Positions 1 to 64,000 of a DNA stretch of 64,000 nt are shown here, piece after piece; the stretch's first letter is position 1; each line of letters begins with the position of its first letter. This DNA comes from Desulfosudis oleivorans Hxd3. GTDB lineage: Bacteria > Desulfobacterota > Desulfobacteria > Desulfobacterales > Desulfosudaceae. The notes below the pieces were generated by a model, which saw only the letters and a program-made list of their open reading frames with translations, searched no databases and had not been told where the DNA came from. Location of the stretch: contig NC_009943.1 in NCBI RefSeq assembly GCF_000018405.1, positions 1,553,001 to 1,617,000 of the forward strand, in the 5' to 3' direction. The translations under genes and the position numbers were made by a program.

Positions 1-38
1 TCCAGGGATTTCATAAGAGGCCCAGGATGGGAATTTAG

Positions 39-1043
39 ATGACAATCGGTAGCTTCTGGACATACGCGGCATCCCTGCTGCTGGGGGCTGCCGGAGCGTG
101 GGCGGTGGTGCGATGGGGCCACCGCCTGGCCCTGCTGGACCGGCCCGGCCACAGAAGCTCCCATTCGCAAACCACCCCTAAAGGAGGCGGTATCGGTCTG
201 CTGGCGGCGTTTGTTTTGTGCAGCCTTGGGGTTGGCGTGCCTGCCGGCTTTTGGATACCGGCCGTGGTGGTGTCTGGCGCCAGCTTTTTAAACGACCGGC
301 GGGAGATGGGTATAAAGTGGCGGCTGGGGATCCAGTTTCTTGCCGCCGGTCTGTTCCTGGCGGCCTGCGCCATTCCGGGGTTCGATTCCCTTTCTTTCGG
401 CGCGTTCATCGGGCTGGCGCTTTTTTACGCGGTGTTTGTGGCGGGCACGGCCAACTACTACAACTTCATGGACGGGATCAACGGCATTGCCGCCATCACC
501 GGCATGGTGGGGTTCGGTCTGCTGGCGGCTTATGGCTACATGGCCGGAAAACCGGATGCGTTATGGTGTGCCAGCCTGGGAATGGTCTTTGCCTGTGCCG
601 GGTTTCTGCCCTTTAACATTCCCGGCGCTCAGGTTTTCATGGGGGACGTGGGCAGCGTTCTGCTGGGGTTTGTATTTGCGGCCCTGGTGGTGGCCTTTTC
701 CGCATCACCGGCCGAGTTTGTGGCCTGTGCCGGTTTCCTGTTTCCGTTTTATGCCGACGAGCTGTTTACCCTGGTCGAACGGGTGAAGGCCGGCGAGAAA
801 ATCACCCATGCCCATCGCCGGCATTTATACCAGGTGCTGGCCAACGAACTGGGCGTGGCCCACTGGAAGGTCTCCGCGGGATATGGTATGGTCCAACTGG
901 CTGTGGGCCTCTGCATCTGGATGCTTGCCGGGGCCGGCCTGTTGTATGCGGCGGCGGCTGTCGGGGTCTTTTCGGTAATATGGGGCGGGGTGGACAGGCG
1001 TATCAAAAACCAAGCAAATCTAATTTCACGGGAACGGTCATGA
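39..1043 (+). CDS. WecA/MraY-type polyprenyl-phosphate sugar-1-phosphate transferase
   Basis: A 334-residue polytopic membrane protein of glycosyltransferase family 4. It would move a sugar-1-phosphate (usually an N-acetylhexosamine) from a UDP-sugar to undecaprenyl phosphate and so start O-antigen or capsule repeat synthesis at the inner membrane. Family marks are visible: NYYNFMDGINGIA in the middle (the Asp-rich cytoplasmic loop), FMGDVGS after it, and a late HAHRRHLYQ stretch like the HxHxR metal/substrate loop. Hydrophobic helices run from the first residues to the C-terminus. The next gene overlaps by ATGA, so the two are translationally coupled. The sugar specificity cannot be read from sequence; WbpL/WbcO-like is the nearest guess. 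Confidence 0.9.
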   Translation: MTIGSFWTYAASLLLGAAGAWAVVRWGHRLALLDRPGHRSSHSQTTPKGGGIGLLAAFVLCSLGVGVPAGFWIPAVVVSGASFLNDRREMGIKWRLGIQFLAAGLFLAACAIPGFDSLSFGAFIGLALFYAVFVAGTANYYNFMDGINGIAAITGMVGFGLLAAYGYMAGKPDALWCASLGMVFACAGFLPFNIPGAQVFMGDVGSVLLGFVFAALVVAFSASPAEFVACAGFLFPFYADELFTLVERVKAGEKITHAHRRHLYQVLANELGVAHWKVSAGYGMVQLAVGLCIWMLAGAGLLYAAAAVGVFSVIWGGVDRRIKNQANLISRERS

Positions 1044-2107
1044 ACGCATTCTCAGACAGACGTGTGCTGGTTACCGGGTGTTGCGGTACTGTGGGCAGCG
1101 AGCTGGTCCGCCAGCTGCTGGAGGTCTACGGCGTTGGCGAACTGGTTGGCATTGACAACAACGAAAGTGAGCTTTTTTTTGCCCAGCAGCGGTTTGCCGG
1201 CCGGCCGGCCCGGTTCTTTCTGGCCGATGTTCGGGACGAGGCCCGGCTGAAGCGGCTTTTCTCCGGCATCGACATCGTGTTTCACACAGCGGCGTTTAAA
1301 CACGTGGAGCTGTGCGAGGTATCGCCCTTTGAGGCGGTGCAGACCAATATTCACGGGGTTCAGAACGTGGTGTGGGCCGCTGTTGAAAACAGGGTCCGAA
1401 CGGTGGTGTTCACCAGCTCCGACAAGGCGGTCAACCCCACCAACGTGATGGGCACCTCCAAGCTGATGGGCGAGCGGCTCATGACAGCGGCCAACAGCAA
1501 CCTGCGGTCCGGCAAAACCGTGTTTGCCGCCACCCGGTTCGGCAATGTGCTGGGCTCCCGGGGTTCGGTGATTCCCATCTTTCGCGAACAGATTCGAAAA
1601 GGCGGGCCCGTGACCCTCACCGATCCGGACATGACCCGGTTTATCATGAGCATTCGCCAGGCCGTGCAACTGGTCATTGATTCCGCGGATATCGCCAGGG
1701 GCGGGGAGGTGTTTGTCACCAAGATGCCGGTGATCCGCATTGAAGACCTGGCCCGGGTGATGATTGACGATCTGGCCCCCCGGTACGGACATGATCCGGC
1801 AGCGGTCACGACAGAGGTGATCGGCACCAAGGCCGGCGAAAAACTCTACGAAGAGTTGATGACCGACGAGGAGACCCGCCGGAGTCTGGAGCTGGCCCGC
1901 TATTTTGTGGTGCGGCCTGCGTTCCTTTCTCTTTACCGGGAAATTGATTACACCTATGCGGATATGATCAGCGACAGGGTGGACCGGCCTTACCACTCCG
2001 CCAACGAGACACCGTTGACCCAGGCCGAGCTTAGGGCTTTTCTGTATGAGAACAACCTCATCGAAGGCGAAGCGGCCGAACCGTTTCAACCGGCAAAACG
2101 GTTTTAA
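1040..2107 (+). CDS. CapD/FlaA1-type nucleotide-sugar dehydratase/epimerase
   Basis: A 355-residue extended SDR enzyme, probably a UDP-N-acetylglucosamine 4,6-dehydratase or 4-epimerase of the polysaccharide biosynthesis (CapD/PseB) family. The Rossmann motif is near the N-terminus (VTGCCGTVGSELVRQLL), followed by HTAAFKHV, TSSDKAVNPTNVMGTSK (the Met-for-Tyr variant of the YxxxK catalytic site that is typical of this family) and TRFGNVLGSRGSVIP. The start at 1040 is chosen because it lies in the ATGA overlap with the preceding gene; a longer reading from 980 has no support. It should make the modified sugar used by the upstream transferase. Cytoplasmic. Confidence 0.88.
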   Translation: MNAFSDRRVLVTGCCGTVGSELVRQLLEVYGVGELVGIDNNESELFFAQQRFAGRPARFFLADVRDEARLKRLFSGIDIVFHTAAFKHVELCEVSPFEAVQTNIHGVQNVVWAAVENRVRTVVFTSSDKAVNPTNVMGTSKLMGERLMTAANSNLRSGKTVFAATRFGNVLGSRGSVIPIFREQIRKGGPVTLTDPDMTRFIMSIRQAVQLVIDSADIARGGEVFVTKMPVIRIEDLARVMIDDLAPRYGHDPAAVTTEVIGTKAGEKLYEELMTDEETRRSLELARYFVVRPAFLSLYREIDYTYADMISDRVDRPYHSANETPLTQAELRAFLYENNLIEGEAAEPFQPAKRF

Positions 2108-2135
2108 AGCGCTGGATCCGAAAAAGGAGGGGACC

Positions 2136-3323
2136 ATGTCTCACATTCTTATTCTCGGCGGTGACGGCTACCTGGGGTGGCCCACGGCCATGCATTTTTC
2201 CGCCCAGGGTGCTGATGTCACCGTTGTGGACAACTATTTTCGCAGAAATGCCTGCATAGAGCTGGATGTTGGCATGCTCTATCCGGTTCCCACCCTGGTC
2301 CAGCGGGCCGCCATCTGGCATGAAAAGACCGGCCGTCAGATCAAGGTGGTGATCGGGGATCTGGCCGACCCCGAGGTCATGCGGGGCCTGTTTGACGGCC
2401 GGGCCGAATATGCCTGGGCCGTGGACAAAAAGTTTTCCGGAATCCCCGACACCGTTCTCCATTACGCCGAGCAGCCGTCGGCCCCTTATTCACTTATCAA
2501 TTACCGGTATGCAAACATCACCATTGCCAACAACCTGCTGGTTACCAACAACCTGATGTTTTCCCTGCGGGACTTTTCCCGGCAGACCCACGTGATCCAC
2601 ATCGGCACCATGGGCGAATACGGCACCCCGAATATTGATATCGAGGAAGGGTGGCTTGATATCGAGCACAAGGGCCGGAAGGACCGGTTTCTGTTTCCCC
2701 GGCAGGCCAGCTCCCTCTACCATACCACCAAGATCATGGACACCGACCTGATGTGGTTTGCCGTGCGCATGTGGAACCTGCGGATCACCGACCTGATGCA
2801 GGGCCCGGTCTACGGGTTTGAAACCACGGAGGCCGAAGGGGACCAGCGGCTGCGCACCATTTTTAATTATGACGAGATATTCGGCACCCTGCTCAACCGC
2901 TTTGTCACCCAGGCGGTGGTGGGCTACCCCCTGACGGTATACGGTAAAGGGGGCCAGACAAGGGGCTACCTGAACATCAACGACACCCTGCAGTGCGTGG
3001 CCATGTCTGAAAAGACCCCGGCCAAAAGCGGTGAACTGCGGATTTTCAACCAGATCATGGAGACCTTTTCCGTCAACGAACTGGCTGACAGGGTGTGCAA
3101 CGTGGGCCGGCAACTGGGTTATGACGTAAAAGTTCAGAACCTTGAAAACCCCCGCAAAGAGGCCGAAGAACACTACTATAATCCCGCCTACCAGGGCCTG
3201 GTGGACATCGGTGTAAAACCCCATTACCTGACCGATGAGGTGCTGGCCTCTTTTTTTCATGCCGTTGAAACGTATCGGGATAACATTCGGCCTGAGGTTA
3301 TCTTCAGAGGCATCAAGTGGTAA
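2136..3323 (+). CDS. SqdB-like UDP-sulfoquinovose synthase family epimerase
   Basis: A 395-residue NAD-dependent extended SDR. It begins with a glycine-rich LILGGDGYLGWPTA fold and has VVDNYFRRN, HIGTMGEYGTP and SLYHTTK (catalytic Thr and YxxxK), then LMQGPVYGF and VYGKGGQTRGYLNI. This set of motifs is that of SQD1/SqdB, which joins sulfite to UDP-glucose to make UDP-sulfoquinovose. The start at 2136 follows AAAAAGGAGGGGACC, a strong ribosome site. It sits 28 bases after a sugar-dehydratase gene in a surface-polysaccharide operon, with no SqdX/SQD2 lipid transferase visible. It may therefore make a sulfosugar, or a related sugar, for a glycan instead of a sulfolipid. The family call is firm; the product is inferred. 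Confidence 0.82.
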   Translation: MSHILILGGDGYLGWPTAMHFSAQGADVTVVDNYFRRNACIELDVGMLYPVPTLVQRAAIWHEKTGRQIKVVIGDLADPEVMRGLFDGRAEYAWAVDKKFSGIPDTVLHYAEQPSAPYSLINYRYANITIANNLLVTNNLMFSLRDFSRQTHVIHIGTMGEYGTPNIDIEEGWLDIEHKGRKDRFLFPRQASSLYHTTKIMDTDLMWFAVRMWNLRITDLMQGPVYGFETTEAEGDQRLRTIFNYDEIFGTLLNRFVTQAVVGYPLTVYGKGGQTRGYLNINDTLQCVAMSEKTPAKSGELRIFNQIMETFSVNELADRVCNVGRQLGYDVKVQNLENPRKEAEEHYYNPAYQGLVDIGVKPHYLTDEVLASFFHAVETYRDNIRPEVIFRGIKW

Positions 3324-3480
3324 CCAGTTCCCATCCATAAATGGCCCTTTTCCGCAATCTCTGCGTCAAACCGCGGGCTTCCTTGTGCGGCGTACAACAG
3401 TACGCCTCCGCATCAGCCCTTGTTTCCCTTGATCTTGCGGAATTCCGCCATGGCGGGACTGGCTTGGAAACACCACAGGG

Positions 3481-3507
3481 TGTCCATCCATGTTAAATGG
3501 ATGGACA
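3481..3507. repeat. Perfect 11-bp inverted repeat
   Basis: TGTCCATCCAT and its exact complement ATGGATGGACA are separated by five bases. It lies 158 bases after the SqdB-like gene and has no T-run after it, so it is not a standard terminator. It may be the end of a small dispersed repeat. Confidence 0.6.
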
Positions 3508-3570
3508 CTAACCCGGATCATTATTGTCCAAAAACGTTTTTAATCATGGCAGGACAGTCTTCCGGTTGTT

Positions 3571-3607
3571 TATCGAAATCGCTATCGGTATCGGTATCGA
3601 AATCGAA
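3571..3607. repeat. TATCGR hexamer tract
   Basis: About 37 bases made of imperfect six-base units (TATCGA, AATCGC, TATCGG, TATCGG, TATCGA, AATCGA). It is a short simple-sequence tract outside any gene. A similar CGAT-rich tract is seen near 17.27 kb. Confidence 0.55.
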
Positions 3608-3649
3608 TTGTATTTACGGCGGTGCTCTCAAAGATTATTTTTCTTATCC

Positions 3650-3872
3650 TGCTTATCCGTGTACTTTTCTTGGCGGCAAGAAAAGTACCAAAAGAACCGC
3701 GCCCCGCAGCTTGGCCTCTGGCTCGCCACGCCACAGGCGTGGCTGCCCTCGCGCAAACGCTTTTTTCGGCGCGGGCAGGAACTCGCCCGCTTCGCGGTGC
3801 TCAAACAGCCTGCCCGCTTTTCCCCGAAAAAAGCGTTTGCGCTCGGCTGCGCTGCAATGGGCGGGGCCTGCC
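3650..3872. repeat. GC-rich dispersed repeat with CTTTTCTTGGCGGCAAGAAA signature
   Basis: The block starts with an inverted repeat around GGCGGC (TACTTTTCTTGGCGG..AAGAAAAGTACC) and continues as GC-rich DNA that is open in several frames. From general knowledge, this type of block recurs in many proteobacterial genomes and is often wrongly annotated as small proteins. Here it has no ribosome site or coding bias, so I treat it as a repeat. Confidence 0.6.
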
Positions 3873-4010
3873 ATTAATGCCCCGATGGGGTGTATAAAAA
3901 AATTTGTTTCTCCAGAGGCAACATGGTTTTCAGTCCTATTCCCGTAATTTGTAAATTCAGATGGTTATAAAGCTTAAAAGTCCTTTTGCGAGCTATTTTG
4001 GACACCACTG

Positions 4011-4185
4011 AACCCGGATATTTCATGAATTTTTCGACATTGGCTAATTTTAATATAAGATACAGTGTGTTGAAATTGATTTCAGGCGTTTTTGAAAATA
4101 CAAGCTGTCATAAACGATTTGAGGCGTTTTATGTCAATTTTATGTCGAAAAATTTCACCCTTCGGGCGAGTCTCCTTGAATCCTG
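4011..4185 (+). mobile_element. CCCGGATATTTCATGA-family MITE-like element, right end missing
   Basis: It begins with AACCCGGATATTTCATGAA and continues through an AT-rich body (GGCGTTTTTGAAAATACAA; GAGGCGTTTTATGTCAATTT) to ATTTCACCCTTCGGGCGAGT. The same landmarks, in the same order, occur on the opposite strand of the full-length copy at 58901-59168. The outer part carrying the second terminal repeat is absent, so this copy is truncated. Confidence 0.75.
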
Positions 4186-4230
4186 TACACCATAATTTTA
4201 ACAAAGAAGGGCAGCCCCGGGATTAAATTC

Positions 4231-4260
4231 TTGACATCCCCGAAACGCATGCCCTAATAT
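4231..4260 (+). promoter_or_regulatory. Sigma-70-type promoter of the acyl-CoA dehydrogenase gene
   Basis: TTGACA (4231-4236) and TAATAT (4255-4260) are separated by 18 bases. It lies about 100 bases upstream of the acyl-CoA dehydrogenase start and points toward it. Confidence 0.65.
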
Positions 4261-4271
4261 TACCATTTCAC

Positions 4272-4285
4272 TGAACATTTGTTCA
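4272..4285. promoter_or_regulatory. Candidate TetR-type operator TGAACATTTGTTCA
   Basis: A perfect palindrome, TGAACA-TT-TGTTCA, centred about 18 bases after the -10 box, where a bound repressor would block transcription. Its TGAA-N6-TTCA core matches the two palindromes between the tetR-like gene at 24579-25202 and the alcohol dehydrogenase gene, so one regulator may control both loci (inference). Confidence 0.5.
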
Positions 4286-4361
4286 TTAGAATGCGCACGG
4301 CGGGCAGGTCCTGCGGGGCGTAATTTTTGTAACCATAATTAATAAGAGAGGTTATGCAACT

Positions 4362-6176
4362 ATGGCACAGCAACTGGCAGACAGGCGGGACATCGATTTT
4401 GTCATCTGGGAACAGCTCGACGGCGAGAAGTTCATCAAGGAGGGCGGGTATGCGGAGTTCAACCGGAAGACCTGCGACCTGATCATCAACGAGGCACGCT
4501 CCCTGGCCATCAAGGAGATTCTGCCGTCTCTTGCCGAAAGCGATGAGATCGGTGTGAAGTTTGACAGCGGCACGGTCACGGTGCCGGAATCCTTTGTCCC
4601 TTTGCGCAAGCTGATCCTGGAGGGTGAGTGGCAGAACCTGATGGTGCCGCCGGAGATGGGCGGCCAGGGCGCCCCTCCCTTTGTGTCGGCCGCGGCCACC
4701 GAATATTTCATGGCCGCCAACTGGCCCCTGTTCACCTATGCCAGCCTGGGATGCAGCACCGCCGGCATGATTCAGCATCACGGCACCGAAGAGCAGAAGA
4801 AAAAATATATTCCCAACCTGGTCTCCGGTAAATGGGGCGGCACCATGCTGCTCACCGAGCCCCAGGCCGGCACCGACGTGGGCGCCATTGAGACATCGGC
4901 GGTCAAGAACCCGGACGGCACCTATTCGCTGACCGGCAACAAGATTTTCATCACCAACGGCGAGCAGAACCTCACGGAAAACATCATTCACCCGGTTTTG
5001 GCCCGCATCGAGGGCCATGATCCCGGCACCAAAGGCATCTCCATCTTCATCGTGCCCAAGTTCATGGTCAATGACGACGGTTCCCTGGGCGAGCGCAACG
5101 ACATCGTCTGCACCGGTACCGAGGAAAAGATGGGCATTCATGCCAGCGCCACGTGCAGCATGAGCCTGGGTTCCAAGGGCAAGTGCGTGGGCTTTCTGCT
5201 GGGTGAGGAAAAGCAGGGCATGAAGATCATGTTCGAGATGATGAACGAGGCCCGCATGGCCACCGGTCTTCAGGCTTTTGCCTATGCGTCGGCCGCTTAT
5301 CTGATCGCGGTGAACTACGCCAGGGAGCGGATTCAGAGCCGGGATATCATGGATTACAAAAATCCGGCGGCCCCCGGTGTGCCGATTATTAAACATCCGG
5401 ATGTGCGCAGAAACCTTTTGTGGATGAAGTCCATCGTGGACGGCATGCGCAGCTTCTTCTACTATACCGGTGTTGCGGGGACAAAAGCCGAGATCGTGGA
5501 GGATGAAACCGAGCGGCGCCGCAACTCCGGCCTGTTCGAACTGCTCACCCCCCTGATCAAGGAGTACCTGTCCTTCCGGGGCCACGAGGTGTGTGTCCAG
5601 GCCATGCAGGTGCTGGGCGGCTCCGGCTACATCAAGGAGTACCTGGTGGAGCAGTACACCCGGGACTGCAAGATCACTACCATCTACGAGGGGTGCAGCG
5701 GCGTTCAGGCCATGGACCTGCTGGGCCGCAAGCTGCCCATGGGCGGCGGCAAGGTGTTCGGCAGCTTCATGGACGAAATCAAGAAAACCGTTGAGGCGGC
5801 CAAACAGATTGATGCCACCAGCGCGATGGCCCAGCAGATGGAAAAGGTCGCCAACCGCATGGCCGAAGTGGCCATGCACCTGGGCGTCACTGCCATGGAA
5901 GGCAAGCTCAGGGAGGCCTTTGCCCACTCCCTGCCGTTCCTTCATGCCATGGGGGACGTGATCATGGCCTGGATGCTGCTGTGGCGGGCCGCTGTGGCGG
6001 CCCCGAAGATCGAGGACGCCAAGAAGAGCGACGCGGCCTTCTACCAGGGCCAGGTCAAGACCGCTGACTTTTTCATCCACACCGCGCTGTACGAGACCAT
6101 GGGGGCCTTTGATGCGATTCAGGCCACCTGCACCGCGGCCCTTGATATTCCGGATGAAGGGTTTGGCGGTTTATAA
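4362..6176 (+). CDS. Acyl-CoA dehydrogenase, long (DmdC-like) subfamily
   Basis: A 604-residue flavoprotein. It would introduce a trans-2 double bond into an acyl-CoA and pass electrons to electron-transferring flavoprotein. The standard middle-domain motifs are present: MLLTEPQAGTDVGA, GNKIFITNGEQ and the C-terminal IYEGCSGVQAMDL, which places the catalytic Glu at residue 443. The ~600-residue length and the long C-terminal helical part match the 3-methylmercaptopropionyl-CoA dehydrogenase-like clade, whose members in sulfate reducers often act on fatty or branched acyl-CoAs. The start at 4362 has AGAGAGG ten bases upstream. It is a single-gene unit with its own promoter, palindromic operator and terminator. 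The substrate is not predictable. Confidence 0.9.
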   Translation: MAQQLADRRDIDFVIWEQLDGEKFIKEGGYAEFNRKTCDLIINEARSLAIKEILPSLAESDEIGVKFDSGTVTVPESFVPLRKLILEGEWQNLMVPPEMGGQGAPPFVSAAATEYFMAANWPLFTYASLGCSTAGMIQHHGTEEQKKKYIPNLVSGKWGGTMLLTEPQAGTDVGAIETSAVKNPDGTYSLTGNKIFITNGEQNLTENIIHPVLARIEGHDPGTKGISIFIVPKFMVNDDGSLGERNDIVCTGTEEKMGIHASATCSMSLGSKGKCVGFLLGEEKQGMKIMFEMMNEARMATGLQAFAYASAAYLIAVNYARERIQSRDIMDYKNPAAPGVPIIKHPDVRRNLLWMKSIVDGMRSFFYYTGVAGTKAEIVEDETERRRNSGLFELLTPLIKEYLSFRGHEVCVQAMQVLGGSGYIKEYLVEQYTRDCKITTIYEGCSGVQAMDLLGRKLPMGGGKVFGSFMDEIKKTVEAAKQIDATSAMAQQMEKVANRMAEVAMHLGVTAMEGKLREAFAHSLPFLHAMGDVIMAWMLLWRAAVAAPKIEDAKKSDAAFYQGQVKTADFFIHTALYETMGAFDAIQATCTAALDIPDEGFGGL

Positions 6177-6202
6177 AACCGGTTGTTGTGTTGTATAACC
6201 AT

Positions 6203-6236
6203 GCGGCGTCCGGTTTTTGCCGGACGCCGCTTTTTT
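6203..6236 (+). terminator. Rho-independent terminator
   Basis: GCGGCGTCCGG and CCGGACGCCGC form an 11-bp perfect stem with a six-base loop, followed by TTTTTT. It closes the acyl-CoA dehydrogenase transcript. Confidence 0.9.
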
Positions 6237-6279
6237 CGAAAAACCCTATGATATCCATGGTCATGGAAGGAACCTGTAA

Positions 6280-7389
6280 ATGACAGCAACAGACCCGGCC
6301 CCCACCCGGCCCATATGGCTGGCGGACGATAAAAAGCGGGTGCAGATCATTGACCAGAGAATGTTGCCCCATAACCTGGTGATCGTGGACCTGACCACGG
6401 TGGACCAGGTAATTGAGGCGATTGGTGAGATGATGGTCCGGGGCGCGCCCCTGATCGGCGTGACCGGGGCCTTTGGTGTCTTTATTGCCGTTCAGAACGC
6501 CCTGGAGCGCGGTGATTTTGAGGCGCAGGTCAGAAAAGAGTGCCTGCGGATCAAAGAGGCCCGGCCCACGGCGGTAAATCTCGCCTGGGGCGTGGACCGT
6601 GTGTGCGCCGCCGTATTTTCCAAAACCCTGCCGGCCGACTGCCTGGCCGCGGCCCTGGCAGAGGCGTCGGCCATTGCCGAAGAAGAGGTGGACAACTGCC
6701 GGAGAATCGGCGTGCACGGGGTTGGCCTGATCGAGACCATCAGCCGTCAAAAAGGCGGTAAAACCGTAAACGTCCTGACCCACTGCAATGCCGGGTGGCT
6801 GGCCTGCGTGGAGCATGGCACGGCCACGGCCCCCATCTATAAAGCCTTTGAAAAGCGAATCGATATTCACGTCTGGGTGGACGAGACAAGGCCCTTAAAC
6901 CAGGGGGCCCGGCTTACCGCCTGGGAGCTGGGCCAGCGGGGCGTTGCCCATACCGTGATCACGGACAACGCCGGGGGCCACCTGATGCAGCACGGCATGG
7001 TGGACATGGTGATCGTGGGCACCGACCGCTCCACTTACACCGGCGACGTGGCCAACAAGGTCGGCACCTATCTCAAGGCCCTGGCGGCCCGGGACAACAA
7101 CATTCCCTTTTATGTGGCCCTGCCCTCCAGCACCTTTGACTGGGAGATGACCGACGGCCTGGCCCAGATTCCAATAGAGGAACGGAACCCCGACGAGGTG
7201 CGCTGCGTGGAAGGACTGTGCCCCGACGGCCGGGTGGAAAAGGTGCGCATCGTGCCGGAGAACAGCCGGGCCGCCAACTACGCCTTTGACGTCACCCCGG
7301 CCCGCCTGGTCACCGGTTTTATAACCGAGCGGGGCGTGTGCGGCGCCGGCAGGGACCAGGTGCTGGCCCTGTTCCCGGAAAAGCGTTGA
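6280..7389 (+). CDS. mtnA: S-methyl-5-thioribose-1-phosphate isomerase
   Basis: A 369-residue protein of the MtnA/eIF2B-alpha family. It isomerises methylthioribose-1-phosphate to methylthioribulose-1-phosphate in methionine salvage. The family features are RGAPLIGVTGAFG near the N-terminus, LTHCNAGWLAC carrying the catalytic Cys169, IVGTDRSTYTGDVANKVGTY carrying Asp249, and a closing YAFDVTPA. The Cys-Asp spacing (80 residues) equals that of characterised MtnA enzymes. No other methionine-salvage gene (mtnBCD, mtnK, mtnP) is in the window, so in this organism it may serve a shortened salvage route or 5-deoxyribose disposal (inference). Cytoplasmic. Confidence 0.9.
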   Translation: MTATDPAPTRPIWLADDKKRVQIIDQRMLPHNLVIVDLTTVDQVIEAIGEMMVRGAPLIGVTGAFGVFIAVQNALERGDFEAQVRKECLRIKEARPTAVNLAWGVDRVCAAVFSKTLPADCLAAALAEASAIAEEEVDNCRRIGVHGVGLIETISRQKGGKTVNVLTHCNAGWLACVEHGTATAPIYKAFEKRIDIHVWVDETRPLNQGARLTAWELGQRGVAHTVITDNAGGHLMQHGMVDMVIVGTDRSTYTGDVANKVGTYLKALAARDNNIPFYVALPSSTFDWEMTDGLAQIPIEERNPDEVRCVEGLCPDGRVEKVRIVPENSRAANYAFDVTPARLVTGFITERGVCGAGRDQVLALFPEKR

Positions 7390-7482
7390 CACCCTGTGTT
7401 GATCTTGCTATAGACGGTGGGCATAAACACCGGGATTTGATATTTATTGCCTGTTTAACGATTCAAAAAGGAGATGGTATAG

Positions 7483-7761
7483 ATGGCGGATTCAAGCAAG
7501 ACCCAGCATGTTCCCCTGCCAAAGGAGACCGTGGCGTTTTGCTGCGGCAACTGCGGCGCTGTTGCCCTTGATGCGAACAATATCTGCAACCCCGTTGGAC
7601 GGCTTAAAAAAGCGGACTGGTGCGGATCCAAGGACCTGCCTCCGCCCCAGAGCTGCCACAACCGGGTGAACAACGACCGGTATTCATGCGAAAAGTGCGG
7701 CAAAACCGCCATTAACGCACCGCTGCTCTGCGAACCCAAGAAAATGGATATTTCCAAGTAA
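7483..7761 (+). CDS. Small cysteine-rich zinc-ribbon-like protein
   Basis: A 92-residue protein with two CxxC pairs, CCGNCG and CEKCG, and further single cysteines (ICNP, WCGS, SCHN, LCEP), suggesting zinc or Fe-S binding. No transmembrane segment or signal peptide. AAAAAGGAGATGG lies just before ATG 7483. It stands 93 bases after mtnA and may be its second cistron. I do not recognise a named family. Confidence 0.7.
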   Translation: MADSSKTQHVPLPKETVAFCCGNCGAVALDANNICNPVGRLKKADWCGSKDLPPPQSCHNRVNNDRYSCEKCGKTAINAPLLCEPKKMDISK

Positions 7762-7789
7762 CGGACCTGTAAAACTGTTTTTGTTTTTT

Positions 7790-7823
7790 ACCGGGCGGCG
7801 CGGAGAATCCGTGGCCGCCCGGT
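7790..7823. terminator. GC-rich hairpin between convergent genes
   Basis: ACCGGGCGGC and GCCGCCCGGT form a perfect 10-bp stem between the ends of two converging genes. It lacks a clear downstream T-run on either strand, so its terminator role is only likely from position. Confidence 0.45.
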
Positions 7824-7834
7824 TTGCGTGGACG

Positions 7835-9025
7835 TCATGTGGTCTGTTCGGGGTGGGGCGGCGTGATCTCCGGGTATTTGAGAAAAAATCCGGAAAGGCC
7901 GGCAGGACTTGCCTCCAGTGCCTGCTGGGGGCAGCACTCCACGCAGCACAGGCAGCTGACGCATTTTTCCTTTTCAAACACCGGGGTCTGCTGTTTTTCC
8001 CACACAATGGCCCGGTTGGGGCAGATGTTAAAACAGTCCCCGCACATCACGCAGGTTTCTTTTTTCTTCAGCACCGGCATGCGTCGCATGTACTTGTAAA
8101 TCACGGTCCGGGCGATAAAATTGTTCAACAGGCTGGCCGTGGTGGTGGAGGTGATGCCCGCCTTGCGTTTCAGTTGTACCGTCTCAATGGAAAGCCCCTT
8201 GATCTCGATTTCATCCATGTCTGTGACGCCCAGTCCCCGTTCGCGGCATGCGGCCAGGTGGGGAACGGCCCGAACCCCGTCAATGCGGCCGATGGCCAGC
8301 ATCACCATGTCCACGGCCGCCTCGTCATACCCGGCCAGCACCAGTCCCACGGGCCGCATGAACCCGTTGGCCGGGCCGCCCGGGCCTTCCATGAGTTTTC
8401 GGGCATCCATCACCACGATCCGTTTTTTGCCCTGGGCCAGAAAAGCCTCGTAGTTGTCGGCCAGCACATGGCCGAACTCGGCCGGGTTTCTGCCGTGCAG
8501 GTGGCACCGGGCCTTTTCCCCGCCGGGAATGATCCCCCAGTAGTTTTTCACGGCCCCGGTGTAGGCGGCCTCAATGTGGGACTTGGGCCGGCACAGGTTG
8601 ACGATGCAGTCCGCCTCCACCACGGGTTTGGCGATGTGAAACCGCTTCATGTGGCGGGCTTTAGGGTTTTCTACCAGCACCCCGCCCGACTCAAATTCGG
8701 CATAGGCGATTTTTTCTGCTTCCAGCACGGCGTCCATGCCCACACCACGCATGACGCTGGCGGCCCGGTGCCGAAACTGGCCCGGCGAGTCGCCCGCCTT
8801 CAGGTTGGCGTTGAGCGGCCGGATAAACCGGGCCACGGCGGCAAGAAAGTCGGCTTCCGTGCAGGCGTTGCGGATTCTCATCAGCAGGTTGGGTTTGAAC
8901 AGAACAGTGTCGTCGGGCGCGATGTAACGGTCTGCCCCGATCAGGGAGAGGGCCTCGGCGACCGCCGCATCAAGACCTTCATAATCGGCGGTCCGGACAA
9001 TGGCAACGGTGGTCTTGTATTCCAT
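7835..9025 (-). CDS. DUF362 protein with C-terminal 2[4Fe-4S] ferredoxin domain
   Basis: A 396-residue soluble protein. Residues 1-300 form the DUF362 region (KPNLL, CRPKSHIEAAYTGAVKNYWG, VVMDARKLMEGPGGP), a family of unknown reaction common in strict anaerobes. The C-terminal ~70 residues hold two ferredoxin motifs: CVMCGDCFNICPN, and CVSCLCCVECCPQ with one extra cysteine. It probably handles low-potential electrons for an unidentified enzyme. A cupin-like and a membrane protein gene follow upstream on the same strand, possibly forming one transcript. Confidence 0.85.
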   Translation of the reverse strand: MEYKTTVAIVRTADYEGLDAAVAEALSLIGADRYIAPDDTVLFKPNLLMRIRNACTEADFLAAVARFIRPLNANLKAGDSPGQFRHRAASVMRGVGMDAVLEAEKIAYAEFESGGVLVENPKARHMKRFHIAKPVVEADCIVNLCRPKSHIEAAYTGAVKNYWGIIPGGEKARCHLHGRNPAEFGHVLADNYEAFLAQGKKRIVVMDARKLMEGPGGPANGFMRPVGLVLAGYDEAAVDMVMLAIGRIDGVRAVPHLAACRERGLGVTDMDEIEIKGLSIETVQLKRKAGITSTTTASLLNNFIARTVIYKYMRRMPVLKKKETCVMCGDCFNICPNRAIVWEKQQTPVFEKEKCVSCLCCVECCPQQALEASPAGLSGFFLKYPEITPPHPEQTT

Positions 9026-9070
9026 TATTAACCTCCTGTTTTGATATACGGTTTCCGGTCCTGCAGTTGT

Positions 9071-9511
9071 TTATTGGGCACCCCACAACGTCCGTGTCAT
9101 GTCGACAATTGTCTGGCGCTGGTCGCTGTTCAGCGGGCAGAAGGGGGAGTTGTCAAAAGTGGTATCCCGGTTTTCCACGACCAGCAATCTGGCGTCTTTG
9201 CTCAGGGTGTGGGTGTGCCATACCGCCTTTTTGACGTTGTAAACCTTTAAAGGCGCCATGTCTTCCGCGAATACTGTTGTCACTGTGTCTTCACCCTCGC
9301 CGATAAACAGGATACAGCGGCCGGCCAGCAGCACAAACACCTCGTCGGTCTCGTTGTGGCGCTGCATGGAGGCAAGGTTTTCCGGCAGCAGGTCGTCGCT
9401 GTAGTTTAATATGGCCACCCGCCAGCTTTGATAATCGACCACGGGCCGGTAGCCCTCATTATTATATTCGCGGACCTCAAGCAGGGATTCAGGAACATTC
9501 ATTTTTTTCAC
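9071..9511 (-). CDS. Cupin-like small protein
   Basis: A 146-residue protein without signal peptide or membrane segments. The central RHNETDEVFVLLAGRC and later VWHTHTLSKDARLLVVENRDT match the two short cupin motifs (a His/Glu-rich beta-barrel), so a metal-dependent sugar- or carboxylate-binding or isomerase function is possible. No specific reaction can be named. It is 45 bases upstream of the DUF362 gene on the same strand. Confidence 0.65.
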   Translation of the reverse strand: MKKMNVPESLLEVREYNNEGYRPVVDYQSWRVAILNYSDDLLPENLASMQRHNETDEVFVLLAGRCILFIGEGEDTVTTVFAEDMAPLKVYNVKKAVWHTHTLSKDARLLVVENRDTTFDNSPFCPLNSDQRQTIVDMTRTLWGAQ

Positions 9512-9541
9512 CGGCCAAAAGCATATTCTTGAAAAGCGGTT

Positions 9542-10111
9542 CTATTGTTTCCGGCTGTTTTTTTCCTCAGGGGTGACCTGTTGCTGCGGCCTCATGAGTC
9601 CGGCCAGTCCTCTGGAGGCTCTGCCGATGGGGCAGTAGGTAAACGGGCAGTAGCGGCAGCCGAGTGCCCCCAGAGATACAAGCGCGGTTGCGAACACAGC
9701 CAGCCACAGCCCTGTCAGGGGTGCCCCGCCCAGCCGCCAGGCATAGGGCAGGGGAATGATCGAGAGGACCGCAAAGGAGACAATGTCCAGCCAGAGGCCG
9801 ATGGCCAGGGGCGTGCCCGGCCGCTGCGCAAACATCAGGGGCACCAGCCGGCCCATGATGGTGGAGCAGTTTTTCCCGTAGTAAGGGCAGGGCGCGCAGA
9901 TCAGGTAGCGCAGGGGAACAAAAAACAGGAAGAAGGCCGTCAGCCAGACGTCCAGCATGACCCGGCTGGTATGCCACAGGATATAAAGGGCCATGCCCAC
10001 AATCACCGGCCAGGGCAGGAATGTGATAAAGGCGACATATTTCGGCCAGGGCGGGTCGGGCGGGCAGCCCGCACATGCAGGGGCTTTTTCTGTGGTATCC
10101 GGTTTTTTCAT
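9542..10111 (-). CDS. Integral membrane protein of unknown function
   Basis: A 189-residue protein with about four hydrophobic helices and cysteine-containing loops (CAGCPPDPPWP at the N-terminus, CAPCPYYGKNC, CRYCPFTYCPIG). The clustered cysteines recall membrane redox or metal-binding proteins, but no family is recognised. The start at 10111 is preferred over the upstream in-frame ATG at 10138 because GGAGGG lies just before it. Confidence 0.6.
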   Translation of the reverse strand: MKKPDTTEKAPACAGCPPDPPWPKYVAFITFLPWPVIVGMALYILWHTSRVMLDVWLTAFFLFFVPLRYLICAPCPYYGKNCSTIMGRLVPLMFAQRPGTPLAIGLWLDIVSFAVLSIIPLPYAWRLGGAPLTGLWLAVFATALVSLGALGCRYCPFTYCPIGRASRGLAGLMRPQQQVTPEEKNSRKQ

Positions 10112-10275
10112 TTTCCCTCCCTTTTTCTGTTGTGACATGAGATAGAAAACACTAAAAACGTTAATAAATCAAGGAATCATGTTGATGTTTCTTTACCGGG
10201 TCGCTGCCGGTGCTGATCTTTTCCACAACATCATTTTCCCAATGCTTGATTTTCCGGCAAGCAGCGATTATGGTC

Positions 10276-10307
10276 TAACCCGGATATTTTATGAACTATC
10301 CGGGTTA
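10276..10307. repeat. Solo hairpin of the CCCGGATATT element family
   Basis: TAACCCGGATA and TATCCGGGTTA form a perfect 11-bp inverted repeat with a ten-base loop. It is the terminal-repeat part of the longer elements with no body, placed about 35 bases before the next gene start. Confidence 0.75.
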
Positions 10308-10342
10308 AAAAACATCATATCGGGCGAGAGGCCTTTTCGATT

Positions 10343-11323
10343 ATGCAGAATGATTTTGTCCACAGGTTTTTGTTTGACGAGGCGGATCTCATTATGGAGG
10401 ATGAGAAACGATCTGTGCCGATGGTGATGGATGCCAGCAAAGAAGGGTGGGTCGGTATTCCCCATGGCGGCATCGGCATGGGCGCGATTGTTGAACTGGC
10501 CAATGACTTTGCTCATTGCACATGCGACAACGATCTCAAATACCCGGTTCAGTGCAGTTTTCGCATGGGGGGCAGTGAGGTGAGAGTCGGCGATGCGGTC
10601 ACCGTGGAGGCGGTCCCCACCGGGTCCGGTATATCCGGCCGCGTCATCCCTGAAGGATCAGAAACTCCCTATATTACAGCTGAAATCGGGTGTGGAGTGG
10701 AAAACCCGGAGCCGGAGGATGGCTTCAGAGAATATATCCCGGAAAACTTTTCCCGTCTGTCCGGCAGGCTCGAGCACATCCCGTACTATCTGAACTGTTT
10801 TGTCTGCGGGGTCAACCGTTCGGCGCCGGGGCTGAAACGGCAGTTTCATCTATGGGAAAGTCCGCATGGCAGTATTGCCTGTGCTTTTTCCGGGTTTAAT
10901 ACCGAAGATCCGGAGACCATCCATCGCTTCAGCCGGAAGGGCTGGCTGCACCCCATCACTCAGCTCGCCGTACTGGATGAAACCATGGGGTGGGGCGGTT
11001 TTCTCGCTTTTGCCAACGGCGGGGTTTCGGTGCGTCTTAACTTTACCCTGTTGCGGAAAATCGGCGTGGACGAAAAGATTGTGTTTTTCGGACGCGGTGA
11101 AAAGGTTAAGGGGAAAATTGACAAACGCATGTTTTTCTGGGCCTCGGGCTGTGGCGCGGTGGTGCGTGATGATGGTGCATTGGAAGTGGTGACCGCTTCT
11201 TCAGGTCAGTGGTATGCCCTCAAGTCCCTTACCGATCAGATGGAAAACGAGCTCATTCCCAAGGAGCAGACCCAAAAAATTTTTGCGATTGCCCAAACCG
11301 TGGCTTCATGTAAAAACGAGTAA
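10343..11323 (+). CDS. Probable double-hotdog thioesterase-like protein
   Basis: A 326-residue cytoplasmic protein. Residues ~40-110 (GIPHGGIGMGAIVELANDF, FRMGGSEVRVGDAVTVEA) and ~210-290 (LAVLDETMGWGGFLAFANGG, VRLNFTLLRKI, EKIVFFGRGEKVKG) each look like a hotdog domain: a HGGI/DE helix followed by a strand pair. A tandem hotdog protein could hydrolyse or dehydrate an acyl-CoA thioester. A CFVCG motif sits between the two halves. The assignment rests on pattern only. GAGAGG is about 11 bases before ATG 10343. Confidence 0.6.
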   Translation: MQNDFVHRFLFDEADLIMEDEKRSVPMVMDASKEGWVGIPHGGIGMGAIVELANDFAHCTCDNDLKYPVQCSFRMGGSEVRVGDAVTVEAVPTGSGISGRVIPEGSETPYITAEIGCGVENPEPEDGFREYIPENFSRLSGRLEHIPYYLNCFVCGVNRSAPGLKRQFHLWESPHGSIACAFSGFNTEDPETIHRFSRKGWLHPITQLAVLDETMGWGGFLAFANGGVSVRLNFTLLRKIGVDEKIVFFGRGEKVKGKIDKRMFFWASGCGAVVRDDGALEVVTASSGQWYALKSLTDQMENELIPKEQTQKIFAIAQTVASCKNE

Positions 11324-11337
11324 AAACAAATGCGGTT

Positions 11338-11441
11338 AACCCGGATATTTCATGGGTTGGTTTGATCGCGACACAGCAGATGCGGCTAAAACGGTTCGTC
11401 CGAAGGGTTAAATTTCTTGATATAAAATTAACGTAAAATGC
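11338..11441. mobile_element. Degenerate CCCGGATATTTCATGA element
   Basis: It starts AACCCGGATATTTCATG and continues with GACACAGCAGATGCGGC, GTCCGAAGGGT and GATATAAAATTAACGTAAAATGC, which match the copy at 58901-59168 in the same orientation. About 60 bases near the left end and the whole right end are missing. Confidence 0.7.
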
Positions 11442-11462
11442 TTCCATTCCTGGGTCTGTGAG

Positions 11463-11496
11463 CCCCGGTTTATGATTTCGGTGCCGGGGTTTTTTC
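11463..11496 (+). terminator. Terminator after the hotdog-protein gene
   Basis: CCCCGG and CCGGGG flank a loop and are followed by TTTTTT. It probably ends the rightward transcript. Confidence 0.65.
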
Positions 11497-11553
11497 TGTT
11501 TTCCAGGGGCGGATGTCGGCACTTCTTTTTTGCCCGGAAGGGTGGCCTTTGTG

Positions 11554-11592
11554 AAAAAAAACCGGGCGACCCCCTGTTGCGGGTTCGCCCGG
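11554..11592 (-). terminator. Terminator of the secreted-protein gene
   Basis: On the minus strand CCGGGCGAAC pairs with GTCGCCCGG and is followed by eight Ts, 26 bases after the stop of the gene at 11618-13138. Confidence 0.85.
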
Positions 11593-11617
11593 CGTTTGAA
11601 ATTCCGATATGGTCCGG

Positions 11618-13138
11618 TCAGGGCGCCATTCGCACCATGCCCAGCATCGTTCCGCTGTAGAGGGCGCCGTCCATGCCGATTTCAGTGGCGGCATAGGCGC
11701 TGTTGCAGGCCGGTGTGGCGCCATAGACGTAACTGAATACCGATTTGCCGGTGGTCCAGTTCAGCGCCTCAAAGGTCCACACCCCCAGCCAGTTCTGGCC
11801 GACATCATATATCAGGTTGGTGGCCTGGCTCATGGACGGGATGCCGTTGGGCAGGCTCACCGTTCTGTTGACCCAGGCGCTGTTCAGTGTTCTGGTGGCA
11901 GGGTTCCATTCAAACTTTTCCGCGCCGTAGGGTGCGACAAGATTTACGCCGGACAGCAGGATGCTGAACACCTGGTTGCTCAGCGGCACTTTCAACTGGT
12001 TGTTGACCACCAGGGCGCCATAGCCCCTCACGCACACGGACTGTTCGGACAGGGTGTCCGTGGCATAGGGGTCGCCGAAGGTCACCGGCACCTGGGCCGC
12101 GATGCGCCGGCTCTTTGTGCCCGGTATCTGCTGCCAGTCGGCCGGAATTTTGTCGCGCCAGAAAAGAACCAGGTGCATCACGGGCTGGGCGTCGGTGATC
12201 ACCACGAACCGGTCGTCCGAGCCGCTTCCCATCAGCGTGGGCGTGGCTCCTGATCCGTCGCCCAGGCGCACGCCCGAGGCCTCGCCGGTTTCATACCCGG
12301 CGGTCCACCCGCCAAAGGCCGGGTCCGTGGTCAGCCCGTTGCCGGTCCACTGCACCCGGTACATGTTCAGGTTGGTTACCACATAGATGCCGCCGTCCTC
12401 GTCGCAGGCGATAGAGTTGGATATCTGTTCGTCCGGTCCGAAGCTGTAGTAATAAGCGCGGGAAAAATCCCGGGAGACGGCCCCCACCAGGCCGTGACTG
12501 GTGGCAAACACCAGCATGCCGTCCCAGGTCATGGAAAGCCCCACGATTTTTTCCTCCGGGGCGGCCAGCATGGACGCGGGAATTTCATAGGTCCGCTTGA
12601 CCACGATTTTCGAATACCGTTTTCCGGTAACACTGTCGCCAAAGGCAAAGATTTTGGTAAACCGCGGCATGTAGAAAATGTTGTTTTTGTCCACCAGGGT
12701 GTAGGCGCCGGAAAGAATTTCGTCGGTGGAAAAGATCGACGAAATGGATAAATTTTCTTTTTTCATCACCCGAATGTAATTCAGCGAGGTGTCTGCCTTA
12801 AAGACGTCGGTGGAGGAACTGCCCCACACAACGCGCCCGCCGTCCGGGTAGACCCCGGAAATGGCCAGGGTGATCAGGCCGGGCATGCCGAAGTTCAGGG
12901 AAGACTTTGTGCCCATGGTTACGGCCTTGGGCCCCGGATAAGGGGATGATGCCTGGCAGTAGGGATTGGCATGGCTCATGGGCCAGGGGGAGTTTGCCAC
13001 AAACGGATTCCGGGGTGGTTCATCGGTAAGGTTTAACGGCGGCGGGGTCGGCCCCATGGCAAATGTCTGTACTGAGAAAAGCGCTACAACCCACAGCGCT
13101 ACGCATATTACCGATACCCATTTTGTTGTTTTTTTCAT
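11618..13138 (-). CDS. Secreted beta-propeller-like protein of unknown function
   Basis: A 506-residue protein. An N-terminal signal peptide (positively charged MKKTTK, hydrophobic core, FAMGP) sends it to the periplasm or outside. The mature part begins with a proline-rich stretch and WPMSHANPYCQASSPYPGPK, then repeated beta-strand segments with GGRVVWGSSS, DGMLVFATSHGLVGAV and DEDGGIYVVTNLNMY, which look like PQQ/SMP-30-type propeller blades. The reaction is unknown. Single gene with its own terminator, divergent from the tetR-like gene at 13326. Confidence 0.65.
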   Translation of the reverse strand: MKKTTKWVSVICVALWVVALFSVQTFAMGPTPPPLNLTDEPPRNPFVANSPWPMSHANPYCQASSPYPGPKAVTMGTKSSLNFGMPGLITLAISGVYPDGGRVVWGSSSTDVFKADTSLNYIRVMKKENLSISSIFSTDEILSGAYTLVDKNNIFYMPRFTKIFAFGDSVTGKRYSKIVVKRTYEIPASMLAAPEEKIVGLSMTWDGMLVFATSHGLVGAVSRDFSRAYYYSFGPDEQISNSIACDEDGGIYVVTNLNMYRVQWTGNGLTTDPAFGGWTAGYETGEASGVRLGDGSGATPTLMGSGSDDRFVVITDAQPVMHLVLFWRDKIPADWQQIPGTKSRRIAAQVPVTFGDPYATDTLSEQSVCVRGYGALVVNNQLKVPLSNQVFSILLSGVNLVAPYGAEKFEWNPATRTLNSAWVNRTVSLPNGIPSMSQATNLIYDVGQNWLGVWTFEALNWTTGKSVFSYVYGATPACNSAYAATEIGMDGALYSGTMLGMVRMAP

Positions 13139-13290
13139 TACGTCTCCCCTTTTTTGCGTGGTTGAGGTAAAGATTTTTCCACAGGTGTGGAGAAACTATC
13201 ACGGGGCCCTTTCCGGTGTCAAGAAAAACCTCCCTGCCAGTTGCGACGGGCGCCGGGGCGGCAATTGCTTTGCGGCAAGGACGGTGCAGG

Positions 13291-13319
13291 TTGACAGAAA
13301 ATCACGGTTGGTCTAGGTT
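13291..13319 (+). promoter_or_regulatory. Sigma-70-type promoter, possibly giving a leaderless transcript
   Basis: TTGACA (13291) and TAGGTT (13314) are 17 bases apart. The -10 box ends only six bases before ATG 13326, so transcription would start at or near the start codon. No ribosome site is visible. Confidence 0.5.
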
Positions 13320-13325
13320 CAGGCC

Positions 13326-14021
13326 ATGAAACAGACAAAAAAGAAAGCAAAACCCAAGGTGCCGGTCGCCGCGGAAGAGACCGGCTCCAAAGGTGAGGCC
13401 ACCCGGCAGAAAATCATCGCCGCCGCCCGAAAGGTGTTTACCCGCCATCCCTACCACGCCGCCAGCATCCGCATGATCGGAGAGGAGGGCGGGTTTGACT
13501 ACTCCATCATTCACCACTATTTCACCAAGGCCGAGCTGTTCCGGGCCGTGGCGAGGCAGCTTTATGAAGAGCTGGTCACGGCATACCGGGAATGGATCGA
13601 CGGCGTGGAACACCTGACGCCCACGGAAGGCCTGAAGATTTACCTGGACCGGTCCCTGGATTACCTGTTTGAACATCCCGATGTCATGGAGGTGCTGACC
13701 CAGAACGCCGGCCACATGAAGATCGACCCCGACCCGCCGGGGTTTGATTTTTTCACCCGCTACTTTCGGGAAATCGAGGCCATCTTTATTGAGAAAATCA
13801 GCGTCCTCACCATGCAGCCGGAACTGTCCATGTGGAGTTACACCATGATGGCCCTTCACACGGCCTTTGTCGGCTCGGCCACCTACCACGGCAAGGCCCT
13901 GGGCATGGATCCGCAGTCAAAGGAATACAGAGAATGGGTCAAAGAGGCGCTTCTTTCTCTTTTTGCTCCGCCCCTGGAAAAGTTCATTGAAGCGGCCGTT
14001 GAAAACCGGCGGTCGTCTTGA
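13326..14021 (+). CDS. TetR-family transcriptional regulator
   Basis: A 231-residue repressor-type protein. After a Lys-rich leader, residues ~22-70 form the TetR helix-turn-helix (ATRQKIIAAARKVFTRHPYHAASIRMI, DYSIIHHYFTKAELFRAV). The remainder is helical ligand-binding domain. It is the first gene of a three-gene unit with the selenoprotein and the Fe-S protein and probably regulates it. The ligand is unknown. Confidence 0.88.
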   Translation: MKQTKKKAKPKVPVAAEETGSKGEATRQKIIAAARKVFTRHPYHAASIRMIGEEGGFDYSIIHHYFTKAELFRAVARQLYEELVTAYREWIDGVEHLTPTEGLKIYLDRSLDYLFEHPDVMEVLTQNAGHMKIDPDPPGFDFFTRYFREIEAIFIEKISVLTMQPELSMWSYTMMALHTAFVGSATYHGKALGMDPQSKEYREWVKEALLSLFAPPLEKFIEAAVENRRSS

Positions 14022-14052
14022 CGCCTTTTAAAAGAAAGAGGTAGTCTCTCTC

Positions 14053-14940
14053 ATGTACAAGCACCGCCAGTACCGCTCGTTTGTAAGCTATATCGACCGC
14101 AGCCGGGAGTATTACGCGGCCCAGGGCTATGACAGGCCCTATGCCTGGCCCCACTACGACGATGTGCCCTTTGCGCCGCTTTCAAAGCCGCTGGCCCAGT
14201 CCCGGGTGGGGCTGGTGACCACCGGGGAAAAGCCCGGCCCCTCCGGCACCATCACCATGGAAGTGCTGCTCGGGCGCGACGCCTATGCCGAACCAATGGA
14301 CCCGCCGCCCCAGAGTCTTTCCACCGACCTGCTTTTCTGGGACAAAGCGGCCACCCACACAAAGGACATCAACAGCTTTCTTCCCATAAACCAGTTGAAC
14401 GGGGCCGTGGCCGCCGGCCGGGTCGGGTCGGCCTCGGCCCGCTATTACGGCATTCCCACCGATTACAGCAAAAGTCGCACCGTCGACCGTCACGCCCCGC
14501 AAATCCTGGAATGGTGCCGCGAGGACGGCGTGGATGCCGTGATCCTCACGGCCCTCTGACCGGTCTGCCACCAGACCGTGAGTCTGGTCGCCCGGCACCT
14601 GGAGGAAAACGGCCTTGCCACCGTCATTATGGGCAGCGCCCGGGACGTGGTGGAGGAGTGCGGTGTGCCCCGGTTCCTGTTCACGGATTTTCCCCTGGGC
14701 AACCCCTGCGGCAAACCCTGGGACGTTCCCATGCAGCAGGCCATCATGAAAATGGCCTTAGACCTGCTGGAATCGGCCTGGACGCCCCGCACCACGGTCC
14801 AGACGCCTTTCTGCTGGGACAGTGACGAGTGGCGGGACAACTTCATGCGGGTTGACGACACCAACCGCGAAGTCCTGGCCAAGGAAGGCGAGGCCCGGCG
14901 ACAGTTCCAGGTTGCAATGAAAAAGGGACAGTCGCCCTGA
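14053..14940 (+). CDS. GrdB-like selenoprotein (glycine/sarcosine/betaine reductase selenoprotein B family), UGA read as Sec169
   Basis: A 295-residue protein if the in-frame TGA at 14557-14559 is read as selenocysteine. The two halves are in one frame with no intervening start, and the joint reads LTALUPVCHQT, a UxxC redox motif as in GrdB-like reductases. Before it are SRVGLVTTGEKP and LPINQLNGAVAAGRVGS; after it are ATVIMGSARDVVEECGVPR and FTDFPLGNPCGKPWD. All are family features. A hairpin directly after the TGA fits a bacterial SECIS. It probably works as a Sec/Cys reductase; the substrate (glycine, betaine or another) is not known, and it is shorter than true GrdB. Its operon neighbours are a TetR regulator upstream and an Fe-S/CCG protein downstream. 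Confidence 0.85.
14557..14588 (+). promoter_or_regulatory. SECIS-like element for the GrdB-like selenoprotein
   Basis: TGA (14557-14559), then ten bases, then a 7-bp perfect stem ACCAGAC/GTCTGGT with loop CGTGA. The loop starts 17 bases after the TGA and has G as its second base, which agrees with known rules for bacterial SECIS hairpins that bind SelB. An alternative GGTCTG/CAGACC stem overlaps it. Confidence 0.75.
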
Positions 14941-15006
14941 GTCTGCTTTCATTTTCCATATTCCTGTAATTTTATTGAATTCCAAAAATTGAAGGATTGT
15001 TTAAGG

Positions 15007-16242
15007 ATGACGGCTTTTATTCGCGGCTTTCTCGCCGACAACTGCAATCAGTGCGGAAAATGTCTTGCCGGATGTCATTACGGCGATTTTACGGCAACAC
15101 AGGCCCGGGTGGTCATGCAGAAAATCACGGCCGGCCCGCAATGGGTTCCGGAACTGGCCGGCTGCATCCGGTGCGGCAAGTGCGATTATCGCTGCCCGGA
15201 TGACGCCCGGCCCGGCAGTCTGATGCGGGAGTGCTTTGAATACAGGCGCCGCGCCGATGGCGGCATTCCCTCTTCCATGGCCTACGCGATCAACGGCATG
15301 GCTGCGGAAGGGTGGAGCGCGAATTTCTTCCGGGATGTATATAAGGGCCTTGGCGCGGCCGACAAAAAAATCTTAAACGACTGGGCGGCGCCCAAGAAAA
15401 GCAAAGACCTGCTTTTTGTCGGCTGCACCGACCGCATGATGCCGGCCGCGGTGGAAAGCTCGAAGGTCCTGCGCAACGCGGCCAAGTTCGGCGGCCCGGA
15501 CGACTGCTGCGGCGTCTGGGCCATTCAGGCCGGGCTGTTGGAGGAAGGCTTTCGCATCGGGGAACGGCTCATCAACCGTCTCAAGGAAAACCGCTTCGAC
15601 CGCCTGATCGTGGGCTGCGGCCATTGCCAGAAAGTCCTGACCCGCATCCTGCCGGAAACTTTCGGCCTGACAGTGCCGTTTCCCATCATCAGCATCTATG
15701 AATATTTTCTCGAGAGGATCGAAACCGGTTCCGCCCGCGTCACTCGTCCTTTAAAAACCGACGCGGCCATATCCGACCCCTGTTTCGGGTATGAGAACGG
15801 CGCCGCCTATCTGGAGGTGGTTCGCCGGCTGGCCGCCGCCATCGGCCTGAGCGTTTCCGAACTGCCGCACAACCGTGAAGACGCCCTCTGCTGCGGTTAC
15901 GGCGGTTTGTTCAACGACGGCAGAATCGCGCGCGTCGTGACAACCGCCGCGGTCAAGCGCAGGGACCTGGCTGCGGCCGGCAAAAAGCATGTGGTCAGCT
16001 ATTGTCCGGGGTGCCATCTTCTGGTCCACTATTTCCAGCCCGGGTATAAGTCCCACTACCTTCTGGAAGACGTTCTCTCGGCCCTGGGGGATCCGGTGGC
16101 CGCGCCGTTTTCCATCTTTTATCGCCGCCTGGCCCGGCCGCGCATGGCCTGGAACCTTTTGAAAGTCTCTCCCAGCGCGCTAAGGCTTTCAAATATTAGC
16201 TCTCCATCATGTGAAATCCATCCTGACGCACGTCATGACTGA
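15007..16242 (+). CDS. Fe-S/CCG-domain oxidoreductase (HdrD/GlpC-like)
   Basis: A 411-residue soluble protein. Two ferredoxin motifs lie at the N-terminus (CNQCGKCLAGC and CIRCGKCDYRCPD), then CCG-type cysteine clusters (DDCCGVWA, GCGHCQ, ALCCGYGG, SYCPGCH), as in HdrD and GlpC. It would carry electrons to a bound thiol, disulfide or quinone partner. The position 66 bases after the selenoprotein suggests it supplies that protein with electrons (inference). GAAGGA lies ten bases before ATG 15007. The last ~25 residues look unlike the rest of the family and end next to a broken SDR gene, so the tail may have been changed by a deletion. Confidence 0.82.
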   Translation: MTAFIRGFLADNCNQCGKCLAGCHYGDFTATQARVVMQKITAGPQWVPELAGCIRCGKCDYRCPDDARPGSLMRECFEYRRRADGGIPSSMAYAINGMAAEGWSANFFRDVYKGLGAADKKILNDWAAPKKSKDLLFVGCTDRMMPAAVESSKVLRNAAKFGGPDDCCGVWAIQAGLLEEGFRIGERLINRLKENRFDRLIVGCGHCQKVLTRILPETFGLTVPFPIISIYEYFLERIETGSARVTRPLKTDAAISDPCFGYENGAAYLEVVRRLAAAIGLSVSELPHNREDALCCGYGGLFNDGRIARVVTTAAVKRRDLAAAGKKHVVSYCPGCHLLVHYFQPGYKSHYLLEDVLSALGDPVAAPFSIFYRRLARPRMAWNLLKVSPSALRLSNISSPSCEIHPDARHD

Positions 16243-16328
16243 AGCTGTTGCTGAGTCGGAATATATCCTTCTGAATTATAGAAATACCTGCCGATGCCGC
16301 TGGCCGCGCCGGTGATCAGAACATGCAT
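16233..16328 (-). pseudogene. N-terminal remnant of a short-chain dehydrogenase
   Basis: A start codon one base after the stop of the membrane protein gene reads MHVLITGAASGIGR, the NAD(P)-binding Rossmann motif of classical SDR enzymes. After about 13 residues the frame runs into unrelated sequence and stops at residue 32. It is the left end of an SDR gene cut by a rearrangement, with the breakpoint near 16285. Confidence 0.7.
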
Positions 16329-16329
16329 T

Positions 16330-17175
16330 TCAGGCTTCCCCCGGTTCCTTGATATAAAGGATTTTGGCGAGCTTCTGCATGGGCATGCCCCGCCGGAAAA
16401 GCAGGAACTGGGCCAGCACAATAAAAAGCGGCACGCCGATCAGGTATCCCAGCAGGATGCTGCCGGTCAGGTCGCGCAGCCCCATGACCATCAGGGCCGC
16501 CACAATGGCCAGGCCCAGGCAGGCGACCCACTGGGCGCCGAAGGAAGCGGCCAGCAGGGGAATGGGGCCGGGCAGCCGGTCGGCCGGGATCGTGGGATCC
16601 TGGCGGGCCCCTTCGGGTATGAAGTTGATAACCGCGTAGATCAGCATGGGCGCGAAAAACACGGCCATGCCCACCAGGGTCCACCATACATTGCTTTTCC
16701 AGAAGAAGGCCAGGCCCATGTGCCTGCCCGGCTCCCACAGCACGCCGTCGTGAACCGAGGCGTCATAGAGGAACCGTTGGTACCCGGTGGTATCCCATCC
16801 GCACACCAGGATAAACCAGAACAGGATCCAGGCCCACATCCAGTTGGCATGGGCCGCGTAATAGTTTTTCCGGCGGATAAACAGCCAGGTGATGTAAAAC
16901 CCGAGAATCCCCTGGGTGATGTTGGTCACCGCGAAGCCGCAGACCAGCCATGCCGGCAGGTCCGTAAAAGTCGTTGCCACCTGCATGGTCTCCCATTGAA
17001 CAAACTGCCAGAGCAGGTAAATTCCGGAAGGCGCGAAAAGGATGGAGAGAAACAGCAGGGTAAAGGTGTACCACTTGTTAGTGAACGGCTTTTCCTGTTT
17101 GTCGAGCTGCCGGGCCGCGCAGGCGGCAAAACCGGCGCCAAAGGCATACGCCCATACCACATCAACCTGGACCAT
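16330..17175 (-). CDS. Polytopic membrane protein of unknown function
   Basis: A 281-residue protein with about seven hydrophobic helices (YTFTLLFLSILFAPSG, WMWAWILFWFILVCGW, NVWWTLVGMAVFFAPM and others) and many Trp and Phe residues. AAGGAGGTCCCCCC precedes ATG 17175. The gene was followed closely by an SDR gene that is now broken. The family is not recognised. Confidence 0.65.
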   Translation of the reverse strand: MVQVDVVWAYAFGAGFAACAARQLDKQEKPFTNKWYTFTLLFLSILFAPSGIYLLWQFVQWETMQVATTFTDLPAWLVCGFAVTNITQGILGFYITWLFIRRKNYYAAHANWMWAWILFWFILVCGWDTTGYQRFLYDASVHDGVLWEPGRHMGLAFFWKSNVWWTLVGMAVFFAPMLIYAVINFIPEGARQDPTIPADRLPGPIPLLAASFGAQWVACLGLAIVAALMVMGLRDLTGSILLGYLIGVPLFIVLAQFLLFRRGMPMQKLAKILYIKEPGEA

Positions 17176-17212
17176 GGGGGGACCTCCTTATAAAGGGGTT
17201 GGGTTACTCTTC

Positions 17213-17300
17213 GGTCTTTTATCTTACTCGCACTCTTACTCTTAGTCGTGCTCGTGCTCGTTCTCGCAATCGGTCACTTCGATACCGATCCCGATTGCGA
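17213..17300. repeat. CTCGTG/ACTCTT hexamer tract and 10-bp inverted repeat
   Basis: A run of imperfect six-base units (ACTCGC, ACTCTT, ACTCTT, AGTCGT, GCTCGT, GCTCGT, TCTCGC) is followed by TCGCAATCGG and its exact complement CCGATTGCGA (17264-17273 and 17291-17300). It lies upstream of the membrane protein gene, where the inverted repeat could be an operator. Confidence 0.5.
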
Positions 17301-17397
17301 TTTGGATAAGTCAATGAACTTTACCCTGGCTTTACAAAACGACCTGTCCGTTTTCCCGGGTTAAAAATTTTCAGATATCCCCCTTGAAGCCTTCCAT

Positions 17398-18414
17398 TCA
17401 GTTCAGCATTGCCTGAATCATCTCAACGGCAGAGGCCCGGCCGGGTTGGTCCCCATCAATGATGGCGTCAATCAGTTCCTGGTTGTTCGCGATTTTATCG
17501 ATGATCATTTCGTCCGTTGTGTACTGCCGGGCATGGGTGCGAAGAACGGTCTGCATGGCTTTCTCAAGCATCTCCCTGGACCCCCAGGAGAGGAAGACCT
17601 GCTCCATCATCACCCCGTCCCCATTGATGAGCAGGTCCACAATATTGGGGTCGTTTACGGCCCGGTCGATGATGGTTTCGTTGCGGCAATACTCCATCAG
17701 CCGGTTTTTGAGAATGGTTTTCACCCGCTGCGGGTCACTCAGGATCGATTCAAACAGCTGCCGGTCTTTTGAGTGCTTTGCCGCCTCCACGTATTTGTCG
17801 GTCTGCACCATGCGGCCCAGGTTCTGAAAAGTATTGTACAGCATGTGTTTTCCCACGAAATTTACCAGAAAGGCCGGCAGCAGGCCGCCCGGATCCGCGT
17901 AGTATGTATAAATCAGTCCGGTCTTTTCACGGGTGATATACTCAAACACATAGGAGCCGGAAAAGTCTTCCAGGCGCACAACGCCTCTTGGTACGGCAAT
18001 ACCCGAATCCTTCACCATGCTCAGGTCCACAATGCCGCGCGCCCTGTCAAGGTCGTAAACGGTGTCGGTTTTGACCACCAGGTCCCGGTTCTTGACAACC
18101 GGCAGGTCCAGAAGAATATGAAGGGTCCGGTTGTTTTCATCAATTTCGCTGATCAGGGTGGCCTTTTCGCACATGTCCATCCACAGGGGCATGGCCTCCA
18201 GGTCCCGCAGCACCTGGCCGAAGTTTTCCGCCCGGGCGTCAATAACGCAGATGGCCTTGAACTGGAGCAGCTTGCTGCCCGGATACACCCGCTGGTAGGT
18301 TTTGATATTGTTGCTTTCGTTGGTCAGCACCCAGTCGCTTTCAATATCGGCATGCAAAAGCGTTGTATGGGAGATAAACAGAAGAAAAAACAGAACACCA
18401 AAAAAATGTTTCAC
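17398..18414 (-). CDS. Secreted START-domain lipid-binding protein
   Basis: A 338-residue protein with an N-terminal signal peptide (MKHFFGVLFFLLFISHTTLLHA) and residues ~25-215 like a START/Bet v1 hydrophobic-ligand domain (NIKTYQRVYPGSKLLQFKA, LRDLEAMPLWMDMCEKA, FSGSYVFEYI, DPGGLLPAFLVNFVGK). The remaining ~120 residues are helical and repetitive (IDRAVNDPNIVDLLIN; IDKIANNQELIDAIIDG). It probably binds a lipid in the periplasm. Single-gene unit. Confidence 0.75.
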   Translation of the reverse strand: MKHFFGVLFFLLFISHTTLLHADIESDWVLTNESNNIKTYQRVYPGSKLLQFKAICVIDARAENFGQVLRDLEAMPLWMDMCEKATLISEIDENNRTLHILLDLPVVKNRDLVVKTDTVYDLDRARGIVDLSMVKDSGIAVPRGVVRLEDFSGSYVFEYITREKTGLIYTYYADPGGLLPAFLVNFVGKHMLYNTFQNLGRMVQTDKYVEAAKHSKDRQLFESILSDPQRVKTILKNRLMEYCRNETIIDRAVNDPNIVDLLINGDGVMMEQVFLSWGSREMLEKAMQTVLRTHARQYTTDEMIIDKIANNQELIDAIIDGDQPGRASAVEMIQAMLN

Positions 18415-18563
18415 ACACGCCTCCGTAACGGTTTTTGGTTTTAGACACTATTGTCGGCTTTTCACCCCGGGTGAAAAGTGATGGGGGGGATATTACCACA
18501 GAAAGCAGAAACAGTGAACATGCGGAATGTGTTGATCTGAAACAGAGGGGTTAGCAAGGAAGT

Positions 18564-18576
18564 GGGGGGGGGGGGG
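18564..18576. repeat. 13-base poly-G tract
   Basis: Thirteen consecutive G in an intergenic region, about 42 bases after the selenolipoprotein gene and 150 bases upstream of the START-protein gene. Such a tract can slip in length during replication. Confidence 0.8.
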
Positions 18577-18581
18577 AGAAA

Positions 18582-18610
18582 CGGCCCGGTCTGCTATTCA
18601 GACCGGGCCG
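18582..18610 (-). terminator. Hairpin after the selenolipoprotein gene
   Basis: CGGCCCGGTCTG and CAGACCGGGCCG form a perfect 12-bp stem with a five-base loop, starting eight bases after the stop codon. There is no T-run, so it may protect the 3' end more than terminate. Confidence 0.55.
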
Positions 18611-18617
18611 GGTGACG

Positions 18618-19277
18618 CTATTGAACAGCCGGTTCTATGGGTATGCCCGGTTCGGCCGCGGCCTTAAGCACAATATTCAGGTCGGCCTGCTTTCCGGCCC
18701 TGCCGTTCCGGTGGGCAAAGACCACCTGGTTGCCCGGGCCCATCACAAAAAGGCCGCCCTGCTGCCAGAGATCGCCGGCCTTGCGTCCCTGGTGAAAGCC
18801 CCGGAACATTGTCTTAAATCCCCGTCCGATGGAGCACGGGCCAAGGGTTCGCCAGAACCCGCGTTTCAGTCTAAAGGCGTTGTAAGCGGCAAGGGACGGA
18901 TCCAGGTACACTTCTCCCTCAAATTTGAACTTTTCGATAAACACGCGGGCCTGCTCCGGTGTGCCACTGCCCACCGCCACCAGTGCCACACCCATCTCAT
19001 CGAGCTGTTTCTTCACGTTCATAAGGTCAGCAGCCTGCTGACGGGCAAACATTCACCCAAAGTGGCGCAAAAACACCAGCACCACCCGGCGGGTTTCCCA
19101 GATCGTTTCAAGGGCCACGGCCTGGCCCTCCATGTTCTGTACTGTCAGGGTGGACATTGTGCCACCCAGCTCACTGTAGTCCATCGTTTCCATCGACTTT
19201 TCCCCTGTTGTTGAACATCCTGTTAAAAGAAAACCGCACATCATCAGAACCAAAAAACTTTTTTTGATCATGGCCAT
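18618..19277 (-). CDS. Peroxiredoxin-like (PRXL2/AhpC-TSA) selenolipoprotein, UGA read as Sec75
   Basis: A 219-residue lipoprotein if the TGA at 19053-19055 is read as selenocysteine; upstream and downstream parts share one frame. The signal peptide with lipobox LTGC (residues ~5-22) anchors it to a membrane. Around the Sec it reads VFLRHFGUMFARQQAADL, which aligns with the GCxxC redox site of PRXL2 (FAM213) thioredoxin-fold proteins: the first Cys is Sec and the second is Ala. Then come DEMGVALVAVGSGTP, EVYLDPSLAAY and LWQQGGLFVMGPG. It would reduce peroxides or thiols outside the cytoplasm. AGGAGTCAA precedes ATG 19277. It is the last gene of a unit with a CpxRA-like two-component system. 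Confidence 0.85.
19026..19055 (-). promoter_or_regulatory. SECIS-like element for the peroxiredoxin-like selenoprotein
   Basis: Ten bases after the TGA comes a perfect 7-bp stem GTCAGCA/TGCTGAC with loop GGC. The loop begins 17 bases after the TGA and starts with G. The geometry is the same as in the GrdB-like gene. Confidence 0.75.
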
Positions 19278-19299
19278 TTGACTCCTTTCTGTTTGATTT

Positions 19300-19527
19300 T
19301 TACGACATGCGACGCCCGGTATTTCCCAGATACCGGTGAATCGTTGCCGCAACATATATAATAAGGATCGTACTGATCGGCGCGAACGGGCATAACGCCT
19401 TATATCCGAATATTGAAAAGTCCTGCGCTCGGCTGTATGGCAGCATGGTCAAGACACCCAGAATAGCCAGCACTACAGACACCACCCTTAACACGTTTCT
19501 TCTCGTCTCCTTTTCCATTGGTTTCAT
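19300..19527 (-). CDS. Small membrane protein
   Basis: A 75-residue protein with two hydrophobic segments (VVSVVLAILGVLTMLPY and APISTILIIYVAATI). Its start overlaps the kinase stop by ATGA, showing translational coupling, and the selenolipoprotein gene follows. Family and role unknown; a kinase accessory protein is possible. Confidence 0.6.
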   Translation of the reverse strand: MKPMEKETRRNVLRVVSVVLAILGVLTMLPYSRAQDFSIFGYKALCPFAPISTILIIYVAATIHRYLGNTGRRMS

Positions 19528-20897
19528 CCTTTTTGTTTTTTGATACGAAAACCAAATCGGGTAATCCCGTTTTCCCTCGCGCAGTCAATGTCCCCCATAT
19601 GAAGGGTCACGATTTTCCTGGCAATGGCCAGTCCCAGGCCTGCGCCGCCGGTTTCGCTGTTCCGGGAGGGGTCCACCCGGTACAGGGGCTCAAAAATCCG
19701 CTCCCGGTCTGCCTCGGGCACACCGGGCCCCGTGTCTGAGACAAAAAAACGCACGCGGTCTCCCGCATTCTCCGCGCCGATTGTTATCGTGCCGCCCGCC
19801 GGTGTATGGCGAAAGGCATTATCCAGAAGATTGACAAAGACCTGGGTCAGCAGTTCCCGGTCGCCTTCTATTTCCGGCAATTCCCGGTCACCGTCGGCGG
19901 CCAGATGAATGTTTTGGACCTCGGCCACCGGCAGGTACCGCTCATGCACACCGGCGACAAGGCGCCAGGGGGATATACGGCCCATGGAAGGAGTAAACCC
20001 CGGCAGGTTCATTCCTGAGTAGGCGGCCATGTTGGCCACCAGCCGGTCCATGGAAACAATTTCTGTTTCAATGCCTTTAAGATAGTTCGCCGCCCTGTCG
20101 CCGGAAACATGTTTGTGCAACAGCTCCGTGCCCAGGCGAATCCGGGTCAGGGGGGAGCACAGTTCATGGGATATGTCGGCCAGCAGCTGTTTGCTGGACC
20201 GGATCATGGCATCCACCGACAGGCTCATTTCGCGAAACACCCGAAACAGGGTGCCGATCTCATCCTTGCGGGCATACGCCGGGACCGCGTTAAAATCGCC
20301 GGCGCTCATTTTTTCAAGCCCCCGGGTGAGGTCAGACAGCGGCCGGGTGATGCTCTTGGACAAAGGATAGACCGCCCCGGCAAGAACAGCGCCGATCACC
20401 AGAAGCCCCGCCAGAAACGCGACATGATGCTTGTGTGTGGAAAAGTGGCGGGCCGAATACAGGTAGAGCGGATCGTTGCCCGGCCCGTGGAGGGGTGTCA
20501 CGTACACCACCGGCTTGCCGGAGTGGCTGCTCTGTACAAACAGTCCCTTCTGCCTGACATCAGCGACCCACCTTTCAGGCAGTTCAAGGCGCTTTTTCGC
20601 AAGAGCATCTGAGGCAAGAATGGGCTCGCCGGCGGCATTCAAAAGCGCCGTCTCCACCCCCAACCGGCCAGACACCAGTTGAAAAAAATTCAGGAAGTCT
20701 TCTTCCGGGGCGTTGCTTTTAATACAGGTCTCCACCATGGACCCGATAAAGCCATTGTGGCTTCTGAGCATGGTATGCACGTCACGGGCCACCGGCCTGC
20801 CCACGGTGATATAAAACCAGAGGGTGACGGCGACCATTGCCGCGGCCAGCAGCATGATAAAGTTGATGGCTATTCTTGTGTACAGTCTGTCGCTCAT
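19524..20897 (-). CDS. Membrane sensor histidine kinase (CpxA/BaeS-like)
   Basis: A 457-residue protein. TM1 (residues ~8-28) and TM2 (~160-182) enclose a periplasmic sensor of ~130 residues. HAMP follows (~180-235), then the dimerisation domain with the phospho-acceptor His in DISHELCSPLTRIRLG, then the ATPase domain with N-box NLLDNAFRHTP and G-boxes DTGPGVPE and GGAGLGLAI. The start at 20897 follows GGGAGCC; the frame stays open upstream without a ribosome site. It lies 197 bases after its response regulator and is coupled to a small membrane protein and the selenolipoprotein, which suggests it senses envelope or redox stress (inference). Confidence 0.88.
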   Translation of the reverse strand: MSDRLYTRIAINFIMLLAAAMVAVTLWFYITVGRPVARDVHTMLRSHNGFIGSMVETCIKSNAPEEDFLNFFQLVSGRLGVETALLNAAGEPILASDALAKKRLELPERWVADVRQKGLFVQSSHSGKPVVYVTPLHGPGNDPLYLYSARHFSTHKHHVAFLAGLLVIGAVLAGAVYPLSKSITRPLSDLTRGLEKMSAGDFNAVPAYARKDEIGTLFRVFREMSLSVDAMIRSSKQLLADISHELCSPLTRIRLGTELLHKHVSGDRAANYLKGIETEIVSMDRLVANMAAYSGMNLPGFTPSMGRISPWRLVAGVHERYLPVAEVQNIHLAADGDRELPEIEGDRELLTQVFVNLLDNAFRHTPAGGTITIGAENAGDRVRFFVSDTGPGVPEADRERIFEPLYRVDPSRNSETGGAGLGLAIARKIVTLHMGDIDCARENGITRFGFRIKKQKG

Positions 20898-20982
20898 GAT
20901 GGCTCCCGTGGTCCGGGTACTTATCTGGCTTGCCGGACCCATGAAAGTTTATAGCAGGTTTGTGTAACGAAAATATGTCGGG

Positions 20983-21011
20983 AAATGTAAAAAAAGGGAG
21001 GTAAATGTAAA
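20983..21011 (-). promoter_or_regulatory. Direct repeat AAATGTAAA, candidate response-regulator box
   Basis: AAATGTAAA occurs at 20983-20991 and 21003-21011, 20 bases apart (two helical turns), between the response-regulator and kinase genes. OmpR-family regulators bind such direct repeats, and GTAAA pairs are typical of CpxR. The cognate regulator at 21095-21799 may control the kinase-selenoprotein part through it. Confidence 0.45.
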
Positions 21012-21094
21012 GATTTCGTAAGCAGGGGGCTTGATCAGCGGAAAGGGGAAGAGTGAGGGGGGCAGTGCAAAGGGTTGGGCTCTGTCCGGCTATT

Positions 21095-21799
21095 TTACTC
21101 GGCCCACATATACCCTTTCCCCCATACGGTTTTGATATAGCGGGGCGCGGAGGGGTCATCCTCCAGCTTTTTTCGAATGCGGCTGATATGCACGTCAATG
21201 GAGCGGTCAAAGGTTTCAAAGTCACGCCCGCTGGCAAGGTCCAGCAGACGGTCCCGGGTGAGCGGGGTCCCTTTATGTGAAATAAGGGCGTTGAGGATAT
21301 CGGTCTCCACCCCTGTCATGGCAATCTCCCTGCCGGACTTGCGCAATACGCGGCCGGCAAAGTCGATCTCAACCGAGCCGAACACCATGGCGCAGGCGGA
21401 GGGGGATGATACCGGGGCCGCTTCCGCGCTTGCCGTTGCCCGCCGCAACACCGCTTTTATTCGGGCCAGCAGTTCCCGGGGGTTGAAGGGCTTGTGCATA
21501 TAATCATCCGCCCCCAGCTCAAGGCCGATAATGCGATCGGCCTGGTCCTCTCTGGCGGTGAGCATGATCACCGGCACCTGGGAGATCGCCCGGATTTTTT
21601 TCAGTGTCTCAAATCCGTCGATGTCCGGCAGCATGATATCAAGCACAACAATATCGCAGGGCGTACCGGCGGCCACGCTTTTTATTCCATCCAGGCCCGT
21701 CAGCGCGAACGCCACCTCCAGATGGCTTTCCTCAAAATAGTCGCGCAGCAGCGCCTGAAGGGCTTTGTCATCATCAATAATAAGAATGCGGTGGGTCAT
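21095..21799 (-). CDS. OmpR-family response regulator
   Basis: A 234-residue protein. The N-terminal receiver has the acidic pair in LIIDDD, the phospho-Asp in VVLDIMLPDIDG, MLTA and the switch Lys in MHKPFNP. The C-terminal winged helix (residues ~135-230) has HISRIRKKLEDDP and VWGKGYMWAE. The start at 21799 is chosen because it starts the receiver fold; the frame stays open upstream into the preceding gene. Located 38 bases after glgP and upstream of its kinase. Confidence 0.9.
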   Translation of the reverse strand: MTHRILIIDDDKALQALLRDYFEESHLEVAFALTGLDGIKSVAAGTPCDIVVLDIMLPDIDGFETLKKIRAISQVPVIMLTAREDQADRIIGLELGADDYMHKPFNPRELLARIKAVLRRATASAEAAPVSSPSACAMVFGSVEIDFAGRVLRKSGREIAMTGVETDILNALISHKGTPLTRDRLLDLASGRDFETFDRSIDVHISRIRKKLEDDPSAPRYIKTVWGKGYMWAE

Positions 21800-21837
21800 G
21801 TGGCGTCTCTTTGAAATGTCCGGCCCGGCAGCTCGGG

Positions 21838-24348
<2,511 letters not shown>

Positions 24349-24578
24349 GGGAAAACTCCATGTGGGTATGTTGAAGGACTTGCCTTTCGCCTGACTGCGC
24401 CAACCGGCTGAAGGGGGACAGAAACCGCACATTGTGCCCTATGGTTATGGCAAAGCGCTGAAATCTTGTCAAGAAGAAAGCCCATGCCTGCCGTCCGTAT
24501 AACCGCCCATGAAGACCCGGTCTTTAGTAAACCAGAAGTGGTCTTTACCCCGATTCGGCGGGGGGCAGGATGCCGGGC

Positions 24579-25202
24579 TTACTTACTGCCGGTGTTTATC
24601 CGGGTTGAAAAGAAGGTGTAGATGATGTCGGCCAGGGACTCTATCAGGCGGGATTCTTCGATCTCCGGGCCGATGAACTTGGCGGTGTGGGCCGCGTGTT
24701 CCACGGTGTTGTGTGCGATGATGGCTGCGGCATAGGGGTCCCGTATTCGAAGCCGGTCTTTGTTGGCTTCAATCAGGGCCATGATCTGCTCCACCTCCCG
24801 GCGTCGCTCCCGTTCATAGACACGGTTGATGTCCGGATCCGAGTACCTCAGGGCATGGGTCTGGCTCAAAAACCGGGGGGCTATATCGTAGGCGGCAAAT
24901 ACATTGGTGATGATGGATTGAACGTTGTCACGGGTCAGGGCGTCTGTCGCATAAGTGCCCAGGTCTTTCCAGATGACCGCGTAGGTCTGATTAAGAAAGG
25001 TTTCCAGAATCTCCAGCAGGAGCTGCTTTTTGTTTTTAAAATAGGCATAGAAGCTGCCGGTGGAAACCCCGGCCTTCTGGGCTATTTCTTTTGAGTTGGT
25101 GCCGTGAATCCCTTTTCTGGAAAACAGAAAAAGGGCCGCCTTCTCAATTTTTTTCTTTGTTTCCAGGCTTCGCTGCTGCCTGGGAATCCTGACCGTGCTC
25201 AT
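24579..25202 (-). CDS. TetR-family regulator next to the alcohol dehydrogenase gene
   Basis: A 207-residue protein with an N-terminal helix-turn-helix (KIEKAALFLFSRKGIHGTNSKEIAQKAGVSTGSFYAYFKNK) and an all-helical ligand domain. The start at 25202 follows AGGAAAAT. Divergent from the alcohol dehydrogenase gene, with two ATGAA-N6-TTCAT palindromes in between, which suggests autoregulation and control of the neighbour. Confidence 0.88.
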   Translation of the reverse strand: MSTVRIPRQQRSLETKKKIEKAALFLFSRKGIHGTNSKEIAQKAGVSTGSFYAYFKNKKQLLLEILETFLNQTYAVIWKDLGTYATDALTRDNVQSIITNVFAAYDIAPRFLSQTHALRYSDPDINRVYERERRREVEQIMALIEANKDRLRIRDPYAAAIIAHNTVEHAAHTAKFIGPEIEESRLIESLADIIYTFFSTRINTGSK

Positions 25203-25244
25203 GATATTGATTTTCCTGTTTTGCAATCCGGGTGTAAGACTAAA

Positions 25245-25260
25245 ATGAATTAAAGTTCAT
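25245..25260. promoter_or_regulatory. Candidate TetR operator ATGAA-N6-TTCAT
   Basis: ATGAATTAAAGTTCAT, with half-sites six bases apart, lies 43 bases upstream of the tetR-like start. Same half-sites and spacing as the second palindrome at 25309-25328. Confidence 0.6.
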
Positions 25261-25302
25261 TTTTTATATACACTAAAATTATTGTTATTGCAAAAAAATT
25301 TC

Positions 25303-25331
25303 TTGACAATATGAATCTTATTTCATATTTT
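25303..25331 (+). promoter_or_regulatory. Promoter with operator in its spacer
   Basis: TTGACA (25303) and TATTTT (25326) are 17 bases apart and face the alcohol dehydrogenase gene. The spacer is filled by the palindrome ATATGAA-N6-TTCATAT (25309-25328), the usual place for a repressor to exclude RNA polymerase. Confidence 0.65.
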
Positions 25332-25371
25332 CTTTGCATTCAGAAACGACTCTTGCCAGGTAAGGAGGCGT

Positions 25372-26595
25372 ATGCGGGCACTTGAACTCAACATCTCTCC
25401 TTTGCGGTTTGCCGCGGCCAGGACCTGCGCGGCCCTGTTCGGAAAGACCTCCTTTTACCGGGGCCCCGGCCGTACCGTCCGGCTGGTGGACATTCCTGAA
25501 CCCTCCCTGCCCGGTGCCGACTGGGTGAAAATTCAAACCTGTTATTGCGGACTCTGCGGCAGCGATTTAAACCTGATCATGCTGCACGATTCACCCAGCG
25601 CCCAGCCCTTTACCTCTTTTCCCTGCATCATGGGCCATGAGTTTGTGGGCCGCATCGTGGAGGCTGGCGCCGGTGTTCAGGGGTTTGCCACTGGCGACGC
25701 CGTGGCGGTCAACCCCACCATCGGGTGCGAAATACGGGGCATATCGCCGCTCTGCCCGGCCTGCCGGGCCGGCCGGCCGGGAAACTGCGACAACCAGGCC
25801 ATGGGCCGGTTTTCGCCGGGCATGTTTTTAGGCCTGATCTCCGATTTAAACGGCGGATTCGCGCCTTACGTGGTGGCCCATAAAAGCCAGCTCTTTCATA
25901 TTCCGGACAGCCTGGCCCTTAAAACAGCGGTCATGACCGAGCCGGTGGCCGTGGCCCTTCAGGCAGTGCTGGACAATCCGCCCGGCGCGGACGACACCGT
26001 CCTGGTGATCGGCGGCGGCGTGATCGGCAACCTGATCGTGCAAAGCGCCCGGGTTCTGGCTCCGGGCTGCCGCATTGCCGTGGTGGAACCCTCGCCCCTG
26101 GCCGCGGACCTTGTTCAGGACCTGGGGGCCGACGCGGTTGTTCGGCCCGGCGAAATTTTTGACGCGGCCGTTGCCATGACCGGGGGGGCCCTCTACCGGC
26201 CCATGCTGGGAGCGCCGATTCTAAAGGGCGGGTTTGACCGGGTGTATGACACCGTGGGCAGTTCCGCCACCCTGAACACGGCCATGCGGGTGACGGCGGC
26301 CCTGGGCACGGTCAGCGTGGTGGGCATCGGCAGTACGGTAAAGCTCGATCCCACGCCGCTGTGGCTGAAGCTGCAGACCGTCAAAGGGGTCTATGCTTAC
26401 GGCATGGCCGACTGGCAGGGGGGGCCGCGCCATGTGTTCGACATTGCCATGGAACTTATGGCCCGGGGGCAGATTCAGACCGACCGGCTGATCACCCATA
26501 CCTTTCGGATGGAAGAATACCGACGCATGCTGGCGGTCAACATGAACAAAGCAAAACACGGGGCCATAAAGAGCGTGGTGGCGTTTGTAGATTGA
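25372..26595 (+). CDS. Zinc-dependent alcohol dehydrogenase family protein
   Basis: A 407-residue medium-chain dehydrogenase. Catalytic zinc ligands are in YCGLCGSDLN and MGHEFVGRI, a structural-zinc-like loop is SPLCPACRAGRPGNC, and the Rossmann motif is VLVIGGGVIGNLIVQSA. An N-terminal extension of ~35 residues precedes the domain. AAGGAGG lies just before ATG 25372. With the downstream SCP2-like and ThDP-enzyme genes it may form a catabolic unit under the divergent TetR regulator. Substrate unknown. Confidence 0.85.
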   Translation: MRALELNISPLRFAAARTCAALFGKTSFYRGPGRTVRLVDIPEPSLPGADWVKIQTCYCGLCGSDLNLIMLHDSPSAQPFTSFPCIMGHEFVGRIVEAGAGVQGFATGDAVAVNPTIGCEIRGISPLCPACRAGRPGNCDNQAMGRFSPGMFLGLISDLNGGFAPYVVAHKSQLFHIPDSLALKTAVMTEPVAVALQAVLDNPPGADDTVLVIGGGVIGNLIVQSARVLAPGCRIAVVEPSPLAADLVQDLGADAVVRPGEIFDAAVAMTGGALYRPMLGAPILKGGFDRVYDTVGSSATLNTAMRVTAALGTVSVVGIGSTVKLDPTPLWLKLQTVKGVYAYGMADWQGGPRHVFDIAMELMARGQIQTDRLITHTFRMEEYRRMLAVNMNKAKHGAIKSVVAFVD

Positions 26596-26608
26596 TGAAT
26601 TTTTTACC

Positions 26609-26685
26609 GTCATTGCGAGCGCAGCGAAGCAATCTTGGACAGATGCGGAGGAGATTGCTTCGTCGCATTCGCTCCTCGCAATGAC
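26609..26685. repeat. TCATTGCGAGCG dispersed hairpin repeat
   Basis: GTCATTGCGAGCGCAGCG, then AAGCAATCTT, is followed by AGATTGCTTCGTCG and CTCCTCGCAATGAC, forming a long imperfect stem 14 bases after the alcohol dehydrogenase gene. A decayed half (CTCCGCAATGACGGG) follows near 26717. This repeat type is known from many unrelated bacterial genomes; its function is not settled. Confidence 0.8.
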
Positions 26686-26780
26686 GGAAGGGGCTGGCGC
26701 AAAGATGAAATACACGTTGCTCCGCAATGACGGGAAATACATATTTCTTGTAATGACCTTTATGGAATAGGGAGATCCAT

Positions 26781-27137
26781 ATGAGACTGTCGATTCTGCT
26801 GTTTTTTATCTACCAGGTGCTGTGGATCGCCTCCAGGGTGAACACCCGGTTCAAGGCCTTTATTCGCAAGGCAAAGGTGCGGCTGATGATAAAGACCGCC
26901 GACGGCCGCCATGCCCGGCTTTTTGTGTTTGACCAGGGCAGGGTCTCAACCGCCACCGGACCGGACCATGATTTTGACGCAGCCCTGGTGTGGCAGGATC
27001 CCGGCACAGCGGTGTCGGTCATGCTCAAGCGGAGCCAGGAGGCGGTGTTCTATGCCGCGGCCGAAGGAAAGCTCAAGGTGGAGGGCATGAGCGTCTATGC
27101 CCTGTGGTTTGACGAGGCGGTCAAGCAGGCCATGTGA
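26781..27137 (+). CDS. SCP2-like small protein
   Basis: A 118-residue protein. A hydrophobic N-terminal segment (LSILLFFIYQVLWIA) is followed by a domain resembling the SCP2 sterol-carrier fold (ADGRHARLFVFDQGRVSTATG, DAALVWQDPGTAVSVMLKRSQEAVFYAAAEGKLKVEG). It would bind a lipid or acyl-CoA at the membrane. AGGGAGATCCAT is before the start. The call rests on pattern only. Confidence 0.6.
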   Translation: MRLSILLFFIYQVLWIASRVNTRFKAFIRKAKVRLMIKTADGRHARLFVFDQGRVSTATGPDHDFDAALVWQDPGTAVSVMLKRSQEAVFYAAAEGKLKVEGMSVYALWFDEAVKQAM

Positions 27138-27199
27138 ACCCTTGGCCCCTCGAACCCTTATAGAAAGATACACACATCATATCCATACAGGAGGCGGCA

Positions 27200-28873
27200 A
27201 TGTCAAAAAAGATCACCGGCGGGCATCTGGCGGCAAAATACATGAAGCAGATGGAACAGGTGGATACAATATTCACCATTTCCGGGGGCCATATCGAGAA
27301 TCTGCTGGACGGTCTTTCCGAATACGGTATTCGTACCATTGACGTGCGCCATGAGCAGGCAGCGGCCATGATGGCCCATGCCTGGTCGGTGTACAGAAAC
27401 GAGCCCGGCGTCTGCCTGGTGACGGCCGGGCCCGGTTTTACCAACGCCATCACCGGTATTGCCAACGCCCACCTGGAGAATGTCCCCCTGGTGGTGCTGT
27501 GCGGCCGCCACCCGATTCGGGACGACCTCAAGGGCGCGTTGCAGGAGATGAACCAGATCGACATGGTAAAGCCTGTCACCAAGTGGTGCGCCACCTGCTA
27601 TGACGCGGCCCGTATTCCCGAGTATCTCTCCATTGCCTTTCGCCAGGCCACCATGGGCCGTCCCGGCCCGGTATTCCTGGAACTGCCGCCGGACATCCTG
27701 TTTGCCGAGATCGACGAGAGCCTTGCGTCCATGCCTGTCCGCCGGCGCCACAAGACGCGTGTTTCACCGGCTCCTGACGAGCTGGAGGCCGCGGCCCGGA
27801 TCATTAATGGCGCTCAAAAGCCGATGTTTCTGGGCGGCACCGGCATCGGCATGAGCGACTGCGGCGTTGTGCTGGAACAGTTTCTTGAGAAAACCGGCCT
27901 GCCCTTTGCCCTTGTCAACTACGGCCGGGGCGTTCTGCCCGACACCCATTCACAGTCGGTCAATCCCGGCGGGTTCACCGGCCTTACCGCCGGCCTGCCC
28001 ATGTGCGACGTGATTGTGGCCGCTGGCATCCGCTTCAACTGGGTACTTCAGTCCGGCAGCCTTTTTCCCGACGCAAAGGTGATCCGCATCGACATCGACC
28101 CGGCTGAGCTGGACCGCAACCGGGCCGCGGACGTTGGCCTGGCCGGCGACGCCGGCCGGGTGCTGGAGCAGCTGCTGCCCCTGGTGGAACAACGCAGCCA
28201 TGAAAAGTGGCTGGAGACGTTTAAGAAGGCTTATACGGCTTTTATGACCACGGAGCTGGAAATGCGGAGCACCCCTTCCGACCCGATTCATCCGTCCCGT
28301 CTGGTGGAGCGGATTTACAGCGCGTTCGGCGAGGACGCCTATTATGTGGCCGACGGCGGAGACACCACCTATTACGGTATGTCCGGGTTTTCCTCGCGCC
28401 ACCGGGCCGGGGTTCTGACGCCGGCCGGAGGTCTGCTGGGGTGCCTGGGCACGGGCATTCCCTTTGCTCTGGCCGCCAAGCTGGCCCATCCGGACAAGCC
28501 GGTGATCGTGCTCAACGGCGACGGCTCCTTCGGGTTCAACAGCATGGAATTTGACACGGCCGTGCGCCACAACATTCCCATCATCTGCGTGGTCAACAAC
28601 GACTGCGCCTGGGGCATGATCAAGCACTCCCAGGAGATCAGCCTGGGCCCGGACCGGTGCACCTGCGCCGACCTGGGGCTGCGCCATTATGAAAAGATGG
28701 TGGAGGGGCTGGGCGGCTATGGCGAACTGGTGACAAAAGACGAAGAGATTGTGCCGGCCATCAAACGGGCCGTGGATTCGGGAAAGCCGGCCTGCATCAA
28801 CGTGCTTACCGATCCCACGGTGACCAGCCCGGCAACGATTCTGTTTTACCAGAGCTTTTCCGGGCTGGCATGA
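27200..28873 (+). CDS. ThDP-dependent acetolactate synthase / 2-hydroxyacyl-CoA lyase-like enzyme
   Basis: A 557-residue enzyme with three thiamine-diphosphate-family domains. The PYR domain has the activating Glu52 in VRHEQAAAMMAHAWS and TAGPGFTNAITGIANA. The middle domain has KPMFLGGTGIG. The PP domain has the Mg-ThDP motif GDGSFGFNSMEFDTA to VVNND. This is the architecture of acetolactate synthase, oxalyl-CoA decarboxylase and 2-hydroxyacyl-CoA lyase. No regulatory (ilvN-like) subunit gene is adjacent, and the neighbours are an alcohol dehydrogenase and a lipid-binding protein, so a C-C lyase/ligase on an acyl-CoA or aldehyde is as likely as amino-acid synthesis. AGGAGGC is before the start. 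Confidence 0.85.
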   Translation: MSKKITGGHLAAKYMKQMEQVDTIFTISGGHIENLLDGLSEYGIRTIDVRHEQAAAMMAHAWSVYRNEPGVCLVTAGPGFTNAITGIANAHLENVPLVVLCGRHPIRDDLKGALQEMNQIDMVKPVTKWCATCYDAARIPEYLSIAFRQATMGRPGPVFLELPPDILFAEIDESLASMPVRRRHKTRVSPAPDELEAAARIINGAQKPMFLGGTGIGMSDCGVVLEQFLEKTGLPFALVNYGRGVLPDTHSQSVNPGGFTGLTAGLPMCDVIVAAGIRFNWVLQSGSLFPDAKVIRIDIDPAELDRNRAADVGLAGDAGRVLEQLLPLVEQRSHEKWLETFKKAYTAFMTTELEMRSTPSDPIHPSRLVERIYSAFGEDAYYVADGGDTTYYGMSGFSSRHRAGVLTPAGGLLGCLGTGIPFALAAKLAHPDKPVIVLNGDGSFGFNSMEFDTAVRHNIPIICVVNNDCAWGMIKHSQEISLGPDRCTCADLGLRHYEKMVEGLGGYGELVTKDEEIVPAIKRAVDSGKPACINVLTDPTVTSPATILFYQSFSGLA

Positions 28874-28896
28874 TTTAACGGAACTGCCTTTTCTTT

Positions 28897-28939
28897 ACAG
28901 GGGTGTCGATTGCCCGGCGCCCCTGTTCTTCTTTTTTTC
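28897..28939 (+). terminator. Terminator after the ThDP-enzyme gene
   Basis: ACAGGGGTG pairs with CGCCCCTGT (one G-U) and is followed by a T-rich tract. Confidence 0.75.
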
Positions 28940-28985
28940 ACGGTGTAAAGATTTTCAGCACTTCGTTGCTGTGCCGGGCTGTTTT

Positions 28986-29022
28986 GCCGGGGCCGGGACA
29001 ACAAGGCCGGCCCCGGCTTTTT
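28986..29022 (+). terminator. Second, strong terminator
   Basis: GCCGGGGCCGG and CCGGCCCCGGC form a perfect 11-bp stem followed by TTTTT. Confidence 0.85.
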
Positions 29023-29084
29023 GTAATGTTATTCCAGTATATTGAATCCCAGTCCCTCTGGGACACCCCCCCTCCATCCGCAAG

Positions 29085-29101
29085 TTGGCATTGAATTTGC
29101 T
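29085..29101 (+). promoter_or_regulatory. Sigma-54 promoter of the STAS-like gene
   Basis: TTGGCATTGAATTTGCT fits TTGGCAC-N5-TTGCW with GG and GC exactly ten bases apart, 61 bases before ATG 29163. Confidence 0.75.
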
Positions 29102-29162
29102 CTGCCTTTTCACAGTGCATCAGCAAACATCAACTGGATGACCAGTGAATAAGGAGGGCACA

Positions 29163-29462
29163 ATGGCGGCAAATTTTAAGATCATGCGGCATCCCAACAG
29201 CGAGAACCTGCATCTGCGGCTGATGGGGGATTTTGACGGGGCCTCGGCCATGGAACTGCTCAATGTGATCGAGGACTGCGCTGATTCGTTTCAACGGATT
29301 TTTGTTCACACGGCAGGGCTCTCTTCGTTTCTGCCCTTTGGTGAAGACGTGTTTGTAAAGCAGGGCATGGCGGCCCGTCTGCCGTGGCGGAACCTGGTGT
29401 TTACCGGCGACTACAGTGACCGCATGGCCCCTGTTCAGGGCCGGGGGCCGACTTACCATTGA
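29163..29462 (+). CDS. Small STAS-like protein
   Basis: A 99-residue soluble protein. It begins with a strand and a HLRLMGDFDGASAMELLNVIEDC helix, then FQRIFVHTAGLSSFLPFG, which resembles the STAS (anti-sigma-factor antagonist) fold but lacks its usual DxS phospho-site. AAGGAGG lies just before ATG 29163. It has its own sigma-54 promoter and may be a signalling partner of the regulators to the right. Confidence 0.55.
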   Translation: MAANFKIMRHPNSENLHLRLMGDFDGASAMELLNVIEDCADSFQRIFVHTAGLSSFLPFGEDVFVKQGMAARLPWRNLVFTGDYSDRMAPVQGRGPTYH

Positions 29463-29487
29463 TCCCATTTCAAAAGAACGCCCATGG

Positions 29488-29603
29488 GTCATTGCGAGCG
29501 CAGCGAAGCAATCTTGCACATACAAACGTCATTGCGAGCGCAGCGAAGCAATCTTGTTCATAAACGGAGGAGATTGCTTCGTCGCTGTGCTCCTCGCAAT
29601 GAC
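29488..29603. repeat. Tandem TCATTGCGAGCG repeat
   Basis: Two direct copies of GTCATTGCGAGCGCAGCG (29488 and 29528) and one inverted arm ending CTCCTCGCAATGAC (to 29603). Same repeat family as 26609-26685, placed between converging genes. Confidence 0.8.
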
Positions 29604-29622
29604 GTTTGTTTTAGAAATGGAA

Positions 29623-31188
29623 TTAGTCGGTCCTGATGATCTCAATGGGATATTTCAACTGAAGGTCATAAAGGTCGGCGCGCCGGTCGTGCAGGGGCCG
29701 GACCGTTGCCACGTGACGCTGTTCGGCCAGGGCCGACAGGGTCAGTTCAGAAACCACAGCCGCTTCAGCGTTGGGATCGGCCTCGCCTTCAATTCCTTTT
29801 TCCGGAAAAGAAAAATCACTGGGCGACAGAATGGCGGACTGGCTGTAGTGCATGAATGAGCCGATGGGGGTGCGCATATTGCCCACGCTGCCCGCCATTA
29901 CCACGTAGATGAAGTTTTCCACGGCCCGGGCCTGGGCGCAGTGACGCACCCGGTAATAGGCCTTTTTTTCTTCCGTGTAAAAGGGGACAACGATCACCTC
30001 GGCGCCGGCCAGTGTCAGCAGCCGTGAGACCTCGGGGAATTCGATATCGTAGCAGATCTGGATGCCGATGCGGGCCAGGGGCGTCTGAAATAGCCGAATG
30101 TGGGAGCCCGGTTCGATTTCGCTTTCCGCCCGTTCCGCCGGCGTGATGTGCAGTTTGTCCTGGGTATGCACCTGGCCGCCGGGCGTAAACAGGTGGGCCG
30201 TGTTGTACAGCCGGCCGTCCCGCCGCACCGGGGTGGAGCCGCCGATGATGTAAATGCGGTAACGCTTTGCGAACTGCTTGAACATCTCGACGTAGCGGTC
30301 GGTCATGTCGGCCAGGTCGGCCACCAGCTGTTTCATCTCCGCGCCCTGCATGCAGCTGAACATCTGGTAGGTCATATATTCGGGCAGCACCAGGAAATGG
30401 CAGTGGTAGGAGTCGGCAAAGCTGACGAAAAACTCCACGCTCTCTTCCATCTCCTCCCAGGACCGAATGGGCCGCATGGCATACTGGGCCGCGCACATGC
30501 GAATCCGCCGGGCCGGGTGCCTGCGCAGCACGGCCGATGTGATCCGTTTTTTGGCGATGTCAAAATCGGGGTTGGGCATCTCCAGAAAGGTGGAGTAGTT
30601 CAGGCTGGACAGGTCTTCGGTGATGTCCAGTTGCACCTTCTTTACCCGGTAGCCGGCCTTGAGGTGGGCGTTTAAGGCCGGGTCGGTCAGTTCGCCGCGA
30701 ATTACTTTCTGCACGTACTGTTCCGCCGACATCTTTCCGGCATGGTCCCTGTACCCGGGAATGCGGCCGTAGGCGATCATGCGTTTAAGGTTGTAGCGGT
30801 GCAGCAGGGCCTTGCGCCTGCGGTAGAGAAGGCCGGAGACCCCCCGCCGCCGGAACTCGGGGTCCACGGCAATGTCCGCGCCGTAGAGGGTATCCCCGTC
30901 CGGTGTGTGAGTGCTGAAGGTGCCGGCCCCGGTCATTTCGTCCACCGTGTACCAGAAGGCGTCGTCGATGTTGACGATCAGGCAGGTGGCATAGCCGACA
31001 ATCCGGTTGCCTGCCACTGCCACGAACTGGCCGTGGGGGAAGGCGGCAAACTGCATCTCGTAGTGGCGCGGGGTAAAGATATATTCCGGCGGATAGTCGG
31101 CATAGGCCCGCCGGCTGCACTCGATGATCCCGGGAATGTCTTCGGCCCGCCAGCGGCGGACCGTGATCTGTGATTTTGATTTGCCCAT
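29623..31188 (-). CDS. GNAT acetyltransferase-nitrilase fusion protein
   Basis: A 521-residue protein with two domains. Residues 1-200 are a GNAT N-acetyltransferase (ITVRRWRAEDIPGIIECSRRAY, ADIAVDPEFRRRGVSGLLYRRR as the acetyl-CoA loop). Residues ~225-510 are a carbon-nitrogen hydrolase with the nitrilase triad Glu in VLPEYMTYQ, Lys in QDKLHITPAE and Cys in IQICYDIEFPE. Such fusions occur in other bacteria; the substrate is unknown. It may hydrolyse an amide and acetylate a product or protein. Cytoplasmic. Confidence 0.9.
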   Translation of the reverse strand: MGKSKSQITVRRWRAEDIPGIIECSRRAYADYPPEYIFTPRHYEMQFAAFPHGQFVAVAGNRIVGYATCLIVNIDDAFWYTVDEMTGAGTFSTHTPDGDTLYGADIAVDPEFRRRGVSGLLYRRRKALLHRYNLKRMIAYGRIPGYRDHAGKMSAEQYVQKVIRGELTDPALNAHLKAGYRVKKVQLDITEDLSSLNYSTFLEMPNPDFDIAKKRITSAVLRRHPARRIRMCAAQYAMRPIRSWEEMEESVEFFVSFADSYHCHFLVLPEYMTYQMFSCMQGAEMKQLVADLADMTDRYVEMFKQFAKRYRIYIIGGSTPVRRDGRLYNTAHLFTPGGQVHTQDKLHITPAERAESEIEPGSHIRLFQTPLARIGIQICYDIEFPEVSRLLTLAGAEVIVVPFYTEEKKAYYRVRHCAQARAVENFIYVVMAGSVGNMRTPIGSFMHYSQSAILSPSDFSFPEKGIEGEADPNAEAAVVSELTLSALAEQRHVATVRPLHDRRADLYDLQLKYPIEIIRTD

Positions 31189-31578
31189 TGGTTGCTCCCA
31201 GCTTGTCTAAGGTCTTAGTCAGGGCAGTCTATTATAAGGCATGCCGCATGGCAAGCCGGAACCGGTGCGCCGGTGAGAAGGGCGCAGTCACTGCCGAATG
31301 TCGGGATTGAAGCAGGTGGACTGCAAAAAACTTTGACAGGGTGTAAAAGCGCCTGACAGGGGATGCGGGTCTTTTGGGCCCGGGTGCTGTTGCAATATAC
31401 CGTTATTAAAGAAAATAAATTGTTGATGATGGCTGCGCCAGTGGCACGGATGTTGCTGTATGATCATGCAGGCAACCGGCCTGGGACGGGCCTGTCCATG
31501 GGTTTATGAAAAAGAGGCATACCGCCCTGTTTTGTTAATGCGTTCCAATGGGATTGCTGCTATTGTAAGGAAAAAAAT
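31189..31578. other. Upstream region of the universal stress gene cluster
   Basis: No gene seen. It carries the sigma-54 promoter at 31442-31457 and, further upstream, AT-rich sequence suited to activator binding. No repeat element was found here. Confidence 0.6.
31442..31457 (+). promoter_or_regulatory. Sigma-54 promoter of the three-gene universal stress cluster
   Basis: TGGCACG-GATG-TTGCT matches the -24/-12 consensus almost perfectly with the required ten-base GG-GC spacing, about 122 bases before the first Usp gene. It implies an AAA+ activator, none of which is in the window. Confidence 0.85.
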
Positions 31579-32502
31579 ATGACTGTCCCCGTAAAATTTC
31601 TTGTACTGCTGGACGGCTCGCCCCGTTCCTTTCACACACTCGACTATATTGCAGCGGTCCGGCCCTTTCGAAAGTTTTACCTTGTACTGTTTCAGGTGAT
31701 GGGAGAGGTCCCTGAATATTACTGGGACATGGTGGCTGAAACCGGCAGTGTCCACGGCATTCAGGAGATAGAGCGCTGGCAGCGGGACGCCAAAAGGCAG
31801 AGCGAGGCGTTTATGGCCGAGGCCAGAGACCGGCTGGTGTCCTCCGGCTTTGACGACGGCAGAATCGAAACCCGGCTGCATGCCCGGGTGGTGGGCGTGG
31901 CCCGGGACATTCTGGAAGAGGCGAAAAGGGGTTATGACGGAGTGGTCATGCGCCGCCGGGGCCAGGGCAACATCAAGGGCGTGGTGGTAGGCAGCGTGGC
32001 CAACAAGCTGCTTTCCCGGCTGCCGGACATTCCGGTCATTCTTGCGGGTGTCCGTAACCAGAACAAAAAGATGCTGCTGGCCGTGGGAGGGGCGGAGAGT
32101 GCCGACCGGATGGTGGCCACGGTGACGGCCATGATAGGCGGATATGATTACCGGATCGAGCTGCTTCATGTGATACGGGATAGCGGCCGCAATGACCTTC
32201 AGGGGGCCGGCGCCATACCGGCTGATATGGTTGACCGGTTTGCCGGTGATATTAAAAAACGACTGCATGATTTGCGGGAAAAATTGATTCTGGCCGGGTT
32301 TGCACCGGACAGTGTCACGGAAACCATTACTCAGGGCGTGACCAGCCGGGCCGAGGCCATTGTGGCCGAAGCCGAGGCAAGGGATTGCAGCACCATTGTC
32401 ATGGGCCGCAGGGGGCCTTCCGACCCTGAGGACATTGTCACGGGAAGTGTTTGCAGCAAGGTGATTCACAGGGGCCGGGAGCTGACAGTCTGGATTACAT
32501 AA
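31579..32502 (+). CDS. Two-domain universal stress protein 1
   Basis: A 307-residue protein with two UspA domains. The first starts FLVLLDGSPRS and has MRRRGQGNIKGVVVGSVANKLL (GxxG-x9-GS-like loop); the second has LLAVGGAESADR and MGRRGPSDPEDIVTGSVCSK. UspA domains bind ATP and adjust the stress response. It lies directly behind a sigma-54 promoter and is first of three tandem paralogues, 52 bases from the next. Confidence 0.85.
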   Translation: MTVPVKFLVLLDGSPRSFHTLDYIAAVRPFRKFYLVLFQVMGEVPEYYWDMVAETGSVHGIQEIERWQRDAKRQSEAFMAEARDRLVSSGFDDGRIETRLHARVVGVARDILEEAKRGYDGVVMRRRGQGNIKGVVVGSVANKLLSRLPDIPVILAGVRNQNKKMLLAVGGAESADRMVATVTAMIGGYDYRIELLHVIRDSGRNDLQGAGAIPADMVDRFAGDIKKRLHDLREKLILAGFAPDSVTETITQGVTSRAEAIVAEAEARDCSTIVMGRRGPSDPEDIVTGSVCSKVIHRGRELTVWIT

Positions 32503-32554
32503 CCGTGCCGCCGGTCGTCGACCGGCCGGTGTATATTAAAACAGGGGGTATGCC

Positions 32555-33478
32555 ATGTACACACATAAACGAATGCTGGTGCTGCTGGACGGATCGGAAC
32601 GGTCCCGCAACACGCTACGTTACCTCGCCGCGGTCAAGCCGTTTCGACAGGTCAACCTGGTTTTATTCAATGTATTTTCAGAACTGCCGGAATTTTACTG
32701 GGACCTGGCTATTGAGACCGACAACCTGCACGCGGTCAGCGAGGTGGAGAACTGGCGAAGCAGAAAGAAAGACGAGATCAGGGCTTTTATGGAGGACGGC
32801 AGGGATCTGCTGGTGCGGTCGGGATTTGCCCCGGACATGATCAGCATCAAGATTCACCGGCAGCAGGCCGGTGTCACCCGGGATATTCTGGAGGAGGTCA
32901 AAAACGGGTATGACGCGGTGATCATGCGGCGCCGGGGCATGAGCTCCCTTCAGAATGTCGTACTGGGCAGCGTGTCAAGCAAGCTGCTGTCCAGGCTGTC
33001 GGACATTCCGGTTATCCTGGCGGGCAACCGGGAGCAGAATGACAGGGTGCTGGTGGGCGTGGACGGCTCTTCAGCTTCGGTCAGGGCCGTGGAGTTCATG
33101 GCGGAGGTGATGGGTGGGTATGGTTACGGCGTCAACTTGTTTCACGTGATCCGGGGCGGTAACCTTCTCGACCCCCTTCGGTTTGACTATATGCCCCCTG
33201 AATTGGTGGATGTGCTCAGGAAGGGGATAGAGACACATTTTGCGGAGCTTCGGGAGAAGCTGGCCACATCCGGTTTTGAGGCAGAGCGTATTCTGGAGCA
33301 TATCGTCACAGGCGTATCCAGCAGGGCCGAGGCCATTGTGGCCGAAGCCGAGGCCCAGGATTGCAGTACCATTGTGGTGGGCCGGCGGGGCGTCTCCCGG
33401 GTTCAGGAGTTTTTCATGGGCCGGGTCGGTAACAAGGTGGTCCAGGTCGGCAGGGATTTTACGGTCTGGATCGTCTGA
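32555..33478 (+). CDS. Two-domain universal stress protein 2
   Basis: A 307-residue paralogue of the neighbour on each side. MLVLLDGSERSRNT and MRRRGMSSLQNVVLGSVSSKLL mark the first UspA domain, RVLVGVDGSSASVRAV and VGRRGVSRVQEFFMGRVGNK the second. The ATP-binding loop residues are better kept here than in protein 1. Confidence 0.85.
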   Translation: MYTHKRMLVLLDGSERSRNTLRYLAAVKPFRQVNLVLFNVFSELPEFYWDLAIETDNLHAVSEVENWRSRKKDEIRAFMEDGRDLLVRSGFAPDMISIKIHRQQAGVTRDILEEVKNGYDAVIMRRRGMSSLQNVVLGSVSSKLLSRLSDIPVILAGNREQNDRVLVGVDGSSASVRAVEFMAEVMGGYGYGVNLFHVIRGGNLLDPLRFDYMPPELVDVLRKGIETHFAELREKLATSGFEAERILEHIVTGVSSRAEAIVAEAEAQDCSTIVVGRRGVSRVQEFFMGRVGNKVVQVGRDFTVWIV

Positions 33479-33541
33479 GATTGGTTTTGGCGACACCGGA
33501 ACCGGAGTCGCGTGTTTTTACACTAAATTTGAGGAACTGGA

Positions 33542-34453
33542 ATGAATACACAGGCACAGCAAAAGATCCTGGTTCTGTTTGACGGCTCTCAGCGTTCCCG
33601 GCAGACCGTTGAGCAGTTGGCGTGGATGGAATCGTTTAAAACAAGAGAGATTGTTCTGTTCCAGGTATTTGCCGATTTTCCGGAAAACTACTGGGACCTG
33701 ACATGGGAGAAAAACAATGCCAGGGCCGTGGAACAGTTTGCCGAATGGCGTAAGCGCATGGCCGACGAAAACCACATGTACCTGGAGACCGCGCGAAAGG
33801 TTCTGCTCAACGCTGGATTTGACGCCAGGCGGGTTTCCGTCAAGCTCCAGAAGCAGGAGAAGGATGTGGCCACGGATATTCTGGCCGAGGCGCGCAACGG
33901 ATATCACGCGGTGATCATGCGGCGACGGGGCATGAACACGATCCAGAACGTTGTGCTGGGCAGCGTGTCGAGCAAGCTGCTGGCCAATTTGTCGGACCAG
34001 CCGGTGCTGCTGATGGGAAAACGGTCCTTGAGCAAGAAAATGGTGATCGGTATTGACGGCTCTCCGTCGTCCATGCAGGCGGTAAAATTCGTGGCCGATC
34101 TTTACGGGGGTCATGGCTACATGGTGGAACTGCTGCATGTCATTCGGTCCCACAACCTGGACTTCATGCCCACTGAGATGATTGAGGCGCACAAGCAGCG
34201 GATGGATAGGACCTTTTCAGAGATGCGGGAAGTGCTGGTGGCAGCCGGTTTTGAAGCCGAAAACGTGGAAGGAAAAATCATCACCGGTGCGGAGAGCCGG
34301 TCTGAAGCCATTGTGGTGGAGGCCGAGTCGGACGATACCGGCGCCATTGTCGTGGGCAGAAGGGGGCTTTCCAGGGTTCAGGCCTTTTTTATGGGCCGGG
34401 TCAGCAACAAGGTGGTTCACCGGGGCAAGGAGTTTTCCGTGTGGGTCATCTAG
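33542..34453 (+). CDS. Two-domain universal stress protein 3
   Basis: A 303-residue paralogue. ILVLFDGSQRSRQTV, MRRRGMNTIQNVVLGSVSSKLL, VIGIDGSPSSMQAV and VGRRGLSRVQAFFMGRVSNK mark two UspA domains. Gene triplication followed by divergence is apparent from the shared layout across all three. It ends directly at a repeat element (from 34454). Confidence 0.85.
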   Translation: MNTQAQQKILVLFDGSQRSRQTVEQLAWMESFKTREIVLFQVFADFPENYWDLTWEKNNARAVEQFAEWRKRMADENHMYLETARKVLLNAGFDARRVSVKLQKQEKDVATDILAEARNGYHAVIMRRRGMNTIQNVVLGSVSSKLLANLSDQPVLLMGKRSLSKKMVIGIDGSPSSMQAVKFVADLYGGHGYMVELLHVIRSHNLDFMPTEMIEAHKQRMDRTFSEMREVLVAAGFEAENVEGKIITGAESRSEAIVVEAESDDTGAIVVGRRGLSRVQAFFMGRVSNKVVHRGKEFSVWVI

Positions 34454-34646
34454 CCCGAACATTTCACCCTTCGGGCGAGTCACCTTGGCCGCATCTGCCG
34501 TGTTGCGGGCCGCTCGCAGTAGATATACGGTAGGGACGAACCTTGTGTTCGCCCTTTGATGGGGGCAACCACAGAGGGTTGCCCCCATCAAAGTTTTGTC
34601 CCCTTCCCCTGCATTCGTGGCAAGGCAACTCGTGAAATATCCAGGC
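34454..34646 (-). mobile_element. CCCGGATATTTCATGA-family element interrupted by another repeat
   Basis: The left part ATTTCACCCTTCGGGCGAGT, CCTTGGCCGCATCTGC and GTGTTGCGG matches the inverted sequence of the copy at 58901-59168; the far end CTCGTGAAATATCCAGG matches its other terminal repeat. Between them, from about 34520 to 34620, the sequence is unrelated and contains the long hairpin listed separately. Confidence 0.7.
34555..34592. repeat. Perfect 16-bp hairpin inside a repeat
   Basis: TTTGATGGGGGCAACC and GGTTGCCCCCATCAAA flank a six-base loop. Together with GGACGAACCTTGTGTTCGCC before it, this is a second repeat inserted in the first. It stands between convergent genes and might also end transcription. 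Confidence 0.75.
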
Positions 34647-34676
34647 GGACAGGCCTTTCATTTCCACGAATTCAGA

Positions 34677-35495
34677 TCATGCGTCCATCATGTAAAGATG
34701 GGTATTGGTATACCCCTTTCCCCTGGCAATGATATCCAGGTGCAGGGTGGTCAGGTTCTCCATGTCAATATCGATTTTTCGGCCGGCCTGCCGGCAGTCG
34801 ATGATTTTCAGGTAGGTCTTGCAGGTGTCGCAGATCTCGATGCTGTGAACCGGGTCACCCTCGATGACCAGCAGAGATACCTGGGCGTGGTCCTGGGTGC
34901 CGCAGCCGGCGCACTGAATACGGCCGAACGGCCACCGGGTGCGGCATGCGGAGCAGACCAGGAATTTCTTTCCCTCCTCTCCGCTAAGCTCCCCCATCAG
35001 AGGCTTTCCCCCGCAGACCGGGCAGGAGCCCCGGTTCCATTCCTTGAAAGCCGGTGTATCCGCCAAAAAGCCGGCCTGGATCGCCAGAAGCGGATTGACG
35101 GTCTCTTCCAGCAGAAACCGCAGGGTCTGGGCGTGCTTTCCGTCGGGCGGGAGACCTTGCAGCGTGTTTCGCACCAGGGATTCAAAGACGGCATCTTTCT
35201 CGATCATGGCCTGAATCTCTTCGGTTGCCGGGGGCGTTTTTTCAGCGATCAGGGCCAGCATCTCAAGAAAGTGGTGCTTCATGACCGTGTAATCGCAGCC
35301 CAGCGCTGTTTTATCGAGCAGGGGCGTCCCGTCCCGCATGCGGTTCGCAACGACTTCGGCGTCGATTTTCAATGGGGAAGCCGTGGATCGGAGGGCGTCG
35401 GTGTATGCCCGCCTGAGTGCTAAAATCGGTGTGAAAAAATCAAGCAGTTCTTTGTATACCGGGTTGTCTGGTGTCGCCGTGCCGTTGAGGTTCAT
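34677..35495 (-). CDS. fdhE: Formate dehydrogenase accessory protein FdhE
   Basis: A 272-residue cytoplasmic protein required for maturation of Tat-exported formate dehydrogenases. The C-terminal half has four CxxC motifs that bind iron: CPVCGGKP, CSACRTRW, CAGCGTQ and CDTCKTYL. The start at 35495 is ATG with GGAAGGA six bases upstream, preferred over an upstream TTG. It is last in the fdhA-fdhB-fdhE operon. Confidence 0.9.
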   Translation of the reverse strand: MNLNGTATPDNPVYKELLDFFTPILALRRAYTDALRSTASPLKIDAEVVANRMRDGTPLLDKTALGCDYTVMKHHFLEMLALIAEKTPPATEEIQAMIEKDAVFESLVRNTLQGLPPDGKHAQTLRFLLEETVNPLLAIQAGFLADTPAFKEWNRGSCPVCGGKPLMGELSGEEGKKFLVCSACRTRWPFGRIQCAGCGTQDHAQVSLLVIEGDPVHSIEICDTCKTYLKIIDCRQAGRKIDIDMENLTTLHLDIIARGKGYTNTHLYMMDA

Positions 35496-35532
35496 GAACG
35501 TCCTTCCCAAAATGAGTTTCTAAAATCCCGGT

Positions 35533-36312
35533 TTACCCCTTCATGTCCTTGCCTTCCGCTTCCGCCACTTTCTGGCGCCGCTGGCCGATGAAGCTCAAAA
35601 AACCGGTGGCCAGTACAGCGCCGGCAACCAGCCCGGAGGGGGCGGTGCGCCGGGCCATCCGGTATCGGGCTTCGGTCCGGACCGCCTTTGCCAGTGGATA
35701 GTTTTCCTGCTTTTCAGGAAGGATCCACATGGTGTTGTAGTCCTCGCTGGGATAAATGTTGGCATCTTTTCCCAGTTCCTTGATCCGCCGGTGAGCGAAG
35801 GCCAGCATCTCTTTTTTGGTGCCGAAATTCAGGGCACCGGTGGAACAGGCCGTGACACAGGCCGGCTTCAGGCCGTTGGTGATCCGGTCGATGCACATGT
35901 TGCATTTGTAGATTCTGCCGGTGGCCGGGTCCTGTCGCGGTATGTTGTATGGGCAGTAGGAGAGAAAATCCTCATAGTCAAGTTCCGCGGTTTTTTCCGT
36001 GTAGACCACGGCCCCGGTGTCGTCCCAGATCACGGCCCCGGGCACCACTTCGCCGCCCATTTCACAGGGCGGATTGTTGCAGTGGCGGCACCGTTCATTG
36101 AAAAAGGACCAGTTAATGGTGCCGTTGGCCCGTCGCTTTTCCATGAACACGATCCGGTTCCAGGTGTCGGCCGAAAGGTCCGGCGGATTTTCATGGCTGC
36201 CGCGGTTTTCCGTCTGCTCGCCCTTCAACTGGTTCCAGTTTTTGCAGGCCACCTGGCAGGCACGACAGGCCGTGCACTTGTCTATGTCGATGCAGATTGC
36301 CATCTCTTCCAT
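35533..36312 (-). CDS. fdhB: Formate dehydrogenase iron-sulfur subunit
   Basis: A 259-residue electron-transfer subunit. Four [4Fe-4S] motifs: CTACRACQVACKNW, CRHCNNPPC, CPYNIPR/CNMCIDR and CVTACSTGAL. It passes electrons from the catalytic subunit. A C-terminal hydrophobic stretch (LVAGAVLATGFLSFIG) anchors it in the membrane, as in FdnH; no cytochrome b subunit gene is next to it, so the electron acceptor is open (menaquinone or periplasmic cytochrome c are the options). Lies 11 bases after fdhA. Confidence 0.9.
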   Translation of the reverse strand: MEEMAICIDIDKCTACRACQVACKNWNQLKGEQTENRGSHENPPDLSADTWNRIVFMEKRRANGTINWSFFNERCRHCNNPPCEMGGEVVPGAVIWDDTGAVVYTEKTAELDYEDFLSYCPYNIPRQDPATGRIYKCNMCIDRITNGLKPACVTACSTGALNFGTKKEMLAFAHRRIKELGKDANIYPSEDYNTMWILPEKQENYPLAKAVRTEARYRMARRTAPSGLVAGAVLATGFLSFIGQRRQKVAEAEGKDMKG

Positions 36313-36323
36313 AACGTCACCCC

Positions 36324-39300
36324 CTATGCTTTTTTGACGACATCGACCATGAAGACCTTGCTTTCCGGAATCATGGTGTTGGCGTCCCCGATGTTGGGCG
36401 TTACAATGTTGGCGCTGTCGCCGAAGGTGAAAACCTCGGGCTTTTTATCCTTCGGATCGTACGGTCGCGTTGCGGTTGTGGCCCATCCGTAGTGGTAGGG
36501 AATACCTACCTGGTGAAGGGTCTTGCCCATGACGGTAAACGGCAGCCACCGAACAGTTACCATGGCCACCGCCTCCAGCTCGCCCCGGGCCGACTTGACG
36601 ATGACAATCTCGCCGTTTTTGATGCCCTTCTGGTCGGCCAGTTCCTTGCTGATCTCAACGAACATGGCGGGTTCCAGCTCGGCCAGCCATGGCTGCCAAC
36701 GGGTCATCAGGCCGGTCTGCCAGTGTTCGGTGACGCGGTAGGTGGTGCAGATGATCGGGTAGTTCGGATCGTTGGTGGCCCGCATGTTCATGTTATTTGT
36801 CAGTCCGTCACGGTCCCACCGCTTGATGGTGGGGCTGACAAACTGCGGTGACAGCGGGTTTCTGTCCAGCGGGCTTTCCAGGGGCTCGTAATGCTCGGGG
36901 AAAGGGCCGTCGGTCAGGCCGGGGCCGAAAATATGGCCATGTCCTTCGGTCTTCATGATGAAGGGGTAACGGGATTTACCGCCGGCGGAAAGCGGAGGCC
37001 AGCCGCCGTCGGGCACATCGCCCCGCCACACGTTCAGGTGCCACTCGATCACGGGTTTGTTGGGCGCCCAGGGTTTGCCGTTGAGGTCTACCGACGCCCG
37101 GTTGTAGATGATCCGGCGGTTTAAGGGCCAGCACCAGGACCATCCCGGATAGAGGCCGATGCCGGAAGGGTCTTCCTTTCTGCGCCGGGCCGCCATGTTG
37201 CCCTCTTTTGTGTAGGAGTTGCAGTAGAGCCAGTTGCCTGAAGAGGTCGATCCGTCAGCGCTCAGGTAGGTAAAGTCAGGCACCAGGTCACCGCTGTTGA
37301 ACAGCCTTCCCTTTACAACCCTGTTTTCCAGGAAGTAGCCGTTGATCTCTTTGGCCACCATGTGGGGGTCGATATGCTTGACATTGCCGTTCCGGTCTTT
37401 GGGGCCGTATTCCCACCGCAGCTTGACAATGGGATCGGCAAAGACCCCCTCCCCGGCAAACCACCCCTTGCCGCTGTATAGTTTTTTCAGGCGGACATAC
37501 AGATCGTTGATGATGTCCCCGTCGGGCCGGGCCTGTCCCGGTGGTTCAACGGCCTTGTACCGCCACTGCATCCAGCGGCCGCTGTTGGTGATGCTGCCCT
37601 CTTTTTCATAGGAGGCCGCGCAGGGGAGCAGAAAGACTTCCGTCTTGATCTTTTCCGGCTCCATGCCCGGGCCTCTCCAGAAGGACCCGGTTTCGTTGTC
37701 GAACAGGTTGACGTTGACCAGCCAGTCCAGCTTGGTCAGGGCCTGGCGGGTTTTGTTGGCGTTGGCGCCACTGCACGTGGGGTTCTGCCCCCAGGAGAAG
37801 AAACCGGTAAATTTTTCCTGGTAAAGCTGGTCAAAGATGGTCAGCCAGGAGTAGTCCACCCCGTCGTCCAGCTTGGGAAGATACCGGTAGGCGTCTTCAA
37901 GGGGAACCTCTTTCCCGTACATCTCCCGGAGCAGGCTGGCACTGTATTTGGGGTAGTTGCTCCACCAGTTGGCGCTCATGGGGTCCGTCGTTTTGGGCGT
38001 GGAAGCTTCGTTATAGGCCTTGAACGTGGGCTGGGAGGCTTTGGGCGTTTTCAGGTAGCCCGGAATGATGTGATAAAGCAGGCAGTGATCCGTGGACCCC
38101 TGCACGTTGGACTCCCCGCGCAGGGCATTGACGCCGCCCCCGGCCATGCCCATGTTGCCCAGCAGCAGCTGGATAATACTCATGGTCCGGATGTTCTGCA
38201 CCCCTACGGTGTGCTGGGTCCAGCCCATGGCATACAGGACCGTGCCGGTTTTGTCCGGAGCCCCGGATTTGGCGTAAGTGGCATAGACCGCTTCCAGTTT
38301 GTCTTTGGGCGTACCGGTGATGGAGGAGACCGTGTCCAGGGTGTAGCGGGAAAAGTGTTTCTTCAGGAGCTGAAGGACGCAGTTGGGATCCTTCATGGTT
38401 TTGTCTTTTTTGATGATCCCGTTCTCATCCTTCTGGTAGGCCCATGTGGTTTTGTCGTATTTCCCGTCCACATAGCCTTCCGCTGTTTTCAGGGCCGTCA
38501 GCCCGGAAAAGACCCCCTCATTTTCGCCGGGCATCTTGAAATCAGGGCTTATTAAAAAGGAGGCGTTGGTGTATTCCCGCACATACGCCTCAAAGTAGAG
38601 GCGTTTTTCCAGAATGTACTTGATCATGCCGCCCAGAAACGCGATGTCGCTTCCGGAGCGCAGGGGCGCGTAAAGATGCGCCTTTTTGGATGTTCGTGTG
38701 TACCGGGGATCGACGCTGATCAGGGTGGCCCCCTTTTCAATGGCTTTGAGAATCCATTTAAAGGAGATGGGGTGGTTTTTGACCGGATTACTCCCCATGG
38801 CCAGAATATAGTCGGCGTTTTTGATATCGATCCAGTGATTGGTCATTGCCCCGCGTCCGAACGACTCTGCCAGAGCCGCAACAGTAGCGGAGTGTCAGAT
38901 ACGCGCCTGGTGTTCGATATACACCAGGCCCATGGCGCGAAGCAATTTCTGGTAGATGTAACACTCCTCGTTGTCCAGGGCCGCGCTGCCCAGGGAGGCG
39001 ATGCCCATGGTCCGGTTGACCTCCTGTCCCTTGGCGTTGACCGCCTCAAAGCTGGCATCCCGTGAGGTCTTGATGTTTTTTGCGATTTTGTCCAAGGCAA
39101 AATCCCACGACACCTCTTCCCACCGGGTGCCGTAAGGCTTACGGTACAGCGGCACGGTGAGCCGGTTGGGGTTGTTGTGGGAAAGCTGGTAAACCGCCAT
39201 TCCCTTGCTGCAGAGACTGCCTTCATTGATGGGATGGTCCGGGTCTCCTTCGGTGTTGACCACTTTGTCGTTGATGGTATGCACGAGAATGCCGCACCCC

Positions 39301-39464
39301 ACGGCGCAGTAAGGGCAGATAGTGGTGGTCTGCTTTGCGTGCAGGGTCCGTAAGGAGTAAGCATATGCCTCGATGGGCGAGAGATCGAGGCCCAGGGTGC
39401 CGAAAGCGATCCCCGCAATGGACGCTCCCGAAAATTTAAGAAACTGGCGTCTGTTGATGTCCAT
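36324..39464 (-). CDS. fdhA: Formate dehydrogenase catalytic subunit, UGA read as Sec190
   Basis: A 1046-residue Mo/W-bis-MGD enzyme that oxidises formate to CO2 in the periplasm. A Tat signal (MDINRRQFLKFSG) is at the N-terminus, then the [4Fe-4S] motif CPYCAVGCG..GSLCSKG. The catalytic residue is Sec190 at the in-frame TGA 38895-38897: ARIUHSATVAALAESFGRG equals the ARVUHxPTVAxLAxTFGRG signature of FdnG-type enzymes. Later motifs are GGGVNALRGESNVQG and SARGELEAVAMVT. Read without Sec it would be two ORFs, both lacking an essential part. It lies two bases after the cytidylate-kinase-like gene and in the same strand unit as a permease and CBS protein. Confidence 0.93.
38862..38897 (-). promoter_or_regulatory. 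SECIS-like element of fdhA
   Basis: After the TGA (38895-38897) the minus-strand RNA forms a 7-bp stem with one G-U pair (CGGCTCT/AGAGTCG) and loop GGC, the loop starting 24 bases after the TGA with G first. It falls in the range known for bacterial SECIS. Confidence 0.65.
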
Positions 39465-39466
39465 GG

Positions 39467-40246
39467 TTACCTCCTTTTCAAGTTGAGCGATTGAAGCTCA
39501 TTGGCAAACTTATGTTCAAAGGCGATCCTGACAATGGCAGCCGCCCATTCAGGCTGTGTGATCCGGTCACAGTTGATTACCAGGTCAAACGCTTCGGCTT
39601 CATGGGCCTCCTTCTGGTATACCGCCTTGAAAAAATCCCGTTGTTCCCTGTCGATCAAGACCAGTTGTTTATCGGCTTCCTGCTCGTCGATGCCGTATTG
39701 CCGGGCGATGCGTCGAAGCCTGGGCGGCCTGCTGCAGATAAACCGGATCGCCAGGGTCCGGTCCCTGGGCAGCACCATGTGTGCCCCCCGCCCGATGAAA
39801 ATCGTGGGGCTCAGGCTGGCAATGGAATAGATGGCGGAAAAGAGCTGCCGGGTGGTTTTGGACATGTCAAAGGTCTTGTCTCCGGCCATCATCATCAGGT
39901 ACTGGGTGATGATGTCCGGGTACTGTTCATTGAAAAACCGCACTGCCCGGTCGCTGAGGGGGTCCTCCCCGCCTACGTGTTCCAGGATCTCCCGGTCCAC
40001 GACCCGGTATCCGATGTCTTTGGCCAGGATGTCGGCGATTTCCATGACACCGCACCCGATGGGCCGGGAGAAGCAGATCGTGGGCGGCATATCGGGCTTG
40101 ATGGGGCTGGGCTTTTTCCCGGCTTTTTGCTGCTCCCAGTCGCGCATATACCCGCCGATCATCTGGTCAATTTCCGTGCCCTTGCGCCGGTGTTGTCGAA
40201 CAAAGGCCCACTGCACCTGGCCCTCCTGGGATCTGTTTGCCGTCAT
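39467..40246 (-). CDS. Cytidylate-kinase-like family protein
   Basis: A 259-residue protein. ICFSRPIGCGVMEIADILAKDIGYRVVDREIL resembles the P-loop and following region of cytidylate-kinase-like proteins, and FIGRGAHMVLPRDRTLAIRFIC and RRIARQYGIDEQEADK follow as in this family. The substrate is not known; regulatory rather than metabolic members exist. It precedes fdhA by two bases, so it is co-expressed with it. Confidence 0.8.
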   Translation of the reverse strand: MTANRSQEGQVQWAFVRQHRRKGTEIDQMIGGYMRDWEQQKAGKKPSPIKPDMPPTICFSRPIGCGVMEIADILAKDIGYRVVDREILEHVGGEDPLSDRAVRFFNEQYPDIITQYLMMMAGDKTFDMSKTTRQLFSAIYSIASLSPTIFIGRGAHMVLPRDRTLAIRFICSRPPRLRRIARQYGIDEQEADKQLVLIDREQRDFFKAVYQKEAHEAEAFDLVINCDRITQPEWAAAIVRIAFEHKFANELQSLNLKRR

Positions 40247-40270
40247 GATGATTTCCCTTTCTCATACTTA

Positions 40271-40855
40271 TCAGGATGTTATGACCGCGCCACAGTCGGG
40301 GCCCACGATGTTCATCATCTCCGCGAACAGGTGGGTGAAGTTTAATACGCCGATGACCTTGCCGTTGCGCGTCACCAGCAGCTCCCGCACGTGCAGCTTG
40401 AACATGGAGTAGATGGCCCAGTTGATCGTGTCATCCTCTTTTAACACCGCGTGGGCCGGGGCCATGCACTCCCGGATACTCTTCCGGGATTCGGTTTTCA
40501 CCAGATCGAAAAAGCTCTGGTGCAGCCAGGCAAACCGCTCCTGGATTTCCGACACATCTTCTGAAACCTGCTGAACCCGGGAGGAGAACAGGGTATTTAA
40601 CGCCCGCAGCTCCATTGTTTTGGATGTCTCCGGCACCAGAGCCCGAATAAAATGATACATGGAGAGCTTTCCCACGATATGCTCTTCGTCCGTCACAAAG
40701 ATCGATTTGTTGAACCGGGCCGCCGAGTGGGGCATGCACTGATCGTAGTGTTTTTTCAGCCGGATCATCACGTCGCACAGCGGAGCGTCCACATCAATCG
40801 TCTCATAATCCGTGATGGGGGCCATCAGGTCTTTTACCTTTTTTTCCTGGGTCAT
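40271..40855 (-). CDS. CBS-domain protein
   Basis: A 194-residue protein with a pair of CBS motifs at both ends (VKDLMAPITDYETIDVDAPLCDVM near the N-terminus; IRECMAPAHAVLKEDDTINWAI and VRELLVTRNGKVIGVLNFTHLF near the C-terminus), separated by a helical insert. CBS pairs bind adenine nucleotides and would link the permease/Fdh operon to energy state (inference). Confidence 0.85.
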   Translation of the reverse strand: MTQEKKVKDLMAPITDYETIDVDAPLCDVMIRLKKHYDQCMPHSAARFNKSIFVTDEEHIVGKLSMYHFIRALVPETSKTMELRALNTLFSSRVQQVSEDVSEIQERFAWLHQSFFDLVKTESRKSIRECMAPAHAVLKEDDTINWAIYSMFKLHVRELLVTRNGKVIGVLNFTHLFAEMMNIVGPDCGAVITS

Positions 40856-40912
40856 TGCGTCTGTCTCCTCTTTAAAGCAGCCGGTTACCGGGTCTTATAC
40901 CGCCATGCCCGC

Positions 40913-42646
40913 TTATACGGGCCGGAATATGAACAGCCACGCATGGGCGATGACCACGCTGATGATCATGAAAGGGAAGGCCAGTTTCATGAAGTGGAGA
41001 AAACTGATCTTATATCCCCTGGATTCGGCGATGCCCACAGTGACCACGTTGGCAGAGGCCCCGATCATGGTGCCGTTGCCGCCGAAGCAGGCCCCCAGGG
41101 CCAGGGCCCACCAGAGCGTGTTCTCCGCGCCGGGAATGACCGTGCTCAGGTAGGCGACAATGGGCAGCATGGTGGCGGTAAAGGGAATGTTGTCCACAAA
41201 AGCGGACATGATGGCCGCCACCCAGATGATCAGACTGCACGCCACGAAAAAGTTGCCGGCCGACAGTTCCAGGATCCAGTCGGCGATCAGGGCCAGCAGG
41301 CCGCTGGATTCAACCGCTCCCACCAGCATGAACAGGAAGATAAAGAACATCAGGGTGGGCCACTCAATGTCCTTTTCAATCAGCTCCAGCAGGTTCACCT
41401 TGCCGGTGACAAGGGCGATGGTTAAAAACACCGAGGCCCCGATCAGGGCCGCCACGCTGACCTCCATGTGCCAGAACCCGTGGGAAAGGAACAGGAACAC
41501 CACAAAGGCCAGGATGGCCAGGCCGTATGTGAGCAGGGTGGCGTCGGTGATTTTGTAGCGCTCCCTGAGTTCCCGGGTGTAGGCTTCCACGTTGTCGATT
41601 TTTGCTCCTTTGTACTCCCTGCCCCACACCAGTTTGGTATAGAGTACCAGGGCCACCATGGAGACCACGCAGATCAGGGCCAGGGCCACCACGAACTGGG
41701 TGAACGTCAGGCCCGCGTAGGAGCCGATCATGATGTTGGGCGGGTCGCCGATCAGGGTGGCGGTACCACCGACATTGGAGGCCAGCACCAGGGGAACCAG
41801 CAGGGTCAGGGGGTTGATGGCCAGCGACAGGCTGATCTCAATGGCCACGCCGGTGAGCAGCAGCATGGTGGTCACGTTGTCCAGAAACGCGGAGGAGACG
41901 GCGGTGAATATCATCAGGTAAACGGCCAGCACAAACACGTTGCCCCTGGCCAGCTTGTAAGAAAGATAGGCGCACCACTGGAACACGCCGGTGTGCTTGA
42001 GAATGCCGATGATGATCATCATGCCCATGAGCAGGAAAATCACGTTCATGTCAATGGCGCCGATGGCCGCCTCATAAGAGAGAATCCGGAATTCCGGGTT
42101 GATGGTGCCGATGGTATAGGAGATGACCAGCATAAGGGCCGCGCCCAGCATGGCGGCCACGGTCCGGTGAAGCAGCTCGAAGCTGATCAGTATGTAGGCC
42201 ATCACGAAGGTGATGGTGGCGATCCAGAAGGCCGGTCCCAGATGGCGGGGCAGAACAATGTCTTCGGTGATAAAACAGTTCCCCTCCCGGTGGGCGAACT
42301 GGTCTGCGGTGATCTGAAACGTCTGGGTGGCAAAACTGGCCTTTCGCACGATCACGCTGAAGGTGGTGTCCGGCAGCGCCTCTTCCGGGCAGGCAAACCG
42401 GGCCAGGTATTTGCCACCGTGGGCCGTGGTGTCTGAAAAAACCAGGGCCCTGTCGATAAATACCGATATTTCCGCCTCATTGACCGGCTCTGAATGGCTG
42501 TCGGTGATGATGCCGGAAATGTTGATCGCCACGTGGCCGGCGGGAATCTCCGCGGGCGGCGCCCCAGCCGGCCCGTGACCGGCAAAGGCAAATGATGTTG
42601 AGAAGATCAGGAGCAGGATGGTGGTGAAAAAGGATGAAGGTCGCAT
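40913..42646 (-). CDS. NhaD/ArsB-type ion permease with secreted N-terminal domain
   Basis: A 577-residue protein. A signal peptide (FFTTILLLIFSTSFAFAG) is followed by ~100 residues like a carboxypeptidase-regulatory/Ig domain (VAINISGIITDSHSEPVNEAEISVFID). From residue ~150 come 11-12 helices of the ion transporter (IT) superfamily, with NVTTMLLLTGVAIEIS, SNVGGTATLIGDPPNIMIGS and FVDNIPFTATMLPIV, all typical of NhaD/ArsB/P-type permeases. The start at 42646 has GGGGGAC before it. Substrate unknown (Na+/H+, arsenite or citrate-like). Confidence 0.87.
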   Translation of the reverse strand: MRPSSFFTTILLLIFSTSFAFAGHGPAGAPPAEIPAGHVAINISGIITDSHSEPVNEAEISVFIDRALVFSDTTAHGGKYLARFACPEEALPDTTFSVIVRKASFATQTFQITADQFAHREGNCFITEDIVLPRHLGPAFWIATITFVMAYILISFELLHRTVAAMLGAALMLVISYTIGTINPEFRILSYEAAIGAIDMNVIFLLMGMMIIIGILKHTGVFQWCAYLSYKLARGNVFVLAVYLMIFTAVSSAFLDNVTTMLLLTGVAIEISLSLAINPLTLLVPLVLASNVGGTATLIGDPPNIMIGSYAGLTFTQFVVALALICVVSMVALVLYTKLVWGREYKGAKIDNVEAYTRELRERYKITDATLLTYGLAILAFVVFLFLSHGFWHMEVSVAALIGASVFLTIALVTGKVNLLELIEKDIEWPTLMFFIFLFMLVGAVESSGLLALIADWILELSAGNFFVACSLIIWVAAIMSAFVDNIPFTATMLPIVAYLSTVIPGAENTLWWALALGACFGGNGTMIGASANVVTVGIAESRGYKISFLHFMKLAFPFMIISVVIAHAWLFIFRPV

Positions 42647-42742
42647 CGTGTCCCCCCTGTGCATGTGACATCATTGCGGGCCAGGGCGCTTGCTGTCCGT
42701 TACAGAACGCCGGCAAAAGCCAATTTTGCTGCAATCAAAGAG

Positions 42743-42760
42743 AGCAATATTCGGGCCAGA
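42743..42760 (-). promoter_or_regulatory. Candidate sigma-54 promoter of the permease-fdh operon
   Basis: On the minus strand CTGGCCCGAATATTGCTC has the GG and GC dinucleotides ten bases apart and a good TTGCT -12 box; the -24 box has one change from TGGCAC. It lies about 100 bases before the permease start at 42646. Confidence 0.6.
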
Positions 42761-42931
42761 CCGGAGAAGAAACGACAGCAATCAACCTTTTATTACAGGG
42801 GAATGGGCATAGAAATATGTGCTTTGGAATCAAATGGTTATTTTTTGAATAAAGAAGCCGCCTGAAAAGCCTTGAAGGGCGGGGAATGCGGAACACCGTT
42901 CTTTCTGGCGAATGGTGAACCGGCGCGAAAA

Positions 42932-42958
42932 AACTTTTACATCATGTAAAAGTTTTCG
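42932..42958. promoter_or_regulatory. 13-bp perfect palindrome AAAACTTTTACAT-C-ATGTAAAAGTTTT
   Basis: Two perfect 13-base arms around one central base. On the minus strand it is followed by a run of Ts, so it could end the operon that stops at 43023; the near-absence of a loop and its AT-richness also fit a protein-binding operator. Confidence 0.55.
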
Positions 42959-43022
42959 ACATATTTGTGTGTAAAAAGCCCGCAAACAAAGGCTTGCATG
43001 GGGATGCCGGGGTGGAACGAAA

Positions 43023-44009
43023 CTACTTGTGCGGCTTGTCCGGGTCGTTGCCGAGAAGCTGTTTTTTTTCCGTGCCGCTCATCTGGGCCACGATTTCAGG
43101 ATAGAGGAGCCTGGCGCAATCCGGGCAGATGGTATGGGTAAAATCGGCAGCGGTTCTTGCATGAATATAACTTTCCACCTCCCGCCACTGGCCCGAATCC
43201 TCGCGGATCTTCTTGCATCGTGAGCATATGGGCAGATACCCGCTGAGGACTTTGGCAAGGGTCTCGGCGAGTTGCGCCTCCAGCCGTTTCTGCTCCTTCA
43301 TGGCGGTTTTTAATTCGGTCAGGTCGGTAAGGGTGGCCACGACATTTGCCGTGTCCGGGATCAGGGAAAAGGTAATCCTGACTTGTTTTATATCGCCGTT
43401 TCCCCTTTGAAAATGAATATCCAGATGGCCGGGCGTGTGAGCGGTTTTGTCCCGGGTGCCGCGATAGTATGCCTTTGTGTCTTCCCTGTGGCGTTTGGGG
43501 ATAAAGTCGAACAGGCTTTTCCCCTCCTCCAGTTGAGGTATCGAGCAATCAGCAAGATTGGCAAACTGGGTATTTGCAAGCAGAATGACTGCGCCCCGGC
43601 TTAAAATCGCGGTGGCGGTACCGGTGTTCTGGAAAATGGTTTCATACCACAGCCGGTTTTCAACGGCCGTCTGCCGGGCTTTTTCCAGACCTTCGGAAAG
43701 CAGAACAGAGACGACAGCCACCAGCAGGAACATGCCGATCCGCAGGGTATCGTTGGCGGCACTTTCCTTGAAGCCGAACAGGTGGTCGCTGGCAACCAGC
43801 ATGGCCGACAGCAGAAGTACCACCGCCAGTCCCCGCCGTTTCCACCAGATGGCCCCCAGTACAATCGGCAGGTAGTAGAAATGGGTGAAAAAGGTGCCGG
43901 TACCCAGCACATGATGATAATAGTAGGTCAGCATGCCGGCCGCGGCCAGCAGCATGGCCATCACGGCAAATTTCAGCCCGCCGGGTATTTCCACAAGGGA
44001 ACCAATCAT
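43023..44009 (-). CDS. Membrane PAS-domain sensor protein
   Basis: A 328-residue protein. Four hydrophobic helices at the N-terminus (DUF4118/MASE-like), then a PAS domain (residues ~115-235), a short coiled region, and the C-terminal motif YLPICSRCKKIREDSGQW..TICPDCARLLYPE, a conserved cysteine cluster found after PAS/receiver domains in this lineage. No kinase or GGDEF domain follows, so it must act through partners. Last gene of the leftward signalling operon. Confidence 0.8.
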   Translation of the reverse strand: MIGSLVEIPGGLKFAVMAMLLAAAGMLTYYYHHVLGTGTFFTHFYYLPIVLGAIWWKRRGLAVVLLLSAMLVASDHLFGFKESAANDTLRIGMFLLVAVVSVLLSEGLEKARQTAVENRLWYETIFQNTGTATAILSRGAVILLANTQFANLADCSIPQLEEGKSLFDFIPKRHREDTKAYYRGTRDKTAHTPGHLDIHFQRGNGDIKQVRITFSLIPDTANVVATLTDLTELKTAMKEQKRLEAQLAETLAKVLSGYLPICSRCKKIREDSGQWREVESYIHARTAADFTHTICPDCARLLYPEIVAQMSGTEKKQLLGNDPDKPHK

Positions 44010-44068
44010 GGCGCCTCCTTCCCGTATGCTGTATCCATGACCGCCGGGCAGCGCGATGCAGGCTCAGC

Positions 44069-44491
44069 TCAGCCGGTGCTTTCACAAAACCGGATGCCTG
44101 TCTGAAAGCACCCGTTCTCTGTATTGACCTGGCGCACCCAGACCACGATGGCCTCATGCCACTTCTGGGAGGGCTCGAAACAGCGGGTTGCCATGTTTCG
44201 TGCTTTTACACGCAGTGATGTGCCCGGCGGCAGGCAGCAGAAGGATGAAAAGCACAACCCGTTTTGACTGAGGTTGATCATCCTGCCCCGGTGGAATACG
44301 CCCGATCCGTTCACGGAAAAGATCAGAGGGGTGTCATCACGGGCCCGGACACAGGTGCGGCGGGTAAGGGACGGTACCTCGTCCGCGCAGAAGCCGGGCC
44401 GGGGCAGCCGGTTGCCGGCCGAACCGGCTTCCGTATCCAGTTCCGGCCCGACCCCTCTTTCAGATCTTGATATATCGACAGTCATAAGCAT
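44069..44491 (-). CDS. PilZ-domain (c-di-GMP receptor) protein
   Basis: A 140-residue protein. RTCVRARD and NLSQNGLCF give the RxxxR and (D/N)xSxxG motifs that bind cyclic di-GMP. The start at 44491 has GGGAG before it; upstream in-frame codons in the preceding gene lack support. It links the operon to c-di-GMP signalling. Confidence 0.82.
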   Translation of the reverse strand: MLMTVDISRSERGVGPELDTEAGSAGNRLPRPGFCADEVPSLTRRTCVRARDDTPLIFSVNGSGVFHRGRMINLSQNGLCFSSFCCLPPGTSLRVKARNMATRCFEPSQKWHEAIVVWVRQVNTENGCFQTGIRFCESTG

Positions 44492-44549
44492 GGCACTCCC
44501 TTTCTGTTTTTTTGACGGCCCTGGCGGCGGTATTCCACCGCAGGCCTTT

Positions 44550-45455
44550 TCACTGCTGGTGCAGCACTCTGTCCATTTCAAAAAACAGGTCCTGCTCCCG
44601 GACCACGCCGGCCAGCTCTCCATTCTGCATGACCACGACACGCCGGGCGTTCATGGTTACCATCATATAGGCGGCTTCCATGAGAGAGGCACCGGCATCG
44701 ATGGTAAAGGGCTCCGGCGACATGATCTCCTTTATCTTCAGGGATGACCTGCGCCGGACTTCAGCGGCGAACATGCCGTCCCAGAACATGGGGGAATACT
44801 GGACGCTGTCGGCCATGGAGGGTTTTGGCGCGGAAAGATACGACGGCAGAATCATTTTCAGCAGGTTGGTGATGGCCAGAAACCCCTGGGGCCGCCGCTG
44901 TTTGTCCACCACCAGCACCGACCGGTGGCCGGTTTCCATCAGCCGGGACGTTGAGTGCTTCAGGGCAAAGGACGCCTTCAGTTCGGCAATGGCCTGGGCC
45001 ACGGTACACTCCCCGTCCAGCAGGGTATAATCATCTATGGGCACCATGATACCCTGGACGGTTCTCTCTTTCTCCTGCTTTTTGCTGGTGCCCCTGCGGA
45101 ACGCCTCCCGGATTGCCTCGGCCAGAATATGAATGTCGCAGGGTTTGGTCAGGTAGTTCAGGGCGCCTTCCTCGTAGGCCTGCTGGGCCGAGGTGGGGCC
45201 GCCATGGCCGGTGAGCATGACCACCGGCTGGGCGGGCCGGATTTTGTGAATCTCCTTGAGGGTTTCATGACCGTCCATGTCGGGCATTTTGATGTCCAGG
45301 ACAACCACGTCCGGCCGTTCGGTCATTTTGGCAATCGCCTCTTTCCCGTTGGCCGCCAGCACGATGTCAAACCCCCGCCGCCGCAGCAGTTTTTCCGTGG
45401 TCGCGCGGAACTGGGCCTCGTCATCCACCATCAGAACCTTGATTGTGTCAGTCAT
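44550..45455 (-). CDS. Receiver-CBS fusion response regulator
   Basis: A 301-residue protein. The N-terminal receiver has the acidic pair in VLMVDDE, phospho-Asp in VVLDIKMPDMDG, MLTGHG and switch Lys in LTKPCD. Residues ~135-295 are a pair of CBS domains (VQGIMVPIDDYTLLDGECTVAQAI; IKEIMSPEPFTIDAGASLMEAAYMM). Joining a phospho-switch to an adenine-nucleotide sensor is uncommon. Probably controls the transporter of its operon without DNA binding. Confidence 0.9.
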   Translation of the reverse strand: MTDTIKVLMVDDEAQFRATTEKLLRRRGFDIVLAANGKEAIAKMTERPDVVVLDIKMPDMDGHETLKEIHKIRPAQPVVMLTGHGGPTSAQQAYEEGALNYLTKPCDIHILAEAIREAFRRGTSKKQEKERTVQGIMVPIDDYTLLDGECTVAQAIAELKASFALKHSTSRLMETGHRSVLVVDKQRRPQGFLAITNLLKMILPSYLSAPKPSMADSVQYSPMFWDGMFAAEVRRRSSLKIKEIMSPEPFTIDAGASLMEAAYMMVTMNARRVVVMQNGELAGVVREQDLFFEMDRVLHQQ

Positions 45456-45500
45456 CTTTATTCTCCTTACTGTTACGCAAAGGTTTTTATATTGTTTTCA

Positions 45501-46019
45501 TTACAAGACCGCCATCAGCGAGTAGAAAAATCCAATAATGAGAGCCACGGAGAGCACCATCACCAGCAGGGCCTCCCATGTTCTGAACCCGCACCCCAGG
45601 GTGAGACCGGTGAACACCAGCCACCACTTCCACGGTTCAATGAGCCAGACGGAGTAGGGAATCCAGGCAAAGAGCAGGGTTACGCCAAAAGCAAAGGCAT
45701 ACACGGAAAGCAGCCGGGCCAGGGAGACCCTTCTGCCCAGGGTCATGCCCATGACGATATAGCCGGCCAGCCCGGCAAACAGGGCCATGCCCACGGCATT
45801 GGCAAACAGGATCGAGGCCACCGGAACGGGCCGTGCCGGTCGCAGCACCAGTATGGTGGCCGCAACGAACAGCAGGCCGGACGTGACGAGAAAAATCCCC
45901 GCCTGCCGGGGGCTGGCGCCGCTGTCCCTAAACTGTTCGAAAAACTGTTTCGGCTGCCGGAGCAGTTGCCCGGAAATGGTCATATAGTATCCCGGGAATG
46001 GTGTGGTCGTACCGGTCAT
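45501..46019 (-). CDS. Yip1-family membrane protein
   Basis: A 172-residue protein with about five hydrophobic helices and an N-terminal LLRQPKQFFEQF segment typical of the Yip1-domain family in bacteria. GGACGG precedes ATG 46019. Role unknown; co-transcribed with a SLC13 permease and a receiver-CBS protein. Confidence 0.7.
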   Translation of the reverse strand: MTGTTTPFPGYYMTISGQLLRQPKQFFEQFRDSGASPRQAGIFLVTSGLLFVAATILVLRPARPVPVASILFANAVGMALFAGLAGYIVMGMTLGRRVSLARLLSVYAFAFGVTLLFAWIPYSVWLIEPWKWWLVFTGLTLGCGFRTWEALLVMVLSVALIIGFFYSLMAVL

Positions 46020-46027
46020 GTTCCGTC

Positions 46028-46174
46028 CTATAGTATACCGAGTTTTACCAGAACGCCCCCGGCCAGCATTCCCAGGGTGAGTACGAAAAACAGGTTGCGT
46101 TCCGTCTGTTTTGAAAAATAGAGCCGTCCGTTTTCATATACAAACGTTTTTCGAGTGGTTTTTTGTCTGTTCAT
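46028..46174 (-). CDS. 48-residue single-pass membrane peptide
   Basis: Start 46174, 48 residues: a charged N-terminus (MNRQKTTRKTFVYENGRLYF), then NLFFVLTLGMLAGGVLVKLGIL as a single helix. AGGGACG lies just before the start and the reading frame fits snugly between the permease and Yip1 genes (26 and 8 bases), so it is probably real. Could be a small subunit of the permease. Confidence 0.6.
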   Translation of the reverse strand: MNRQKTTRKTFVYENGRLYFSKQTERNLFFVLTLGMLAGGVLVKLGIL

Positions 46175-46200
46175 AATGCGTCCCTATCCTTTTTGTTTCG

Positions 46201-48057
46201 TTAGAACCCCGGCAGGCCGGCAAACCCCCTGGCCATCCAGTAGATGCCGCTTAAGGCCATCAGCACGATATTGCCCAGAAACCACAGCGGAATACCGGCC
46301 CGGAGGAAATCCTTGGGCTCCAGGTAACCGCTGGCGTAAACAATGGCGTTGGGCGGCGTGCCGATGATCAGGCAGTAGGCAAAGGACGAGGCCATGGCCG
46401 TGGTCATGGTGATAAAGGGCAGAAACGAGGTGCCCGGATGGGCCAGGCCGGCCATGTTCAGGGCAATGGGGCCCACTGCCGCGGCCGCCGGACCGTCGGC
46501 CATGAAGTTGGTCAGCACCGCGGTCAAACCATTGGAAAGGGCCAGCAGGGGCAGACCCGCGTCGATGCCCAGGGGTGCCATGGCATCCAGAACGCTTCTG
46601 GCCAGCCAGTAGGCGGCCCCTGTTTCATCCAGGACCCGGCCGAAGATGATGGCGCCGGCATAGAGCCACACCACGCCCCAGTCCACCTTTTCCTGGTAGT
46701 CCCGCCAGTTGACCACACCGGCCAGCAGGTAGGCCACGGCCCCGGCCACGGCAATGACGCCGATGCCCAGCCGTACAGGGTAGATGCCCATTTGATAGAA
46801 GGACTTCTCCGTGAACCAGCCGAAGACCATCACCACAAAGATGACCAGGGCCGCTATCTGGGTCCGGTTCCAGCCGCCCATTTTGGCGATCTGCACCTGA
46901 AGATGGTCCATGGCCGGTGCCAGGCTTTTGATTTTGGGTTTGAAGCTGGCATTCACCAGCAGCCAGGAGACCGGGATCATGATCAGCAGAAAGGGGAAAC
47001 AGTAGGTGACCCACTGAAAGTAGCCGATGTCAAACCCGAACATGTCGTTTAAGTAGGTCATCATGATCACGTTGCGGGCACCGCCGGAAGGGGCACCGGG
47101 CCCGCCGATGTTGCAGGCCACCGCGATGGCGATCATCAGCAGCTTGGCCAGCTCCGGGTCTTCCGGTACCTCTTCGGTGAGGCTGTTCTGATAGAGGAGA
47201 ATGCCGATGGGCAGAAACATAGCGGCCAGGGCGTGGTCCGAGATAAAGGCGGCCAGGGGCGTGATGATCAGAAAGAAGATCAGGGTGATCCATTTTACGT
47301 TGGGCTTTGCCAGCTTTTTGAACATCATCAGGCAGAGCCGTTTGTCTACCCCGGTCTTGACAAAGGCGGCGGCAAACATCAGGCTGCCCATGATAAACCA
47401 GCAGGCGTCGCTCCAGTAGAGCATGGCCACCTCGTGGCGGGTGACAAGGCCTGTTACCACCAGAAAAATGCCGATGCAGAAGGCCACACCCGGCAGGGGA
47501 ATGCACTCGGTGAGAAAGCAGCCCACCACGAAAACCATCATCACGATGGCGGCCTTGATGTGCCATGCCCCCTTGTCGGCCAGTACCCGGTCCTTTTCAT
47601 TGAGGGTTTCATACGTCAGACCGTCCTTGCGCAGTTCCATGGCGGATGCCATGATCTCCTTAAAACGCTCCGGCGTGACCTGGGTGTCGATAAATTCCCG
47701 GGCCTTGGCCAGGTGGGACTCCACCACCGGAATTTTGTATCCCCTGCACCACTTGGCGTCCCGATTTAAAAACCGCTCCTTTGTCAGTGCCCCCATGTTC
47801 ATGTTTTGTTCCATGATTCGGGCTGTGAGCAGCTGCCACTGCTCGACATCGCTGCTGGATGTTTCAAACAGGGTGGTGGTCACGTAATTGATCACCGCCC
47901 CGGGACCCACCCGGTACTCCATGCCCACGTCCTTCATGCCGTAGGGCGTGGGAAGCAGCAGAATCACGGCGCACAGCACCACGGGAAAGATAAACACCTT
48001 CCAGTCGACATACTTGTCATATCCCGATGCTTTTGCTTTTGTCTTTTCTCCGGCCAT
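46201..48057 (-). CDS. SLC13/DASS-type anion permease
   Basis: A 618-residue membrane protein. One N-terminal helix, a ~110-residue soluble insert (residues ~45-160, with periplasmic-looking sequence) and then about 11 helices. NIGGPGAPSGGARNVIM and NFMADGPAAAAVGPIAL occupy the places of the two substrate/Na+ motifs; these are divergent from the classical SNT motifs. Likely substrates are dicarboxylates, sulfate or related anions. Second gene after the kinase; paralogue of the receiver-permease fusion at 50838. Confidence 0.85.
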   Translation of the reverse strand: MAGEKTKAKASGYDKYVDWKVFIFPVVLCAVILLLPTPYGMKDVGMEYRVGPGAVINYVTTTLFETSSSDVEQWQLLTARIMEQNMNMGALTKERFLNRDAKWCRGYKIPVVESHLAKAREFIDTQVTPERFKEIMASAMELRKDGLTYETLNEKDRVLADKGAWHIKAAIVMMVFVVGCFLTECIPLPGVAFCIGIFLVVTGLVTRHEVAMLYWSDACWFIMGSLMFAAAFVKTGVDKRLCLMMFKKLAKPNVKWITLIFFLIITPLAAFISDHALAAMFLPIGILLYQNSLTEEVPEDPELAKLLMIAIAVACNIGGPGAPSGGARNVIMMTYLNDMFGFDIGYFQWVTYCFPFLLIMIPVSWLLVNASFKPKIKSLAPAMDHLQVQIAKMGGWNRTQIAALVIFVVMVFGWFTEKSFYQMGIYPVRLGIGVIAVAGAVAYLLAGVVNWRDYQEKVDWGVVWLYAGAIIFGRVLDETGAAYWLARSVLDAMAPLGIDAGLPLLALSNGLTAVLTNFMADGPAAAAVGPIALNMAGLAHPGTSFLPFITMTTAMASSFAYCLIIGTPPNAIVYASGYLEPKDFLRAGIPLWFLGNIVLMALSGIYWMARGFAGLPGF

Positions 48058-48135
48058 ACCGCGCCTCCTTTACCGATGTTGATAATTGATGGTTTTATAT
48101 GTGTTGTGTTGATTGTGTCAGACCACGTGTCCCTT

Positions 48136-49866
48136 TTATCGCTGGACCGGCAGAATGATAATGAAGCTGGTGCCGGCGCCGGGCAGCGACTGGACATCCA
48201 TGCGTCCTTCCATGGCTTCCACGATGCCCAGGCTGATGGCCAGGCCGAGGCCCGTCCCCTTGCCCGCCTCCTTGGTGGTGAAGAACGGGGTAAATATTTT
48301 TCCCATTACTTCGTAAGGAATTCCCTTACCGGTGTCGGATACCGTCACCACGACATTATTGTTATCCACAGCTGTTTTCAGGGTGATTTTGCCGGGCCCC
48401 TCAATGGCATCCACCGCGTTGTTGACCAGGTTTAAAATCACCTGGCGCATCTGGTCCGCGTCCATCAGGACCGGTGGCACCTCCGACGCATATTCCTTGA
48501 CAATATCGATGTTGGCGATGTGACATTCACGTTCCAGGAAACCGTCCACCACCTCGTCCAGAATCCGGTGAATGTCGCAGAGTTCCATTTTCGGCTCGGT
48601 CTTGCGGGCCGAGCTGAGCAGCTTGTACGTGATGTCCTTGGTCCGGAAAACCGCGGACTCAACGATTTCAAGCTCTTTTATCATCTGGTCCACCGCCTCC
48701 TGCCCGAAGGGGGGGGCGTGGCCCCCGAGTTCCGGGTCGAACAGGTCCCGGATCACCACACACTGGGAGGCAATAAGGGCCAGGGGGTTGTTGATTTCAT
48801 GGGCGATGCCGGCGGCCAGCTCCCCTACTGACGCCAGCTTGGCGGCGTGAAAGAGCTGGGCCTTGAGCTCCCGCCGGTTTCTTTCCGTTTTTTCGGCTTT
48901 CCGGATCAGTGAGTTGGTGGTGATCAGCACAGCGGTAAACAGCAGCAGGGCCGCCAGCGTGGTCCCGATAATGATATAGCGCCGCGCTGTATACATGCGG
49001 GCGTAGGCCACGTCCAGGGGTTGCTTGACCACCAGCACCCAGGGCGCTTCCTCGAGCCACGCATATCCCACCAGCTTGTCACGCCCGTCGGTTTTGATTT
49101 CCGCAACCGCCGACCCTTCAAGCACGGTGGGCTGAAAGGCGCTTTTGTCAAGCACGTTGGCGTACCCGGGATCCACAACCTGGAACTCCCACTCCCGGTT
49201 TATGATAAAGGAGTTGACCTGCTTGCCCTGGCCGATGGATCGCAGAAAGTGGTAGAACTTGTCCGGATCCAGGGTGGCCCGCATGATGTAGAACCGTTCT
49301 CCCATGCGCTGTTTGACGGCTATGGTGAAGTGGGGCTTGTTGCGGAACCCCAGGTAGATATCGCTGATAAAATAGTCGGCCTCCTGGGTCAAAAGGGTTT
49401 TAAACCACAACTCGTCGCTGTAATTCTGTTGGTGGAGAAAGACATAGGGCCCGGCGTAACCAATCTGGACGCCGGTATCGTCCAGAAACCCCACGTCGAT
49501 AAAGGCCTCGCTGGTCTCCTGCAACCGCTTGAGATACATCTCCATATCGGTCGGGGAGGGCGGCAGGTTGAACCCCCGCCCGCGAAACAGGTTGAATACA
49601 TTTACCACCCGTTCCTGCAGAAAAAGATCAATGGTGTTGCGCTGGCTTTCCGCCAGGGAGAGCAGTTGCTGTTTGCCGCTCTGCTTCATCGTCAGGTTGA
49701 ACTGCATATGAAAATAGATGGACAACAGGGCCAGAGGGGCCAGAAAAGCGACGACCATCGCCGCCAGCACGCGTCTTCTCAGCCGCGAAAAGTCGTAGGG
49801 CGGGGTGCCGTCCATCGGTCGGGTTGCGCCCCCCGCGCCAGGGGGGGGTGTTTGTGCCGTTGCCAT
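48136..49866 (-). CDS. dCache-type sensor histidine kinase 1
   Basis: A 576-residue protein. TM1 (residues ~30-52), a periplasmic double-Cache sensor of ~240 residues (FIDVGFLDDTGVQIGYAGPY; YLGFRNKPHFTIAVKQ; FYIMRATLDPDKFY), TM2 (~300-320), then a kinase core with His in GELAAGIAHEINNPLALIAS (NtrB-like), N-box NLVNNAVDAIEG, and G-boxes DTGKGIPYE and GKGTGLGLAI. Four bases after the receiver gene at 49871-50290 and followed by the permease. Paralogous to two more kinases in the window. Confidence 0.9.
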   Translation of the reverse strand: MATAQTPPPGAGGATRPMDGTPPYDFSRLRRRVLAAMVVAFLAPLALLSIYFHMQFNLTMKQSGKQQLLSLAESQRNTIDLFLQERVVNVFNLFRGRGFNLPPSPTDMEMYLKRLQETSEAFIDVGFLDDTGVQIGYAGPYVFLHQQNYSDELWFKTLLTQEADYFISDIYLGFRNKPHFTIAVKQRMGERFYIMRATLDPDKFYHFLRSIGQGKQVNSFIINREWEFQVVDPGYANVLDKSAFQPTVLEGSAVAEIKTDGRDKLVGYAWLEEAPWVLVVKQPLDVAYARMYTARRYIIIGTTLAALLLFTAVLITTNSLIRKAEKTERNRRELKAQLFHAAKLASVGELAAGIAHEINNPLALIASQCVVIRDLFDPELGGHAPPFGQEAVDQMIKELEIVESAVFRTKDITYKLLSSARKTEPKMELCDIHRILDEVVDGFLERECHIANIDIVKEYASEVPPVLMDADQMRQVILNLVNNAVDAIEGPGKITLKTAVDNNNVVVTVSDTGKGIPYEVMGKIFTPFFTTKEAGKGTGLGLAISLGIVEAMEGRMDVQSLPGAGTSFIIILPVQR

Positions 49867-49870
49867 ATGC

Positions 49871-50290
49871 CTATCCGTCCTGTTGTGAAGCGGGTCCGGG
49901 TAAAGTGGGTGTCTCCTCGCCGTAGCAGCCCGTCAGCAGACGGGATACCTGCGCTTTCAGCACCTCGACATCCCCGTTTTTTTCGACAAAGCCATCGGCC
50001 TGTCGAACAATGGGCAGATCGCTGTATTCGGAGAATGTGGCGAAGATAATCACCGGCGTATCCGGAACCGTGTTTTTAAGTTTTCTCAGCACATCCGCCC
50101 CGTTCAGATAGGGAATGTCCAGATCAAGAATGACAAGGTCAGGCGGCGGAAGGGTATAGAGTTTTGAGAAAAGCTGAATGTGATTGGCCGCCTGAATCAC
50201 CTCGCAGCAGGGCGAGGAAAGCTCCCGCACCAGGAATTTCCTGACAAGGAGATTGTGATCGGCAATCAGAATTTTAAATTTCCGGCTCAT
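49871..50290 (-). CDS. Single-domain response regulator (variant)
   Basis: A 139-residue receiver. LILADHNLLVRKFL has one acidic residue where the pair usually stands; the phospho-Asp is in VILDLDIPYLNG and the switch Lys in VEKNGDVE. No output domain. Start at 50290; four bases before the kinase, so the pair is co-expressed. Confidence 0.82.
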   Translation of the reverse strand: MSRKFKILIADHNLLVRKFLVRELSSPCCEVIQAANHIQLFSKLYTLPPPDLVILDLDIPYLNGADVLRKLKNTVPDTPVIIFATFSEYSDLPIVRQADGFVEKNGDVEVLKAQVSRLLTGCYGEETPTLPGPASQQDG

Positions 50291-50558
50291 TGGCGTTGTC
50301 TCTGAGCGTCCCAAGAATGTTCATAGCCGCTATGGCTAGAGCAAACCCTGTACCAAAACCCGCCGCAGGATCGAAAAACTCCCGGAGTGTTTTATCAGTC
50401 CATTGATATTGTTCTTTTTTATTATTTGCTTCACCGGAGCCCGGCAGTATTTTGAAAGTTTTTGCGGACAGGCCCTGTCGACTTTTTTTATAGATTGTCA
50501 AAAAAAAATGCACGGTACCGGAAAAGGCGGTGGCCGCCGGCCATTGATGTACCGGCAC
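50274..50558 (-). CDS. Possible small protein upstream of the receiver gene
   Basis: A 94-codon frame whose end overlaps the receiver start. Only the C-terminal half (KEQYQWTDKTLREFFDPAAGFGTGFALAIAAMNILGTL) looks protein-like, with a hydrophobic stretch. No convincing start or ribosome site was found; a shorter version starting inside is likely if it is real. Confidence 0.25.
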   Translation of the reverse strand: MPVHQWPAATAFSGTVHFFLTIYKKSRQGLSAKTFKILPGSGEANNKKEQYQWTDKTLREFFDPAAGFGTGFALAIAAMNILGTLRDNANEPEI

Positions 50559-50837
50559 CGATTCCCGGTTTTATTAGGGGACTGGCGGTTCCGGTCTAAT
50601 ACGCATGGCGCCTGGGAATATTGGGAGGGGTTGGCATATTTCGTGCAAATTATCCGGTACTAAGCCTTAAAGACCGGAGAGGATGGTAAAGATGGAAAGG
50701 GCCTTCACCGGACAGGGTCAGGCAAAACGGCAATGATATCCAACGGCTGATGAAAAACGGGAAACCGGTTTTGGGCTCCCGGCCCGCTATCGCATAACAT
50801 ATTGATAATAAAAATAATTGAAAGGAGATGCGTTGGA
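50559..50837. other. Divergent promoter region
   Basis: No gene. It separates the leftward receiver-kinase-permease operon from the rightward receiver-permease gene and holds a sigma-54-like promoter for the latter. Confidence 0.6.
50631..50647 (+). promoter_or_regulatory. Sigma-54 promoter of the receiver-permease gene
   Basis: TTGGCATATTTCGTGCA keeps GG and GC ten bases apart, with a good -24 box. 190 bases before ATG 50838. Confidence 0.65.
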
Positions 50838-52904
50838 ATGGAAGAAAATACGACTAAAAATCAGAATGATACCGGATTGAGACTGCTGGTGGTGGATGAC
50901 GAGGACCAGTTTCGGGCGTCGCTGGCAAAGCAGTTGAGAAACAGGGGCTTCAAGGTTTATGAATCCAGCAACGGTGAAGATGCCATCAAGATTGTGCGGC
51001 ACAAGAACCCGGAGGTGGTTCTCCTGGACCAGAAGATGCCCCATATGGACGGCATCCAGACCTTAAAGGAACTAAAAAAGATTCGGCCGGAAGTGCAGGT
51101 CATCATGCACACGGCCTATGGCAATATCGAGTCGGCCCGGGTGACGGGAAAACACGATGTCTTCTGCTACCTTGAAAAACCCTGCGATTTAAACCAGCTG
51201 ATCAGCATGATCAAGCTGGCCGGTGAGGAACGGACCTATGCCCTGGCCCGGCACGAGATTCCGGATGTCAAGCGAAACAGCCTGAAAGCCTGGCTGATGG
51301 GGGTCCAGAACGCCCGGCCCGGCATTATTATGCTGGGCGTTCTGCTGTTTCTGGGGCTTGCCTTCATGCCCACGCCGGATACGCTGAACAATTTTCTGAC
51401 GGCCAAAAAAACCGGGGTGATGGGCGAAGAGATCAACGGGTATTCCGATTACCGCAAAATGAAAACCGGCCAGACCATTGTTGAGTATTACACCGCCAAG
51501 GCCGGGCTGTATGAAAAAACCGTCACCCCGGACGGCAAGACGGTCAACACGCTGCCGGGTGTTGAGAAAATCGCTTTCAAGGCAAAGGTCATGGTCGGTG
51601 TCCTGGTGGTGGCGGCCCTGTTCTGGGCCACCGGCGCGGTGCCCATCGGCATCACGGCCCTTCTGGTGGGCACGCTGATGTTTTTTTTCGGGATACTGAA
51701 GCCCGACGACGTGGCAAAGGCCTATGCAAAGGACTCGGTGATCTTTATTTTCGGGGTTCTGGCCTTTGCCGCGGCCATCGGTAAAACCGGGCTGGACCGC
51801 AGAATCGGCATTCTGCTGCTGGGCACCAGCACCAACCTGACCAAGTTCGCGCTGATTTTCGCGCCGCTGCTGGCCGTTACTGCTTCATTTCTCTCCGAAC
51901 ACGCCCTTGTGGCCTTTATCGCTCCGATCCTCATGCTGGTGTACATGGGCGCCATCAAGGCCGCCGGCGTCAAACAGGACAAAAGCCTGGTGGTCATGTT
52001 CATGCTGATGCTCACCTTCACGGCAAACATCGGTGGCCCGGGTTCTCCGGCGGCCGGCGGGCGCAACGCCGTGATGCTGGGCATTTTTTCCGACTACGGC
52101 CTGAGTCTCTCCTTCGGCCAGTGGGTGAAGATGGGCCTGCCCTTTGTGCCGGTGATGGCCCTGGTCATTGCCGGTTATTTTCTTCTGGTAGTCCGCAGGG
52201 GCATCAAGACCCAGTCCATCAACGTGGCGGCCGCGGTGAAACGGGAGGCGGAAAAGATCGGGAAAATGACGGCCGATGAGTACAAGGCCGGGGCCATTCT
52301 GGTGCTCGTTATTTTCTTGTGGGTTACCATGTCTGACACGCTGGGCATGGGCGGGCCGGTTATCCTCTGCCTGGTGCTGCTCAATATTCTGGGCATTCTC
52401 ACGTGGAAGGACATCAACGGGATCCATTTTGACGTGGTTGCCCTGTATGCGGCGGCCAGCGCCATGGGCTACGGCCTGGCCGTTACCGGCGGTGCCCTGT
52501 GGCTGGCCAACTCTTTTGTGTCGATTCTGCCCGATTTTCTACGAAGCGGCAACGGCCTTCTGATGTCGACCAGTATGATCACAGGCATCCTGACCAACTT
52601 CATGAGCGACGGCGCCACAGTGGCGGCGGTGGGTCCCATTACCGTGCCCATGGCCACCCTGTCCGGCACCTCGCCCATCCTGGTGGGACTTGCCACGGCA
52701 TTTGCATCCTCGTTCGCCCACATGATGATCATCGGCACGCCCAACAACGCCATTGTCTACAGCCTGGCCAGGGACCCGGAAACCGGGGAACAGCTGGTCA
52801 CCATGAAGGACTTTTTTATCCACGGCGGCGCTGTTTTTCTTTTAAGCATGGCGGTGTTGTGGATCTGGGTCTTTTTCGGATACTGGCGATGGGTATCATT
52901 ATAA
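50838..52904 (+). CDS. Receiver domain fused to SLC13/DASS-type permease
   Basis: A 688-residue protein. Residues 14-130 are a complete receiver domain: Asp20-Asp21 in LLVVDDED, phospho-Asp64 in VVLLDQKMPHMDG, Thr92 and Lys114 in LEKPCD. A ~30-residue linker leads to about 12 hydrophobic helices from residue ~163. NIGGPGSPAAGGRNAV and NFMSDGATVAAVGPITVP are the counterparts of the DASS substrate motifs and match the permease at 46201-48057. All catalytic receiver residues are present, so phosphorylation on the cytoplasmic side could gate transport directly. The start at 50838 is in frame with AAAGGAG ten bases upstream. The downstream genes are a second receiver and a dCache kinase. Confidence 0.92.
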   Translation: MEENTTKNQNDTGLRLLVVDDEDQFRASLAKQLRNRGFKVYESSNGEDAIKIVRHKNPEVVLLDQKMPHMDGIQTLKELKKIRPEVQVIMHTAYGNIESARVTGKHDVFCYLEKPCDLNQLISMIKLAGEERTYALARHEIPDVKRNSLKAWLMGVQNARPGIIMLGVLLFLGLAFMPTPDTLNNFLTAKKTGVMGEEINGYSDYRKMKTGQTIVEYYTAKAGLYEKTVTPDGKTVNTLPGVEKIAFKAKVMVGVLVVAALFWATGAVPIGITALLVGTLMFFFGILKPDDVAKAYAKDSVIFIFGVLAFAAAIGKTGLDRRIGILLLGTSTNLTKFALIFAPLLAVTASFLSEHALVAFIAPILMLVYMGAIKAAGVKQDKSLVVMFMLMLTFTANIGGPGSPAAGGRNAVMLGIFSDYGLSLSFGQWVKMGLPFVPVMALVIAGYFLLVVRRGIKTQSINVAAAVKREAEKIGKMTADEYKAGAILVLVIFLWVTMSDTLGMGGPVILCLVLLNILGILTWKDINGIHFDVVALYAAASAMGYGLAVTGGALWLANSFVSILPDFLRSGNGLLMSTSMITGILTNFMSDGATVAAVGPITVPMATLSGTSPILVGLATAFASSFAHMMIIGTPNNAIVYSLARDPETGEQLVTMKDFFIHGGAVFLLSMAVLWIWVFFGYWRWVSL

Positions 52905-52928
52905 TAAAGAAACAATCACAGGTGCGTG

Positions 52929-53450
52929 ATGGCAGATGAAGCCGGTGTGAAAAAAATCAGTATTCTGATCGTGGATGATGAGCCGGATTTTTTAAATGCC
53001 ATCCGCCATATACTGGAGGTCCGGGAATTTCATGTGGTAACCGTTGACCGGGGCGGCAAGGCAGTTGATGCCGCCCGGCAGGCGCTGTTTGATATCGCCC
53101 TGGTCGACCTGAAGATGCCGGGCATGGATGGAGACGAAACCCTGCGGACACTGAAAGCGGAACATCCTGAGATAGAGGTGGTGATTCTCACCGGCCATGG
53201 ATCAAAGGATGCCGCGGCCGCCTGCCTGGAAAGCGGGGCCATGGCCTATCTGTACAAGCCGTGCCAGTTGAATGAGCTGCTGGAGGTCCTTGTGGACGCA
53301 TACCGAAAAAGGGTGATGGACAGGCATAAGATGGAACCGCGGTGGATGGACGACCTTCTGGGCGTGCTCCCGCCCGGTTCTCCCATGGCGGCGCTGCGCC
53401 GGCTCCGGGAGCTGGACGCAACACCGCCGGCAATGGAAGGTCGGCCCTGA
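52929..53450 (+). CDS. Single-domain response regulator
   Basis: A 173-residue receiver with an extra C-terminal tail. ILIVDDEPDFL (acidic pair), ALVDLKMPGMDG (phospho-Asp), ILTGHG and LYKPCQL (switch Lys). The tail (residues ~125-173) is helix- and Pro-rich without recognised function. Begins 24 bases after the receiver-permease stop and is co-directional with the kinase. Confidence 0.87.
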   Translation: MADEAGVKKISILIVDDEPDFLNAIRHILEVREFHVVTVDRGGKAVDAARQALFDIALVDLKMPGMDGDETLRTLKAEHPEIEVVILTGHGSKDAAAACLESGAMAYLYKPCQLNELLEVLVDAYRKRVMDRHKMEPRWMDDLLGVLPPGSPMAALRRLRELDATPPAMEGRP

Positions 53451-53467
53451 GAAGGACAGGAGATGGA

Positions 53468-55132
53468 ATGGATAAACAGGTTCGGAAAATGATTCTGGTA
53501 AGGGTCCTGCTGGTCCCTTTCCTGATCGTACTGGCGGTCTACGGCACCCTGGTCTACTATTTTTCCGCCTACGCCGCCCGGCAGGTAAGGGCCGAACTGG
53601 TCCGGGTGGCAGCCGATCACCGTACGCTGATTGACCGGTTTCTCGAAGAGCGGGTGGCGGATATCCGGTTTATCGTTTCCTCCTATGATATGGAGACCCT
53701 CCAGGACCCGCAACGGTTAACCCGAATATTCAGGAACCTGCAAGCCGCATCCACTGTTTTTTTTGACCTGGGTGTGTTTGACGCGGAGGGAAAGCACCTG
53801 GCATACGTCGGGCCTTACGACCTGACCGGAAAGGATTATGGACAGGAGCCGTGGTTTGTGGCCGTCCGGGACAAGGGTATATTTATTTCAGACGAATTCC
53901 TCGGGTATCGCAATATTCCCCATTTTATTATCGCCATACGCAAACAGGCGGGTGGGAAAAACTGGTATATCCGCACCACCATCGATACCTTTGCGTTCAA
54001 TGACCTGGTCGAAAATATTCGCATCGGCAAAACCGGGGAGGCCTACCTGGTTAATACAAAGGGGGTATTTCAGAGCGACCGGCGATCCGGCGGCCGCCTG
54101 ATGGCAACAGACCCGGATTTTGACCGTTATGTGCTTGACCGGGACGAGGTCTCCTTTTTTTCCATCAGAACCGTGGATGGAAGGAAATTTGTCTACGCGG
54201 CGGGCCCCCTCAAACAGGCCGGATGGGTCATGGTGGTGCGGCAGACCGCCGCCGACGCCTATGCCGACCTGACCTTTGCGGTGATCATATCGCTGATCAT
54301 GATCATCGGCGGCGGTGCCATCGTCCTGGTGATGGGGTTTATTCAGGCGTCCGCCATTGCCGGACGCCTCAAGCTGGCGGACATGGAAAAGCAGCAGATG
54401 AAGACCCAGCTGGTCATTGCCGGCAAGCTGGCCGAGGTGGGGGAGATGAGCACGGGCCTGGCCCATGAAATCAACAACCCGCTTCAGGTCATGAAGTCCG
54501 AGCTTGCCATGATCAATGTTGTGATGTCCGATATCGCGGAAAAGCAGAACCAGCCTGATCCCGAAGATTTTAAGGCCCTTGATGAGTCGGTGCGGCAGAT
54601 CGCCATACAGATCGAGCGGTGCGCGAAAATCACCCAGGGGCTGCTCCGGTTTGCCCGCAAATCGGAGATTGTCCTGCAGCCGGTGAATATCGGCACCTTC
54701 ATTCCCGAGGTGGTGGGCATGGTCGAACAGCGGGCCGGCGTGGAAAATATCCGTATCATTCAGGAACTGCAGGACGGTGCACCGCCGGTCATGAGCGACC
54801 CAAACCAGCTTCAGCAGGTGTTTTTAAACCTTTTCAACAACGCGATGTATGCACTTAAGGGGAAAACCGGCGCCGAGATCCGCGTTCGCAGCCTGCGGGA
54901 GGGGAATGATCTTGTGATAACGGTGGCGGACAACGGCTGCGGCATTACTCCGGAGGACATGGAAAAAATCTACCTGCCGTTTTTCACCACCAAACCGGTG
55001 GGCCAGGGAACCGGCCTGGGGCTGAGCACCGTCTATGGCATTATAGAGGGCCTGGGCGGCCGCATCACCGTGGAAAGCGAGGTCAATGCCGGCACGGTGT
55101 TTACCATCCGCCTGCCCATCGGCAGGACATGA
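53468..55132 (+). CDS. dCache-type sensor histidine kinase 2
   Basis: A 554-residue protein. TM1 (residues ~9-30), double-Cache periplasmic sensor (FFDLGVFDAEGKHLAYVGPY; EFLGYRNIPHFIIAIRK; WYIRTTIDTF), TM2 (~275-297), kinase core with His in GEMSTGLAHEINNPLQVMKS, N-box NLFNNAMYALKG, and G-boxes DNGCGITPE and GQGTGLGLSTV. The start at 53468 has AGGAG before it. Third gene after the receiver-permease; probably phosphorylates its receivers. Confidence 0.9.
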   Translation: MDKQVRKMILVRVLLVPFLIVLAVYGTLVYYFSAYAARQVRAELVRVAADHRTLIDRFLEERVADIRFIVSSYDMETLQDPQRLTRIFRNLQAASTVFFDLGVFDAEGKHLAYVGPYDLTGKDYGQEPWFVAVRDKGIFISDEFLGYRNIPHFIIAIRKQAGGKNWYIRTTIDTFAFNDLVENIRIGKTGEAYLVNTKGVFQSDRRSGGRLMATDPDFDRYVLDRDEVSFFSIRTVDGRKFVYAAGPLKQAGWVMVVRQTAADAYADLTFAVIISLIMIIGGGAIVLVMGFIQASAIAGRLKLADMEKQQMKTQLVIAGKLAEVGEMSTGLAHEINNPLQVMKSELAMINVVMSDIAEKQNQPDPEDFKALDESVRQIAIQIERCAKITQGLLRFARKSEIVLQPVNIGTFIPEVVGMVEQRAGVENIRIIQELQDGAPPVMSDPNQLQQVFLNLFNNAMYALKGKTGAEIRVRSLREGNDLVITVADNGCGITPEDMEKIYLPFFTTKPVGQGTGLGLSTVYGIIEGLGGRITVESEVNAGTVFTIRLPIGRT

Positions 55133-55140
55133 ACGCATTC

Positions 55141-55168
55141 AACCCGGAAGTTTCATGAAATATTCAGG
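55141..55168. repeat. Decayed CCCGGATATTTCATGA solo repeat
   Basis: AACCCGGAAGTTTCATGAAA is followed by TATTCAGG, the two terminal sequences of the element family joined without a body. Confidence 0.55.
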
Positions 55169-55218
55169 CAGTCGACAATCATAATAATATTTTAAATATT
55201 TTAAGGAGGTCAAAGAAG

Positions 55219-55662
55219 ATGAGTGACATGCAACTGCTGATCATTGATGATGAAGAGAGGTTTGTCAAAACCACCCAGGCCCTGCTGGAGCGTAAAGGGG
55301 TTCACACCCATGTGGCCACCAACGGGACCGATGCCATGCAGGTGCTTGAAAAGGAGCGGGTGGACGTGGTGGTGCTTGACATCAAGATGCCCGGCCTGGA
55401 CGGCATAGAGACCCTGCGGGTGATAAAAAAACGGTATCCACTGGTGGAGGTGATCATGCTTACCGGCCATGCGTCGGCGGAAACCGCCGTGGAAGGCATG
55501 AACCTGGGGGCCTTTGACTACCTGATGAAGCCGTGCGATGTGGAAAAGCTGCTGGAAAAAGCCGAGGCGGCTTATGAGAAAAAAGTCGCGCAGGCGGAAA
55601 AGGCCCGGAAAGAGAAGATCGACAAAATCATCAGCGACCCCCTGGAGGCCCTCAAAAAATAG
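55219..55662 (+). CDS. Single-domain response regulator
   Basis: A 147-residue receiver. LLIIDDEERFV, VVVLDIKMPGLDG, MLTGHAS and LMKPCDV carry the active-site residues. A charged helix (AYEKKVAQAEKARKEKIDKI) ends it. AAGGAGGTCAAAGAAG precedes ATG 55219. No output domain. Confidence 0.88.
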   Translation: MSDMQLLIIDDEERFVKTTQALLERKGVHTHVATNGTDAMQVLEKERVDVVVLDIKMPGLDGIETLRVIKKRYPLVEVIMLTGHASAETAVEGMNLGAFDYLMKPCDVEKLLEKAEAAYEKKVAQAEKARKEKIDKIISDPLEALKK

Positions 55663-55952
55663 CAGCAGGCCATGGGATGATGAAAACCATAACCGGGGCG
55701 CGGTATGCCGTGTCCCGGTCTTTTACCCATTACCCGTCGCCGCCGCTCAACCGGTTGCGACTGTATACGGCCGTACAAAAAAATCGGAAACCCTGTTGCC
55801 GGTTTATCTTTGAAGACAAAAAAAAACATGGTAGCCTGCTTTTTTGAAAATTTCATGGACATTTTGTTGCATCGGCCGTTTGCGCCGGCGTGACAGCCGG
55901 AGCATTAAAGTTTCAGGCAGGAGACACCATTCGGACATGAAGGAGCCGTGTC
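55663..55952. other. Intergenic region between two receiver genes
   Basis: No gene seen. Only a weak sigma-54-like site near 55855 was noted. Confidence 0.5.
55855..55871 (+). promoter_or_regulatory. Weak sigma-54-like promoter
   Basis: ATGGACATTTTGTTGCA has TTGCA and the GG-GC spacing of ten bases, but its -24 box (TGGAC) is imperfect. About 82 bases before the next receiver gene. Confidence 0.4.
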
Positions 55953-56378
55953 ATGACGACTGCGAGCGTGTTACTGGTGGATGACGAGGAGGCCTTTGCC
56001 ACCTCCAACGCAAAACTTCTGAGCAACCGGGGGTATGATGCCCGAACCGCCCTGGACGGCAAAGCGGCACTTCAGGTGCTTGCGGAAAACAACATCGACG
56101 TGACCGTGCTGGATGTGCGCATGCCCGGAATGGACGGTATTTCTCTGCTCACGGAGATCAAGAAGCGGTTTCCCCTGGTGGAGGTGATCATGCTCAGCGG
56201 CCAGGCAACGTTTGAAACGGCGGTGGAGGGTCTCAAACTGGGCGCCAGCGACTATCTGATGAAACCCTGTCAGATCAGCGACCTTGTCGGCAAAATCGAG
56301 GAAGCTCTGGAAAAGCGCAAAATAAACGAAGAGAAACAGCGGTACGAGGCGGCCCGTGAACAGAAGGGGGCCTCATGA
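55953..56378 (+). CDS. Single-domain response regulator
   Basis: A 141-residue receiver. LLVDDEEAFA, VTVLDVRMPGMDG, MLSGQAT and LMKPCQI carry the active-site residues, followed by a charged helical tail (KRKINEEKQRYEAAREQ). Close paralogue of the two receivers on either side. Confidence 0.88.
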   Translation: MTTASVLLVDDEEAFATSNAKLLSNRGYDARTALDGKAALQVLAENNIDVTVLDVRMPGMDGISLLTEIKKRFPLVEVIMLSGQATFETAVEGLKLGASDYLMKPCQISDLVGKIEEALEKRKINEEKQRYEAAREQKGAS

Positions 56379-56405
56379 TCTTCCGCCAGGACAATATTCG
56401 AGTTC

Positions 56406-56435
56406 AACCCGGATATTTTATGAAATATCCGGGTT
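56406..56435. repeat. Perfect solo hairpin of the CCCGGATATT family
   Basis: AACCCGGATATTT and AAATATCCGGGTT form a perfect 13-bp stem with loop TATG, inserted between two receiver genes and 13 bases before the start of the second. Confidence 0.8.
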
Positions 56436-56448
56436 AAGGGTGAGTGCA

Positions 56449-56868
56449 ATGGTCAATGTGCTTTTCGTGGATGATGAGGCCGGTTTTCTGGATATCATTA
56501 CCAAGCGAATGACAAAGCGGGGCGTGGCGTCCGTGGGCATCGCCGACGGGGAAGAGGCCTTGTCGCTGATTGAAAAGCAGCCCTTTGATGTGGTGGTGCT
56601 GGACGTCAGAATGCCGGGCTGCAGAAGCGGCATCGAGATTCTCAAGGAGATCAAGACCCGGTGGCCCCTGGTGGAGGTGATCATGCTGACCGGGCATGCC
56701 CTGCTGGAAGTGGCAAAAACCGGAATGGAAAACGGCGCGTTTGATTATCTTGTCAAACCGGCCGATTTTGATGAACTGTACTACAAGATCAGAGATGCCG
56801 GCCAGAAGAAAAAGCTGCAGGAAACAAAGATAAAGGGAATTGACGATATCATGAAGAAACAGGTGTAA
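56449..56868 (+). CDS. Single-domain response regulator
   Basis: A 139-residue receiver. VLFVDDEAGFL, VVVLDVRMPGCRSG, MLTGHA and LVKPADF carry the active-site residues; unlike its neighbours it has Ala in place of Cys after the switch Lys-Pro. The start at 56449 is chosen because the receiver fold begins there. Followed by the TauE/SafE permease 36 bases later. Confidence 0.87.
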   Translation: MVNVLFVDDEAGFLDIITKRMTKRGVASVGIADGEEALSLIEKQPFDVVVLDVRMPGCRSGIEILKEIKTRWPLVEVIMLTGHALLEVAKTGMENGAFDYLVKPADFDELYYKIRDAGQKKKLQETKIKGIDDIMKKQV

Positions 56869-56904
56869 CGGAAACAGAAAACGAGAATGAAAAGGAGAAA
56901 ATCT

Positions 56905-58188
56905 ATGGGGTTCTTGACAAAAGCGGGCCAGTTCATGTACGCGGGCGCGCGGGCCCATGCAGAATGGGAAATCACCATGGCCAGGAACATTCTGGGGGAC
57001 AGAAGGCGGCTTTTCGTGCTGGGGTTGATGCTGCTGCCGATCCTCATCGGCGGCTATGTTTTCGCCGACGAGATCGCCAACGGGATTCCCCAATATCTGG
57101 GAGGGAAACACGCTTACAGCCCCTCGTTTTTTACCACTAAGATCTTTATCGCCTCGATTCTGATCGGACTCTGCGCGGGCCTGATCACCGGGTGCATCGG
57201 CGCGGGCGGCGGGTTCATCATCGCCCCGGCCCTGATGAGCGCCGGCATCAAGGGCATCCTGGCGGTGGGTACCGACCTGTTTCATATTTTTGCCAAGGCG
57301 ATCATGGGAAGCGTGCTCCACAGAAAGCTGGGCAACATTTCGGTGGTGCTGGCCGTCACCTTTCTGATCGGTTCCATCGGCGGCGCCACCCTGGGCGGGT
57401 GGATCAACCGGGTGCTCTATGAGATCAACCCCATCATCAGTGATGCTTTTATTACCACCATCTACGTGGTGATGCTGGGGGCTTTGGGGCTCTACGCCCT
57501 TACCGATTTTCTCAAGGCCAGAAAGGCGACCGGCGGTGGTGGTGATTTTCACGGCGGCAAGGATGAAGGCGTGGATATGGGCAACCTGCCCAAGAAACTC
57601 CAGGGCATGAACATGGCCCCCATGGTCACCTTTGACCAGGGCCTGGTTCCCGGCGGCCGCCGCATCTCCGCGTGGTTCCTTATCTTAAGCGGATTTTTCG
57701 TCGGCCTGGCAGCCGCGATCATGGGCGTGGGCGGCGGGTTTCTGACCTTTCCCATCTTTGTCTATATCCTGGGCGTCTCTTCCATGACCACGGTGGGAAC
57801 CGATATTTTTCAGATCGTTTTCACCGCCGGGTATGCGGCCATCGGCCAGTACGCCATTTTCGGCTTTATCTTCTATACACTGGCCATGGGCATGCTGCTG
57901 GGGTCGCTGGTCGGTATTCAGATCGGCGCCATGACCACCAAGGTGGTCAAAGGGGTCACCATTCGGGGATTCTACGCCATGGCCGTTCTGGCCGGGTTTG
58001 TCAACCGGTTCTTTGCCCTGCCCGCCAAGCTCTCCTCGGTGGGGGCCTTTCCGCTTTCAAAGGAGACCGCCGCTGTTCTGGATGCCATCGGTATCTGGCT
58101 CTTCTTTGTTCTTATCGGCATTTTCGCGGTCTGGGTCATCGGCACCTTTGTACTGAACATCAAGACACTTAAAGGCGGGGAGGCATAA
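56905..58188 (+). CDS. TauE/SafE-family sulfite/organosulfonate-type exporter
   Basis: A 427-residue membrane protein. After an N-terminal cytoplasmic part and one helix come two similar halves of about four helices each: ITGCIGAGGGFIIAPALMSAGIKGILAVGTDLFH and AAIMGVGGGFLTFPIFVYILGVSSMTTVGTDIF. These two GxGGG..GTD repeats are the signature of the family, which exports sulfite or sulfonates or takes up such anions. AAGGAG lies before ATG 56905. It follows a receiver and precedes a membrane protein, forming another receiver-permease pair. In a sulfate reducer a sulfur-oxyanion role is plausible. Confidence 0.88.
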   Translation: MGFLTKAGQFMYAGARAHAEWEITMARNILGDRRRLFVLGLMLLPILIGGYVFADEIANGIPQYLGGKHAYSPSFFTTKIFIASILIGLCAGLITGCIGAGGGFIIAPALMSAGIKGILAVGTDLFHIFAKAIMGSVLHRKLGNISVVLAVTFLIGSIGGATLGGWINRVLYEINPIISDAFITTIYVVMLGALGLYALTDFLKARKATGGGGDFHGGKDEGVDMGNLPKKLQGMNMAPMVTFDQGLVPGGRRISAWFLILSGFFVGLAAAIMGVGGGFLTFPIFVYILGVSSMTTVGTDIFQIVFTAGYAAIGQYAIFGFIFYTLAMGMLLGSLVGIQIGAMTTKVVKGVTIRGFYAMAVLAGFVNRFFALPAKLSSVGAFPLSKETAAVLDAIGIWLFFVLIGIFAVWVIGTFVLNIKTLKGGEA

Positions 58189-58192
58189 TACC

Positions 58193-58882
58193 ATGATATC
58201 CAGCAAGAAAGAATTTTACGGGGGCGCCGCCATGATGGCCGGGTTTCTCGTGGTCCTGGTCGCCATGTTCCTGCCCCTGTTTGAAGGGAAAAACGGACTG
58301 AACTACCTTGATGATCTGTTTAACTCCATTTCCAAGGGATCGGCGTACTATATTCCCGGCGTTGCCGATGAGGTCCAAAAAACGCAGGTCGGCAAACAGA
58401 TAACCGTCACACTGGCCTATGAAACCGATACCCAGGCCGGGGAAAGCGCCCTGCTGTTTAAGAAGGCCGGGGCTTCCGCACGGATGGAGGGGGCCAAGGT
58501 GTCGGTGACCGGCGATTTCGGTGAAATTCTGGGGGCCTGTCTGGCGGATGCCGACACCCTGTTCCACAACGACGGCGAAGCGCTTCAGGCCAAGTACGGG
58601 ATCGAGGGGAAAAGGGTGCTGTTCAACTGGTGGAACACCCTGAAAGCCATGCAGAAGGAGCTTAACCGCCAGGAGCGGTTTGCCGAGGGCAAGGTGGTCT
58701 ACACGGTCATGACCCGTGCGGTGGAGTGTTCCTACAATTACTATACGGTTGTACCGGACCGCATCACTGACCGGTTGGGCATCGTTATGTTTGCGCTGAT
58801 TTTCTACGTGGTCTACACCCTGTGGTATGGATATGCGATTCTTTTCCTTTTTGAAGGATGGGGGTTGCAGATCAGCCACTGA
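58193..58882 (+). CDS. Membrane protein co-transcribed with the TauE/SafE permease
   Basis: A 229-residue protein. One hydrophobic helix near the N-terminus (AAMMAGFLVVLVAMFLPLF), a periplasmic-side domain of ~150 residues with QITVTLAYETDTQAGE, and one helix at the C-terminus (LGIVMFALIFYVVYTLWYGYAIL). Four bases after the permease gene, so it is likely its partner. No known family recognised. Confidence 0.65.
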   Translation: MISSKKEFYGGAAMMAGFLVVLVAMFLPLFEGKNGLNYLDDLFNSISKGSAYYIPGVADEVQKTQVGKQITVTLAYETDTQAGESALLFKKAGASARMEGAKVSVTGDFGEILGACLADADTLFHNDGEALQAKYGIEGKRVLFNWWNTLKAMQKELNRQERFAEGKVVYTVMTRAVECSYNYYTVVPDRITDRLGIVMFALIFYVVYTLWYGYAILFLFEGWGLQISH

Positions 58883-58900
58883 CCCGGTCGACGGCCGTAG

Positions 58901-59168
58901 CCCGGATATTTCACGAGTTGATTTGGCCGCAGATGCAAGGCGCGGGACATGAAGCTGTAGTCAATCTACCGCGAATGTTCCGCAACACAGCAGATGCGGC
59001 CAAGGCGGCTCGCCCGAAGGGTGAACTTTTTTGATATAAAATTAACGTAAAATGCCTCAAGCCGCTCATGACAGTTTGTATTTTCGAAAAACGCTTGAAT
59101 TTTATTGCAATAGTCTGTTTTTCATATAAAAATTCATCTATGTCGAAAAATTTCATGAAATATTCGGG
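58901..59168 (+). mobile_element. Full-length CCCGGATATTTCATGA-family MITE-like element
   Basis: A 268-bp element with terminal inverted repeats CCCGGATATTTCACGA and TCATGAAATATTCGGG (14 of 16 matches). Its body has ACACAGCAGATGCGGCCAAG, GGCTCGCCCGAAGGGTGAAC, GATATAAAATTAACGTAAAAT and AATTCATCTATGTCG. It has no gene. Copies or parts of it occur at 4011, 11338, 34454, and as solo hairpins at 10276, 55141 and 56406. Ends 16 bases before a small leader frame. Confidence 0.85.
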
Positions 59169-59184
59169 TAGAAGGAGAGGTAAG

Positions 59185-59238
59185 ATGGTTCCGGAGCGCC
59201 GGATTCGTTCCGGCGCTCCGGAACAGTTGATACCATGA
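59185..59238 (+). CDS. 17-codon leader ORF with internal hairpin, coupled to the downstream gene
   Basis: ATG 59185 is preceded by AAGGAGAGG, the only good ribosome site here. The frame reads MVPERRIRSGAPEQLIP and stops at TGA 59236-59238, overlapping the ATG of the next gene (ATGA). The coding part contains a perfect 16-bp stem (59188-59203 and 59209-59224). Either a leader peptide controlling the next gene by translational coupling, or part of a transcript structure. Confidence 0.55.
   Translation: MVPERRIRSGAPEQLIP
59188..59224. promoter_or_regulatory. Perfect 16-bp hairpin before the PEP-synthase-like gene
   Basis: GTTCCGGAGCGCCGGA and TCCGGCGCTCCGGAAC with a five-base loop. No T-run follows. 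It sits between the only ribosome site and the start of the downstream gene. Confidence 0.7.
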
Positions 59239-61847
59239 AGCGACTGATCGACTTTGTAAAGTCCTTTTTTCACAAGCCGCCTCCGGTCGACACAGAGGAT
59301 GTGGAGGGGCTTCGTATCGCCTTTAAGGAGCGGTACCACCATTTCAAGCTGCTGCTCAACGCCAACAATACCGCCCTTGAAACCATGACCGCCATTGAGC
59401 AGGCCCTTGCCGGCCGGCAGCCCTTCGGCATGTCCTTTATCCGGAGCAACTGCATTGCCATCACCGTGAGCCTGATGCGCCTGCTCAAACACCTGGAGCA
59501 GCTTTCCGGCGGTAAATACAACCAGCTCTATGGCCGGTTCGACGAGATATGGAACCGCATCAGCGGCCTGCTTGACCAGAAGAAGGAGACCGTTGACGAC
59601 CGGCTCATCATTCCCCTTTCCGCCGTGGACCGTACCATGGGCGACCTGGTGGGCGGCAAGATGGCCAACCTGGGAGAATTGCGGAACCGGGTGGGACTGA
59701 AGGTTCCCGCCGGGTTCGTGATCACGGCCCGGGCCTATCATCGTTTCATCGAACACAACGACCTTCAGTCCGAGATCGACAGCCGTTTTATCGCCGCCGA
59801 CATCACCGACATGGAGGAGCTCTATACGCTCAGCGCCGGCATTCGGGACCTTATCCTTCAGGCCCGTGTTCCTGAAGACCTGGAACAGCAGATCATGGCG
59901 GCCTGCCGTACCCTGGAGCAGGAGATGGGCGGGCCTGTTTCCATGGCGCTGAGAAGCAGCGCCATGGGCGAGGATTCCGCCGCCAACTCCTTTGCCGGTC
60001 AGTACCGTTCCGAACTCAATGTCCCCGCGGCTGACCTGTTGAAAAAATACAAGGAGATCGTGGCCAGCAAGTACGGGGTCACCGCCATCACCTATCGCCT
60101 GAACCGGGGTGTCCGGGATGAATCCATTGCCATGAGCGCGGGCTGCCTTGCCATGGTGGACGCCCGTTGCGGCGGCGTGATGTATACCCGGAACCCCCTG
60201 GATACCGGCGATGATTCGATCTTTATCAACTCCGCGTGGGGTCTGCCCAAGGCGGTGGTGGACGGCGGCGTGGATTGCGACCTTTTCGTGGTGGGCCGGA
60301 CATCGCCCATGGAGATCTCTTTTCGTGACATCAAGGAAAAGGCAAGCCAGTTCCTCTGTTTTGCCGATAACGGTGTCTGCCAGTTTGAAATCACAGGGGA
60401 AAACAGCGGGCTGCCCTCCATCAGCGACGCGGAAGCCCTGGCTCTGTCGGAACTGGCCCTGCGCATGGAAGACTACTATAGCGCCCCCCAGGACATTGAG
60501 TGGGCCATTTCCCGGGAAGGGACCATCTACATGCTTCAGTGCCGGCCCCTTCAGCAGATGGATACCCTGAAGATAGACTACCCTGAGGCCCTTATCCAGA
60601 AGACTCAGGAGAACCTGCTGACATCCGGCGGCACCCTTATCTGCCCCGGGGTTGCCGCCGGCAGGGTGTTTATCGTCCATAATCCTGACGACATGATCCA
60701 TTTTCCCCAGGGCGGGATACTGGTGACCCGGCAGGCGTTGCCGGTGTGGGCCTCGCTGCTCAACCGGGCCGCCGCCGTGCTCACCGAGCACGGCACCTTT
60801 GCCGGCCACCTGGCCAATGTCTCCCGTGAATTCAAGGTGCCGGCCATCTTCGGCCTGCACGGCATCACCACCCTGCTGAACAACGGGGACGAGGTGACGG
60901 TGGACACCGGCCGCTCCAGCGTGTACCGGGGTATCATTGATCTGCCGAAACCGGTGGAGACCGCCGGTACAAGCATCATTGAAGGCAGCCCGGTGTATCA
61001 GCTGCTGCAGGAGGTCAGCCGGCACATTCTGCCGCTGAATCTTCTGGACCCCTATTCGCCGGACTTCAAGCCTGAAAACTGCACAACCTTTCATGACATC
61101 ACCCGTTTTTCTCACGAAAAATCGGTTCAGGAGATGTTTAATTTCGGCAGGGACCACAATTTTTCCGAGCGCTCCAGCAAGCAGCTCTACTACAAAGTTC
61201 CCATGCAGTGGTGGATACTGAACCTGGACGACGGAGTCCGGGAAGGGGCCGGCCAGGGAAAGTATATCCACCTGGAGGAGATCGCCTCCATTCCCATGCT
61301 GGCCCTGTGGGAAGGGATCGTGGCCGTGCCCTGGGACGGCCCCCCGCCCATCGATAACAGGGGGCTGGCCTCGGTGATGTTCCGTTCCACCACCAACCGG
61401 GACCTGGCCTCCTACAGCCGTTCCGCCTACACAGAGCGCAACTATTTTATGATTTCAAAGAATTTCTGCAGCCTCTCCTCCCGGCTGGGATACCATTTTT
61501 CCATAGTTGAAGCCCTGGTCAGCGAGCGAACCACTGAAAACTATATCAGTTTCCGGTTCAAGGGCGGGGCCGCGGACAGCCAGCGCCGGATTCGGCGAAT
61601 CCGGTTTATCGCCGATATTCTTACTCAGCATGCTTTCCGGGTGGAGCTGAACCGGGACAACCTGGTGGCCCGGGTGGAGGGATTTGAACTGCCGTATATG
61701 CTGGAAAGGATCAGGATTCTGGGGTACCTGCTGCTGCATACCCGTCAGCTGGACATGATCATGTCCAATGAATCGGCCATTGCCTATTACCGGCAAAAGA
61801 TCGACAGGGACATTAACAGCACGGTCCTGGCCGGTTCCACCGGATAG
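59235..61847 (+). CDS. PEP-synthase-like phosphotransferase with unusual C-terminus
   Basis: An 870-residue protein. Residues ~1-115 are unfamiliar, ~125-440 form a pyruvate-phosphate-dikinase ATP-grasp (GGKMANLGELRNRVGLKVP; RSSAMGEDSAANSFAGQY; DIEWAI), and ~470-580 the phospho-His domain (TEHGTFAGHLANVSREFKVP, catalytic His525). The last ~280 residues do not look like the PEP/pyruvate TIM barrel of true PEP synthase, so the phosphoryl acceptor may be something else, possibly a signalling partner (inference). It has no ribosome site of its own and overlaps a leader frame. Located between the TauE unit and a kinase. Confidence 0.8.
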   Translation: MKRLIDFVKSFFHKPPPVDTEDVEGLRIAFKERYHHFKLLLNANNTALETMTAIEQALAGRQPFGMSFIRSNCIAITVSLMRLLKHLEQLSGGKYNQLYGRFDEIWNRISGLLDQKKETVDDRLIIPLSAVDRTMGDLVGGKMANLGELRNRVGLKVPAGFVITARAYHRFIEHNDLQSEIDSRFIAADITDMEELYTLSAGIRDLILQARVPEDLEQQIMAACRTLEQEMGGPVSMALRSSAMGEDSAANSFAGQYRSELNVPAADLLKKYKEIVASKYGVTAITYRLNRGVRDESIAMSAGCLAMVDARCGGVMYTRNPLDTGDDSIFINSAWGLPKAVVDGGVDCDLFVVGRTSPMEISFRDIKEKASQFLCFADNGVCQFEITGENSGLPSISDAEALALSELALRMEDYYSAPQDIEWAISREGTIYMLQCRPLQQMDTLKIDYPEALIQKTQENLLTSGGTLICPGVAAGRVFIVHNPDDMIHFPQGGILVTRQALPVWASLLNRAAAVLTEHGTFAGHLANVSREFKVPAIFGLHGITTLLNNGDEVTVDTGRSSVYRGIIDLPKPVETAGTSIIEGSPVYQLLQEVSRHILPLNLLDPYSPDFKPENCTTFHDITRFSHEKSVQEMFNFGRDHNFSERSSKQLYYKVPMQWWILNLDDGVREGAGQGKYIHLEEIASIPMLALWEGIVAVPWDGPPPIDNRGLASVMFRSTTNRDLASYSRSAYTERNYFMISKNFCSLSSRLGYHFSIVEALVSERTTENYISFRFKGGAADSQRRIRRIRFIADILTQHAFRVELNRDNLVARVEGFELPYMLERIRILGYLLLHTRQLDMIMSNESAIAYYRQKIDRDINSTVLAGSTG

Positions 61848-61877
61848 GGCCGCGGTTCGGTGGCCGTTCCTTTTGAC

Positions 61878-61894
61878 CCGGCACGCTCTTTGCT
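61878..61894 (+). promoter_or_regulatory. Sigma-54 promoter of the kinase gene
   Basis: CCGGCACGCTCTTTGCT has GGCAC and TTGCT with the required ten-base spacing; 116 bases before the kinase start. Confidence 0.75.
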
Positions 61895-62009
61895 GATGCT
61901 TCTGGTTGGGTCGATGCGCCTTGACGGACATATAAATGATCTGTAATATCCTTTTTTGCCCGGCGGCCGGGGCACTGAAAAAGCATCTGCCCGCTGACAG
62001 GGGCCAACC

Positions 62010-63785
62010 TTGCGCAATGAAAGTGAGGCGGAAGTGGAACCAACAACAGACGTTGCCAGACGGGAGACAGGCGTTTCGGCGAGACCTGCCGGTAAACAGT
62101 CCGATGCCTACTATTTTCAGTTGACCCGGCGACTGATACTGACGGTCATCGTGGTCTCCTTTACGCCCATGATCATGGTCATCGCCATTCTCCTGCACCA
62201 GTTTCACGCCTCCTATCATGAAAAGACCTACGCCCACCTAAACGAGGTGGTGCTGAAACACAAGCAGAACATCGACACCTTCCTGAAGGAAAAGCTGGCC
62301 AATATCCATGAATTGACCATCACCACCCCGGTGATGACCCTGTCGGACAAGATGCTGCTGGAGAGGGAGTTGCAGAACCTGAAGACCGCCTATGGCGATG
62401 TGTTTGTTGACCTGGGCGTGGTGGACGCGGCCGGCCGGCAGGCCACCTATGCCGGTCCCTACCAGCTGGATAATGCCTTTTACGGAAATGCCGCGTGGTT
62501 CCAGAAGGCGATCTCTCAATTTTACTACGTCAGTGACGTGTTCATGGGGCTTCGGGGAAGCCCCCATTTTATTATTACCGTGCGGCGATACATCAACGAC
62601 GTTCCCTGGGTGGTCCGGGCCACCATTGATTTCAAGGCGTTTAACACCCTGGTGGAAAACCTGCGGCTGGGCCGTACCGGGTTTGCCTTTATCATCAACC
62701 GCAACGGCGAATTCCAGACCCGTCCCCCCATGGGCGGACTGTCGGAAGACATTCGCTATGAGGAGATAACCTCCCGGCTGTCGCGGTCTCATGAAAAGGT
62801 TTTGATATTTGAGCAAGAAGACACATCCGGGAGTGAAAATATTTACGCGGTGGCCGGCCTGAAGGACAACAACTGGCTTCTGGTGCTCAGGCAGGAAAAA
62901 CAGGACGCTTTTGCCGAGTTCAACCGCATGGCACAGATCGCCGGACTGATTTTTGCCCTTGGCGGCATGGGCATCATCATCATGGCCGTGGTTCTGTCCC
63001 GGCGCATGGTGCGCCGGATTCAGAAGGCGGACAGTGAAACACAGACCTTAAACCAGCAGGTGATCGAAACCGGCAAGCTGGCCTCGGTGGGAGAACTGGC
63101 CGCCGGCATTGCCCATGAAATAAACAATCCCGTGGCCATCATGGTGGAGGAGGCGGGATGGATCGGGGACCTTCTGGACGAAGAAGAGTTTTCGGAAAAC
63201 GCCAATCTAGAGGAGATGCGCCGGGCCATTACACAGATCGGCACCCAGGGCAGGCGCTGCAAGGAGATCACCCATAAATTGCTGAGTTTTGCCCGCAAAA
63301 CCGACTCCACCATCAAGGATGTGCAGCTCAATGAGCTGATTTCCGAAATTGTTCAGCTCTCCGGCCAGATGGCCAAATCCAGCAAGATCACCATCACCAC
63401 GGATCTGACCCCGGACCTGCCCTATGTGACCCTGTCACCGTCGGAAATGCAGCAGGTGATGCTCAACCTGATCAACAATGCCATGGACGCCATGGAAAAG
63501 ACCGGGGGCGCGATTCATATCTCAACCAAGATGAGCAAACTGGAAAAAGACCATATTGTGATCATTGTGGAGGATACCGGCCCCGGCATTCCGGAGGCCA
63601 ACCTGCCGTTTATTTTCAACCCCTTTTTTACCACCAAGCCGGTGGGCAAGGGGACCGGGCTGGGGCTTTCCATCTGCTACGGGATTGTTGAAAAGATGGG
63701 GGGTAAGATTGATGTGACCAGCAAGGTAGGGGAGGGGACCCGGTTCCGGGTGTGGATTCCCTACCAGCAGCCGGAACCGAAGTAG
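62010..63785 (+). CDS. dCache-type sensor histidine kinase 3
   Basis: A 591-residue protein starting at TTG 62010 with AGGGG seven bases before; no in-frame ATG precedes the first helix. A ~35-residue cytoplasmic N-terminus, TM1 (~40-62), double-Cache sensor (FVDLGVVDAAGRQATYAGPY; VFMGLRGSPHFIITVRR), TM2 (~310-332), kinase core with His in GELAAGIAHEINNPVAIMVE, N-box NLINNAMDAMEK, and G-boxes DTGPGIPE and GKGTGLGLSI. Followed by a receiver gene that runs off the window. Confidence 0.88.
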   Translation: MRNESEAEVEPTTDVARRETGVSARPAGKQSDAYYFQLTRRLILTVIVVSFTPMIMVIAILLHQFHASYHEKTYAHLNEVVLKHKQNIDTFLKEKLANIHELTITTPVMTLSDKMLLERELQNLKTAYGDVFVDLGVVDAAGRQATYAGPYQLDNAFYGNAAWFQKAISQFYYVSDVFMGLRGSPHFIITVRRYINDVPWVVRATIDFKAFNTLVENLRLGRTGFAFIINRNGEFQTRPPMGGLSEDIRYEEITSRLSRSHEKVLIFEQEDTSGSENIYAVAGLKDNNWLLVLRQEKQDAFAEFNRMAQIAGLIFALGGMGIIIMAVVLSRRMVRRIQKADSETQTLNQQVIETGKLASVGELAAGIAHEINNPVAIMVEEAGWIGDLLDEEEFSENANLEEMRRAITQIGTQGRRCKEITHKLLSFARKTDSTIKDVQLNELISEIVQLSGQMAKSSKITITTDLTPDLPYVTLSPSEMQQVMLNLINNAMDAMEKTGGAIHISTKMSKLEKDHIVIIVEDTGPGIPEANLPFIFNPFFTTKPVGKGTGLGLSICYGIVEKMGGKIDVTSKVGEGTRFRVWIPYQQPEPK

Positions 63786-63867
63786 GCGGAGCCGTTCATG
63801 ACCGACCAGACACAGATGCATAACAGAAAATCAACATATTGTAAAAAACGAGATAAAGGAGAAGATC

Positions 63868-64000
63868 ATGCACAAACCATTTATTCTGCTGGTAGACGAC
63901 GAGACATCGTTTATCGAGACCATGAGCAAAAGACTTCAGAAGCGTGAGTTTACCGTTATGACCGCTGCCTCCGGACAGGAGGCCCTGGAGGTCTTGCGGG
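63868..64000 (+). CDS. Response regulator, 5' part only
   Basis: The first 44 residues of a receiver (LLVDDETSFIETMSKRLQKR) after AAAGGAGAAGATC. Cut by the window end, so the presence of an output domain is unknown. Probably the partner of the kinase just before. Confidence 0.82.
   Translation, partial: MHKPFILLVDDETSFIETMSKRLQKREFTVMTAASGQEALEVLR

Follow-up and report, generated by a model that had tools for sequence, protein, structure and literature searches.

A predicted lipoprotein gene of Desulfosudis oleivorans Hxd3 contains a UGA codon in its reading frame. The question that this locus raises is whether the UGA ends the protein or is read as selenocysteine (Sec) and, in the latter case, what kind of protein is made and where in the cell it would act. 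The gene lies on the minus strand of the window, by which we mean the whole stretch of 64,000 nucleotides that was analysed. Read through the UGA, it runs from an ATG at 19277-19275 to a TAG at 18620-18618 and encodes 219 residues, beginning with MAMIKKSFLVLMMCGFLLTG followed by Cys and later reading FLRHFG-U75-MFA78-RQQAADL. An ordinary ORF scan instead returns two pieces, a 100-aa ORF that stops at the UGA and a 144-aa ORF that begins directly after it. Counted from the proper start the first of these has 74 residues, the length to which the first-pass annotation had expected a gene caller to truncate the protein.

18618..19277, minus strand: predicted selenoprotein gene with an AhpC-TSA_2 (PRXL2-type) domain, 219 codons plus TAG
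19053..19055, minus strand: UGA codon 75, predicted to be decoded as Sec
19026..19042, minus strand: candidate SECIS hairpin with a 7-bp stem, a GGC loop and 17 nt from UGA to loop

Decoding of the in-frame UGA

The UGA at codon 75 had been proposed earlier without a strand, and is present at 19055-19053 on the minus strand. A single-sequence search of genome contigs gave no match, and homologues were recovered with an alignment as query; this alignment carries Cys at the Sec position and hence would favour Cys forms. Within the order, 82 of 389 genomes were matched at E<=1e-25, and one in-frame TGA is found in each of the 85 matches listed. The same holds for all eight homologues of the phylum sample, for all those read from a scan of named genomes, and for nearly every homologue in a set of 58 relatives. 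In the homologues that were inspected residue by residue, the TGA codon takes the place of the first Cys of the CxxC motif. Aligned to human PRXL2B (PGF synthase), the window protein has U75 at the first Cys, and codon 78 encodes the Ala that replaces the second Cys, both as the first-pass annotation had read them. That annotation asked whether homologues carry Cys or Sec at this place, and noted that a genuine stop would speak against Sec; what they carry is a conserved TGA at the equivalent codon. Relative to one homologue (L010), substitutions after the UGA fall mainly at third codon positions (22/14/55 at positions 1/2/3), and the third-position bias of the differences is similar before and after it.

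The perfect 7-bp stem described at the outset, GTCAGCA-GGC-TGCTGAC, is found at 19042-19026. The published model of the bacterial SECIS has a loop of 3-9 nt with G in the first two loop positions, a stem of 4-16 bp, an MFE <= -7.5 and a spacing of 16-37 nt (PMC13188914), and the hairpin agrees with it throughout (GGC loop, 7 bp, 17 nt, and -11.7 kcal/mol computed for a 41-nt piece). An Rfam search gave no real match. By folding energy alone the hairpin stands out only mildly (z about -1.9), which is weak evidence for a SECIS; the case for Sec rests on comparative evidence. Among 38 distinct sequences, 96.1% of the stem cells are paired. Pair 15/29 is GC in 27 and UA in 11, with no exceptions, and 15 cells are changed on both sides, as compared with 4.5 in shuffles (0/500); these shuffle counts are not probabilities, as the sequences are related and not independent. 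Shifted versions of the stem score much worse in the covariation test. The pairing is also visible in the codons: an Arg or Ser codon with third base T occurs only with Asp or Glu (GAN) five codons downstream, and codons with third base G (CGG, AGG, AAG, CAG) only with Ala (GCN) at that distance. In L081, a CAG to CGG change is accompanied by a compensating GCT to GCC.

A true stop at the UGA, which would leave a pseudogene or a split gene with a lipopeptide of 74 aa and perhaps a second product of 144 aa, is very improbable. An ATG immediately after the UGA does open the 144-aa ORF, but this ATG is a Leu, Ile or Val codon in other members, and a protein begun there would be without the first part of the Trx fold. 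In the 85 matches listed, which come from many genera, the stop is invariably TGA and its codon position never changes; the stem behind it covaries, and reading frame and protein sequence are conserved before as well as after the UGA.

The genome is a single contig of 3,944,167 bp. A lack of SelB or SelC had been named as an argument against Sec, and this does not apply, since selA, selB, selC and selD are all present (genome search: selA 597 bits, selB 374 bits, selD 374 bits, tRNA-Sec 75 bits). There are two clearly different tRNA-Sec genes (L001 and L002, G000:C1:2690342-2690435 and 3561047-3561140), both with anticodon TCA, and ORFs adjoining the one at 3561047-3561140 resemble, by eye, ferredoxin-thioredoxin reductase and nitroreductase. 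The selD gene (L092, G000:C1:3893407-3894333) has an in-frame TGA of its own. The genome also encodes a second selenoprotein of the same superfamily (L025, G000:C1:3038587-3039069, plus strand), a UxxC protein (HLGULPC) without a signal peptide. Table 1 of PMC2702500 lists 0 selenocysteine proteins for Desulfococcus oleovorans Hxd3, whereas we find the complete Sec machinery, and an in-frame TGA in at least three genes (the window gene, its paralogue and selD). Such a gene is invisible to ordinary gene calling. On the comparative evidence, we consider it highly probable that UGA 75 is decoded as Sec in a PRXL2-type lipoprotein.

Active site and proposed chemistry

The PRXL2-type identity claimed for the protein is borne out by profile match, fold and active-site alignment, which agree. 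The protein matches PF13911 (AhpC-TSA_2) with E=2.4e-29 and 102.5 bits, above the gathering cut-off of 27, and its best PDB match is human prostamide/PGF synthase (1e-17). An AlphaFold model built from 43 sequences has a mean pLDDT of 85.6; VIA-align places the modelled fold closest to human PGFS (9usa; Z 20.5, rmsd 2.4, 160 residues), while peroxiredoxins, those of PrxQ type included, reach Z 15-17. U75 and A78 are aligned with the two active-site Cys of human PGFS (mutant C44S/C47S).

The active site departs from the known motifs. The CxxC redox pair of PRXL2 is replaced by U75-M-F-A78, with Sec first and Ala second; the typical peroxiredoxin motif PxxxTxxC/U is missing, the sequence being FLRHFGU with H72 at the Thr position; and the protein falls outside SelL, having UxxA instead of UxxU and scoring below the cut-off of NF040769. 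It belongs to a clade of about 36 UxF[A/S/C] proteins (tree support 98/97) that stands beside UxxC proteins. Of 43 members, 31 have Ala or Ser at position 78. In these 31, Sec75 is the sole invariant redox residue and no other Cys is conserved, most of them having no Cys in the domain at all, and R71, H72 and G74 are invariant. One MAG has two paralogues, a lipoprotein with UMFA and a signal-less form with UMFC (L071 and L037/L062). No Cys orthologue of the clade was found within the limits of our search patterns and samples. Together with the loss of the second Cys, this suggests that the clade depends on Sec. Such a Sec-only clade would be a clear example from nature in which to study what selenium can do and sulfur cannot.

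We propose that the protein is a one-Sec reductase of oxidised envelope substrates, a reading to which we give about an even chance. SelB and the SECIS hairpin would decode UGA 75, and translation from the upstream start would give a lipoprotein anchored via Cys21 and facing the periplasm. The selenolate of Sec75, in a pocket formed by R71-H72-x-G-U75, would attack the O-O or S-S bond of an oxidised substrate, probably hydrophobic and near the membrane. The resulting selenenic acid or selenosulfide would then be recharged by an external thiol, which we propose because no resolving Cys is present. Both substrate and reductant are assigned by inference. Peroxidase chemistry is a guess, because the canonical PxxxTxxC is missing. 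According to work cited in PMC3473315, PGFS reduces an endoperoxide; this reaction may serve as a model for the chemistry, and is no proof of it.

It is less likely, though conceivable, that the protein is a thiol-disulfide oxidoreductase or a SelL-like diselenide protein. SelL_rel_redox (NF040769) is its best NCBIfam match, ResA thiol-disulfide oxidoreductases are among the next Foldseek matches below PGFS, and the sister clade is UxxC. However, the NF040769 score of 116.8 bits is under the family cut-off of 120, the motif is neither UxxU nor UxxC, with Ala or Ser prevailing at position 78, and there is no further conserved Cys with which an internal bond could form.

Predicted envelope anchor, candidate internal start and gene neighbourhood

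19215..19277, minus strand: predicted lipoprotein signal peptide, MAMIKKSFLVLMMCGFLLTG followed by C21, with a lipobox common to relatives
19275..19287, minus strand: lipoprotein start, AAGGAG plus the upstream ATG
19191..19206, minus strand: candidate internal start, AGGGGA plus the in-frame ATG of codon 29, moderate here and strong for most relatives

The lipobox noted in the first-pass annotation is readily located: LLTG precedes C21, with L-T-G-C at codons 18-21 and Cys21 encoded by TGT at 19217-19215, and the window protein is predicted to be lipid-anchored to the envelope. By inspection of sequences, a lipobox or a motif resembling one is present in 11 members and a plain signal peptide in two; the remaining members have neither. 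The two with a plain signal peptide (L065 and L075, from Syntrophaceae and Smithella) lack both lipobox and internal start. Further lipoprotein members were sought in three families and none was found, and the tree leaves the number of origins of the lipoprotein form unsettled. As judged from these signals, the clade is a mixture of lipoprotein, secreted and cytosolic forms. The cytosolic forms make up more than half of it, which implies that an envelope location is not essential to activity. The earlier view of a Sec-containing PRXL2 protein outside the cytoplasm holds as far as the lipobox goes; that the protein is exclusively extracytoplasmic does not follow, because lipoprotein genes of this clade have an internal start matching cytosolic homologues.

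Such an in-frame internal start is present in 10 of the 11 lipoprotein genes (nine ATG, one GTG), 42-46 codons before Sec, where it coincides with the start position of the cytosolic homologues and follows Shine-Dalgarno-like purines. At the internal site, the Shine-Dalgarno-like energy is at most -5.8 in ten of the 11 genes; in eight the duplex energies are -8.8 to -12.2, often beating the upstream start. Lipoprotein control sets (10 and 5) were too small and were replaced by a coding-sequence background and a synonymous-codon test. Across a background of 113,358 codons of the Desulfosudis oleivorans Hxd3 genome, the chance of such an ATG in a 5-codon window is 0.6% at <= -8 and 2.4% at <= -5.8. 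With amino acids fixed, synonymous codons favour the internal site (combined P about 0.001). The site of the window gene has an energy of -6.5 and is unremarkable alone (synonymous-codon P=0.47); a further in-frame ATG, codon 32, lies at 19184-19182. The site is weak in L033 and absent in L037.

The main alternative to a dual start is that these are strictly envelope proteins and that the internal start is left over from a cytosolic ancestor and yields no second isoform. We judge this to be an evenly balanced matter. Such sites could persist through descent from a cytosolic gene, the codon choice of the window gene is as its amino acids predict, and the site is absent from L037 and from the two signal-peptide forms, L065 and L075; against this, 10 of the 11 lipoprotein genes retain the start in an otherwise variable linker, well above the 2.4% background, and synonymous codons favour it. 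That tandem starts of one gene direct a one-Sec enzyme to the cytoplasm as well as to the envelope we advance tentatively, and for the clade. The internal start would then yield a cytosolic isoform in the family and possibly also from the window gene. We regard dual start as a good hypothesis for the family and as a candidate, with moderate evidence, in the window gene. If true, it would be a simple route by which one enzyme is sent to two compartments.

Upstream of the selenoprotein gene, three further genes follow one another tightly spaced on the same strand, in the order response regulator, histidine kinase, 75-aa small protein, selenoprotein.

21095..21805, minus strand: OmpR-type response regulator, 65% identical to the neighbour of L059
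19524..20942, minus strand: sensor histidine kinase (HAMP-HisKA-HATPase), 55% identical to the neighbour of L059
19300..19527, minus strand: 75-aa small membrane-protein ORF, 22 nt upstream of the selenoprotein gene

The gene order is identical in Desulfatitalea alkaliphila (L059), where the first three genes are 65, 55 and 51% identical to those of the window and the small protein again adjoins the selenoprotein gene (L059/L038). The kinase, regulator and small protein recur only in Desulfatitalea, so that no neighbourhood is conserved across the clade; near L063 there is a related kinase fragment on the opposite strand. We infer that the selenoprotein may be regulated by the adjacent two-component system. 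The small protein was rejected as a fixed partner, as it occurs elsewhere in other genomes, and the downstream START-domain gene (18414-17398) is outside the conserved set. A PADLOC search gave no match.

Two further features were seen around these genes. Four loci (L061, L068, L072 and L075) have a related ORF resembling an ECF-type sigma factor close to the selenoprotein gene, and in L061 and L075 the two are adjacent. Immediately behind the stop codon of the window gene, at 18560-18611, a run of about 12 G lies by a perfect inverted repeat (GGCCCGGTCTG...CAGACCGGGCC), which is terminator-like without a T run.

Comparison with known systems

Sec in place of the first Cys is a feature of SelU. 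Animal SelU belongs to this superfamily, SelU3 being PGF synthase (PMC3473315). The animal SelU/PRXL2A-C proteins, of which PRXL2B is prostamide/PGF synthase, resemble the window protein in fold (Z 20.5) and in the position of the redox residue, but in PRXL2 the second Cys is retained, PRXL2 is no bacterial lipoprotein, and in eukaryotes the SECIS has another position in the mRNA. SelL (NF040769) is a distant homologue at 116.8 bits, from which the window protein differs by its score below the cut-off of 120 and the lack of UxxU. One-Cys peroxiredoxins (AhpE, LsfA) share a thioredoxin-like peroxiredoxin fold, a single catalytic residue and the recharging from outside that is proposed here, but have PxxxTxxC where LRHFGU stands here, and a Z of about 15 as compared with 20.5 for PGFS.

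The closest known case is a peroxiredoxin-like (AhpC/TSA) selenoprotein of pfam13911/cd02970, tabulated in PMC9312934 and PMC13188914 as a UxxS prediction for the Delta 1 symbiont of Olavius algarvensis. It has the AhpC-TSA_2 domain, Sec at the same place of CxxC, a bacterial SECIS and a Desulfobacterota-type host; the window clade differs in being mostly UxxA and in including a lipid-anchored form. One of our homologues, L065, is UMFS and falls within the clade of the window gene, and the Olavius UxxS family is probably the same clade. The first-pass annotation had called a lipid-anchored Sec-containing PRXL2-type protein outside the cytoplasm unusual; the selenoprotein stands, whereas Sec is not new to the superfamily, given animal SelU and the predicted Olavius protein. 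Neither review (PMC9312934, PMC13188914) mentions a lipoprotein form or an internal start and, as far as they show, what is new here is that most members are UxxA, that some are predicted to be lipid-anchored, that the pattern is Sec-only and that an internal start is conserved.

Follow-up and report, generated by a model that had tools for sequence, protein, structure and literature searches.

Dissimilatory sulfate reduction begins with sulfate uptake, whose control has so far been modelled as gene regulation. The closest described system is a 30.5-kb gene cluster of Desulfosarcina variabilis that combines DASS, two-component and CBS proteins and has relatives in 26 sulfate reducers (PMC11887813, 2025). 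According to the main text of that paper, proteomics and annotation assign such clusters to the uptake of sulfate, cache kinases and "WalR-type" response regulators are proposed to activate DASS expression, and the CBS protein is suggested to be a cytoplasmic energy/APS sensor. Permeases of this kind had been placed in DASS group C in a 2018 study (PMC5840216), which reports that DASS genes of this group change with the sulfate level in Desulfobacterium autotrophicum and that sulfate uptake strongly affects the rate of dissimilatory sulfate reduction. A receiver fused to a permease goes unmentioned in the main text of PMC11887813, from which the words "fusion", "fused" and "receiver" are absent, and in the open-access literature we found neither a described fusion of a receiver (REC) to an SLC13 permease nor a receiver with a full secondary transporter as effector.

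The window analysed here, a 64,000-nucleotide stretch of the Desulfosudis oleivorans Hxd3 genome, carries exactly such a fusion. The features of the fusion and its surroundings are the following, in window coordinates:

44550-45455, - strand: REC-CBS response regulator adjoining the unfused permease
46201-48057, - strand: unfused DASS paralogue, 618 amino acids, of a different clade (Pfam, NCBIfam, tree)
48136-49866, - strand: second sensor histidine kinase, dCache-like (dCache_1 below cut-off), transcribed divergently from the fusion
49871-50314, - strand: single-domain receiver upstream of the second kinase (Pfam)
50838-52904, + strand: REC::DASS-type permease fusion, 688 amino acids, a single open reading frame with an ATG start and AAGGAGA just before it
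50886-51215, + strand: receiver domain of the fusion, residues 17-126 (Pfam Response_reg and conservation), with D20, D21, D64, T92 and K114
51216-51317, + strand: conserved linker, residues 127-160, from receiver helix alpha-5 to TM1, with motifs ARHEIP and W..G..N.RPG
51546-52895, + strand: permease domain, residues 237-686, with SEH (353-355) and SDG (590-592) replacing the SNT motifs and R409 invariant
52926-53450, + strand: single-domain response regulator, 174 amino acids, directly downstream of the fusion, a conserved partner
53468-55132, + strand: dCache sensor histidine kinase (Pfam dCache_1 and HATPase_c, HisKA below cut-off), the likely phosphodonor
55219-55662, + strand: single-domain receiver (Pfam)
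55953-56378, + strand: single-domain receiver (Pfam)
56356-56868, + strand: single-domain receiver (Pfam)
56887-58188, + strand: TauE/SafE-type permease in the island (Pfam)

The initial annotation had described a complete receiver followed by a full SLC13/DASS permease in one frame, and a Pfam search of the translated protein bears this out, with both domains well above their gathering scores: Response_reg matches residues 17-126 (E 4.9e-26), and Na_sulph_symp matches residues 237-686 (E 2e-37; 129.8 bits against a gathering score of 27). No kinase domain was found in the fusion protein with Pfam, and thus it is not a transporter-kinase of the SLC5-STAC type. The active-site residues had also been named correctly, as in an alignment of 82 sequences D64, T92 and K114 are present in all 82, D20 in 81 and D21 in 80. 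In the same alignment, the linker residues R138, E140, I141, P142, W152, N158, R160, P161 and G162 are each kept in at least 80% of the sequences. A sequencing error that had joined two genes, which the annotation expected to leave a stop in the linker, can be rejected: the frame at 50838-52904 (+ strand) has no internal stops, in the linker or elsewhere, and the fusion recurs in other genomes (see below). A frame of comparable size was not found on the reverse strand opposite this interval.

The fusion permease stays below the curated NCBIfam cut-off of TIGR00785 ("dass"; 162.4 versus 198.6 bits), which is exceeded by the unfused paralogue (214.2 bits). Since this cut-off is not reached, we regard the permease as DASS-related; judged from its sequence, it is a divergent DASS branch in which the SNT motifs have been swapped for SEH and SDG. 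The two SNT motifs of VcINDY correspond to SEH in 82 of 82 and to SDG in 81 of 81 fused permeases, so that substrate and coupling ion are not readable from VcINDY. In addition, an arginine in the TM5 loop (Arg409) is invariant in the fused clade. The unfused permeases of such clusters share this arginine and carry related motifs (SDH/ADG, SAH/SDA), and the remodelled substrate site is therefore older than the fusion. Elsewhere in the permease core, conservation is exceptional (GGPGSPAAGGRN, TNFMSDGAT, GTPNNAI) and extends to unfused relatives. An AlphaFold2 model, built from an 84-sequence alignment, predicts two domains with confidence (mean pLDDT 85.7, pTM 0.77) and extends the last receiver helix (118-138) into the linker. 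The permease part of the model resembles NaCT, NaDC3, NaS1, yeast Pho90 and VcINDY (VIA Z 31-39; NaCT 38.9, NaS1 36.6, VcINDY 32.2), which places it within the DASS elevator fold, and the receiver part resembles CheY-like domains (Z about 21). When short permease fragments were compared with the PDB, no useful match was found for hairpin 1.

Among 297 genomes of the phylum, a near relative with a receiver was found only in the window's genome and in one genome of another family (G189), whose 692-residue fusion is 78% identical in the permease and has a matching neighbourhood; all others in this sample are unfused permeases of 35-49% identity. In 84,980 species genomes (genome_contigs), 212 relatives were identified, of which the best 80 were examined. 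All of these 80 are single-frame REC-permease fusions, three of them cut by contig ends, with identities of 52-79% overall and 58-84% in the permease. The concern that the fusion might be missing from all related genomes is thus removed. The hosts of these best 80 relatives belong to Desulfobacterota, Zixibacteria, Acidobacteria, Gemmatimonadota, Planctomycetes, Calditrichaeota, Fibrobacteria and unplaced bins, a spread that depends on no single bin, certain bin names being doubtful, and an oddity of one lineage was rejected on this ground. In the zixibacterial phylum, 34 of 132 genomes have the fusion, including partial genes cut off at contig ends and a few copies split between frames. Bins named Nealsonbacteria or Pirellulales hold Desulfobacterota-like fusions (L056, L054, L057), and the "Nealsonbacteria" bin of 9.1 Mb is certainly a mixture. 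Two different fused permeases occur in some genomes (G330, G334, G555; L094 and L099; L044 and L047).

In the bootstrap tree, which leaves out one fused protein truncated by a contig end (L097), the fused proteins form one clade (99/99, 100% of bootstrap trees). As they all lie on one side of a single branch, one fusion event suffices, and several independent fusions were rejected, the tree requiring one change. In the unfused sister clade, a separate REC gene can precede the permease, at a distance of 18 bp in L011 and of 45 bp in L013, which by gene order is a "Rosetta stone" pattern. These stand-alone RECs score higher with the profile of the downstream REC than with that of the fused REC, and descent of the fused receiver from a neighbouring stand-alone REC is unsupported by the profile scores. 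The REC-permease fusion is real, ancient and widespread.

The fusion is strongly linked to dissimilatory sulfate metabolism. Within 50 fusion genomes, dsrA was identified in 45 (43 above cut-off and two cut fragments), aprA in 43, and at least one of both in 48. In the zixibacterial phylum, dsrA is present in 29 of 34 genomes with the fusion versus 18 of 98 without it (Fisher p=3.9e-12), where the p-value is indicative, the genomes not being independent samples, and the dsrA/aprA linkage is correlational. In the Gemmatimonadota sample, dsrA is found in one of 149 genomes lacking the fusion and in the sole genome that has it. DsrD occurs in 20 of 52 fusion genomes, mainly Desulfobacterota, and the window's genome has both aprA and dsrD. 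The oxidative-pathway marker DsrE was above cut-off in none of the 38 fusion genomes tested. The reverse pathway of sulfur oxidisers is therefore disfavoured, less conclusively so outside Desulfobacterota given the 20 of 52 for DsrD. In genomes G322-G346, mainly from outside Desulfobacterota, dsrA and aprA are present, DsrE is absent and DsrD mostly fails to reach the Pfam cut-off; this Dsr type lacks both of the usual direction markers. The substrate of the fusion permease is probably sulfate.

In the window's genome (G000), the fusion lies in an island that extends from about window position 44550 beyond the window end, to C1:1622260, and contains three DASS-type permeases, several RECs, a REC-kinase hybrid, REC-CBS, TauE and an APS kinase. 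The APS kinase (CysC) gene closes the island past the window (L034 4589-5263, corresponding to C1 about 1621.6-1622.3 kb). The initial annotation had pointed to a nearby dCache kinase at 53468-55132, and the kinase is indeed there, with the qualification that its reading frame, open from 53342 on, overlaps the REC gene, with the ATG at 53468 as a plausible start codon. It had also proposed the permease at 46201-48057 as a natural comparison; this is nearby and unfused but no clean control, being only about 35% identical and having its own REC-CBS protein (44550-45455) adjoining.

Across genomes, the core operon runs on one strand from the dCache kinase, often through a CBS-pair protein, to the REC-permease and a single-domain REC. 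The kinase is found upstream in 53 of the 57 fusion loci whose flank is long enough, and in 62 of 70 a REC-only gene follows downstream, at many loci about 20 bp off. CBS neighbours, counted by BLAST, occur in 51 of 80 fusion loci (the best 80 of 212 relatives), 32 of them at most 100 bp upstream. All 33 partner RECs scanned match Response_reg in Pfam and are receiver-only, with a DNA-binding domain in none; thus the core operon has no other output domain than the permease. Elsewhere in the window's genome (L036 2792-5205, C1 about 922.8-925.2 kb), a distant DASS-like permease sits beside a CBS protein that is 47% identical to the CBS protein of the L066 fusion operon, a second permease-CBS pair in this genome. 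The window also encodes a CitMHS/ArsB-like permease of the ion-transporter superfamily (39467-42664, - strand), whose N-terminal stretch is carboxypeptidase-regulatory-like at a score below cut-off; next come a CBS protein and an apparent cytidylate-kinase-like protein. CBS proteins are repeatedly found next to such permeases. The formate dehydrogenase alpha subunit at 36324-39464 (- strand) has one in-frame TGA (..YIEHQARI-TGA-HSATVAAL..), as would be expected of a selenocysteine-containing FdhA.

Given the invariant phosphorylation site, the conserved linker, the kinase partner and the lack of another output domain, in the simplest account the permease is the effector of a response regulator, and on comparative evidence the fusion is a conserved regulatory architecture. 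In the mechanism that we propose, the dCache histidine kinase would sense a periplasmic solute and phosphorylate Asp64 of the cytoplasmic N-terminal receiver. The signal may then travel along the extended last helix and the conserved linker to TM1 of the permease and so set transport activity, probably through receiver-receiver contact across the permease dimer. The adjacent single-domain REC might compete for or drain phosphoryl groups, as a phosphate sink, and in many species the CBS-pair protein may add a cytoplasmic energy or APS signal. Thus, we favour the reading in which a two-component system has the permease itself as its output and phosphorylation sets sulfate-type transport, with a probability of roughly 0.55. 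To the fuller proposal, that receiver phosphorylation gates sulfate entry without transcription and that this transporter output arose once before spreading to dissimilatory sulfate metabolisers in many phyla, we would give even odds. Both the gating and the sign of control are what we infer. Switching within milliseconds, as put forward in the initial annotation, is speculative. The existence of unfused sister permeases counts against gating, since it means that a fused receiver is not needed for transport, and partner specificity is ambiguous given the two dCache kinases and several RECs of the window island.

Foremost among the alternatives to gating is a transceptor working in reverse, in which the permease senses flux or occupancy and its conformation controls the phosphorylation or release of its own receiver, the latter being, rather than a transport switch, an input relay that informs the other cluster members (kinases, RECs and CBS proteins). 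SLC5-STAC-histidine kinases (CbrA and relatives) do pair a transporter with kinase domains for substrate sensing, the altered substrate motifs would suit such a role, and many single-domain RECs lie close by. However, receivers accept phosphoryl groups and the permease has no fused kinase domain, the dCache kinases already supply a periplasmic sensor, and the core operon has no downstream DNA-binding output, so we judge this reversal of roles rather unlikely. Somewhat less credible is the published view, in which kinase and response regulators control the transcription of transporter genes and the fused receiver would be incidental, as a phosphate sink or membrane tether. Its basis is the activation of DASS expression set out in the main text of PMC11887813 and the response of DASS genes to sulfate in D. 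autotrophicum (PMC5840216). Against it stand the partner RECs, the permease as the sole output domain of the fused receiver and the position of the NtrC-type regulator of the island, at the far end and with its own kinase; moreover, an incidental receiver would be unlikely to retain D64, T92 and K114 throughout the 82 sequences.

The exchange of SNT for SEH and SDG at both hairpin tips, invariant in the fused clade, could also mean that the permease domain lost transport and became a membrane sensor or anchor. With the remaining core highly conserved, unfused relatives included, and the fold complete, a changed binding site is indicated rather than decay, and loss of transport seems very improbable. 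Gating by the receiver might instead be retained with a substrate other than sulfate, such as sulfite, thiosulfate, a molybdate-like oxyanion or an electron-donor dicarboxylate. The substrates of DASS proteins include dicarboxylates and other dianions, and the hairpin motifs are unlike those of characterised members, so this has a real if small chance of being correct; the dsrA/aprA linkage across unrelated phyla, the assignment of such clusters to sulfate in the main text of PMC11887813 and the APS kinase gene with which the island ends speak for sulfate. If our preferred reading of the permease as a phosphorylation-controlled output holds, a secondary transporter would join the list of response-regulator outputs, and a sensor kinase may switch the entry of sulfate, the terminal electron acceptor, directly, bypassing gene expression. 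With a receiver built in and kept by sulfate metabolisers of different phyla, the permease makes such direct post-translational control testable by a single aspartate mutation.

As far as we searched the open-access literature, gene clusters of this kind are known, and the REC-permease architecture and its consequence are undescribed; the statement of the initial annotation that there was no well-described case holds for the fusion, but related clusters had already been published (PMC11887813). That annotation had also noted neither dissimilatory sulfate metabolism as the substrate context nor the altered substrate motifs. The window island resembles the D. variabilis-type cluster in its DASS permeases, dCache kinases, response regulators and CBS proteins. 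The clusters in the main text of PMC11887813 are from sulfate reducers only and come with a transcriptional model, whereas the fusion is found in many phyla, with partner RECs that are receiver-only. VcINDY, NaCT and NaS1, the human sulfate transporter, which carries sulfate, have the fold and Pfam family in common with the fusion permease, from which they differ by its N-terminal receiver and a loop of about 65 residues after TM1; VcINDY in addition has SNT instead of SEH/SDG and Pro at the position of the invariant Arg409. In yeast Pho87 and Pho90, the latter a structural match, a cytoplasmic regulatory domain (SPX) likewise lies N-terminal to a permease of the same fold. SPX senses inositol pyrophosphates; it is unrelated to receivers, and no kinase phosphorelay is involved. 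The SLC5-STAC-histidine kinases (CbrA, CrbS/MxtR, RpuS) also join a secondary transporter and two-component parts in one chain, but with a transporter of another family, a STAC domain that the fusion lacks, and the transporter on the sensor-kinase (input) side, whereas in the fusion it is on the receiver (output) side. Finally, response regulators with non-DNA-binding outputs share with the fusion a receiver and an effector under a histidine kinase, from which the fusion differs in having as its effector a complete multi-span secondary transporter.
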